Positions 1 to 64,000 of a stretch of 64,000 nucleotides of DNA are shown one piece after another. Within the stretch, counting starts at the first letter, position 1. Every line of letters starts with the position of its first letter. This stretch comes from Bimastos eiseni (lineage: Eukaryota > Annelida > Clitellata > Crassiclitellata > Lumbricidae). Under the pieces are notes generated by a model. It did no database searches. It was not told the DNA's origin and worked only from the letters and a program-made list of their open reading frames with translations. The stretch lies in the NCBI GenBank assembly GCA_959347315.1, contig OY365810.1:460001-524000 (forward strand). The letters are read 5' to 3'. The position numbers were made by a program, and so were the translations under genes.

Positions 1-270
1 CCATTTACAAAGTTATAACTTACTTGGCACATGAAAATTATTGTAGAATCAATGGCAACACTAAAATAATGAGTAGCATCAGACAGGAAAAAAAAGATTT
101 AAGTAATCTAAACTTCTTATGTTGCTTTGGGGCTTCTAACATTAGAAATTCAGCTTTAAATTGATTAATGATTAATGATTAACACACACACGCACGCACA
201 CACATATACCATATAAATATATATGACATTTTGTAGATATCGGTACTATATCGGTACAGTGTCTCCTTAC

Positions 271-350
271 CTAACCACATTTCCAATCTCTCGCTCTTCT
301 GCTTCAAAGCATAGAAATCATGGTCGAGTGACTGAATTATCGAAAAAGTT
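271..350 (-). CDS. Candidate shortened C-lobe exon of kinase copy 1
   Basis: 80 nt, bounded by TTACAG and GTAAGG, phase 2 to phase 1, the same phases as the C-lobe exon of the receptor pseudokinase (12632-12481, 152 nt). Its product starts TFSIIQSL and ends ERLEMWLG, compared with SFGIIIWEIL and KKLERILIG there. This would be an in-frame loss of about 24 codons covering part of subdomains IX-X. It is short and the match is weak, so it may be chance. Confidence 0.35.
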
Positions 351-577
351 CTGTAAGTGAAGTGCTTGTGTTAAAGCCAAGTAATCTTCAACCCTTAGAC
401 AAAATAATCTCGAAGTCCGTCGTGTATTGAGGTAATAAAAGCATTAAATCTGATATTAACTTACCTTATCTTACTTTACACATGCCTAGTCATTCGACTG
501 TCAAGGACAAACTGTCAACGTGAGGTCTATGAATTGCCATAGAACAATTACACAACAGTTGGACAATATTGACTGAC

Positions 578-758
578 CTCCAAACATCACTGGCTTTAGA
601 AAACTGGGCGGATTCAAGAACTTCTCGAGCCATCCAAGCATATGACCCAACCTTTGACATAGTAGTTGTATGGTCAGATTCACGTATCTGATCAAAGTCA
701 ATTATCTTCAGTGTCTTTCCACAAGGATTGGTAGCAGCATCAGCTTCCATTATGATAA
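578..758 (-). CDS. Kinase copy 1, exon B (activation segment)
   Basis: 181 nt between a TTTTAG acceptor (phase 1) and a GTCAGT donor (phase 2, inside the codon after DVW). It encodes the activation segment with DFD for DFG and ARE for APE, then ASDVW of helix F. It has exactly the length of the equivalent exon at 62799-62619. Confidence 0.78.
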
Positions 759-3700
759 CTAAAACATAAAAATCAAAGCGTAAATTAAAAGTGTTTTTCC
801 AGTCTTAAGCTGAAAATAGTTCGCTTTCTCATTTTATCTGAATCTGAATATGATGCATCAAGCAATCATGCAATTCTTTTGAGAAGGCCTTAACAGAGTC
901 CATTTATAAGCCATCTTGAGAGATACGTTATTTATAGAAAATGTTTCAGACATACAGGCATACTCTTCAACGCACTTTCTATTTGATAAGTTCTAATGCC
1001 ACCGTAATCTTCGGTTGCACCTAATCGCAAATGCCAGCAAACGTTCAGGCTTGTCCAATTTGTGAAATCCAATATCCAATAACTGCATAACATTTATATG
1101 ACGTTCACCTTGGCGTGCACACTGATCTCTCGGTTTCTCCAAATGTTCTGAAACCCGCTATTGTTCCGGCTGCCTTTGCTATTATCTACCCTCATCTCTT
1201 TGTCACAGTCATTGTCCCAAGTCAGCAAGCTTCACGGAGAGAAACATTCGTTCACATTCTAAACATTCGTTCACATTCTAAACATTCGTCACATTCTAAA
1301 CATTCGTTCACATTCTAAGCATTCGTTCACATTCTAAACATTCGTCACATTCTAAACATTCGTTCACATTCTAAATCCTTTTCCGAAATCATGTTCTCAA
1401 TCATTCCACATATCAGTGATATGTTTTCATCGATGCGGATTCATAGTCCTGCAGCTTTCCCTCTTCTATGGTGTAGTTCCCCATTTCTCTGAATGGATAT
1501 AATTTCTATACCAATGATACTCAAAAACAGCGCCATCAATTGATGCACTCAGTCTAAGACACAGTCGCAATAAAAGTGCAGATTAATATTAATAATAATA
1601 ACAATAATCATAATATTAATAAGAATAATAATAATAACCTACATAATTATTAATTTGGATGTTTGTTACATGTATCTGATTCAATTGTTCAGCTGATGTC
1701 TGCAGTCAACTTTGTCTAATGTTCTGCTGGGGACAAGAACCAGGGACCAAAGGACATCTACCAATGGTTATACTCTGACAGTACCCATCCACATCCTTAG
1801 TGAGGAGGGAAACATCAATCATCTCCGATATGCAATAGTGCAATTTTTAAATCAATCATGTAAAATAACTCGTGACATGCGTAACATTTTCATCCCTATG
1901 AGCCTACGTCTGCAAGGCTATCTTTGGAAAATGCATCGGTGTTCATGGTGGGATCCGTGCAATTCATCCTAGACATTTCCCCCCGGATTTCCTCCCGGGT
2001 GCTTCAATAGGACAGTTCCTCCGGGGCAATTTCCCGCAATTTTATCTATGCTTTACCGTGAAGCTAAATTTGTCTAATATTTTCTGATTATTTCCTTTCT
2101 GACATATGTTTTATTTATTCGAGGATCCTGAACTGTGGTTAATTGTGAAGCTTAATTTATATAATATTTGCTGGATATTATTTAAACAAGCCAATTTATC
2201 TGAGGGTTTGATGTTTATTGATTCTGTTGCTATATAATCTGCCATGAATTTGTTCCAAAGTCAATTGAAGAGCAAACCAAAGAGATGCCGTTCGAAACTG
2301 TTGCTAGTATTCGTGGACATAGCAAGGTTATTCTATGTGAAACAACAAAATTAATTGTCAAATAATATAGCTAGTTATGAGTGCGAACGTTGTAGAGGTG
2401 CAGGAGCAAATTCAAGTGAGTGTAAAGCAAAGGTAGGCCTAAAATTAAATGAAATTCTATCATTTGTTAGTCACCTTCCTGAGCACAATCGAGCTGCTGA
2501 TGCGGTTCATGTGGAGATACTCAAAGTCCGGTCACGTGTCAAGGAAAGTGAAGAAACAACGCAACAAATTCTGGGTCGAGAATTACAGCTTCTCAGTCCG
2601 CAAGCAGCCGTTCAGACGCTTGTGAGACGAAACATCAGAAGAATAAAACAACAGAAGAATGTTGTTCATCCTATTGGTTGCAGGAGAAATTGTCCTATTG
2701 AAGAACCGGGGGGGGGGGGGGGAGCAACCGGAGGAAATGTCGGGAGAAATGTCAGAGGGAATTGACCAAAACTCCTCTTTGATTATTGTAACTCACTTCT
2801 GACTGATATCACCACGTCAGATATCCTGTATCTACGTGGAAGTTCTGAAATCTTTGGCTAGAGCGATTACTAATGCATCTAACTATTTATGAGCATATAA
2901 CCTCAGTGCAGAAAGGTTCATTTAAAACTGGGGGTCATAGTTTATAAATCTGTGAACTCTGGCCAACCACAACATTAAAAATCAGTTTTTATTCCAGCAG
3001 ACTAATCACTATTCAATGAGGCCTTCTGATCATCTGGTCATACGTAAATCTAGAACTTTACTTGCTGATTTTCGGTTTCTGCGACATTTTGGAACCCTCT
3101 ACTTTCGTCTGTGTGTTCTGCTCAGTCATTCGTCATTTCGTTCTTAACTGAAAATTAACCTCTATCAAGTTGCATGTCAGCAATAGGCTAATTCTCTGTT
3201 TTATAAACTGATCTTCTGAATATTGACCTTGTAACGGCTTGGTTTTTGTGCAGGCCCTAACAGAGCAATAAAGATTAGCCTGATTTAGGAGATCCCAACT
3301 CATTCGAATGCTCTCATCCATCCGACTTCTGTTGGAGCAAGATACTCATCACCAATCCATCTCAACGTAAACATGACTCATTTTATAAATCCCGTTCTGT
3401 TTAAGCATGATTCTTTTCATCAAAACCGTTTCTCATTAGGAACGAATTCTATTCATCAATCCCGGTTCTACGCAGGCGACGCGTGGTATTTTTCACCAAT
3501 CATCCAGCTTCTAGTTAGATAATAAATCTATTCATCAGTCCCGCTTCCATTAAAACCGCAATCATTATCGTCTATCGACCGGACACTACTCTTCAAACTA
3601 TCGGACCTTTGGACTAAAGACACAGAACCCAATGCCCCAAACCTACACTTAATGATCTAGAAGTCTTGATCACACTTGAAACACCTTGCTTTGACGCCTC

Positions 3701-4518
3701 CGTTTCCTTTCATTTATAATAGGAACACAGATGATTGCCAATTATAAGAACTTCGTTTCACTCCATAAAATGCAATGTTGATGTGAGTATTTTTAAAAGT
3801 GAATAGGCTCAGAGCAAGGGCATAGGGCATAGCAATAAGATGTTCATGCTGTAGACAGAAATTAGTTGAGGTAAACCAACAATTGAGATCAGAAGGCGAG
3901 GTTGTTGAGAATGGCACAAGAGTAAATTTTTATTTATTTGTTGTATCAAATATAGGCCTACGTCATAAAATCTATCAAAGATTGGATTGCCATTAAGAAA
4001 CTCTTGAGTTGCATTACCAATGTGTCAAACAAAATACTTGTTTATATAATAACAAATTCCCAATAACACAATATATATATATATATAATTATAAACTTAC
4101 TGTTTGGCGACTTGAGGTCTCTGTGAAGGATGTTGTTTTCATGAAGATATGCCATGCCTTGAGCTATCTGAATGCCCCAGTCCGTGAGAATCTGCACTGG
4201 AAGAGCCGATTTGCACTGTCCCAAAACATCCTTCAAAGACCCTCCACTACCATATTCTAGCAGTATATATAGAGCAGGAGGATCATAGCCTACATCGTAA
4301 ACAGTTACTAAATTTTTATGATGCAGCGACATCCACTTTGCACATGCTTTTTGTTCCTTCTCACATGTTTCCTCTTGTCCACACACTCGCTTCTTAACTG
4401 CACAAGTCTTATCTTTCCAAATACACGGACCATACACTTCACCAAATCCTCCTTTTCCAATAAAACCACAACCAGATATAAGCTGGCTCAAGTTTATGTC
4501 CTCACTACCAACAGCCAT
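578..4518 (-). CDS. TKL (MLK/TAK1-like) protein kinase gene, copy 1, partial
   Basis: Predicted cytosolic Ser/Thr kinase of the TKL group. Two clear exons join in phase 1: 4518-4101 (N-lobe to catalytic loop) and 758-578 (activation segment to helix F). Seen: G-loop GKGGFG at residues 21-26, beta3 Lys in AVKK (K42), HRDLKSPN ending at residue 139, then DFD instead of DFG, and the APE motif changed to ARE. An in-frame TAA lies six codons before the ATG with no AG between, so Met1 is the real start and there is no ectodomain. The wording of the activation segment (KTLKI, SYAWMA) is closest to mixed-lineage kinases; TAK1 is the alternative. The downstream end lies in or beyond the first 577 bases; a shortened C-lobe exon may be at 350-271. 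The APE change suggests weakening or decay. Confidence 0.75.
759..1241. other. Intron sequence, no gene seen
   Basis: Lies in the intron between exons B and A of kinase copy 1. AT-rich, with no coding exon or recognisable element. Confidence 0.5.
1242..1374 (+). repeat. 18/19-bp minisatellite
   Basis: Seven tandem units of AACATTCGTTCACATTCTA, some lacking one T (18 bp), with one A-to-G variant. It lies inside the long intron of kinase copy 1. Confidence 0.9.
1972..2753. mobile_element. Small TIR element carrying a FLYWCH/MULE-like relic
   Basis: The left end (GACATTTCCCCCCGGATTTC, then GCTTCAATAGGACA) is an imperfect inverted match to the right end, where TGTCCTATTGAAG and GGAAATGTC occur in reverse. 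The right arm carries a G homopolymer of about 16 bases. No clear target duplication was found. The interior holds remains of a transposase (separate entry). Confidence 0.55.
2285..2680 (+). pseudogene. FLYWCH-type zinc-finger/MULE transposase fragment
   Basis: Read with one frame change near 2350, this gives a degraded FLYWCH-like segment (SIRGHSKVIL, then SYECERCRG), the HNRAAD stretch corresponding to the usual HNH-PD, and a tail like those seen in MULE transposases (VEILKVRSRVKES, then LVRRNIRRIK). Only the N-terminal DNA-binding part of a transposase remains, and a TAA and a frame change break it. The assignment rests on motif memory. Confidence 0.5.
3340..3565 (+). repeat. Degenerate ~37-bp repeats (fold-back arm family)
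   Basis: Diverged copies of a unit resembling TTTAAGCATGATTCTTTTCA followed by TCAATCCAGCTTC. The same unit occurs at 20.3-20.75, 44.3-45.0, 50.3-50.6 and 54.3-54.5 kb, so this looks like a stranded arm of that element family. Confidence 0.55.
4101..4518 (-). CDS. Kinase copy 1, exon A (N-lobe to HRD loop)
   Basis: 418 nt, starting at ATG and ending in phase 1 at a strong GTAAGT donor directly after the catalytic-loop Asn. It encodes the whole N-lobe with intact ATP-binding Lys and HRD Asp. The exon boundary is identical to those of the copies at 63582-63159 and 20026-19597, which shows common descent. Confidence 0.8.
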
Positions 4519-5660
4519 GTTGAAAACAGACAGTTAACCAGCTGCTGAAATCCGTATTTTTGCTAAAATTCAAAATAACAAAAATCAACTTTAAAGAATC
4601 GGCGTAGGCCTAGCTGTAAATGTCTAAATAATAATCTGTACTCATCATAACCATTGTAACAAGCTACGTTTTTGCCAGCATAATATCTGAATAAACGAAA
4701 ATTGATTGATTGATTAAATCAGCACGAACTCACAATAGTATCTATGTTTACCTGAATAGCATTTTGTTGGCACTACTTAATGTTTTATCTTTAATAATCA
4801 TCTTTATAAATCATGTCGTCAATATTAGCAACAACATTGAGCATCACGAGAATGGCCTGTAGAAGCTTTGTGAGCACATTATCTTATGTATTAATCTATC
4901 CAGTGAGACATGGACTGGCAGCTTACAGAGCATATGCTTGCTGGAGACAAAATCTTGAGATATCACAGGCACAGAAAACTTGATAGCAAACATACCGACC
5001 CGGTATAGGTCAGCTTGTGTAAGCCAATATAACAGAATAGTTTATGTAGCAAATGATTAGGTAGCCTACATCGTACTATAAAATCTCGATCATAAGATTA
5101 TCAAATAGTTTTCTAAAGGTGCATCTTAATGTTTTTAACAATGTTCAGAAGTGCACACACATCCCTCCATACGGGAAGGCGGGCTATCAGTTTAGCAGTT
5201 GTGTTCAGCAACTGACTAAAGAGTACAGAAATGAACCTTAGAAAGAAATGAAAAAGGAATTGCGGGAGTCATTTCGAAAGCTTATTATAAGAGCAGGATT
5301 TGACCTACAAATTTTAAAAAGATAAGCGCTTGCCTATGAGAACATTAGCCGTTCGCATTTATGGAAGTCATTGAATGCACGCAAATGTTGCAAACAAAAA
5401 ACATCTGTTGCATCTTACCTTGAAAACAGACACTAATATAGTAAAAACTTCGCAAGAAGAAACTACTTTAATTAGAAGAACTTAGGGCATATTATGATTA
5501 TCACATTGCGGACGTAACATACAATATCTTAACTTTCGTCGGAAATTTCTGTGTGGGAATTCCCTCTGTAATTTCTTAATGTAGCCATTGAGGCCCATTA
5601 TAGCGACGTTTTATTTCTATGGTCTGCATTTTCGTAGAGCCTATAAAATAATGTAAATCC
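4519..5660. other. No gene recognised
   Basis: Upstream of kinase copy 1. AT-rich, with no convincing exon or repeat. It should contain the promoter and any 5' non-coding exon of that gene, but I cannot place them. Confidence 0.4.
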
Positions 5661-5666
5661 TCGAAA

Positions 5667-6115
5667 ATTTCTAAGCTCCCACAAAAGCCACGTCAGGGAG
5701 ACCAGCTTATACACCGGCGCTATACCAAATCAAGTCCGCAATAGCCAATTCTCTCGTTTCCTTTCGGTGCCGGGTCGAAATCCAGGGAGTCAAGCCGCGG
5801 AGACAGCATGGTGCTACGCGGTGGTATTCGATGTGGTGGCACAGGAGTAGAATCTGGATAGAACACCTTAAAGAGTTCGGTTTTTAGTCGTGAATGGAAA
5901 GTAGCGGGCGATAGTGGAAGCAGAGGAGAGGTTATGTTTGAAGGTGAAATGTGGGAATGAGCAAACTAACGGAGTTCTTTTGGGGCGTCCGTTCCAAAGT
6001 GCTGGTGCAGCATAGACTAAGGAGCGGTTGCAGAATTTCAGAGACGATGAGACTGGAGGTCGAGATAGAGAAAGATATAACGCAGCTGGTGAATATTAGC
6101 ACGAAATGAGTTGAG
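5667..6115 (-). mobile_element. LINE 3'-end fragment
   Basis: On the minus strand, frame shifts aside, it carries the typical C-terminal tail of a CR1/L2-like LINE reverse transcriptase: RSLVYAAPALWNG, then FHSRLKTELF. It ends in a 3' segment (AAGCTGGTCTCC, CTTTTGTGGG) that recurs as isolated stubs at 12.25, 27.2 and 49.1 kb. Confidence 0.6.
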
Positions 6116-6702
6116 TTTAAAAGAAATAATAGGCATATCGCAGTACCGCACAATTTGCCTCGAAGTGCAAACACGCCTCGATGGCGCAATTATCGCATTT
6201 AGGCCTATATTTCAGATCAAATGCGAGCGAAGGACATGCTCAAAGTCCCTACACAGCTGTTACTCTTCGGACGAGTGTCAAACACGTACCCTCCTTGTTA
6301 CAGGTTGACTGCTCTAAAAAAATCGGCCACCATGATGCACGATGCGTTGGTAAAAAAATTATGTAATGATTCGAATGCAAATCGAAATCGTACGATCTAC
6401 TTGTTCTACAATTTACTCCAGAATAAGACACGGAATCAGTCGTCACTCGGATTATTTTCACACTTAGATTGCAGCAGGGGCATAACTGTAGAAACGAACA
6501 CTAGCGATGCAGTTTATTCGATGGTGGCTTAGACTAGGCCTACACATTGGATAATGATGGTCACTGATAAGGAATCCCTCAGATACTTTACTTTGAGAGT
6601 ATTCCGCCTACAGAAGAAGTCTAAAAGTGTAGAAGAGAAAATCATTAGTCATACGCTTATACGACCGTTTGTTTCGGAATTAATATTCACTCTGAATAAA
6701 TA

Positions 6703-6710
6703 ATTAGCAG
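6703..6710 (+). repeat. 8-bp target-site duplication, left copy
   Basis: ATTAGCAG directly before the CAGTGGCGTAGC terminus. The identical octamer follows the other end at 9597-9604. Confidence 0.9.
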
Positions 6711-7124
6711 CAGTGGCGTAGCGAAGCAAAGTGCCGCCTGGGGCGAAGGTACAAAATGCCGCCTCTGTCTATTTTTTTATCACTTTTATTCTTGTGCATA
6801 TCCCGGATATGCACAGAGGAGAGATGCACATAAAACCCCTGTTTGATTGTTTTCAATACTGTATATTATGATTATTAGGACAAAGAGTAATTACAACTGA
6901 AATTTTATATTGTTTTACTTCCAACATTTTCTTGCTCAGAAGTCCACACATGTCTCGGCGACGCAATCATTAATATCATATAATCATGATGGGATTAGAG
7001 TAAGTATATTGATTAGAATAGACTAGCATCGGGTAAATTATCGTACAGACTACGGACACAGTAAAGTTTCATACTTTATTTTCTGCTAAACTAAAATATT
7101 AAACAACATGGATATTCGATTCAA

Positions 7125-7335
7125 TTCTATTTACAAAAGACCCCTAGACAAAAGAAAAGTCTTAAGAGAACGAGCAGAAACTGTTGTGCTACTAGATAAA
7201 ATTGCAGCACGAGTCACAGCAGGAAGACTGTTCCATAGCAAAGGGCCAACAGAGGCATACATGTAGGCACGATGCTGCGCAGAGGCAGTCCTAGACCGAG
7301 GATATAGGCTGAAGGCCAAGGCACTGGACACGCAA
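7125..7335 (-). mobile_element. LINE RT C-terminal fragment
   Basis: An open minus-strand stretch encodes ASVGPLLWNSLP and SARSLKTFLLSRG, the usual end of a CR1-like LINE ORF2. It is nested in the hAT-like element. Confidence 0.6.
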
Positions 7336-7955
7336 TGTTCCCTCTAATTCTTTGGAGACGGTGTGCACATGGTATTTCGTGTGTGCAACATTTTATAAAT
7401 GGTTCATACTGTTGTGCGCAGGTCCCATCGAAATGTGATGATAGCTAAATCAAGACCATACAAAATGATCTAAATTCTATGGTGATAAGTTCTGATAACC
7501 TATGAAGAGTCCCTTGTCTAAAATGTGTCTTAGATGAGTTTGAGCAGATGATGCATTTCATTGTACGTCATTGTAATTAGCCTTCAATTTATTTGTATTA
7601 AACACCACAGTTTCTCCAATATAAAACAAATTCAACTAGGTGATGGGTTCATTGGGATGAGCGCTATAGGCCTACTTGCGCAGTAACTCAACTGAAATCC
7701 AATTCAAGATTTTTTTACCTAAAAGCATCTATTTGAAGTTTTCAAATTGTAAACTCTAATTTCCCAAAGAAACATGGAACGTGCACATACTCACGTAAGC
7801 TAACCATTTTGAAAATAACAGCCAATAATGGCAGAGTGCGGCACTATGGCAATGATGTAAATAGGACCTAGACTTAGAATCCACACGCCTCAAGCGACTG
7901 CAACTTATCCAAAACTTACTAAACCAAGCCACTACCAGAATTCCCGGGTAGCATC

Positions 7956-8620
7956 ATGTCACTATCATGTCACTCCTATCCTAAAATCACGACGTTGGCT
8001 AAAAATCACACAGTGAATCCACAACATATCCTATCACCAAACTACAACTTCCAACCATGGTCCTACTGCAAGTTCAAATGTGTTCGTGAACTCTTTACCA
8101 TCCAGTCTACCCGATCAACCTCCTGTCTCAGTCTATCTCGACCCCCGGTCACTTCTTATCTCAAGCTTTCCAACCGAGCCATATCCCACACTGCATCACG
8201 TCTCTCAAACGCACGTCGATCTCCCTCTCGAATTTGTTTGGTTCCTCCAATGTGATTGTCATTCAGCGACTGTTACCAATCCCAGAATCTTCTATCATAT
8301 CTCGAACTGTCCACTCACAACTGAAGTCTGACCTCTTCAAGAATTCTTACCCCGCCTCATTCAATCCTCCACCATCCAATTCTTAACAAATCTACATTAA
8401 CACTTACTATGTATCCTCTCAACCTCTAGCAGCCGGAATCGGATCTCATTCGGATTTTGGACTACCCTCATGGACCTCATATCATGAAAAGCTAATCCCG
8501 AGGGCGACAAGGAGACTAACTTCGGCACTGGATGTTATTTCTACTATCTCTGACTCGATGAGGCGCTCGTTAATATTTGGTGCCCTGCGTTTGACTTTCA
8601 CGTGGCACTTTATAAGTTTG
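7956..8620 (+). mobile_element. LINE RT C-terminal fragment and 3' UTR
   Basis: Frame-shifted remains of a LINE tail: SNRAISHTASRL, then SRTVHSQLKSDLFKNSY, followed by a 3' UTR (GGTGCCCTGCGTTTG, GTGGCACTTTATA) closely matching that at 46.49-46.54 kb. Nested in the hAT-like element. Confidence 0.55.
8485..8545 (+). repeat. 61-bp direct repeat, copy a
   Basis: Begins TGAAAAGCTAATCCCGAGGG. A second copy with one mismatch is at 8768-8828, a recent local duplication inside the hAT-like element. Confidence 0.9.
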
Positions 8621-8767
8621 AAGTTGACGATCATGATTACGATTAGACATGAAATTATTAGCATATATTGGAGAATGTAGGCTAATATCGTTTTGAAGGC
8701 CGCCAAATGAGTTGTTTACATAGAATTAACATGTTTTAGTCATTTTCGCAGTTTGAAAGGGGTGTCC

Positions 8768-8828
8768 TGAAAAGCTAATCCCGAGGGCGACAAGGAGACT
8801 AACTTCGGCACTCGATGTTATTTCTACT
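8768..8828 (+). repeat. 61-bp direct repeat, copy b
   Basis: 60 of 61 positions match 8485-8545. Confidence 0.9.
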
Positions 8829-9596
8829 GTCAAATAATTGGAAATTAAAATGGCAACTTCTACATGTTTGATCATAGAAACATCATCCCCGGAAGTTACA
8901 TTGTCCCGGAATGGATCTGTCCGGGACGCGGGACATTTTGATCAATTCCGGGACTGTCCCCGGCCAATTCGGGACGTGTAGTCACCATAGGCACAGGAAG
9001 AACAGTAGAAGGGTTGGTGGGCGCCACATTTTAGGGGCGCTGAAGTTTAGGGATAATACGGTTATGTTTTCAGGAATAAAATTATATGATGATGCAAAAA
9101 GCAACTCAAAAATTAGTTATGAAAAACTACTTTTAGGCCAATTCCAACAACGATATTCAGCCTTCAAACACCTCATTGAGAATCTCTTTCCCTATTAATT
9201 TTCCTATGCCAGAATCGTCTATAGCCTATATTTTGAAAGAAATGTATGTTCCCCGTGTAGTGTGTGCCTAACCCCAAATTTCTCACATCTTACTGTTTAC
9301 GCATTGAGGGTGGGGGCGCTATCATATAGACGCATGCACAGGGCGCCATATTTCACGAGGACTGCTCTGATGTGGATAAACACTAGGCGATATTCGATCA
9401 TTTCAATGGTACTTCGGGTATATCATATTTGTTAGTTTTATGTCGAGAAAAAGCCAAAATGCCAGGTTTAGACAAGAGCAACAAGAATCTTGAAGAATCC
9501 AACTTATACAACAATATTTATTTTAACGAAAATGCCGCCCCTTGGATAAGTGCCGCCTGAGGCGGTTCGCCCCTTCACTCCCTCGCTACGCCACTG

Positions 9597-9604
9597 ATTA
9601 GCAG
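9597..9604 (+). repeat. 8-bp target-site duplication, right copy
   Basis: ATTAGCAG, identical to 6703-6710. Confidence 0.9.
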
Positions 9605-9876
9605 TGAACTTTCTGTACCACTTAGACAGTCTAGCCATAGATCATTAAAGTCGACCCGAACCAACACGTGACAATTCTCTCGTGTTTAGTTTATTGAGTC
9701 AAGTCTGTAAAATAGATTATAAAAGCAATACTTCATCCTGTTCTATTTAGCAGAATTACTGAGTAAAGCGTAGAGCCTGATTATAAGCTGCAAATACCAT
9801 GAGTAGGTATACTGAACACAATACGGACTTAGATGTAGACGATCCTGAAAAGCCAATTACAGCTTCAGGATGTAGC

Positions 9877-9881
<5 letters not shown>

Positions 9882-9914
<33 letters not shown>
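9882..9914. repeat. (TA)n microsatellite
   Basis: An uninterrupted TA dinucleotide run. Confidence 0.95.
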
Positions 9915-9917
<3 letters not shown>

Positions 9918-10769
9918 CTAATAATTATTGCCATCATATAAGAGAATTCCCTGAAACGACTGTGACTGATATCATACTAGAATCACGCCCCAAATTTGGA
10001 GCAGCCGCTCTGCCTCGCCTCTGAGTCTGTGTCAGGATGGGTCTACACGATCGCGATTGTACCATTTGGAGAGCGCTCCGAGTGAGGTCATGGTTTTACC
10101 ACAAACGTTGATTTGTAAATGGAAATTAGTCCAACCCTCACATGATGCGAATACAAATCGCGAATTGCGTAATCTAAAACTGAAATGGTGAAATCCCGGA
10201 ATTTTAAGGAAATTGTATAGTGAAAATAGAAAAGCTGACTCAGAAAAATTCGCATCAGAACGCTGTGTGATTTTATCGGGACAGACAAAAAGACATCCCC
10301 GCTTTATAGTCGAGATTAGGTTTCATGTGTAATAATCGACATTTGATCGTACATTTTAAGTTCAGAATTCTCTGTCTCAGACTTGATTTTCTGAAAAACT
10401 TCAAGCCTTAACAGTTGACTAGGCAGCTTGATGTTGAAGAACCCGAGTTGACAGTGATTTGTCCTCTGGATAAGTGGCAGATCGGTCGATTTTCACTGAT
10501 GAGTATAGTATGGCCATGGGTGAAGCTTTTATAAGGGTCGTCAACAAGACTGAAAAATCTCACATCTTGGAGAACAGTGGGATCGGATCATCTCGTCACG
10601 AATGCAAACAAGATAATGGGGCCTTCTGCTAAATATTAAAACATCACTGCAGTAAAGCAGCACAAACCATAATTAAGTCGTGTTTATGAAGATAATAAGC
10701 CTAGTAGTCCTCATGACTGTCAGCGCTTTTGACGCTTCTCTCCATTCTTGTTCAAGTAATTTCTTAATC
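9915..10769. other. 3' flank of the pseudokinase receptor gene
   Basis: Presumed 3' UTR and intergenic DNA. No convincing AATAAA was found on the minus strand close to the stop codon, and no other gene is visible. Confidence 0.4.
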
Positions 10770-10924
10770 TTATTTGCTACATATAATTTTGCAGTGAAGT
10801 ACTACATCGTATGCAGCAGTCCTCTTTTGTGTTACTGCATGGATTTTATCCACTAAGTTCCAGAAAATACTTGCAGTAGTCGGCCTACGCATCCTATGTT
10901 CTGGTCTTCTTGTTGAGTTGCTGT
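10770..10924 (-). CDS. Pseudokinase receptor exon 10: end of kinase domain and C-terminus
   Basis: 155 nt, acceptor TTTTCAG, phase 1, stop TAA at 10772-10770. Encodes MRRPTTASIFWNLVDKIH, the subdomain XI Arg-Pro region, and about 20 further residues. Frame and phase fit exon 9 exactly. Confidence 0.75.
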
Positions 10925-13900
10925 CTGAAAAGAAAAGAAAAACCTAACTTCAATACATTATGCAATTATTTAGTAACGTTGTCATCAATAAGTACTTACT
11001 TTATTTTATTGCAGTTATACTACAAACGAAGCTTAGCCAAACAATGAACTATCTAGCTGCTGCTCTTTAGACCGTTACGTTAAGATAATTATTTTCAAAC
11101 AATGACTTTGAGCAGGAGTCTAATTCTTACCCCACTCCATTGGCGCAACATAAGTCACTTAGATTCTAAATAAGATTCAAGACGTGTATTGTCTTCTTCC
11201 TGTATAAGTTCCTCTTCTTCTGTGGGACATTGTAACTTCACCTTTCCTTCTATGTCCTTCATCAGCTTTTAATTAATTGCGTTCCTTACCGAATATTGGA
11301 CTACATCTCCAATGTTAGATCTTGATAGGAAGCTAGGTACCTAACACATTAGAGATAAGCTGATCGAAACAGGACAACGATCCTAAATTTGAGAAGATGA
11401 AAGAGAGATTGGGTCCGGAGTCAACGCCTGTCAAATCAGCAGCGGAATATCTGAATTGTATCATACAGTTGTTTGGTATATCAGAAATATTTTCATATAG
11501 GATTCCAGATAAAATTTTATATGGCCGGACGGCAAGTTTGGTGGTTGTTTGAGCTGTATACAAACATAGGCAGAGGTAAGGAGTAAAGGACGGTAAAGAC
11601 TTGCTTCTCTTCCAGGTTATTAAACGTTTTCACCTGCAGCAGCATTGTTTCATACTTTCTAACAATGTCTATACTGCAGCATCTCAAGATATTTTCGCCT
11701 CAAACGTTTACAGCACAGGCCAATCTGTTTCTGGAATTTCAGTTCCGTCGTTTCAAATTTAAGATGCTTCCATCTTTAGTTTCTGTCAAATTTGGCAGCT
11801 TGAATTCTGCATCCACAATTTATTCTGAAAAATTACACTTTGAAATTGGAAGGCACAAAGTTCAGTCTTGGTCACCAATAGCATTAACACTTTTCGTAAT
11901 AGTATTTAACATCTAGGCCTATTTATAGCACTCCCTCATTTGGTCTTTTGTTTAAATAACATAACCCGATCAGAGGAAGGCTTATGTGCAATTGTGTGGA
12001 TACTAAAAGTAAGTACCTACATTCCATGCTTGTAGACGTTGTACTATATTGCTAAACGATGGTCTTTCTGAAGAGTCTTCTTTCCTGCAGTCTGAATTAA
12101 ACAACAACAACAACACATTAATTCAAACGAATTAAGTCAAATATATCACAATTAATATTGAAGCAGAAAACCAGAAAATAGTTTTTGCAGTGCCATATTA
12201 CAGTTCAAGTGTACAATTACAAGATCGTAATCGTAATCTCAACATTTCTACAACGCCCACAAAAGCGAAGTCGCGGGAACCAGCTTATTCACAAGAGCGA
12301 CAACAAGAAACGGTGAGAGTCACAATCATCGTAAACTATAAGGAGATACTGTTTACCCAGTAAATTGACTTCTTTGATAAATCGTTGTCATTGGTTATGT
12401 CATTGATGTTATTATAACAACTTAGATGTGCGTAACACTGCGTATGCTAACGGTTCAATAAATGAATATAAACTACTAACCAATTAAAATTCTTTCCAGC
12501 TTCTTAGGACACGAATCCGGAATCTCAAGTCGTCTGGCTCCATTCCGAATGTCGGCGATGATTTCTGTAAGTACCTTTTGATCTTTGTACGGCTGTTTTT
12601 TTGTCAGTATCTCCCAAATGATAATGCCAAAACTTTAAATGCAAGCAACACAACTGACATTGAATGGGCCGGGTAGACCGCTGGTATGGCTGTTTTTTCT
12701 TCTTCAGTAGCACTGCCAATACAGGGCAGCGTTACTGTAAAACAAATTGGTCTGTACGAGATTTATCAATAGGTCTCATCGGTCATTGTATGTTCTATTG
12801 TATAATGGGTAAGATTTCTAATAAACACACTGATCACATATGAATAGCATTAAATAGAGACGGTAAAAGTTGTCATTGCGTTGCAGCAACTCCTCTGTTA
12901 ATTAAGACATTCGTTTAGAATTAGTACAATCTGAAAACGTAGATATGCTTAAATGAGTAACAGTTAGCAATAATACTACCTAGAATTATAACATGGAATT
13001 AAATGTTGTTGTACAATGATCGGGGATAAATTGAGTGTGTATTTGGGAGGGAGGACATGGTTGTGTGTTCTGTCAATCAATCAATCAATCAACCAAAAAT
13101 ATTTGATATCGCGCCCATTCAAGGTATCTACTCAGAGGCGCTCCCTCATCCTTGGCTAGAAAAGACAGTTTTAAGAGAGGAGTAAATGAAGATGATGAGT
13201 TCTTCATCGTCATGAGGAGACGGAGATATATGGGAAGTCCATTCCAGATGGTAGGTCCCACGACCGGGAAAGCCCGATTCTGCATCATAGAAGTGCGCGC
13301 AAAGGGACGATCAAGTCGCCATGAACTGCAGAGCGCTCATAGAGTGGTCGTCCACCATTGCTGGCAGTGATAGGGCGACATGGCTCCTGCAAATAAGCAG
13401 GCTCTGTACTGTCAAGACAGCGCCCAACCAAGGCAGTTCTCTAGGTCTTGGTTGTTGGGGGTGGGGTGGGTGTCATAGGACGATCTCTCATAGGACGTTC
13501 ACTCATACGACGATTACTCATAGGACGTTCACTCATACGACGATCACTCATACGACGATCACTCATAGGACGTTCACTCATACGACGATCAGTCATAGGA
13601 CGTTCACTCATTCGACGATCACTCATAGGGCGTTCACTCATACGACGATCACTCATACGACGATCACTCACAGGACGTTCACTCATACGACGATCATTCA
13701 AAGGACGTTCACTCATACGACGATCAGTCATAGGGCGTTCACTCATTCGACGATCACTCATAGGGCGTTCACTCATACGACGATCACTCATACGACGATC
13801 ACTCACAGGACGTTCACTCATACGACGATCATTCAAAGGACGTTCACTCATACGACGATCAGTCATAGGGCGTTCATTCATACGACGATCAGTCATAGGG

Positions 13901-16900
13901 CGTTCACTCATACGACGATCACTCATACGACGATCACTCATATGACGTTCACTCATACGACGATCACTCATAGGGCGTTCACTCATACGACGATCACTCA
14001 TAGGACGTTCACTCATACGACGATCAGTCATAGGACGTTCACTCATTCGACGATCACTCATAGGGCGTTCACTCATACGACGATCACTCATACGACGATC
14101 ACTCACAGGACGTTCACTCATACGACGATCATTCAAAGGACGTTCACTCATACGACGATCAGTCATAGGGCGTTCACTCATACGACGATCAGTCATAGGG
14201 CGTTCACTCATACGACGATCACTCATACGACGATCACTCATAGGACGTTCACTCATACGACGATCACTCATAGGGCGTTCACTCATACGACGATCACTCA
14301 TACGACGATCACTCATAGGACGTTCACTCATTCGACGATCAGTCATAGGGCGTTCACTCATACGACGATCACTCATACGACGATCACTCATAGGACGTTC
14401 ACTCATACGACGATCAGTCATAGGACGTTCACTCATTCGACGATCACTCATAGGGCGTTCACTCATACGACGATCACTCATACGACGATCACTCATAGGG
14501 CGTTCACTCATACGACGATCACTCATACGACGATCACTCATAGGACGTTCACTCATACGACGATCAGTCATAGGACGTTCACTCATACGACGATCACTCA
14601 TAGGGCGTTCACTCATACGACGATCACTCATACGACGATCACTCATAGGACGTTCACTCATACGACGATCAGTCATAGGACGTTCACTCATTCGACGATC
14701 ACTCATAGGGCGTTCACTCATACGACGATCACTCATACGACGATCACTCATAGGACGTTCACTCATACGACGATCATTCATAGGACGTTCACTCATACGA
14801 CGATCAGTCATAGGACGTTCACTCATTCGATGATCACTCATAGGGCGTTCACTCATACGACGATCATTCATAGGACGTTCACTCATACGACGATCAGTGA
14901 TAGGACGTTCACTCATTCGACGATCACTCATAGGGCGTTCACTCATACGACGATCACTCATACGACGATCACTCATAGGACGTTCACTCATACGACGATC
15001 AGTCATAGGACGTTCACTCATTCGACGATCACTCATAGGGCGTTCACTCATACGACGATCATTCATAGGACGTTCACTCATACGACGATCAGTCATAGGA
15101 CGTTCACTCATACGACGATCACTCATAGGACGTTCACTCATTCGACGATCACTCATAGGACGTTCACTCATACGACGATCACTCATACGACGATCACTCA
15201 TAGGACAGTTCACTCATACGACGATCAGTCATAGGACGTTCACTCATTCGACGATCACTCATAGGACGTTCACTCATACGACGATCATTCATAGGACGTT
15301 CACTCATACGACGATCAGTCATAGGACGTTCACTCATACGACGATCACTCATAGGACGTTCACTCATACGACGATCAGTCATATGACGTTCACTCATTCG
15401 ACGATCACTCATAGGGCGTTCACTCATACGACGATCACTCATACGACGATCACTCATAGGACGTTCACTCATACGACGATCAGTCATAGGACGTTCACTC
15501 ATACGACGATCACTCATAGGGCGTTCACTCATACGACGATCACTCATACGACGATCACTCATACGACGATCACTCATAGGACGTTCACTCATACGACGAT
15601 CAGTCATAGGACGTTCACTCATTCGACGATCACTCATAGGGCGTTCATTCATACGACGATCAGTCATAGGGCGTTCACTCATACGACGATCACTCATACG
15701 ACGATCACTCATAGGACGTTCACTCATACGACGATCACTCATAGGGCGTTCACTCATACGACGATCACTCATAGGACGTTCACTCATACGACGATCATTC
15801 ATAGGACGTTCACTCATTCGACGATCAGTCATAGGACGTTCACTCATACGACGATCACTCATAGGACGTTCACTCATTCGACGATCACTCATAGGGCGTT
15901 CACTCATACGACGATCACTCATACGACGATCACTCATAGGACGTTCACTCATACGACGATCAGTCATAGGACGTTCACTCATACGACGATCACTCATAGG
16001 GCGTTCACTCATACGACGATCACTCATACGACGATCACTCATACGACGATCATTCATAGGACGTTCACTCATATGACGATCAGTGATAGGACGTTCACTC
16101 ATTCGACGATCACTCATAGGGCGTTCGCTCATACGACGATCACTCATACGACGATCACTCATAGGACGTTCACTCATACGACGATCAGTCATAGGACGTT
16201 CACTCATTCGACGATCACTCATAGGGCGTTCACTCATACGACGATCATTCATAGGACGTTCACTCATACGACGATCAGTCATAGGACGTTCACTCATACG
16301 ACGATCATTCATAGGACGTTCACTCATACGACGATCAGTCATAGGACGTTCACTCATACGACGATCACTCATAGGACGTTCACTCATACGACGATCAGTC
16401 ATAGGACGTTCACTCATTCGACGATCACTCATAGGGCGTTCACTCATACGACGATCACTCATACGACGATCATTCATAGGACGTTCACTCATACGACGAT
16501 CACTCATAGGGCGTTCATTCATACGACGATCAGTCATAGGGCGTTCACTCATACGACGATCACTCATATGACGATCACTCATAGGGCGTTCACTCATACG
16601 ACGATCACTCATACGACGATCACTCATACGACGATCATTCATAGGACGTTCACTCATACGACGATCAGTGATAGGACGTTCACTCATTCGACGATCACTC
16701 ATAGGGCGTTCACTCATACGACGATCACTCATACGACGATCACTCATAGGACGTTCACTCATACGACGATCAGTCATAGGACGTTCACTCATTCGACGAT
16801 CACTCATAGGGCGTTCACTCATACGACGATCATTCATAGGACGTTCACTCATACGACGATCAGTCATAGGACGTTCACTCATACGACGATCACTCATAGG

Positions 16901-19900
16901 ACGTTCACTCATTCGACGATCACTCATAGGGCGTTCACTCATACGACGATCACTCATACGACGATCACTCATAGGACGTTCACTCATACGACGATCAGTC
17001 ATAGGACGTTCACTCATACGACGATCACTCATAGGGCGTTCACTCATACGACGATCACTCATACGACGATCACTCATACGACGATCATTCATAGGACGTT
17101 CACTCATACGACGATCAGTGATAGGACGTTCACTCATTCGACGATCACTCATAGGGCGTTCACTCATACGACGATCACTCATACGACGATCACTCATAGG
17201 ACGTTCACTCATACGACGATCAGTCATAGGACGTTCACTCATTCGACGATCACTCATAGGGCGTTCACTCATACGACGATCATTCATAGGACGTTCACTC
17301 ATACGACGATCAGTCATAGGACGTTCACTCATACGACGATCACTCATAGGACGTTCACTCATTCGACGATCACTCATAGGGCGTTCACTCATACGACGAT
17401 CACTCATACGACGATCACTCATAGGACGTTCACTCATACGACGATCAGTCATAGGAAGTTCACTCATTCGACGATCACTCATAGGGCGTTCACTCATACG
17501 ACGATCATTCATAGGACGTTCACTCATACGACGATCAGTCATAGGACGTTCACTCATACGACGATTACTCATAGGACGTTCACTCATACGACGATCAGTC
17601 ATAGGACGTTCACTCATTCGACGATCACTCATAGGGCGTTCACTTATACGACGATCAGTCATAGGACGTTCACTCATACGACGATCAGTCATAGGACGTT
17701 CACTCATTCGACGATCACTCATAGGGCGTTCACTCATTCGACGATCACTCATAGGACTTTCGCTCAAAGGACGCTTCCTCACATCTGTTCCGTAAACCGA
17801 CTGATAGGAAAACTGGACATTAACTTAGTTGACGAATACCAAACGTGATGCAAATATTAAGTGCTCGAGCAATGAGTAAACGAAAAACCGAAGGTGTGCT
17901 AATTGATATTTAATGTTATTGTTTAAAAACGGGTACTGAAATCATAACACCTAAAAATACTGAAGAGTATTGCTCGGCACATTTATTTGATTGTCTAATT
18001 ACGGAAAAATTAGTATTTAATTTGACATACCAATAGTGTCTATGCTCAGGCAACATCTTTCTTAGTTTATTTTTAGCAGGCTTCCATCTTATTTACTTGC
18101 TAAATATGTTGTTATTTATTTGCTGTATGAGTGAACGTTCTTTGAGCGAATGTCCGAGGACCATTTGGAGTGTTGCTTTAATAATAAATAATAAATGTAA
18201 TAATAATGACGATGACGAGTTTCGAGTGACGCTCTAGAAGTTTGGAGATCACCACTACGATTAGGAAGGATTATAGTGGAGATAAAAATAATGTGAGACC
18301 TATCTGTCGCACAGCCACGACCTATGGCTAACGACCTAACCATATAATTCAAATATAATATCCAATGGTACAATTTCTTGCGTACCTCCATACATCCCCT
18401 TTACTTGTGTAGGATCCATCAAAAACCTCAGGAGCTTTAAAGGAAAACTTCTCTTCCACTGTTTGGGTGCTCGTAAAGTTGTCATCGATTAGGCAGTATT
18501 GCGATATTTTTAGAGTTTTGTGAGAGACATCAGGTGATTCAATGACAAGAACTGGAACCAAATTGTAAAAGCGCACTTTCAAGTGAAATCAAAATTTACC
18601 ATCCGGTGCAACGCATCACTAAAACCGAAATTATATCACTACCTACCTGTACTTTTCCTGGCAAACTCGCACTCCGACCTAACGTGTAGCTTCTGGCTAT
18701 CTTATCATGCCAGTTCAGCATTCTATATAACGATGTATTCCCAACAACCACTATCGGACGCCATTCAGCTTTGACCAGATTAGATTCTGATTAAGCAAAC
18801 CAGCAACCTGCTTATTGCTGTGTCATTTGGCTCAGCACTTGTGAATACGCTGGTATTCGCTATGTTGCACTGAGAAATTATGCATTATACTATATCGTAT
18901 TGCTGTTGGTGGCAACACTGAACTAGTAAGATGTATCTTTGCCTCCAGTCATTTTCGTTTGAAGGAATACATAAAAATAAATCATAGACTTGAAAACGAC
19001 ATATGCAATTCGACCTTTTATTAACTAAATGAAACATATTGCGATTTATGCAACCATTCGAGCAGAGTTCAAACTTTAAAAAAGTCAAATAACTTCACTG
19101 ATTCAGCACCTTTAGATTTTCCTCCTAAAGCATGACTTAATTTTTCATTCCAGTTTTCATACAACGAATACATGTAGCTTGTGTGTAATTTGGCTCTAAC
19201 CTATTACTACCTAGTTGACACAACTAATTTGACCCAGATTAAAAGAGTCTTAAAGGTTGCATAACTATAAGACTAATGCAACTATCCAACATGTCTGCAT
19301 CACACAAACCAGCTTATACTGCACAAATCATGGAATATTAGGTGCTAGTACTTGTAATCTGGAATAGAAAATAAGCCTTAGGGCCTGGAAAGTATTGGTA
19401 GGCATTATTCCTATTGCCAATGTATCTTGGAATGCATGTATATTTTTACCCATTGTGTTTCTTTTAGCGCCATAATCATGGGTTCAAACTTTCAGTTTTA
19501 CGAATGTATACAATTTTTTATTAAGCCGTTGACTCTTGCTGCATTACTGTGATGCACCGATGCTAATAGATATTTTTAAACTTAAAATAAACTCACTTTG
19601 AGTCGAACTAAGATTTTTGTGAATGATGTCTTCCTCGTGTAGATACTTCATACCACTGGCGATTTGCATGGCCCAGTCTTTTACCATTGGTAGATTCACT
19701 TCAGACTCTGTGCATTTCTCCAATGCACTCCTCACGGATCCTCCTGCTGCATATTCCATCATGACGTAAACAGATGGAGATAGTAGGACTACGTCGTAAA
19801 ACTTTATCAGATTCTTGTGATTCAACGCCATCCATTTTCGGCCTTTGTTGTAGACTTTCTCTTCTTTAGTCAACTCCCCTTCGTTGGTTTTGGTTACTTT

Positions 19901-22900
19901 AGTACACATGATTCGTTCACAGGCGCAGTCTATATCTTTGTACTGCATAGGGCAATGTAATTCACCACCACTTGATCCTTTCCCGATACAGCGGGCTTTA
20001 GAAAAGGCATTTTCCATGACATTCTGCTGTCCAAAGAAATGACAACGTTGAATGAAGTAGGCAGAATAATTAGTAATAAATAAGACGTTTATATAACATC
20101 TAGCATAATCCGGCTAGTAGTGTTGTTTGCATAATGAAGTTATTAATTTTTAAACTGTCTAAAAAGTGAATCTATTAGCATAATTTCTCATATGGACTAA
20201 ATATTCAACGAAAAAGCAGTTCAGTCATCCATTCGGAACTGTTGCGAAGTCAGTGACGAAGTTAAACACAATGGAACGCCATCAATTTTTTGCTATAAAT
20301 TTTTCACCAGTGCACGTTTTTCCCCATAAATTTTTCGCCAGTATCTTTTTTCGCCATTTCATCGATCCAGCTTCCATTTAAGCCTGATGATTTTCATCAA
20401 TCCAGCTTCTATTTAAGAAGATCTGTTTTAATCGATCCAGCTTAGTCATATAGAAGCTAGACGAATTAAAATAATCAGGTTTAAATGAAAGCTGGATCGA
20501 TTAAAACAGATTTTTTAAGCAGAAGCTGGACTGACGAAAATCATCAGGCTGAAATAGAAGGTGGATTGATAAAAATCATCAGGCTTAAATAGAAGCTGGA
20601 TCGATGATAAAGAATTACGTTTAAACGGAAGGTATTTAAGACGAAGCTGGTTTGATGAAAATCATCAGGCTTAAATGGAAGCTGGATGAATGAAATGGCG
20701 AAAAATACGTCGGAGAAGAAAGTGTACTGGCGAAAAATTGATGGCGAAAAATTTACTACTCTGCATTCATTTTTTTCGGTTATTAGCTCAACTACGATAA
20801 TAAAATTGAAGATATTCTTGCCCAAAGATAATAGCAATAGAATAATGGGTAACTTAATACTCGGCCCACACATAGGTCCGTAGACTATGCAGTATTTAAT
20901 TTAGTAAAACTTGTCAATACCATATTGTCACAGCCATTTGGCACCAGTCCTACATTCTCCTCTGGTTGTTGTGGTGATCCATGATCTACAACAGGTAATT
21001 CATTCAGTTATCAAATTCTAAAAACATTTTAAAACTAATATTAGCTAATATTAACTTGTTTTGCGCTTTGCTAATACAAATCACATCAGCTAATGGGACA
21101 CCAAAACACAGCCTAAGGCCATTTCAGATTCACTGGCAGTAAGCTAAAGCAAGGAGGCATTTATTTAGCAGAACGCTGTTAGCAGATAAGACTAATAACT
21201 TAAAGACAGGATCATTAGGCTATTAATCTACTTCTACCTAAGTATATCTACTGTGCTAAGTATCAATAGACAATATAATGTATTCGCTTTGACGGTGAGC
21301 CCAATTATTAGACGGGGCGGCTAATTTATTAAATGTTACTGGCATTCTTTTCAGGCGTTTCTTAAAAGAATGACATGGAGAGCAAAAAATGTGAAATGAT
21401 AGTCATGGTGCGGTCCATCACACTCTTCCTCTAATATGTAGACATGTTTGAATTTGTCTTGTATACTGATACCTTAGATGTTGCTTTGCTGCATATGCGC
21501 GACTGGAAAAGTTTGTCCTTGAAAGTCAAGTAAGTCTCTAAACTATTTTGCACTACAATACACTACTTTACCGTTAGAAATCGTCGCCTAAGACAATTAT
21601 TAATTCACACAAAGCAGATCACAAGTAACACTTACTCTTCTTCCGAAAGTACCGGTTGTACACTAATGCAGCAACGATGACGACGATAGCAATAACGGGC
21701 AGCATCAGTAACCACAGCAAATTGAGATTCTCTGAAGTGCCTGCACTACTCATTGCTACATCAACAAAACAGATCAATAAACAAACAGATCAAAGAAATT
21801 ATGTGCTTGCAGTTATATCATCGTCATCATAACCATAATCGTCCACTCGATTACTGTTACTCACTCTATGTACATGTAGGTCTCCCTGTTGGGCGGTTGG
21901 ACCGGGTCCTGCGTTCTGCTGCACGTCTTGTCGCGTGCATTATGAAATGTGACCATGTCTCCGGCTATAGAAGCTGGATGTACTCCACAGGCTCCCCCTC
22001 CAACAGGGAATCTCGCACCGTATCATCGCTTTTGTCTGGCGGTCCTTGTTGGATTTCTCCTCTGCCTATCTTCGCGATCTCTGCTACTCTATTTTGAGTG
22101 CATCGGGTCGCCACTCTCCCTCTACTGAGCGAGGCCTGCTAATTGTCCCATTTGCCCGTACAACTACTAAACAGCATTTTGCCTCCTCGATGGTTGGTTT
22201 GGGAGGTGGAGAGGGACACTTAATGAGAGGGGTTAGAAATATGGGGAGGACAAACGTATAACGTGTCCTCTTTCTGCAAAAGGTGAGGGACTTCTCCCTC
22301 TCGACCTTCCTGGATCGCCGCCTTCGATCACTTATAATGGCGGAAGATTGTGCATAATTGTGCAGTAGAATAATAAAGTAAATTTACCTGTGTCTGAAAC
22401 GTTGACAACCATAGCCGTGAACGCACATGTGTCACTTCTTATGCTACACTCAGCCTCACATCTATAAATGCCAGAATCGCTTGGTTTCAGTGTCTGACCC
22501 AATTCCTCCGTTTTGTTGTCTTTGTACCATTTGTACGAACATGACAGGTCCTTGCTCGTGTTGGCCGAACAAAACACTTCGTCTGTCGTGGTAGTAGCTG
22601 TCGTCACTGATGTGTCCGAAAACGCATCTGCATATCAAGACAAATATTTATGATGATTATGATCATAATATTGACCTGAGGTTCCGGCTGGCATTGATCA
22701 TTTGTCAGAATGAGGTCTTAAAGAACAATGGTGGTTGTTCGTTACAGAGCGACTTCGTGGATCAAGTAATGTTCGATATTGGATGGTGGACATTGATAGT
22801 GTTATTGCGTATCGCAGACAATAACACTTGTCGTCCGTCTTTCAGCCTTCCAGGACTCTCAACACACTGTCATCTGTCAGCTAGTGTTTGCAACCAGTAC

Positions 22901-25900
22901 ATGCATGTGCGCGAGTCTGGTTCTGGTGACAGTTGTATATATAACATTAGTCGAACATTGATTACACATAAAACCAATCCACCGGTTCTTTGTATCTTCT
23001 TCTTAAAACCCATCAAAGTATCAACAGAGGCAGTGCCCTCATTCAAACCCTTCCACATGCACCTGTCCAATGAACTGTGTTTCTCGTTTCCAGTTTTATC
23101 TAGAACTGACCGGCGAATGTGTTGCAACGATAGCGCTACATAAGTTTTCAGTTTCAATTACATTTGAATTGATATGCGCATCAGTCATAGACATGTTTCC
23201 ATATTTGCAAAGAACATTTACAAAGCGCCTCTTGAAGAGAATTATATTTATCAGAGGGGCTAAATACGCTAACAAAACTCATGTAAGCTGTCATTATCTC
23301 GTTAACTTCAGCTAGGGTTGCCAGGTAGTCTTGAGGAAATTACCGGACAACGGTGAATGACTAGCGGGGTCTGCGAGCGTGGGGTCGTGGGGATTTTGGT
23401 TAGGTCAGTTAACGTAAAGCAGACAAGCAGTTGTCATTTGAGCGATATGATGATGCTGAGTCATGGACAATTTAGAATAAGTGAATTAAGCACACTTGGC
23501 ACTTAATCACAAACTCACAACTCAGGAGTCACAGGCTCACAGCCCAAAGGATTGGATCTGATTTTCTCAGAAGTGTTCACTGTTAACATCATGGTCAGTG
23601 AGTCAATGAGAGTCAGATCAGAACGTCCGAGTCAAACGGTAAGAGTCTGTCGGACAGATCTAGGGCCAGTCAGTCGTCACGGAAGTTGAGTTACTGGTCA
23701 GACGTTGGCACATGTAGTGTAGAACTTTTGTGCGAGTTGCAGTAGCACCATGCCACTATAGGCTAGGAACTAAGCTGTCACACTTGCGAATTTAGCCCTA
23801 GAATACCTCAACATTAGCGTTAGATACAGGCATTGACAGCACGCATTGAACAATTCTGAGGAGCATGTTTTCTATTGAAGAATAGGCGCCATTTCTCACC
23901 CGTGCTGCCTTTCCTTCCTGAAAAATTGACTAAGTGCTGTGACCTCGTTGGCTAGAGCTAAGAATAGGTACAAAGTATCAGATGGAGACTCGGACCATGG
24001 ATGAGGATGCGATATGGTATATACTTCAAAAGCAAGTGCCAAGTTATCAGTTTTCACTTTTTTCATACATTGTATGTATTAAATATTTTCAAACTAATTG
24101 TTATTAACAGTTAATTTAGCAGTGATTATTAATTAGTTACCACAAATTATCGGACACCCCTATGTCCGGTAACGTGTGAAATTTCTGACCGCACAGTCTC
24201 TCCAACTACCGGACTGTCCGGTTCAATACCGGACCCCTGGCAACCCTAACTTCAGCAGATTGCATGGCTGCAAAATTACTAAAATCCGTGCCATGTTAAA
24301 AATTCTGCCGTAGACAGAGGCATTCCATATTAATTTAAAACTCCAATAACAAATAATGTTCATAAAAATGACTGCAGAATCTATGCAACGAAAATAGCTT
24401 TTGAGTTAATTTGCACAGGTGATAAAATCCCCTAATACGCTGAACTCACAAATAGCTTTGTTGACTTTCAAAGAACAGTTGTATTGTTTTGCTGTCTTCA
24501 CTTGGCAAATATAGACGGATCCATCCATGTTAAGACTAGCTTCCAGTGTTGCATTACACGTCACACGATTGCCCTTATTGTCACATTTAGTCTTATTGGA
24601 ATCCACTTCACTGCCAAGTTTTATCCATTCCATCTGAGGAGGAGAGTTTCCACTGTATGTCACACTACACTGTAGTTGCAGTTGGTCCGGTGCTATGGGT
24701 TTAGTGCATTCAGTCGGTCCAACAACTTCGTTAAGATCCTTGTCCGACTCACACACTAGATTTGAATCTACAGAAAAATAAATAAAAGCCGAGTTAGATT
24801 AATTAAAACAATTAAGTTACAACTTTTAAACTGCTTGCATAAATTCTTCTATGAAAACTGAATGTTCTCATTAAACTTGGCTTAAAGTTAACCCTTTCAA
24901 CTTATTCACTTTCTCAGGCAGCCTATTGTGTCATCTACGACACATTCCTAAATTGCTTGTATAAAAATCGATATCAACGCGTCAATACTGTATTATTTCA
25001 ACCGACTTTAACTGAATATTTTTTACGGTCCAGATTAAAGGACTCTCCATCGCATCTCAATGCATGTTCATTGTTTGCACATTATTCTCATACTTCCTTA
25101 TTCCCAAGTAATTAAGTAACAGAACCTGGTTCCTACAAATTTGTCAAATCTCGTGTGTTGAAGCCATAAATAGTATAATCAGTAGATCTACTTTAACACC
25201 ACGCAATAGATGCACGTCTTGAAGAGGCGCAACATCAAGATTCATTGATTGATTCATTTAAGTTAAGTATATAAATAACTGATTATAAATCAAGCTAAAT
25301 ACTTCTGGCATGTACACATACATAAGTGAGTAATATTGGTATAGTATATGCAAATACAATACAATAAATGCGACGATAATTAAGCGACAGACTAACACTA
25401 AAATTGTGCATTTTGAAATCATGGCGTTGGATAATTACCTAGAACAATGAGTTCGGCTGATGCTCCTGTTCCCTTCAAAACATCTTCCACACATTCATAT
25501 TTACCAGAGTCTTTTGACCCTGGTCTCTGAACTAGCAAGTTGAAAATTCCAGAGGTCACATTTTTGTCTATGCTGAACCTCTCTTTGTATTTATCTCTAA
25601 TTCTTCCATCCTCGTAAACACCTGCAGAGACTCCACCCAAAGGTTGATGATACCAGGTAAGCTCTTCCAAATCGCCACTGGAATTGTTAATTGACTTCGA
25701 ACAGTTGAAAAATGTTGTATGATTGACAATTATTATTGCATCTTTTGGCGTTTGGATGAGAAAACCTTCAGCTAATAAAAAAAACATAACATTGTTGTAG
25801 CGAGGCTATGGATGCAATCTTAGAAAGTTATGTAAAAATTATATCTTGTAATAGACTATGCAACAATAAGATTATCATCACAAGAAATTAAATCGTTCTC

Positions 25901-26665
25901 AAGCAATTTAAATTTTGTAGCTTACTCGATATGTTTGGTGTCACGGAAGCTAGTTTGTAATGTGTATCACGCAGTTCAAATTATATTGGCTACAACTATT
26001 AATATTACACGTAGGCTTACTAAAACTGTTATCCATTACGGCCTACTCTAAGGTCCATCTGAGTCCCTGACGATAGCTTTTGCAGCGCTCCGAGGAACGA
26101 GTGAGTCTAGCAGCCACGCAGGTCGACTGCCTGGAGATGCCACTTGACCTTTGACGTAAGCAGCTGATTATGGAGTAGGCCTACATCCTGAAGATAAATG
26201 CCATCTCAGATCATCACTAATGGTCGCAAGTTTAAAACAGACAACATGGAACCAACTCTAGTCCAAAAGAGACGGATCACCAACGAAATTGTCACACCAA
26301 CGACTGAAGCGATCGTATCCACCGCAAGATCACAGTAGCACACATACGTCCACTCACTAAGGACACTGCTCTGAAGGAGACGATAAGAGACACGGGCGAC
26401 CTCCTCATGTGGAAAGCCATGGTCGAAGGTCTCATCATTGACCACGATGGACCAGTGGATGTGTATACGAATATAAAGCGTAAACTTAGGAAGCTTGAAT
26501 TTATGACCATTTGGACTACAGATTTTAGTCTTGAAATGGTCGAACGGTGTAGCTGATACTTATAGAGCAACAATTACACTTACCACTTTCATATGGAACA
26601 CATAATAGTGCAAGCAGCGTAGGAGCAACTTTCACAAAAAACTCTACCAGATAACAGTTCGTCAT
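10770..26665 (-). CDS. Ig-domain receptor with TKL pseudokinase tail (686 aa, 10 exons)
   Basis: Predicted cell-surface receptor. Exons: 26665-26584, 25771-25439, 24767-24450, 22627-22388, 21755-21636, 20985-20921, 20026-19597, 18551-18386, 12632-12481, 10924-10770. The lengths sum to 2061 nt and every junction keeps frame. Order: signal peptide (1-~22), Ig1 (28-138), Ig2 (139-244), Ig3 (245-324), membrane helix (~337-357), juxtamembrane (365-386), kinase-like domain (387-~665), short C-tail. Beta3 Lys is E423, HRD is H522-K523-N524 and DFG is Q547-Y548-C549, so catalysis is not expected. APE (569-571), helix-F Asp (D582) and the subdomain XI Arg-Pro (649-650) are kept, implying a folded scaffold or allosteric role. 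It is divergent from the ITAM receptor at 30168. Family assignment (MLK/TAK1-like) is by motif; the joined model is my inference from splice signals. Confidence 0.85.
12246..12295 (-). mobile_element. LINE 3'-end stub
   Basis: About 50 bp (on the minus strand GTGAATAAGCTGGTTCCCGC, then CTTTTGTGGGCG) matching the 3' end of the LINE at 5667-6115. A severely 5'-truncated insertion in the last intron of the pseudokinase receptor. Confidence 0.5.
12481..12632 (-). CDS. Pseudokinase receptor exon 9: C-lobe
   Basis: 152 nt, phase 2 to phase 1, acceptor ATTTAAAG, donor GTTAGT. Encodes SFGIIIWEILTKKQPYKDQ and EIPDSCPKKLERILIG, unmistakably kinase subdomains IX-X. It lies about 5.75 kb from exon 8, across the 15-bp minisatellite. 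Confidence 0.85.
13085..13300 (-). mobile_element. LINE RT C-terminal fragment
   Basis: Minus-strand open stretch with RAFPVVGPTIWNGLP and FTPLLKLSFLAKDEG, a LINE ORF2 tail. It abuts the minisatellite. Confidence 0.6.
13473..17775 (+). repeat. 4.3-kb minisatellite, 15-bp unit, inside the receptor intron
   Basis: About 286 tandem 15-bp units of two main types, ACTCATACGACGATC and ACTCATAGGACGTTC (with GGG, AGTCAT and ATTCAT variants). They alternate in blocks, and a roughly 450-bp higher-order unit is visible (16666 and 17116 onward are almost identical for over 300 bp). As 15 is a multiple of three and the unit has no stop in most frames, long open frames of up to 983 codons exist on both strands. 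They are low-complexity artefacts. One extra base near 15207 shifts all frames. The array sits in the intron between exons 8 and 9 of the pseudokinase receptor. Confidence 0.95.
18126..18152 (-). repeat. Isolated inverted copy of the minisatellite unit
   Basis: The reverse complement contains ACGTTCACTCATA preceded by CGCTCAAAG, matching the right edge of the array (17761-17775) in opposite orientation, about 350 bp away. Confidence 0.65.
18386..18551 (-). CDS. Pseudokinase receptor exon 8: activation segment
   Basis: 166 nt, acceptor TTCCAG (phase 1), donor GTACGC (phase 2). Encodes KTLKISQYC, where other copies have KTLKITDFD, then an intact KAPEV and SKGDVW. Metal-binding Asp is lost, while the structural elements of the C-lobe are kept. 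Confidence 0.85.
18600..19590. other. Intron, nothing recognised
   Basis: Intron between exons 7 and 8 of the pseudokinase receptor. No repeat or coding signal was seen. Confidence 0.5.
19597..20026 (-). CDS. Pseudokinase receptor exon 7: N-lobe to HKN loop
   Basis: 430 nt, phase 0 to phase 1. The G-loop GKGSSGG is kept, but the ATP Lys is Glu and the catalytic loop reads HKN. The acceptor could be at 20026 or 20023 (CAGCAG). An internal Met (M390) lies just ahead of the domain, where the flanking kinase genes have their start codon. Confidence 0.85.
20278..20757. mobile_element. Fold-back element with ~37-bp subrepeats
   Basis: Left arm (GCCATCAATTTTTTGC, AATTTTTCGCCAGT, TTTCGCCATTTCATC, then repeats of CCAGCTTCCATTTAAGCCTG) is matched in reverse by the right arm (CAGGCTTAAATGGAAGCTGG, GAAATGGCGAAAAA, AAAAATTGATGGC). 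Long imperfect inverted arms built of short tandem units are the hallmark of Foldback-like elements. It lies in the intron joining the juxtamembrane and kinase exons. Confidence 0.75.
20921..20985 (-). CDS. Pseudokinase receptor exon 6: juxtamembrane linker
   Basis: 65 nt, phase 1 in and phase 0 out, acceptor CTGTTGTAG, donor GTATTG. Too short to stand out as an open frame, but it is the piece that converts the phase-1 membrane exon to the phase-0 kinase exon. Encodes a Pro/Gln/Glu-rich linker (GSPQQPEENVG). Confidence 0.7.
21636..21755 (-). CDS. Pseudokinase receptor exon 5: transmembrane helix
   Basis: 120 nt, phase 1-1, acceptor TGATGTAG, donor GTAAGT. Encodes a Ser-rich linker and one hydrophobic helix (LLWLLMLPVIAIVVIVAALV) followed by a basic stop-transfer (NRYFRKK), giving a type I topology with the kinase-like domain inside the cell. 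Confidence 0.88.
21835..22215 (+). mobile_element. LINE RT C-terminal fragment
   Basis: Plus-strand pieces in shifting frames (RLDRVLRSAARLVACI, then LLSEACLLIVPFARTTTKQH) match the usual CR1-like sequence around LQRVLNSAARL and GLLVVPR. It fills the intron between Ig3 and the membrane exon. Confidence 0.6.
22388..22627 (-). CDS. Pseudokinase receptor exon 4: short Ig3
   Basis: 240 nt, phase 1-1. A short Ig-like domain after a Thr-rich stretch: LSCSYKWYKD and DSGIYRCEAEC. It has extra cysteines beyond the canonical pair, suggesting a second disulphide. The other receptor has no counterpart. Confidence 0.85.
22640..23304. other. Intron, nothing recognised
   Basis: Part of the intron between Ig2 and Ig3 of the pseudokinase receptor. 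Several short open frames, none with a known motif. Confidence 0.4.
23313..24248. mobile_element. hAT-type non-autonomous element (TAGGGTTGCC family), copy 1
   Basis: 936 bp with inverted ends TAGGGTTGCCAGG and CCTGGCAACCCTA, flanked by a perfect 8-bp duplication ACTTCAGC (23305-23312 and 24249-24256). Subterminal CCGGAC/GTCCGG motifs recur. No transposase. Inserted in the intron between Ig2 and Ig3 of the pseudokinase receptor. Confidence 0.9.
24450..24767 (-). CDS. Pseudokinase receptor exon 3: Ig2
   Basis: 318 nt, phase 1-1. QCSVTYSG, QMEWIKLG and DGSVYICQV give Cys, Trp and Cys of an Ig fold. It aligns with QCSVNFSG, SMEWIQHG and NGSYYSCKL of Ig2 in the plus-strand receptor, so the two domains are paralogs. 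Several N-glycosylation sequons are present. Confidence 0.9.
25439..25771 (-). CDS. Pseudokinase receptor exon 2: Ig1
   Basis: 333 nt, phase 1-1, as usual for shuffled Ig exons. The Ig core is visible: FFNCS, LTWYH, and DSGKYECVE. It ends in AELIVLG, matching AHLIVLG at the end of Ig1 in the ITAM receptor. Confidence 0.88.
25860..26575. other. Intron with an unassigned open stretch
   Basis: Intron between the signal-peptide and Ig1 exons. On the plus strand about 26310-26556 an open stretch reads DLLMWKAMVEGLIIDHDGPV and ends FSLEMVERCS, which looks protein-like, probably a mobile-element remnant. I do not recognise it. Confidence 0.3.
26584..26665 (-). CDS. Pseudokinase receptor exon 1: signal peptide
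   Basis: ATG to a perfect GTAAGT donor, phase 1. Encodes a hydrophobic leader (VAPTLLALLCV) typical of a cleaved signal peptide. It puts the next Ig exon in frame (G plus CT gives Ala). Confidence 0.8.
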
Positions 26666-26759
26666 TTTTGCCTCTGTTTGGTTGCGTTTTCTGTTTAAAA
26701 AAGAATAGAATTAGTTAGAGGTCAAATTGAGAGAAGCAAACAGGATAATAAGTATTATA

Positions 26760-29700
26760 ACGTTTAGGCTACATCATCTTAAATCCAGTGAATGTAGCAT
26801 TTTTGTCTGCGTCATTACTACATTTACGTCCGTCACGAAAGTGTCTAATAGAAAGACATCCGTCACACGTGGATTTAAAATACTTAATTGTTGTGTTGCA
26901 TCAATAAGCTTACTCAACTTTATTTATTAGCCTATATATTTCAGTTAAATTTCAAACTGATAAACCGCAGCATGAATGATGACGAGTTACTACAGGAGTC
27001 AAATCACGCTGTTTGCAGTCATGGAGGCATTCATCACGTTATACATCTAGGGTCCCATTTTACAACCCCACCGCCGAGTGAAAGAAGGATTAGCAAGTTA
27101 TGGAGGGACATGGAATTGAACTCGGCTCCTCAGCTCTGTGCTCCAATATGTTCTAAACCATTGTTCTACTCCGGAATGAAATGAGAAGCTTGGCGATTAT
27201 GGACATATGATATTTGGTATAACACCGGTGAATAAGCTGGTCTCGCTGACTTGAGTTTTGTGGGTACTGAGAAATCTTCAAAGATTTACATCTTTAGGCA
27301 TTAGGTCTACATTGTTCAGCAAAGTCTTGGTCTACCCAACTCTCCAAGTGACAAACCTGTCTTCTGAAGATTTATCTTATTGTCAACTTGTTTCAACCTC
27401 AGATTCTACATATACTGTGTACTACATGTGGTTTTGACTTAGCTATCAATCATTCTGACCTCTGACTCTTTTCGTCTTTCTTTTGTCTCAGTTCATCCTA
27501 CATAGGCCTACAATTCCAATGGTTCGCACCGCTAGTTCTGTGATGTGGTTTAGGTCAGGGCTTAAATCACGCAATATTCCTCAGAGCGACTATCCTCAAT
27601 AGCTCGTCTGTCCTGTCTCATAGTTTTTATAAGAACGGCCCATACAGATGTCTTCATATGAGATTCTAATTTGTAATATTAGGCTACATGGTGTCAGAGC
27701 GCCGAGCTTACCCATCGTCGGTTTCAGCCAGCACAACTGAACTCAACTGCACTCAGTACTCAACACACCCACTCATTCTTATTCTTTAAAATTATATTAA
27801 TTAAAATGAAATTCTTCAGAACTTTCCTATTGTTTCCATTATAGCCCTAGACAGGTTCCGGATGTGTAATGTTGTTTCATCCAAACATGAAACCGGACTG
27901 AACTCTGTGACATAGGCCTACATTAGTTAGTTCACTGTAAGTTCTAGAAAACGGAATGCAAGTTTATAATTTTATGTTTAATCGTAATTACAAAGGACAA
28001 CCGTTAGGATTTGACATCATAGTAGGAGTAAATGTTGGCCATTTGCCAGAAATTAGAGCATAACATGATGAGCATTGACCTAGGCAATATTTAGAAAATA
28101 TCAAGAATCAAATACACGAACCGTTTCTTGTTCATGGAAGTCATAACACCGTATGATGCTATAAAGTGGAACTAGAGCTCGACACATTTATTGTGTCTTT
28201 ACCCCGACAAACGTATTAAAAGACTTTACCGGCTAAAAGTCAACCTACAGAGTGAAAGCCCTTCTCACTTTCGTGGGAAATTCCAGGTCTGGGTATTTCA
28301 GCGGTAATTTCAAGCTTAGAATAGCCTCGTCATCTATAGGGCAAAACAATTGAGATTTATGTTCGGTAATATTGTAGAGCCTATTTATTTACATTATCAC
28401 CGAACTCTATCAATCGTATTCATGGACAGTGGTAGCTGGGCACTATATTTTTTACTGTAACAGTGTGCGCACAAGCAAAGTGGACCTGTTGCTTTGTAGC
28501 CTTTGATAGTTGTGCCAAGATCAAGATCTAAATGACCAGGCTCCCGCTACATTGCATTTCAGGGTTATAATCAAATCTCGAGAATAGGGCATACAAAATG
28601 CCAGTTCAGATAGCTACATCGTGCATTCTGTCGCGGCGTATGTCGACTCGATTTGCATGGGCTACAGATGGAGGTTCGATTCAGAGGTGTCATTCTGGTG
28701 TTAGGTCCGTAGCGCGACCCAAATTGACGAGGATCTTAAGTGGTATGACTCCAAATGAAACAGACAAATGATGAAGGGTCTAAACCACTGAAAAAGAGCA
28801 GAGTACGGGTCAAATCTGAACGAATAAGGTCGTTATAAGAGGTGGAGTAATTGTCGGTCAATGCTTTTGACTCAAGAGCACAGCTGCTGTTCCACCCGCT
28901 TTATGTCTCAAAGATGTCAACATGGGCATTTAAAACGCAGAAATTTAAATTTGGTTCTTCCATGTTGATAATTGACTCAGGTCTTTGCAGGATTCCATAT
29001 AAAATGTATATTTACTGAGTTCGCCAGCGTATCAAGTGTCTTAAAAATGAATACAATCATGATCAAATAGGTTTGAGCAATTGCAGTTTGTCAATGGTTA
29101 TTTTGGAATCTAGGTGACATAGGCCAATCGATTATAATATTATTAAAATAATAATTATTGATTTGATTTGAAACGAAAGCCCGACTGCTGCACGAATTAG
29201 CATTCAGATTGTTGTTCTCCGGATAGATATGCCTTCGGATTATTGTCACGCTTATCTTAGACTAGACCTACAGTAGACTATAATTACTGTAGAATGGGAT
29301 CGCCTGCGCTGTAAAGACGGATAATGGATAATTGGATAATCAATAGAATGATTGGAAGGTTCAAATTGCGGTATTACACAATTATGGTACTAACTCTAAT
29401 AGACTAGAATTCACGATCCATAGGACAATAGGCTTTAGGCCAATGGGGCCTACCGTTTTCTGTTTCAAATATCACGTAGGCTTACCTTCTTTGAATATGT
29501 TATTAGACACTTGCTGACACTCATACACAGTTATTTAGCCCTATGGGCTATAGATTATTAAAGTTTTACCAAAACCCAAAACGTGTCATTAGTGGCATGT
29601 TTTAGAAATCCTTAGCAAAATGGGGCTTATCGTGACAAGCCTGGAAAATGATCGCAAGAAACCAGTAGTACATCGTCCGCATGTCCTTGTTAATATTCGT

Positions 29701-30060
29701 ACATACTGTGCTGATACCCTGCGTATACACACTGCTGACCTACATGGAAAGCAGCGACTCTACACAGGATCCTGAAGCGTCAATTGCAGCTTCAGTCTTC
29801 ACTATCGCAGTCATGTGATGAAAGTCTCTCTGTTTGTTTGGATATTTATGTCAATGTTAAATTGAAGTAGTTATTGTGTTGAATTCGTGACAGACTCGTT
29901 ACCATCTCCTGCCATAGACCACAGTGGAATCATGTTGATAACAGTGCTTTCGTTTTAACTTTCCAATGTTGCGTAGGGCCTTACGCCATATAACAGTGTC
30001 TGATAGCATACAACTGGCTCAGCATATTGTGTCCTAACATGTGGCTTAACACGAGATATA
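26760..30060. other. Intergenic space between the divergent receptors
   Basis: About 3.3 kb without any exon I can support. A LINE 3' stub lies at about 27210-27275. The space should hold the promoters of both receptor genes and any shared enhancer. Confidence 0.5.
27210..27275 (+). mobile_element. LINE 3'-end stub
   Basis: CACCGGTGAATAAGCTGG followed by GAGTTTTGTGGGTACT matches the 3' end of the LINE at 5667-6115. Confidence 0.5.
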
Positions 30061-30076
30061 TGGATCAATATTTCGA

Positions 30077-30084
30077 TATAAATA
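30077..30084 (+). promoter_or_regulatory. Possible TATA box of the ITAM receptor
   Basis: TATAAATA 84 bp before the first exon ATG, which would place a start site near 30110 and leave a short 5' UTR. AT-rich surroundings make chance occurrence likely enough to keep confidence modest. Confidence 0.4.
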
Positions 30085-30167
30085 AATTGATTTAGTGTAT
30101 GTTAATCCTGAGTAGGCAATTCAACTCAGCTTTCTCTTGTTTTCCGACGCTTCTAACAAACAGGCTA

Positions 30168-40735
<10,568 letters not shown>

Positions 40736-40868
40736 ATGGCTGACTAAAATGTAGGAGATACTTTTAAATTACAGAGCATGTGACGTTGACTTTGTCAACT
40801 TCTTGATAAACTACGAGGAAGTTCAGGAACTCCAGCAGCCTGCTTCTTAAACCATTAGCTTACCTAAT

Positions 40869-40874
40869 AATAAA
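40869..40874 (+). terminator. Candidate poly(A) signal of the ITAM receptor
   Basis: AATAAA 134 bp after the stop codon, the first one downstream. Confidence 0.5.
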
Positions 40875-41189
40875 TATTTGTTTATTGATAGATATGAATC
40901 AATTGTCTCATCACAAACCATTTACAATATTAATGTGAGTTGCTTAGTACCATAGTCTATTCCAATCGAGGATCAGATGTCATTAAAGCGAGAATTGGTT
41001 CAAAATTTTACCTATGAATTCTGTATTGCAACCGAGAAATTAAGGTCTTGTCCTCCTCAGCAGGCAATGAAAATTTGCGTGGCCTAGGTCTAAGATCATA
41101 AAGACCTTCAGCGACTGGGATGTCGACCTTAGGACTTGTTTACTGCTTGTCACAACGGATCGTAAAAGGATTGCAAAATACCTTCGCTG

Positions 41190-42246
41190 TCCCTATACCC
41201 AGTTTTATTTCATTTGAAATAACAGTAGGAAAAGAAACTAAGATAGTATTAATCAAGAAATAAAACATTTATAAGGCAAACAAAAAAGCACGCCACTCAA
41301 TAAAGTTACTAAACGGCTTGAAGCTATATCGAAAATTACAAAGTTCACATAAAATAAAAATTGAACAGTAAATATTTTATTCTTTCTCTCTACATATTGA
41401 AAAGACAGTCCTAAATAATATCATTTAATCATGATGGGACTATAGTAAGAATAGTTATTAGAATGGACTAGTTACTGGTAACTTATCATAAAGATTACGG
41501 ATACGGAACGGTTTCGTATTTTCATTCCCAGTAAAATATTAAATAACATGGGTATAATGTCTAAATTCTCTTTTGCACTATGTCTATCTGCCGGTTCCTG
41601 ACATAGGCGACATAAGAAGACGCCCAGGGCGCCGAACTACAGGAGCGCCAAATTTTGGGGCGCCGAATTTTAGGTATATAAGGTAAAGTTTTCAGGAATA
41701 AAATTTCGTGATGATACAAACAGAAATTTATAAATGTCTTATTAAAAACTAGTTTTTGACTAAGTCCAATTCAAACAACGATATTCAATCTCTTAACACC
41801 TCATTGAATCTCCCGCTCTTTCCCTATTAATTTTCGTTTGCCAGAATAGTCTATATATTTTGGCAGAAAACATTTTCATGCGCCCCGTGCAGTGTGCGCC
41901 TGACACTATATTTTCTCACATCTTACTGCCTATGCAACGGGTGCGGGGCGCTCTTATATAGATGACTGCGTAGGGCGTCAAATTACCTGAGGATTGCTCT
42001 GATGCCTATAAACATTAGGTACGATTCGATCATTTCGATGGTAGGCCTACTATCGTAGGCCTATATGTTAGTTTTGAGTCGAGAAAAACCTAATAAGCAT
42101 TGTGCCAGGTTTAGAGAAGGTTTAGAATCTTGCAGAATGCAACTTTACAAAAATATTTATTTATTTATTGTTTTATGAAAATGCGCCCCTAGGACAAGTG
42201 CCGCCTGGGGCGGTTCGCCCCCTCGCCCCCCGTCGCTACGCAACTG
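41190..42246. mobile_element. hAT-like element, copy 2, left end missing
   Basis: Closely follows the right two thirds of the copy at 49457 and shares blocks with 6711-9596 (ATCATGATGGGA region, GGGGCGCCGAATTTTAGG, and the GCCGCCTGGGGCGGTTCGCC right end). It ends GCTACGCAACTG. No left terminus, hence no target duplication. Confidence 0.65.
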
Positions 42247-42639
42247 CCTATACCATCGCCTCAGCATCCTCGGATCCAAGCAGTCGGCTGTCCTCATTCG
42301 GTGGAGAAGTATCTTCATTCGTGTATGGTCGCTAGTTGACGCGTAGTCCCACCTAGCGGGGGTGTCGTGCAGGAGCTTCGCAACCTTTGTCGTCTTGGAT
42401 ACAACGTGGAGGATGTGAATTGGTAGCCCATGGGTCCTTAACCCTCGCAGGGCAAAATGCGACCGCGAACAGGTCGTTAGTAGGCTATATTGCTGTCATG
42501 AAGAGTGGCCTTCAGATCTACTGTTTGGGTAACACCCAGAGTGTTCATTGAAATCACACTTTTCTCAGCCTCTCTTGAAAATGGAGGGTGAACCCTCGCG
42601 TCATTTGCCTTGACGTAATGGCTGCTACTAAATCAGTCA

Positions 42640-43120
42640 GTACTAAAACCAAACTGCGACTCATGAAGGCCTTGGCTTGGTCAGTAGCAACGTATGGTTG
42701 TGAAGCGTGGACAATAAAAAAAAAGAAGAGAAACGTATACAAGAATTTGAGAACAAGTGCATGAGGAAACTGTTCAGAATTCCATGGACAGCAATGGTGA
42801 CAACCGAACAAGTGTATCAAATGGCGAAAGTTGACAGCAAACTGTTGGGTCACATCAAATCCAGAAAACTGCGGTACTTCGGGCACATCGTGAGACAGCC
42901 TAAAGACAGTATTGAGAACAGTATTGACAGTATTGAGAACAGTGTGATGTTGGGTATAGTGGAAGGAAGCCGGAAGACCCAGAATCTGCTGGTTTGACAA
43001 TGTCATGGCGTGGACTGGTTTAAAAGGCACAAGCTTAATGAACATCGTACGAGACAGAAAACATTGGTCATCACTTTCCCATTCATGTAGTCAACCGTTG
43101 CGAAGCGACGATGACGATGT
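42640..43120 (+). mobile_element. RTE-like LINE RT C-terminal fragment
   Basis: KTKLRLMKALAWSVATYGCEAW, frame-shifted at an A run near 42712, then RIQEFENKCMRKLFRIPW, LRYFGHIVRQ and GIVEGSRK. This is the well-known tail of RTE-type or related non-LTR elements. It is a relic with a frame shift and stop. Confidence 0.65.
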
Positions 43121-43129
43121 GACATGACA

Positions 43130-44335
43130 TGACAATGGCTGCTGTTTCCTATTTCCACTAAATGGCAAGCTTAATTATGCAAAACAGCTTCTTTTAAATA
43201 AGACTAAGATTTGATAAAAAATAGTCCATAACGTGACGTATCTGCATTACATGTAGGCCCTATAATTGATGCTTACAATTTCAACGAATATTATTGGCTA
43301 AATACATGTAGCACGATAGCCTCGATAAGCTACACAAAAATTGTCGACAGCTGACAATGCGCCAAACGTTACTTAGGCCTATACATGGAATTCAAGCGTG
43401 ATAGGCCTCTTATGTATAGCATACTTTAACACAGACATTTTTCCTAGCGTCTTCAGTCGGCACGTCATCGACTACATTCCTTCGTTATCTAATTGAGTCC
43501 TATGAATATGTCGATAGCTATTTCAATAATAGTGGTGTTGATGACAGAACAATTAAGCGTAGTTTCAATAGGAGCTCCTCCGCATGACTAGAGTTCATAA
43601 GTAACAGAGTGACATCTTATTCACTGGTCACTGGTAGAAGAGAGTTACTTCCAATTTAAGATTGGAATGTGGGGTTCAGTTAAATATTCCTGGCGAGTAC
43701 CGACTTGTCGCTCATGTATTAAGCCTATTGGTCTGTTAGATCATAGCTTGAATATGTTAACCACAACTATGCTTTGTACTTGCAATGCCCTGCATCATTT
43801 TGTGAGCATTTAGAAAATTCACTCTCTGAAAGTCTTGATTAATATTAGGCCCTACTAATAATTGTCGTCGACAGGTCCTCTATAAGAGTATACCACATGT
43901 AGGCCTGCTTTGTGCCTGTTGCTCAATATATTTTGACCCAATACTTTTGAGTGCAAGAAACATTTTGTGCTAAGTCATGATATAGTGGAGATATATCATA
44001 ATAAGCTCCTGTTACGCGTTGACTAAGTGAGTAATTACCAATTTGCTCAAGTGAGTACGAGTATAAGCTAGTAGAACTTGTAAAAGTGCTGGCTAAAGCT
44101 AACAGGAGGACTGTGGCTCTGAGGAAATTAATTAGATGTCCGGGGGAAATGTCCGGGGGAGAGATGCCCCAGACCCGTAGCATAAGTAGGAGCTCTCTAG
44201 CTAGCTGGATCCTTCATGGACCCTACACACTATTTATATTTAAAGTTTGTGTGTTATAATATTCTGTGTATATTTTCTTTTACGTAAGTGTTTTCTATGT
44301 TTGTATTTTAGGAATAAAGATCATTGGTTCATTCT
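43130..44335. other. No gene recognised
   Basis: A minus-strand open stretch at 44183-43923 contains a hydrophobic leader-like run (ATVLLLALASTF) but no supporting exon. The rest is AT-rich. Confidence 0.35.
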
Positions 44336-44470
44336 CTCATCAATCCAAATTCTAATTAAGCATGATTATTTCCATCGAACCAACATCCGCTTAATTTAAT
44401 TAAGCATAACTCTTTTTATAAATACATCTTCTATTTGAGACATTATCTCATCAATGCAGCTTCAATTCAG
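44336..44470 (+). repeat. ~37-bp repeats, degenerate
   Basis: Diverged units with AATTAAGCATGATTATTTCC and ATCAATGCAGCTTC, adjoining the fold-back element at 44496. Confidence 0.5.
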
Positions 44471-44495
44471 AGGAGTAACTAGGGGCGGGCGGGGC

Positions 44496-45114
44496 GGAGC
44501 AGGACGTTTGGCGCACAGCTGTTTTGGCGGAGTACGTTCTGGCGCAGAAATCTGATACAATATATAATGTAACACGAAGCATGATCGATGATAATAATTA
44601 TACTTAACTGGGAACTGGAATGATGAACAGAATCATGCTTAAATAGAAGCGGGATGAACATGAGAATTCTGCTCGTCGCTGAACCCTTTTAGTCGCAATC
44701 TTTATATCAATCTCGCTTCCAATTAAACGGCATTATTTTTATCAATCCAGCTTCAATTTAAACATGATTCTTTTAATTAATCCGGCTTCCATTTAAGCAT
44801 GATTATTTGTATCAATACAGCTTCCATTTAAGCATAATTCTTTTCATCAATCCAGCTTCAATTTAAGCATGATTCTTTTCGTCAATCCAGCTCCCAGTTT
44901 AACAGTATGCTTCTCATTAATCCGGCTTCTAGTTAAACATAATTCTTTTCGCCAATCCCTCTTCTACTTCCGACGCTCCAGAGACTTAGCCTGATTTGCG
45001 TTGTGGAATAATTTACGACACTAAAGTATAGATCGCCATATAATATATTTATATAATACATAATAAAGAATTATATTATATCATAGATCTGCGCCAAAAC
45101 GTCCTGCGCCAAAA
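44496..45114. mobile_element. Fold-back element, second copy
   Basis: Left arm GCAGGACGTTTGGCGCA and GTTCTGGCGCAGAAATCTGA is matched in reverse near 45083-45114 (AGATCTGCGCCAAAACGTC, CTGCGCCAAAA). The interior carries at least six ~37-bp units in one orientation (44700-44960) and at least one inverted unit (44620-44660). Same plan as 20278-20757. Confidence 0.7.
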
Positions 45115-45119
45115 ATAAA

Positions 45120-46200
45120 TAAGGGCCTACTTTCAAATTGACAACAAATTAATGAATTTACAATTTGTTGGCTAAAATAGAAGATAGCTCATAGACTTGA
45201 ACGTAATACTTCACCTAGACTAGAATTGGCCTATAAGCAAAATCTTTTTTGCCCGATTTGAGATTATTTGTAAATTTTTCTATAATTATTAACAAATTTA
45301 TTAACAAATCACATTTGGTTTTATTAACCAGATTTCTACTTTAATAATCTCAAGTAATTCATAAGTAATTCAAAAGAATCAATAACTGAATCAAAATTTA
45401 AAGTTTTGCCAACTCCGCTTCAATGGGCAATGTTACCAATCCATTGACTCTATTTTGACACATTGTTGCCCGCTGGTAGTTTTTGACTCGTTTTAACACA
45501 CTGAATGCTCTCGCTGCACTTGCAACGGAAGCTGGAAGACAAAAATCCTCATGGCAACAATTATATTGGGAAAGAGATTCTGTAGCGAAATTTCATTCAG
45601 TTTATTCAACAACTGAAAAGGTAGAATAATTTTTGAGCAAATATTTTCATGATAAATTCGTTTTAATGAGTCAACCTCGTCTATTGAATCCTTGCAAATG
45701 TCGGCAGAGCAGAACTAACTTTCACAAAAGTATTCACAAATGACCCTGCAGTCATAATCTTCTTGGTGAAACTTCAAAAAAATTCAAATTTGTTGCGAAG
45801 ACTTGACACTGCAACAAAGCGTTTTTTAAGTCCAGTTACTACGGAATCAAAAATAAGATAAAATATTCCCTCTCTAACCTCATCCCTTGCAGACTATGCA
45901 AGTGAAACTGTTTCAGCAACTGCAGTTTGTGAATGTTTGTAGGCTTTCATTTTTTTCAGTTAGCTTTTTTCTTGAAATTAGGAATTACAAACAAAAAATT
46001 CTAAAAATATTTATTTTCATTATTATTCAGACAGTGAGGAACGGTGGTGAATCGATGAAAACTGTGATAAGTGAGTGATGTAGGCCCTATCATGTAGAAT
46101 TGTAAGTTTAGTGCGTGTAGTTTTGCAACATTTTCTATTATGCCTACATTGCATTACAGTATACTGGCAATCAGTCTTTCATTCATACTCAAAAATATAA
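45120..46200. other. No gene recognised
   Basis: AT-rich with scattered short open frames; no exon with fitting splice sites was found. Confidence 0.35.
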
Positions 46201-46209
46201 GTTGTACCA

Positions 46210-46545
46210 GGCCCCCACTTTGCTCTCGACGGGTCTGACTATATGTCTCAGGCTCCTCTAACCATTACGGCCACGAGGTTTCCATTGCGAAACTTAAGTC
46301 TCGTCTTTTCAAAAACTCTAAACCAAACTTACTTGATCATCGACCTTCCAATCCTCGAACAAAACGACGCCCGCCTAAACATCTACATGTATATACATGT
46401 ACTTTTCCTCCTCTGATCCTCTGGAAACCGAACTCAGACCTCCCACAGACTACCCTTTTGGACAATCCCTCTGATTCGAAGCAGCACTCGTGAATAAGTT
46501 GGTGCCCTACGCTTGGCTTTGGAGTGGCACTTTAGATGATTACAA
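46210..46545 (+). mobile_element. LINE RT tail and 3' UTR
   Basis: Contains a degraded tail (CGAAACTTAAGTCTCGTC encodes the KLKSR-type end) followed by CACTCGTGAATAAGTTGG and GCCCTACGCTTGGCTTTGG, the same 3' UTR as at 8.55-8.62 kb. Confidence 0.5.
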
Positions 46546-46747
46546 ATTACGAATACATGTGCGTTTATAGAGAAGTGTTATAGGAAATAAGATGCTGAAT
46601 ATCATCAACGTATTGTTGGTAGTCCAATTGTCATTCATCAAGCAGTGCATCAGGTTGTCAGGCATACACGTAGAGGTTACATGAAAAGCGCAACGAAAAG
46701 AACCTTCTGCAGTATTCTGCCTCCCAAGAAATCTGTTCCTGGCTAAG

Positions 46748-48103
46748 TAGAGTTGCCAACTTGGAACACGCCTATTCCGGGACATTTCCCAGTTTCCCCT
46801 GTGATAAATGGCAAATCGCTCAAATCTCCAACTCTGAACAAAGTCATTCCGGGACATTTTCGAGTTCCTACTATGATGAATGATTTATGCAGTTCATTGT
46901 TCACACCCATTGAAAAACTAATGGTACTGACATCAAACATAAACAAACCGCATTCCGCTAGTCTTATGAATTGAAAGTTTTGGATGAGTTGGGTTGCAAG
47001 CGATTTCTCGACATCCAAACCTCGAGGTAAGCTAGAGTCTGACTCATTGCCCAAGCAGCAGAAGAGGCATTGGAAGCCATGCAATATAAGTACATGTAAG
47101 TTTGAACGCCATCATCGTAGGACTAAATGTGACCCAGCGCAACAATCGAATTTTAAGGACAGAAGCAATTTAAAAAGAGTGGATGACGTCCAGAAATGGA
47201 AACATCACCGAGCCACGAGGAAGGCCATGAGGGGCAAGGAGCCACGTCGACTTGGAGGACCAATGAACTACACAAATGAAGAGCTCCCTAACGAATGATG
47301 TCAAACAGCTGAGAAAGTTACCAGGCAGGTCAAACAAAACCTTTTACCGCTAAAGCAATATATCATGATCGACATGTGTGAAAAGCGGAACCTATGCCAA
47401 ACAGGGCAGTAGAGTTCACTGTGAATTATCTGTAGCCCCAAAAATGTTGGAAAGGAGTCGACGGAGTAACAGCGTCTCAGTGGAGTGACCTTTCCGAAAC
47501 CATATTGGTATTTCGGAACCAACTTGTTTAACTCTAAATAAACAGTGAGCTTGTAGGCAACAATTGTTTCGATGGTTTTCGAGATACATGTAACATTTGC
47601 AATCGATCGAAATTGACGGGATCAGATGAATAAAGTCATCTACGCCTGAGGATAGGAACCAGAACCCCGTCCTGAATAGATCGGTTGCAGAGAAGAGTAA
47701 GAAGCGAAAGTGAGCATAGAATAATCAACAAACCCAGCAGAAACGTCGGGAGAGAGTCAGGTTCACATGCTCCAGGATTTTGGTGGAGAGGTGAGAATGG
47801 AGCGGCGTAGCTCAGCACTGGTACAGGGAACCATGGTAGACAGTCTGTAGTCAGAAGGGTGGAAAACCGGTGGGGCAGAGTTAGCGGTGTCCTGTCGAAT
47901 GCCGTCGATCAAGAACATTGAGAATTAAGATGTTGCATTACAGTATCGTTAATATTGCTTGAATTTGAATAATCGCATGATCTTTTGCATACAGTAACTT
48001 AGAATACCTATTCCTGGATTCGGGGACAAAATAGGCATTGCCCGGGACGGCCTCGGTCGATTCCGGGACTATCCCGGCCATTCCTGGACGGTTGGCAACC
48101 CTA
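46748..48103. mobile_element. hAT-type non-autonomous element (TAGGGTTGCC family), copy 2
   Basis: 1356 bp, ends TAGAGTTGCCAAC and GTTGGCAACCCTA, flanked by a perfect 8-bp duplication TGGCTAAG (46740-46747 and 48104-48111). Subterminal CCGGGAC motifs. It contains short open frames without known domains. Confidence 0.88.
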
Positions 48104-48185
48104 TGGCTAAGCTGCCTTGATTTCGTCAAGCGGCCGTGCACTCTGCACATAACACCGCAGATAAACCAACTTGAGATCTGAAGTA

Positions 48186-48504
48186 TGCGGTGATCGACAA
48201 ATCAAAGGCAGATGACATATCCATAGGAATTATAAGAGAACAAAGATCATGTATTAAAGCACAAGCAGCGCCACGCGCCGAAGTGATGATGATGATGATG
48301 AGTGCTCTGCCCGAAGGCAGGTCCATTGGCTTTACGCCATCCGGGGATGAGATGAGTGAGATGGTTTTCCGTTGCCTTCCTCACAGACATTTATGGGTGA
48401 GCAACTTGTCCAAGGTCGCTACGCAGTTCCTCGGGGTGGGTTCGCACCTGCGATCCTCCGAACGCAAGGCACCGAACATCCCACTACGCCACCGCACCCC
48501 ATAA
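48186..48504 (-). mobile_element. tRNA-derived SINE
   Basis: On the minus strand the head (48500-48433) has a Pol III A box (TGGCGTAGTGG) and B box (GGTGCGAACCC) in tRNA-like spacing. A conserved-looking body follows, and it ends in a (CAT)n tail. Folding as a true tRNA is poor, so a SINE is preferred over a tRNA gene. Confidence 0.55.
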
Positions 48505-48830
48505 CTAGGCTATGCTAAATCCAGTAGGCCTTACTGACTAGCGAATTAATCGAACATAGGCTTATAAGACGTCATTACTACAAATGCTTGCAGATTTTAA
48601 TTTCTCTTGGAAGGTCTATTGACATGCGTTCCAAAATAGATGTCAACGTATCAGATAGGCTACTTCGATAACACAATAAGCCTTCTTTATTTGTGAATGA
48701 AAACCCAACGATTGATAATCGCACTTAACCATTGCTTGTTAACTCAAAATCCCCATCATTGTCTGCTATGTGATGTTTAACTAACTGTATCAGTTGCTTA
48801 GAGATTTCCAGCTAAAAGTTTATTTATTCA

Positions 48831-48955
48831 GCGTTTGCACAACTAACTGCATTTCTTGTGCATAGGACCTATGATTAACTACGTTATTATGATTAACTAC
48901 GTTACTGTGATTAACTGCGTTACATTAGAAAATTACAAGAATAGATCTGATACAC
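48831..48955 (+). repeat. Local duplication with the empty site of the hAT-like element
   Basis: Repeated at 49371-49456. Includes GCATAGGACCTATGATTAAC and AAGAATAGATCTGATA. Here ATCTGATA (48945-48952) is single and uninterrupted. An 18-bp subunit (ATGATTAACTACGTT) occurs three times. Confidence 0.85.
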
Positions 48956-49099
48956 TTCGTATTCAACAATTGTTTAGTAAGCGGTCATCAACAATGATAA
49001 TTACCTTAGTCACGTGTCATTCATTCAGTGAGTGTGTCATACTATAACGTTTCGCTTATTCAGCACTGCATCCGATGATTTTGATCAACAACCTATGCA

Positions 49100-49140
49100 G
49101 TGAGCTGGCGCCTGCGACTTCGCTTTTGTGGACGCTGTAC
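49100..49140 (+). mobile_element. LINE 3'-end stub
   Basis: GTGAGCTGGCGCCTGCGACTT followed by CGCTTTTGTGGACGC; fourth short copy of the LINE 3' end seen at 5667. Confidence 0.4.
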
Positions 49141-49370
49141 AGGGTGGGCCATTAAAAAGTAAATCCTCAGTGTTTTTGCCAATATTTAGGCCAATAGTAG
49201 GAATTAATAAACGAAATTTTTCAAGTGCAAAGCTAATTCATATTTACATATAACTGCCAAAATCTACTAAGATATTTCAAATGGAACAAAAGTTATATCA
49301 CTTTTAATTAGTGCTGTCATGGTTTTTTGATGGTCAATAACAGATTCAACGCAGCGACACTTACAGATGA

Positions 49371-49456
49371 GCGTTTGAACAACTAACTGCATTTCTTGTG
49401 CATAGGACCTATGATTAACTACGTTACATTATAAAATAACAAGAATAGATCTGATA
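49371..49456 (+). repeat. Local duplication, interrupted copy
   Basis: Second copy of 48831-48955, ending in ATCTGATA where the hAT-like element begins; the octamer is repeated at 50942-50949. Confidence 0.85.
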
Positions 49457-50941
49457 CAGTGGCGTAGCGAGGCAAAGCATCGCTTGGGGCGAGGGTACAA
49501 AATGCTGCCTCTGCCTATTTTTCCATCACTTCGTTCTTGTATTATATAGGCCTACCCCAAGATATACACAAGGAGATAGGCATAGGGCGCCTTTTTGAAT
49601 GCTTTCCTTCTGCTCTTATATACATTACGATTACTCTATTCAGTATTCAAATAATTGTAGGGCCTACAGTTAGTAACAGCATCAGCATACCCTTTCAAAA
49701 TTAAACCTATATGTCCTTTGACTAATTAAAATGAATTATCATTAGATATAAAGAAATGAAAATAGAATAGGATTGTATTAATTTAGAAATTAAGCAGTTA
49801 TAAAACAAACAAAGCAAACCTCACAATAAAGTTACTAAACGTCTTGCAGGCTAGATCGAAAATTATAAAAATAAAATGAAAATAAAACAATACAAATCAT
49901 AGGGCCTATTCTTTCTCTATACGTATTGAAAAAAGTCCTAGGCCTAAACAATAATTTAATCGTAGTGAGACCATAGTAAGTATGATACCTAGAAGAGATT
50001 AGTAACTGATAACTTTCACTAATTGGAGTGCTCATGAGCAGTAACCTTGAAGGGGCGCTATATAAATTTTCGTAATGAATGAATGAACTTATGATACGGA
50101 TTACGTCTGTCAACTGTTACAATTTAAAAATTTGCATTTCTTGCTTCCTCTGCAGCAAAATTACTAATAGCCTTGTCAAAGTTAATTGTGCCTGTCAAAG
50201 AGCGTTCAACTGAAAGAATTTCTAAATTGGAATGTAGTGATTCTCTAATTGTGTGTCTTAAGTAGGTTTTAATTAGTTTATTGTAATTAGTTTTAGTTTT
50301 GAAAATCCAAATTCTGTTTAGGCAATAACTCTTTAATCAACCCAGATTCTAATTAAGAAAGATTTTTTGATAAATCCAACTTCTATTTAAGTTAGATTTC
50401 GATTGTGAATCCAACTTTGCATTAATTTTTTAATCACTCAAAGTCGGCAAAAACGTCTTTCATTACTAAAATTTCTGTTTCATAAACTTTATCTGCATCA
50501 ATAAATGATGCACTTTGCAAGTTTTTTCATAAATCAAATTTATATTTAAGTAGAGATTGTCCTTAATTAATCCAACTTATTACTTAAGAAAGAATGATTT
50601 TTCATCAATCTAAGAATTTGCGTATTATTATAATTGCTATATTGATTTCATTTTATAGGTGCGAAAGTAATGGCAAGATAGACAGAGGCGGCATTGCCAT
50701 TTTTCAGCGTATCTATTAACACTAGGCGCCATTCGATGGTCCTTCTGTATATCGTATATGTTAGTTTTAAGTCGAGAAGAAGCAAGAAAGCCTATGGTGC
50801 CTGGACAAGAGCAGCAAGAATCTTGAATAGTGCAAGTTATACAAAAATAATTAAAAAAAATTTTTTTTCCCGAAAATGCCGCCTCTAGGACAAGTGCTGC
50901 CTGGGGCGATTCGCCCCCTCGCCCCCCTCGCTACGTCACTG
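49457..50941. mobile_element. hAT-like non-autonomous element, copy 3 (1.5 kb)
   Basis: Ends CAGTGGCGTAGCGAGGC and GCTACGTCACTG, perfect 8-bp duplication ATCTGATA on both sides. No transposase. It carries ~37-bp repeats of the fold-back family at about 50320-50600. Confidence 0.88.
50320..50600 (+). repeat. ~37-bp repeats inside the hAT-like element
   Basis: Diverged units around CAACCCAGATTCTAATTAAG and ATCCAACTTCTATTTAAG, the fold-back family unit. Confidence 0.45.
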
Positions 50942-51312
50942 ATCTGATACACATCTCAAGTAATTGTTATAAAACAAACATCATAATTGTTGTTTCACAC
51001 TCTGTGTATAATGTGTCTACCACCAGCAGGATAGGCCGTTGAACGTCGTAAGGGCAGCGGAAGGCAGACATCTTTTCGCACCCGAACAAATATCGATCAT
51101 GTTGACGAACTTATTTGCTCACAGAATAGCAACATCAGAAATCATCTCAGTAGGCTACTCGGCGTATTTCTGCAGAGTTGAGCATCAACCACACGACTGT
51201 TAGAAGAATTTCCAAAGGAGGTCTGAACCTAATCGCTCTATCGTTGTGTCCTTCGGCAAATTATCACCGGTGCAATGGCCTCAACCAGGTCATCAACACT
51301 TCGACTCAGAAT

Positions 51313-51600
51313 ATGTGTGGCATATGGTTTCCGTATGGCTACCATAATGCAGCCATATGGAACATTCATATTGTTTCCATGTGGCTATCACGTGAAAGCC
51401 ATATAGGATGACCATATGGTTTCCATATTGTAGCCATATGGAACATCCATATGGTTTCCATGTGGCCACCATGTGAAATCCGCATAGGACAACCATATGG
51501 TTTCCATACGTAGTGTTAGGTGCGGAATTTTATGGCTACCATACGGAATTCCCATATGGTAGACATGTTCTCTCGCATGTGGGCAGCATATGGGTCCCAT
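51313..51600 (+). repeat. CATATGG-rich degenerate repeat
   Basis: Two and a half copies of an 80-92 bp unit starting at 51321, 51413 and 51494, each containing CATATGGTTTCCATA and CCATATGGAACAT. The CCATATGG palindrome recurs throughout. Confidence 0.7.
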
Positions 51601-51899
51601 CCGACAATGCTGCTAGGGTTACGTGTTGACGTTGTGCCAACCTTATTTCTTAATAAGCGGGATCCTGCCGACGGAAGATCCATCATTAGAAACGAGAAAC
51701 GAACAGGCTGACGATATTCTCCACAGGGCCATCATCAGGAATCGAAGCCCCCGTTATGCCAGGAGAGATCAGAAACACGATACAACCTGAGGGAAAGACC
51801 CCACCCATTTGACCTCCCAGATAAAGAAACATAAAACTTTCTGCAGAGACTAATGTACAAAAACATATATTAGGAACTCTCGCGTCCCTCAAGCGCCCA

Positions 51900-51944
51900 C
51901 TATTATTATTATTTTTTTAATTATTATTATTATTATTATTATTA
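51900..51944. repeat. (ATT)n microsatellite
   Basis: Trinucleotide run at the 3' side of the minus-strand LINE, probably its simple-repeat tail. Confidence 0.9.
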
Positions 51945-51959
51945 AACGGACGATTTCTA

Positions 51960-53410
51960 AAGCGCCGCAACGCAGCCATGTCGCTACAAGGGCGCTTTAC
52001 AACGACACGATCAGCAAACTAACAAGAAAAAACCGTACTATAAACAATAACTACATCAGTTCAACAGGGATATACCCTCCTGAACAGGTGGGATTTGAGT
52101 TGTGCCCTAAAGATCTCAATCGATGCTGTAGAACCAACTTCAGCAGCGAGGGCCGGCAACAGAGAAGGCGCGATCACCGAATTTGGTCTTGGTCTTGGGG
52201 ACAAGAAGGACCTGGTCTCCACGCGCAGCTCCACACAGCTGGAGACCAGCTGAGTTCAACGATGTTGGCCTGCAGAAATCTGCAATGTATCCCGGCGCGA
52301 CACCATGGAGCGCTCTGTATACGAGTAGACATAGTTTGAACTCTACACGCTGTGGTATGGGCAGCCAATGAAGCGTGTCGCGCAGAAGGGGCGTCACGTG
52401 GTCAAAACGTCGTATTCCGAAGTGTAGCCTCGCTGCAGCGTTCAGAACGGACTGTAGGCTGTCTAAAGTAGGCCTACATTTCGGTGCTCCTGCAAGGAGA
52501 CTATTGCAGTAGTCTACCCTGGACAACACGAAACTGGCGACAGCAGTCCGAGCAGCATCGAAGGGTAACGACTTCAGGCAGGATTTGATGAGACGCAGCT
52601 GGCGGAAGCATCTTCTGACGGTCGTGGTAACATGTAGTTTCATCGACAGATCAGACTGTAACATTATACCCGGATCACGGACGGACTCCACCGGTGTTAG
52701 AACGGCCCCGAGTATATGCAGAGGAGAGAGATTGAGTTAACTGCATCGGCCGTGAGTCGCGCAGCACAGAAGTTCAGTCTTGGTGGGATTTAGACTGAGT
52801 CAGTTTGAAGCCATCCACGCGGAGAACCTCTCAATCGTAAGGAACATGCGTCTACGTGAACCGTCGACCTCGGACGGACGGTCGCTGGTGTAGAGCTGGG
52901 AGTCATCGGCATAAAAATGAGACGATACAACCAGACCAGCCGCCAACTTTTCGAGGTCAGCAGTATAGAGTAGAAACAACGAGGGTCCAAGGCCTGACCC
53001 CTGAGGTACTCCGAAAGCAAGTGGACGGTAGGCGGTGACGTTGCCATTGAAGTGAACAGACTGCATCCTTCCGTTCAGGTAGGAGCGGAACCAAGTTAGT
53101 GCCACAGACCCCACGCCGAAGGTCCTCGACAGCCCCTATAAGAGAATGTTGTGGTCTACGGTGTCGAAAGCCGCGGATAGATCGAGTAGACCAAGGATTG
53201 CGTGATCACTAGCATCGACCGCCTCGATAAGATCAGTGAAAACTTTTAGAAGCGCCGTCTCAATAGAATGAAACCTTCTGTGGGCGGATTGATGATGAGG
53301 AAAAAGATCCGATGATGTTAGGTAATCAGTGAGCTGTCTGCAGACGATACGCTCGAGTAGCTTCGACAGGTTAGCCAGATTGGAGATCGGTCAGTAACTG
53401 GCCGCAGAGT
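51960..53410 (-). pseudogene. LINE reverse transcriptase fragment (CR1/L2-like)
   Basis: Five-prime truncated ORF2. In order on the minus strand: PISNLANLSKLLERIV, DLSAAFDTVDH, FGVPQGSGLGPSLF, the catalytic YADD box (HFYADDSQLY), LSRVDYCNSLLAG, then DRAFSVAGPRC and EIFRAQLKSHLF. At least two in-frame stops and two frame shifts (near 52790 and 52140) make it inactive. Confidence 0.85.
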
Positions 53411-53922
53411 CGGCAGCCAGTGAGGGCCTCTATTCCCATGACGGGAACATTTTCGGAATTAGGCCCAGCAAACTCACTTAATGAGCGACTGTTTGACACC
53501 TCTTTAATAATTTTCATGAACTTGTAAGTTGCTGCGTTTTGACAGCGACATTTTCTTTTTCTCAATAATCGAAGATAGGCCTACACACCGATCAAGATAT
53601 AAAAGTGGAACTTGTATAGGCCTTATTGATGGTTTGAGCCAAAAAGTGGAATTTGGTTATGAAACGCGTCAGTAGGACCTTAATTGTTGCATATACCATC
53701 TATGCCTGTGCAGAGTGAATGTTTATTGATATAAGAAGCCGAATGCAGTGACTCGATCGTTAGATTGATTGGCACTTCAGTGATCGGTCAAGTATTTTGG
53801 TGAAAGGTAGAGGACAAAAAGGCGATCCTTGTGGAATGACATATCCTAAAACGCCGATTCCTGGGTAAATTTCTAGATTTTAACAGTGAATACTTAACAT
53901 ACGTCATAGGCAAAACAGTGAC

Positions 53923-53975
53923 TGATGCAAAGCAACTGCAAGCATCACGCTGATGCTTGCAGTTGCTTTGCATCA
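53923..53975. repeat. Perfect 25-bp hairpin with 3-nt loop
   Basis: Arms 53923-53947 and 53951-53975 are exact reverse complements (TGATGCAAAGCAACTGCAAG at the start of the left arm) around CGC. Confidence 0.95.
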
Positions 53976-54224
53976 TACTTGTGTACGATGCTAAACAGCC
54001 AAACCAGCTCTAAAGCCGATGAGAATTAACGTTGGCTCTGGTTTGGCATACGAAAAGTCAAGAAGATTTAGGAGCAAAGGACGTTAAGGCAAGAAACAGA
54101 GCAACCCAATGAAGTCAAATGAATTAAGTCAAAATTGTTAATGTTAATGGTATTGTAATTGTAACTGAACAGTTTCAAGGCGCCATTCATTATCAGCGGC
54201 GCTTCCGACCCAAGTCGACGGGGT

Positions 54225-54550
54225 TCTGTATCGATAGTCCGAAGGTTCGATAGTCCGAAGCTTGCATGGTAACCGGTAGATAGATGATAAGATTGTGGTA
54301 TCAATGGTAGCTGGACTGATGAGAAGAATTATGTTTGTTAGAAGCTGGATTGCATAATTCTTTTCATTCATCCAGCTTCCATTTAGACATAATTTTTTTC
54401 ATATCAATCCAGCTTGCTTCCAGTTTTACACATTCTTTTCATCCATTAATCCAGATTCTAGTTAAATTAAAGTCGGAGTATACAATCTTCGGACTATTGA
54501 ACCTTCTGACTATCGAGCCTTCGGATTATCGAACCTTCGGACAATCGAGC
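54225..54550. mobile_element. Fold-back-like element, third copy
   Basis: Left end has inverted units CGATAGTCCGAAGGTTCG; the right end has four to five units of CGAACCTTCGGACTAT (54484-54550). Between them are ~37-bp units of the fold-back family in both orientations (AAGCTGGATTGCATAATTC, CATCCAGCTTCCATTTAG). Confidence 0.6.
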
Positions 54551-54573
54551 GGACACCTTCGACGGCTAGGTGG

Positions 54574-54769
54574 CAAATAGAAAGGGTCTTCCAGCGCCTC
54601 CGAAACTGAGCAAGGAAAGAGCTAGCAGCTGCAATCCAGATGATGTTTCTGGAGTGACTTGCGCCTAGAGATTGCAATTCCGGACAAGAAATATTTTTCA
54701 GGAATTTCGGAATTTTTTCGGTCAAAATCCGGAATTATTCCGGAGGCGCTGGAAGACCCTTTCTATTTG
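54574..54769. repeat. Perfect 29-bp inverted repeat, 138-bp spacer
   Basis: Arms 54574-54602 and 54741-54769 match exactly (CAAATAGAAAGGGTCTTCCA opens the left arm). The spacer contains several ATTCCGGA-like units. MITE-like, but without a clear target duplication. Confidence 0.85.
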
Positions 54770-54799
54770 TGTATTTTGTGCACGAATTGACCGACTCAT

Positions 54800-55365
54800 T
54801 AATGTCGATTGAAAACGTCACAGAACAAATTCAAATACAAATGTTATGTCTTCCTAACTAGTCTACATCAAACTACACTTTGGAAGTTGCGTCGACGGTA
54901 AGCCCTATAACAAAGTCAATATTCAGTGACAATGGTAAAAGAAGTAGATAGAAAGTTACTAACTTAAAGAACAGAGACCGCAACACACAGCGTTAATGAA
55001 CCCAAACTGTACCTCTATAGAAATTTTGTAGTCATTTTGAGGGTTTTACTACTTAATTAGCATTTGTTATAGGGCCTATGTACATTTTTTGTGTTATGTT
55101 TGGTTGAAGGTCTACATATAGGCCTACATGCCGTGCGATTGCAGGCGTTCATATTAAAGAAAATACCTACTTACTTGCCTGCTTATCCAGCGTTCACGGA
55201 ATAATGCCATGGGAATAGTTGCATAGATATCATATAATATAGGATGTCTTTATGTAACGATCATAGAATGTTCGTACAAGGTTTACATTACATTATCCAG
55301 TTGCAGTTAAGCTATTACCTGCATTATATATATATATTATGTTAGGCACTCGTGATCTATCGTAA
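54800..55365. other. No gene recognised
   Basis: AT-rich sequence; no repeat or exon identified. Confidence 0.4.
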
Positions 55366-55371
55366 GGTAGG

Positions 55372-55422
55372 CCTATGTGACCTTAGTGTACGTGACCTTA
55401 GTGTACGTGACCTTAGTGTACA
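55372..55422 (+). repeat. 16-bp tandem repeat, three units
   Basis: GTGACCTTAGTGTAC repeated three times. Confidence 0.85.
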
Positions 55423-55568
55423 TAACGAAACAGGGTAAGGACGCCTAAAAGGAAGGTTGATGCATGAGTATATAAGGAAGTTGTTAGAAGGTGTGAGGAA
55501 CGAAAACAGTAAAGAACTTAAACAAGATAAGGTATATCTAAAAACAAAAGGTACCGGTGAAGGAGGCT

Positions 55569-55939
55569 AAATTAACTCCCCGTATAAATTAACTCCCGGA
55601 GTGTATTGTACCTAGGATATATTGACTGAGGAGTTAACTGTTCCTAGGATAAACACACTCCCCCCTGCGAATAAACACTCCCGGGGAGTTAATTCAACCT
55701 AGGACAAACTGACTCCCGGGGATTTAATTCTTCCTAGGATAAATTGACTCCCATACCGAATGCCAACGGGGAGTTTATTCTACCTAGGACAAACTGACTC
55801 CCGGGGAGTTAATTCTTCCTAGGATAAATTGATCCACATATATAATGCAATCGGGGAGTTTATTCTACCTAGGACAAACTGACTCCCGGGGAGTTAATTC
55901 TTCCCAGGATAAACTGACTTTCGGGAGTTAATTCTTCCT
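55569..55939. repeat. CCTAGG/CTCCCGGGGAG satellite-like array
   Basis: Units of about 35 bp alternate the palindromes CCTAGG and CTCCCGGGGAG, joined by AYAAACTGA and TTAATTCTT. A ~95-bp higher-order period (CGGGGAGTTTATTCTACC recurs) is visible in the middle. Confidence 0.85.
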
Positions 55940-56278
55940 GTGTGACAAATTTACTTACTGCAAATACCAATAAATTTAATGTATTAAGTGTTTTTATGGC
56001 ATGTCTGGTAGAACTTTCGTGGGTCATAGGGCGATTATTGTGGGTGCTCTTAAAATCATCCGAAACATGAATATGTTTAATGATAATCTAAATCGAGTCA
56101 CCAAGAAAGAGTAATGATTTATTTATTAAAATGTGTGAAAAATTTACTTACCGCAAATAGCATTAAATTTAAAGTATTGCATGTTTTATCGCAAGTCTTG
56201 TAAAACTTTAGTCGAGTCTCCTGTTGACGTTTGAAACCATAAGTTTATTACGTTGTGTCAGGCCTGTGCTATATTTAG

Positions 56279-56428
56279 AATGGCCGTGGTCAATCCCCCT
56301 TGAGTGATGGATGCAAACCCCGGTCCCCAGTGTTAGGAAGGCAAGATACCCCCCTAAGGCAAAAAAATTACCCCCCTACCTGAAATTGGAGACATTTGCC
56401 TCTGGACCCCCCGCTGTGGACGCATCTG
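56279..56428 (+). mobile_element. MITE-like repeat, copy 1
   Basis: CCTTGAGTGATGGATGCAA through CTACCTGAAATTGGAGACATT matches 57030-57184 in direct orientation. The termini are degraded. Confidence 0.55.
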
Positions 56429-57029
56429 CTAGAGGCAATGTTAATGCTATATGATCGGCCCACATACATTTGCGCGTGCGTAGGCCGCATATTATGCGGA
56501 CCCATAGGCGGCGATCCTGGGAGGTCGATGAGGACAAGTCCCATACCCCCACATTTCCTACTCCTCTCATTGGGTGTTCCTCCCATCTGTCAAGCGATAT
56601 CGCCGCCTCTGTGCGGACTGAGGTTCGCTTCTCGATGCTTTCTTGTTTTGGATTATAACTAGTCATCATAGTGCTTACCTAAAATCCTTTGCACGGGAAC
56701 CCTAAATTGGTGTGGCGTCCATCGAAGCGAGAGGCGGTGGTGAAGGATCTCGTATCACATCAAATGGTTCACCGACAAATTATTGCCAACAAAATTATGG
56801 ATCTCGGTTCACGACCTAAAAGTTATTATTCGTCCACTGTATTCCGCAAAATAGAAGTTGGATTGCTGATAAAAAAAGCTTATTGTAGGCCATCGCGGTT
56901 GGATTGACGAAAGAAATTCAGAAACAGATGATACTGTTAGATTATAACGGTTTATTGGAAATGAAGAACAAGGGGTTGGTCATTAAATTTGTCTACCACT
57001 TAATGTCAGAGTGCAAAAGTTTGGTCTGT

Positions 57030-57184
57030 CCAGGGGCGTCAATACCCCACCTTGAGTGATGGAGGCAACCCTCCGATTCCATGTGTCAGGAAAGCAAGAT
57101 ATTTCCCCCTATAACTCAAAAACTATTCCCCTACCTGAAATTGGAGGCATTTGCCTCCGTACCCTCCTAGCTGGACGCCTCTGG
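57030..57184 (+). mobile_element. MITE-like repeat, copy 2
   Basis: 155 bp with inverted ends CCAGGGGCGTC and GACGCCTCTGG (one mismatch). No clear target duplication. Confidence 0.6.
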
Positions 57185-57191
57185 GTTTATT

Positions 57192-57960
57192 TTAAACTTC
57201 AAATAGACATTCAACCATACTAGTGACAAATTCACTTTCAAGTTTGAGAGCCACTACTGGAACTCTTTCAGGTTTACCTGCCAAGCTCTTTATCAAAATT
57301 TCTTCATCTTTATCCATGTATTCTAGCCAATTTAAGGTACATGCATTTGCTAGACTTTTCAACGCACCAGCCTTTTCCACAACACAATTGGGCGCTGTCC
57401 TCGCTCACGCACGCGTGAACACAAAATACCCGTAGAGCAAAACAGTTGATAGTCCAAACACACGATAGCTAACAACTCTATAGACACACAATCAGTTTGA
57501 ATATGTGCATCATCCTCCTCACGCACCTCATTCACGGACTCGTTAAACAATTGAAACCACTCCTCTTCATGCACATCCTCACTAGTCATTTCTGTACGCA
57601 CAGGTCTGATCATCTGCCTTTACTATTTTAATCGGAGCCACATTTTCGGTGTCACATTTTTCATACGATAATTTCTTGAACGAATTTTTATCGCATTGTA
57701 CCCCCAACCGCGAATTTACATATTGTTCCAACAAAAAATCCCGCAAGGTTTTCTCAGAATTTGCTTCAAGCAAATATTGTTCGCACAAAAATCCTGAAAA
57801 AACGAAGTCCTATGACAATGCTGCATTTCACACATTTGGTTCCAAACAAACGCAAATCTTATCAGAGACGTTTCTACACACGCTCGACTTACACTAACTG
57901 GATATGCCCCTTTTAGAACACACAATATTGGACAAAAACGCGCCACCGCGATATTCAATT
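57192..57960 (-). pseudogene. Decayed ORF of unknown family
   Basis: Successive minus-strand open stretches in shifting frames: LRDFLLEQYVNSRLGVQ, KKLSYEKCDTENVAP, VHEEEWFQLFNESVNEV, LNWLEYMDKDEEILIK, ending VECLFEV and a stop. Composition is protein-like and the pieces follow one another, so it was probably one reading frame, perhaps of a mobile element. I do not recognise the family. Confidence 0.35.
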
Positions 57961-58788
57961 TTGATCAATTTCTCTCAGACTTTAGCTAAATTCAATGGTC
58001 AAACTAACCCTAGCTAAATCACGTTTCAAAAGTCAACGGCGGGCCCCCCATATGTAAGATATCGCTATTCAAAAGATCCCTGGGTATAGCAACATCGAAC
58101 ATAACCCTCTCGTCTCATTGTAAGATACTAAGTATATTATGAAAACCAAGTAAGTATTTACATTGAACAGAGAAGCGAATATACGTACAAAACCAAAGCT
58201 CCACACCGAAGATCAAGAACCGACGAAACACAACGACGTCGTAGGAACCTCGAGACTCACGACTTACAACACACGTATCTTTAGCTTAATTAAGACACAC
58301 ACAAACGAACAGCTCTGGTCTCTACACAACACGTGCTCTTCCACATAAGATGGACGATAAATTTCGCGCTAGCTGTCTTAAAGTTTTTCACTAGAAACTG
58401 AAACCGGAATTTACGAGAAACGGTAATTCTGGTTAATGCGCGAGTCACATGATACTGAAATCAATTCAATTGTCTTAAAGTGGAAAAATGTCTGAGAGAG
58501 AACCTGAAATTGTGAAGTTTGCGTTTACGCTATTTGAAGTTAGGCCTATTGAAAAACAATAGCTATTGGCTATTTGTTTTGTCATTAATGTAAAACCATG
58601 TCTCGGTCTCGGTACCTCACGGTCTCGGTCTCGGTATCTCACTGTCTCGGTCTCGTCTTGAAGTTCAAGGTCTTGCATACAACAATGGATGTGTATCATT
58701 TTTTCCATAAACTTCATACTTGAAATGTTTGTTTTTTAGTTATGTTTGTTGTTTGTCTATCTATTTGATGCTGTAGGAAATTCCTAGA

Positions 58789-60480
58789 AAGTGCTGTGTT
58801 CCAGAGTGCTCGTCAAATTATAGAGTAACGGATTATATCACTGTATTCCGATTTCCAATTGACGAGACACAGCGGACTAAATGAATCCGTGCAATTCCAC
58901 GGAAAGATTTCACTCCTACCAAAGACGCTGTTGTATGCATAAAACATTTTTCAACATAATTTATTGTGACTTAAGATTGTGTCAAGCGTCCAGATGGATC
59001 AATATTATGTGTCAAGATAACTATTCCTAAACTTTCGAAAGAGGCGTATCCATCAGTTCTGTTTTTCCACTCTGGCCATCTTACTTGTCATCCGAGCCAC
59101 CAAAGAAGAGTCGGACTCCAGAAGACAGGCACGCAGAACTGGATACACTGGACCAAAGGGCATTTATGGACTGGGATAAAAACGATGCCATCGAGTCTTT
59201 CGACATGCTGCGCTCAGGGATTTATGCTCATATGGGACAGGATCCTCAGTTGGTTATTTGTCCATCAGATACAATGTATGTATATGTATTCTTGAAACTA
59301 TCGAGTGCCCTAAAATCAAAGTTGCTGTCAAAATGAGAAATAATCTAAAAGTTTCTGGTTTTGTGACAATGTGCGTGTGTCTGGTGATCGTTTGGCATAG
59401 ATCTTGGGATCTGGTGAATTGCTGGACCGTTGGTCAAAGCTGGATTTACTGTTAAGCCATTTTTTAAGGGTGACATCGAGTGTAGTTCAGAGTCTAAAAT
59501 GGAGCAAGCTCTTGCTCTTCTTCAGAAGTTATGTGATGAAGATGACAGCACTCAGTCGGATAACAGTTCATTTTCTTTGAATTTTTTGACTGAGCAACTG
59601 CACATTCGTTTAATGTCACGTAGAACTTACAGTGCAAAAATGATGCTTTGGGCTTGTAGACTGTTTCTGTTTTCTCCTAAAGCGTATGATTTTCTTAGGA
59701 AAAGTGTGTTAATATCGCCTCATGAGTCATACTTACGTCGTTTAACATCATGTTTGTCCTCATCTGTAACTGGTGTACATATTTCATATTTGAGAAACAA
59801 GACTTGGTATCTTGAGCCATATCAGGGAATTGTTTTGTTGATGTAGGATGCGATACATGTTGAGCCTATTGCAACTTTTAAAGGTGGTAATATTCAAGGC
59901 TTTGCCAGCAATAACTCGCAAACAGCAGGCAACAACAGCGCAGACCTTCATGATTGTATCTGTCCTTGCTAAGGACAGAGATGTGGTATCTCTCGTTCAG
60001 CATATTTGAAGGAAATATAACACTAAGAGTGTTGCATGCTATTCATGATGCTGGTTACAGAGTGTTGTGTATTATCTCTGATAATAATCGAATTAATAGA
60101 AACTTGTTTACACTGTTGTGTGGCGGAAATGAGCTGAAGCCATTTATTGATAACCCGTTTGACAGCACAATGAAATTATTTTTCTTGTTTGACGCTGTTC
60201 ACTTACTTAAATGCATTAGGAACAACTGGATAAACACGACAAAACTTTAATTCACAGAGCCTGTTTTAGAGATATGAAAAAATTGCATAGCTTTGAAGAA
60301 ACCAGGTTGTTAAGCTGGCTCTAGATTTAACATACAAGGCTTTAAACCCAACTAGCATTGAACGTCAAAAAGTCAGCTTGAGTTTGAAGGTATTTAATGA
60401 CAAGACTATTGCAACACTTAACTTCTTTCCCTACAATTCAGTGAATGATACTAAAACATTCCTTGAAATAATTTTGATTC
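58789..60480 (+). pseudogene. P-element/THAP9-like transposase relic
   Basis: A THAP zinc finger opens the relic (KCCVPECSSNYR, VFRFP, then CIKHF), with a TGA where the conserved Trp should be. Further along: TYSAKMMLWACRLFLFSPKAYDF, a DAIHVEP box after a TAG, FFLFDAVHLLKCIRNNW, and NDTKTFLEII, all hallmarks of P-superfamily DNA transposases. Several stops and frame changes; no inverted ends found. The 3' end is cut by the LINE that begins about 60485. Confidence 0.8.
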
Positions 60481-60484
60481 ACAG

Positions 60485-61236
60485 ACAAGGCATGGAAAGG
60501 TCTGCTGGATTCCAATAACAATCCATGCGACCGTGCTCGCCTGCTGGCCTCACGAGCACCTCATTCTGGAGACTGGATGCTAGCGCCCCCTGTGACTGCC
60601 CTAGGCCTGCGCCTCTCAAACGAGGATGTACGACTGGCAGCCGGGTTGAGGCTAGGAACGACGCTCTGCGAGCCACATTTGTGTCACCAATGTCAAGAGA
60701 GCGTCGACGCAAAAGGGCTCCATGGACTAATTTGTAGAAGAGGCAGCGGAAAACATCAACGACATAGCATGTTGAACGATGTCATCTGGAGAGCTCTTGG
60801 CAGGGCGAAGATTCCAGCGCAACAGGAACCTCTCGGCTTGGTAAGAGAAGATGGAAAGCGACCGGACGGCGTCACGCTCATTCCTTGGACACGTGGTCGA
60901 TGTCTGGCATGGGATGTGACAGTGCCCGACACCTACGCCAAGTCACATCTTGTCGACACATCTATCAGAGCTGGCGAAGCAGCCGAACGCGCAGCTAAGA
61001 CGAAGAGGGCCAAGTATTCCACCATAGCGAACACCCACAACTTCGTAGTCCTCTCCTTGGAATCCGGCGGCGCTTGGAGCAGTGAAGGACTGCAGTTCAT
61101 CTCAGAGTTGGGTAGTCGAACGAGTGCTGCAACCCACGATCCCATGGAGACGTCATTTCTGTTCCAACGTATCTCGGTTGTTCTTCAGCGTGGGAACGCC
61201 GCCTGCCTCTTCGGGACATTGCCAACACTTACTTAG
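60485..61236 (+). pseudogene. LINE C-terminal nuclease fragment (R2/RLE-like)
   Basis: An open frame from at least 60577 to 61236 (219 codons) with a zinc-knuckle-like CEPHLCHQC...HGLIC, then KRPDGVTLIP and LAWDVTVPDT, fitting the RPD...D signature of restriction-like endonucleases in R2-type non-LTR elements, and KRAKYSTI downstream. The reverse transcriptase is missing (5' truncation, joined to P-element debris). An (AAT)n tail follows. The subfamily is uncertain. Confidence 0.65.
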
Positions 61237-61269
61237 CTCATCATGGGCGATAACAGCATAATGTGAAAC

Positions 61270-61273
<4 letters not shown>

Positions 61274-61319
<46 letters not shown>

Positions 61320-61399
61320 TAATAACAATAATAACAATAATAATAATAATAATAATAATAACAATAATAATAATAATAATTATTATTATTATTATTATT
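61274..61399 (+). repeat. (AAT)n microsatellite
   Basis: AAT/AAC trinucleotides turning into ATT at the end, placed as the 3' tail of the LINE fragment. Confidence 0.95.
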
Positions 61400-61439
61400 A
61401 AAATATATTCATTTGTCATAGGCCTACTTGCATCGTATC

Positions 61440-62600
61440 ACACTGCTAGTTATAGCAGAATCTTGACTTATTGTGGAAGTTCATCACTTGAAAAAAATAA
61501 CGAAAGTTGGACATTTTGCCTATTGCTATTGTTTTCTCTGTGTTATTCAGACTAGTCATTTCGCCAACTCCAAGGAGTTTGAAACGCGAGGAGCAAATCG
61601 CGAAAAAAAAATTCATTGCGGCTTAGGAAATTATTATTAGGTCTTTCTGTATAATTATATTTTCGACCCCCCCCCGCTTTTTTTTGACAAATCGGACCTT
61701 GCACTTGGCCTATATGTTTACATTATAAATGTTAACTTTGCGTCTGAGGTAGGCTATATGAAAGAGTGCCTAGGGCCTACGACGACCTTAAAACGGCCCT
61801 GTCCACAGGTTTGGGACTGGCATCGAGTACAAGCAGCAAAAGAGTACAAACGGTACTAAACTTATACATTACACTCTAGATAAATTATTAGAACATGTTT
61901 CGACTGAATATTACATATCAAGGTTCTGACGATTAAAGCAAATACCAACATTTATTTCACATCCCAATTCTTGATGGTTTCATGAAACCGTTTCTCTGTA
62001 AACTACACAACATTTTCTTAAATAAAATTCTTATTCGTCTGTTACTTTTAGTTTCTTAGATTTGCTTCAGAGTAAAGAAAAATTTTCTAGAACCATAATC
62101 GAAAAAAAAGTATATGCTGACGGAACATAAGTTGACGACAATTGTCTCCACCTTTACAAACCTGATCCGTAATAAACTCCGAGTCAAAACCAAGATGAAA
62201 CTGTCAGCAATCAAATATAAACTCTAAAAATAATGTAACCCTACAATGCACATGCGTCAAGCGACAGTAGCCTTATTCGCTGTCTATAGTAGGTCTACCT
62301 GATGATTACGTAATTTTCTGATCGTTATATTTTGGTTTTTGAAAAGGGAATTGTCCATTCTCAAGAACATTCTAGCACCACATTACTAAAAGACAAACCT
62401 GCTGTAGAATCATCTAAGGATATATATGATCGGAAGAAATATGGAAATCTCGGCTATGTTGATAAGTGAGAACAGGTTAATAACAATTAGACCTACTGTT
62501 CTGAGTGATTTTCTTTATTCTGTAGCAATGCTAACATTAACTGGCTGTGCTGCTTGACATAAATGCATTACGAAGTGTAATACTGCATGTCTAATACACG
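61440..62600. other. 3' side of kinase copy 4, no further exon found
   Basis: The missing C-lobe exon (phase 2 acceptor, xFGxxxWE) should be here or beyond the inserted mobile elements. I searched by eye on the minus strand and did not find it. Confidence 0.4.
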
Positions 62601-62618
62601 AACTTTCTTCTGACTCAC

Positions 62619-62799
62619 CTCCAAATATCACTGGCCTTGGAAAACGAACCGTCGTCAATGACTTCTGGGGCCATCCAGGCATAAGTTCCAGCATCAGACA
62701 TGACTACCGTTCGCTCATGTTCCCGAATCTGATCAAAATCTGTTATCTTTAGTGTTTTCCCGCAAGGATTGAAGTCTGCATCAGGTTCCATTATTACGA
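62619..62799 (-). CDS. Kinase copy 4, exon B (activation segment)
   Basis: 181 nt, acceptor TTTATCAG, donor GTGAGT, phase 1 to 2. DFD and an intact APE; helix-F ASDIW follows. Confidence 0.82.
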
Positions 62800-63039
62800 C
62801 TGATAAATAAAGGAGAACAGTTAAAGAAACGTTTACTAAATTTAATATACTGCACTTCCGTCCCGTGTGAACCAAACTTTTTAGGTTGTTAATTGGTTAA
62901 CCAAGGCATTCGATAAATAGAGTAAGTCTAATGCTACTTACAGTTTAAAATGTGTATACGAATGGTGTTTTTGAATGAGAAATCCGAACATTTCTCAGCA
63001 ATCTCACCTCACTCAAGAAGTCTATGGAAGAGAGAGAGA

Positions 63040-63093
<54 letters not shown>

Positions 63094-63582
63094 GAGAGAG
63101 AGTGAGAGAGTCTAGGGTCATAATATCTGTAGTTGATAAATAGAATGTACAAACTTACTGTTTGGTGACTTGAGATCCCTGTGAACAATATTGCTTTGAT
63201 GAAGATATGCCATGCCTTCAGCGATCTGAATGCCCCAGTCCTTCAGAATTTCTGGCTGAAGATCAGATACGTACCGTTCTAAGACTCCTTGCAACGATCC
63301 TCCTCCTGCGTATTCCATCAATATATAGAGAGCTGGTGAATCAAAACTTACGTCGTGAACGGTTATCAGGTTCTTATGCTGTAGTGACATCCAAATACTG
63401 CAAGCTGTAAGTTGTTTATCGATGACAACATTCGACGCATCTGCGCCAAACATTCGTTTCTTAATGGCAAATGTTTTATCATTCCAATTGCATGGACCAT
63501 ATACATCCCCGAAGTTTCCTTTTCCTACGAAGAGACGATCGGAAGTGATTTCTTTGAAGATCTTTTCATTGAATGTAGCCAT
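62619..63582 (-). CDS. TKL (MLK/TAK1-like) protein kinase gene, copy 4, partial
   Basis: Exons 63582-63159 and 62799-62619 join in phase 1. Predicted cytosolic kinase: GKGNFG at 20-25, beta3 Lys K41 in FAIKK, HRDLKSPN ending at 141, then KTLKITDFDQI with DFD in place of DFG, and an intact GTYAWMAPEVI activation-segment end, which is strongly MLK-like. An in-frame TGA lies just upstream of the alternative ATG at 63591, so the start is 63591 or 63582; MA at 63582 matches copy 1. The domain beyond helix F is not found. Of the copies here it is the one most likely to be catalytically competent. A (GA)n tract sits in its intron. Confidence 0.78.
63029..63110 (+). repeat. (GA)n microsatellite
   Basis: About 40 GA dinucleotides with three interruptions, in the intron of kinase copy 4. 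Confidence 0.95.
63159..63582 (-). CDS. Kinase copy 4, exon A (N-lobe to HRD loop)
   Basis: 424 nt ending at a GTAAGT donor in phase 1 after SPN, the same splice position as copy 1 and the receptor pseudokinase. Confidence 0.82.
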
Positions 63583-64000
63583 TTGAAGCATCTCTCATTT
63601 GAATTTCTGGTCAGGATATGATGGCTCTTATCTAAAGTTAGACAATTAACAGCAACTGTACTATCGATACGAAGATGTTGATGTCTTAAATGTTCCCTTT
63701 ACCTGCTCACTCTGCATTAGGCCTACTTATTATTGATTATGTTGCCGGTCTCAATATAAACACGTTCTTATGTCAGCGTAGTTTAATAGGCTCCTCAGTC
63801 TGCCTCTCCGACTTATAAGGTGAGCCTCAGAACTGACTGAATTCTGATTTCGTTTGAAGAATGCCATGAATTTACAGTGATGCCTATCAAATGGCGCTAC
63901 ATATGTCTTGAGACTAGAACAGGTTGATTGGCTCAACATGTGTACAGTCTTCTGAAAACCAGTTAGGCCTATAATAATAGTCGCCGATTAACATTCAGGT
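63583..64000. other. 5' flank of kinase copy 4
   Basis: No exon or element recognised. Confidence 0.4.

What the first reader, a model, noticed from the sequence alone, without database searches (positions are those of the whole stretch)
10770..26665. Receptor fusing three Ig domains and a membrane helix to a dead TKL kinase
Ten exons give 687 codons including the stop in perfect frame. Ig ectodomains on a MLK/TAK1-like intracellular domain are not an arrangement I know in animals (animal Ig receptor kinases are normally tyrosine kinases; TKL receptors are TGF-beta type). Beta3 Lys, HRD Asp and DFG Asp are all replaced while the fold-forming residues stay.
Basis: partly seen in the sequence, partly recalled or inferred. 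Interest (0 to 1): 0.9.

Follow-up and report, generated by a model that had tools for sequence, protein, structure and literature searches.

The report
Immunoglobulin receptor with dead MLK kinase
This animal gene encodes a predicted cell-surface receptor with three antibody-like domains joined through a membrane helix to an MLK-type kinase domain that has lost its catalytic residues and so likely works as a switch or docking site rather than an enzyme; it sits in a large cluster of duplicated relatives, and outside this genome the protein searches made here found the same kind of layout only in two unnamed database proteins.

Summary
On the minus strand ten GT-AG exons (26665-12003) give a predicted 664-aa protein: signal-like start, three Ig domains, membrane helix, TKL kinase domain closest to MLK1/MLK4. 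Beta3 Lys is Glu423, HRD Asp is Asn524, the catalytic-loop Asn is Gln529, DFG is Gln-Tyr-Cys. Two unnamed proteins (P0001, P0002) carry Ig-TM-dead kinase in single ORFs, which argues against separate transcripts. It is one of a family: on the same chromosome several paralogues pair such Ig exons with this kinase and lack the HRD Asp, forming one clade beside many soluble MLK-like kinases that mostly keep K/HRD. One sibling with a similar ectodomain has two CARD domains instead. Likely working: the dead domain is an allosteric or docking module for sibling kinases (inferred, untested). The mitochondrial code is not the echinoderm one. Closest known kind: Ig-receptor pseudokinases such as PTK7, but of another kinase group. 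New variant of a known kind; interest 0.75.

The parts
26584..26665 (-). exon 1, ATG and signal-peptide-like start (aa 1-27; by eye)
   Evidence: GT donor; P0001/P0002 align over it
25439..25771 (-). exon 2, Ig domain 1 (aa 28-138), phase 1-1
   Evidence: V-set 1.7e-06
24450..24767 (-). exon 3, Ig domain 2 (aa 139-244), phase 1-1
   Evidence: I-set 7.8e-10
22388..22627 (-). exon 4, Ig domain 3 (aa 245-324), phase 1-1
   Evidence: Ig_2 7.3e-08
21636..21755 (-). exon 5, transmembrane helix (aa 325-364)
   Evidence: hydropathy 2.9
20921..20985 (-). exon 6, juxtamembrane segment (aa 365-386)
   Evidence: 21 of 21 codons unchanged in the 582-kb copy
19597..20026 (-). exon 7, kinase N-lobe to catalytic loop: Lys->Glu423, HRD->HKN (Asn524), loop Asn->Gln529
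18386..18551 (-). exon 8, activation segment: DFG->QYC (547-549), APE kept
12481..12632 (-). exon 9, kinase C-lobe (SFGIIIWEILT...)
   Evidence: same end in two paralogous copies and nearly the same in P0002
11819..11824 (-). AATAAA, candidate polyadenylation signal
13473..17773 (.). 30-bp minisatellite, 143 copies, inside intron 8
577..4518 (-). first two kinase exons (about 4518-4102 and 759-577) of a soluble MLK-like kinase paralogue with Lys and HRD Asp kept (kinA); continues outside the window
62618..63582 (-). two kinase exons of another MLK-like paralogue with Lys and HRD Asp kept
30167..40735 (+). neighbouring Ig-Ig-TM receptor with a tail holding YxxI/YxxM motifs; weakly similar Ig exons (exon borders by eye)

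Best explanation
Ten exons at 26665-12003 (minus strand) chain in frame into a predicted 664-aa protein with three immunoglobulin domains, a hydrophobic membrane-helix segment and an MLK-type kinase domain that lacks the beta3 lysine, the HRD aspartate and the DFG aspartate, so the protein is likely a catalytically dead cell-surface receptor that would signal by docking and allosterically switching on the MLK-like sibling kinases encoded beside it. Shown: the exon chain, the domains, the missing residues, the paralogues and their linkage. Inferred: surface location, ligand binding through the Ig domains, loss of phosphotransfer, clustering on ligand, and pairing of the pseudokinase with a soluble sibling (as KSR pairs with RAF; recalled), which would start a MAP3K-type (JNK/p38) defence response. 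CARD-tailed siblings would be the other outlet of the same ectodomain family.
Against: No transcript or protein of this gene was seen, and no evidence that the dead domain touches a sibling kinase. Against its nearest copy (582 kb; no Ig1, Ig2 or signal exon found there) the kinase dN/dS is 1.14, so recent constraint is not shown. The soluble siblings keep the DFG Asp but not its Gly (DFD or DFE) in 9 of 9 genes whose activation exon was read, so their activity is itself inferred. The Ig-linked kinases are one clade, so the association counts one event, not nine; its support, 90/75, is under the tree tool's star threshold of 95/80, and the Ig list is a lower bound, so a diverged Ig exon beside other kinases could have been missed. 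Ig-domain models were too poor to use.
Confidence: 0.45

Rival explanations
1. Decoy or inhibitory receptor: the dead domain likely sequesters sibling kinases or downstream MAP2Ks and damps signalling instead of starting it.
For: Same sequence facts as the best explanation; it sits beside a family of kinases that mostly keep their catalytic residues, which it could titrate.
Against: Nothing here separates activation from inhibition.
Confidence: 0.25
2. Decaying duplicate: the receptor is one of several copies made by duplication and is drifting to a pseudogene.
For: Kinase dN/dS 1.14 against the 582-kb copy, 41.5 nonsynonymous against 9.5 synonymous changes; a rearranged copy at 1121-1139 kb carries an internal stop.
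Against: Ten open exons with canonical splice sites; dN/dS 0.39 against the 931-kb paralogue; shared Glu and Gln substitutions; one-ORF relatives.
Confidence: 0.15
3. Two adjacent genes: an Ig-TM gene and a kinase gene that the model joins wrongly.
For: Soluble siblings begin at an ATG just before the glycine loop, and this kinase exon also has an ATG near its start.
Against: P0001 and P0002 span Ig, TM and kinase in one ORF; splice phases match across the TM, juxtamembrane and kinase exons; the 582-kb copy keeps TM, juxtamembrane and kinase exons in the same order.
Confidence: 0.05
4. The domain keeps some nucleotide binding or unusual catalysis despite the losses.
For: The related Ig-linked kinases at 379 kb and 2910 kb keep the beta3 Lys, so the losses were not all simultaneous.
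Against: Lys, HRD Asp, loop Asn and DFG Asp are all gone here.
Confidence: 0.1

Closest known systems
PTK7/CCK-4 type receptor pseudokinases (recalled)
   Same: Ig ectodomain, one membrane helix, kinase domain without catalytic residues.
   Different: PTK7's domain is of the tyrosine-kinase group (recalled); this one scores best with MLK, of the TKL group, and it belongs to a clustered, expanded family.
MLK family MAP3Ks (MLK1-4, ZAK, DLK)
   Same: Closest kinase-domain sequence and top structural match.
   Different: MLKs are soluble and active and carry SH3, zipper or SAM parts (recalled); this is a membrane receptor model in which Pfam finds none of these and which lacks the catalytic residues.
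Plant receptor-like kinases and their cytoplasmic kin, RLK/RLCK (recalled)
   Same: Variable ectodomain, membrane helix, TKL-type kinase, soluble kin, tandem expansion, frequent pseudokinases.
   Different: Ectodomain is Ig, the kinase is MLK-like, the organism is an animal; a likeness of working, not of descent.
TGF-beta receptors (animal TKL receptors, recalled)
   Same: Membrane receptors with a TKL-group domain.
   Different: No activin-type ectodomain or GS motif was found by Pfam.

Membership tests
MLK family (TKL group) | kinase domain closest to MLK | tested here: met
MLK family (TKL group) | SH3, leucine zipper, CRIB around the kinase (recalled) | tested here: not met
   Pfam scan of the 711-aa 11-exon version up to E 0.1 lists Ig and kinase families and a sub-threshold DUF7580 only; zipper and CRIB not searched separately
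MLK family (TKL group) | catalytic Lys, HRD, DFG | tested here: not met
   E423, HKN, QYC
PTK7-type receptor pseudokinase | Ig ectodomain + TM + catalytically dead kinase domain | tested here: met
   death of catalysis is predicted from sequence only
PTK7-type receptor pseudokinase | domain belongs to the tyrosine-kinase group | tested here: not met
   best PDB sequences are MLKs for the dead domain (1.3e-34 against 5.3e-32 for the Src/Abl ancestor) and, by far, for its sibling (MLK4 1.1e-36 against 2.6e-20); no kinome tree was built
TGF-beta receptor | activin-type ectodomain and GS motif (recalled) | tested here: not met
   no such family in the Pfam scan up to E 0.1
IL-1R/Toll type Ig receptors | TIR domain (recalled) | tested here: not met
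   no TIR in the Pfam scan
Plant RLK | IRAK/Pelle-lineage kinase (recalled) | tested here: inconclusive
   no tree with IRAK/Pelle was built; none appears in the best 60 PDB hits shown
PTK7-type receptor pseudokinase | measured catalytic inactivity | not testable with these tools
   needs protein

The most novel reading that the evidence does not exclude
An animal counterpart of the plant RLK/RLCK system: one chromosome carries a duplicating recognition complex in which a shared Ig ectodomain is shuffled onto interchangeable signalling tails (MLK-type pseudokinase, tandem CARD, tyrosine-motif tail), with soluble MLK-like kinases beside them as the enzymes that the dead receptor tails switch on.
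Probability: 0.3. Interest if true: 0.9.

Novelty: new variant of a known kind. Interest (0 to 1): 0.75.

Why it matters
Animal Ig receptor kinases are, as far as recalled, tyrosine kinases. Here Ig domains sit on an MLK-like (MAP3K) domain that has been emptied of its catalytic residues, in a family present in several copies with kinase siblings next door. If the pairing holds, it would show how an animal built a plant-like receptor/cytoplasmic-kinase immune complex, and the graded series of paralogues (Lys kept with HRN; Lys lost with HKN; and so on) would let the birth of a pseudokinase receptor be followed step by step.

Tried and rejected
Echinoderm host: rejected by the mitochondrial code; the phylum stays open (the table 5 code is shared by many invertebrate groups, recalled). 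Structure of the Ig part: both models unusable. Possible CARD tail on the soluble kinA gene: its subdomain XI exon runs into a stop right after ...LQQHRKHLKI, so the CARD exons 5 kb and more further on (C5:452-443 kb) probably belong to another gene. TM exon of the 1282-kb paralogue: not found; 200 bases there read N. Papers: ten searches (four of them returned nothing), listings and abstract starts only, no paper opened; no title or abstract start listed describes an Ig-TM-MLK receptor, but most subscription journals are not held. A whole-genome CARD count and the full-receptor genome query did not complete, so family counts come from the kinase and ectodomain queries alone, whose outputs say that only the best candidates were scored.

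Full report
What is there. On the minus strand of the window, exons 26665-26584, 25771-25439, 24767-24450, 22627-22388, 21755-21636, 20985-20921, 20026-19597, 18551-18386, 12632-12481 and 12091-12003 chain in phase with GT-AG borders into a predicted 664-aa protein. A hydrophobic stretch at 337-360, LLWLLMLPVIAIVVIVAALVYNRY, lies between them. P0002 ends at about the same place, and the copies at 582 kb and 1130 kb read VGTYF and then a stop.

Catalytic residues. CACE (Glu423 for the beta3 Lys), HKN (Asn524 for the HRD Asp), Gln529 for the loop Asn, and QYC (547-549) for DFG. APE, DVWSFG and the ERPSF arginine stay.

Is it one gene? The protein search of 5.77 billion sequences (only the 7994 candidates sharing most words were scored) returned two relatives with the layout: P0001 (623 aa, source jgi, 2777-base contig) and P0002 (607 aa, source lgn, 2102-base contig); a profile search with all three found no more among 7995 scored. 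Both are uninterrupted ORFs. P0002 covers what takes about 14.7 kb here, without a counterpart of Ig3; P0001 covers exons 1-8, over 8 kb here, and stops in what is intron 8 here (GDVWRY...), like a retained intron. So they are presumably spliced transcripts (inference); their host is unknown. Both lack the beta3 Lys, the HRD Asp and the DFG Asp.

Family and neighbourhood. The window is C5:460001-524000 of a 660-Mb, 118-contig assembly. Whole-genome queries with kinA and the dead domain match many exons, chiefly on C5 0.28-15 Mb and also C9 2.4-5.2 Mb; counts there are lower bounds. I read 38 genomic N-lobe exons, not all that are listed. Eleven of 38 lack the HRD Asp: 480k (window), 582k, 931k, 2454k, 1282k, 1267k, 1264k, 379k, 2910k, 824k, 1298k. 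Motifs grade: 379k and 2910k keep the Lys with HRN; 1298k keeps it with HGN; 2454k has CACE with HRS; 1282k CACE/HGH; 1267k CACE/HGR; 1264k Q/HSH; 824k E/HKN; 931k E/HKH; 480k and 582k E/HKN. One further row, 537k, has QRD. Ig exons of the same family lie on the same strand within 12 kb upstream of 10 of the 38, and 9 of those 10 lack the HRD Asp, against 2 of 28 others (Fisher p 3e-6, but the nine are one clade, so not nine independent events, and undetected Ig exons are possible). The tenth is a kinA-type copy (360k) whose ATG has an in-frame stop 15 nt upstream and no AG between, as in all four kinA copies, so it is not spliced in frame to an Ig exon. In an IQ-TREE of 40 rows, 12 of the 13 rows labelled dead, including P0001 and P0002, group together (90/75, under the tool's star threshold; midpoint root); 1298k falls elsewhere. 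In that group Glu replaces Lys in 9 of 12 and Gln replaces the loop Asn in 9 of 12, with Lys and Asn in 27 of 27 others (1298k left out of both sets).

Selection. Against the 931-kb paralogue dN/dS is 0.39 over kinase exons 7 and 8 (192 codons; exon 9 lies outside the fetched piece) and 0.27 over the three Ig exons (287 codons). Against the 582-kb copy the kinase value is 1.14; that copy has Ig3, TM, juxtamembrane and kinase exons, and in the fetched 5.5 kb beyond Ig3 no Ig1, Ig2 or signal exon but a copy of the + strand Ig gene; the exon 3 row of that script matches the neighbouring gene and should be ignored, and with it the 582-kb ectodomain total. So long-term constraint is likely, recent constraint not shown.

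Modular tails. Of the 120 matches, 115 are Ig exons on C5 (three TM exons and two rows on other contigs left out); they fall in 67 clusters by a 4.5-kb rule (lower bounds), far more than the kinase-linked ones. The one sibling whose downstream DNA I read for this (C5:3.58 Mb, Ig1-3 at 50-53% identity) has a TM exon and then two CARD exons, 4.3e-10 and 5.4e-10, both above Pfam's cut-off, and no kinase match in the 6 kb read. The + strand neighbour in the window has Ig-Ig-TM and a tail with YDII, YETI and YLEM (exon borders by eye; its Ig scores are under Pfam's cut-offs). CARD exons also lie in the same block at C5:452-443 kb and in its duplicate at 553-544 kb. So the ectodomain family appears with at least three kinds of tail.

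How it probably works. Inferred throughout: the Ig domains bind a ligand at the surface, clustering brings pseudokinase domains together, and these dock and switch on soluble MLK-like siblings whose Lys and HRD Asp are mostly kept, leading to a MAP3K-type response; CARD-tailed siblings would feed a parallel outlet. Precedents are recalled, not tested: KSR-RAF and HER3-HER2 for allosteric pseudokinase pairing. The siblings keep the DFG Asp but not the Gly in 9 of 9 genes whose activation exon was read (DFD in 8, DFE in 1), so their activity needs testing.

Host. COX1 on the 15.3-kb contig C118 fits ATA=Met, AAA=Lys, AGR=Ser, TGA=Trp. Table 9 (echinoderm) reads AAA as Asn, so the echinoderm premise is not supported; the phylum was not determined.

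Verdict. A real, intact-looking receptor pseudokinase gene with a domain combination for which the protein searches made here give only two unnamed relatives outside this genome, embedded in a duplicating Ig-receptor/MLK-kinase/CARD neighbourhood. Architecture: high confidence. Mechanism: moderate to low.

Noticed in passing
window 13473-17773: 30-bp minisatellite, 143 copies with a 225-bp higher-order period, inside intron 8 of the receptor gene.
   Followed up: no
window 30167-40735, + strand: Divergent neighbouring Ig-Ig-TM receptor with tyrosine motifs (YDII, YETI, YLEM) in a tail exon at about 40289-40735; a copy of its Ig2 exon lies next to the 5'-truncated second receptor copy at C5:586.5 kb.
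   Followed up: partly
C5:420001-584000 (L009-L018 and window): Segmental duplication of about 100 kb: kinase, receptor and CARD exons recur with offsets of about 96-103 kb.
   Followed up: partly
L077 (C5:3573801-3579850): Ig-TM sibling receptor with two CARD exons in place of the kinase.
   Followed up: yes
C5:452372-443067 (L011, L012): Three CARD exons on the minus strand between two soluble kinase genes; no Ig exon of this family found near by.
   Followed up: partly
window 577-759 and 62618-62803; L027, L030, L033: Soluble MLK-like siblings carry DFD (8 genes) or DFE (1) instead of DFG; 537k also has QRD instead of HRD.
   Followed up: partly
C5:1121-1140 kb: Rearranged copy of the receptor: N-lobe pieces on both strands and an internal stop.
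   Followed up: no
G000, COX1 matches on many contigs besides C118: Many nuclear copies of mitochondrial COX1, six of them matching the full profile length (C15, C16, C6 twice, C5, C4).
   Followed up: no
window 52140-53135, minus strand: Reverse-transcriptase-like ORFs of a retroelement (by eye).
   Followed up: no
P0014 (960 aa): Unnamed database protein with three PF07714 stretches and an SH3 domain, the best-scoring non-family protein for the P0002 kinase region.
   Followed up: no
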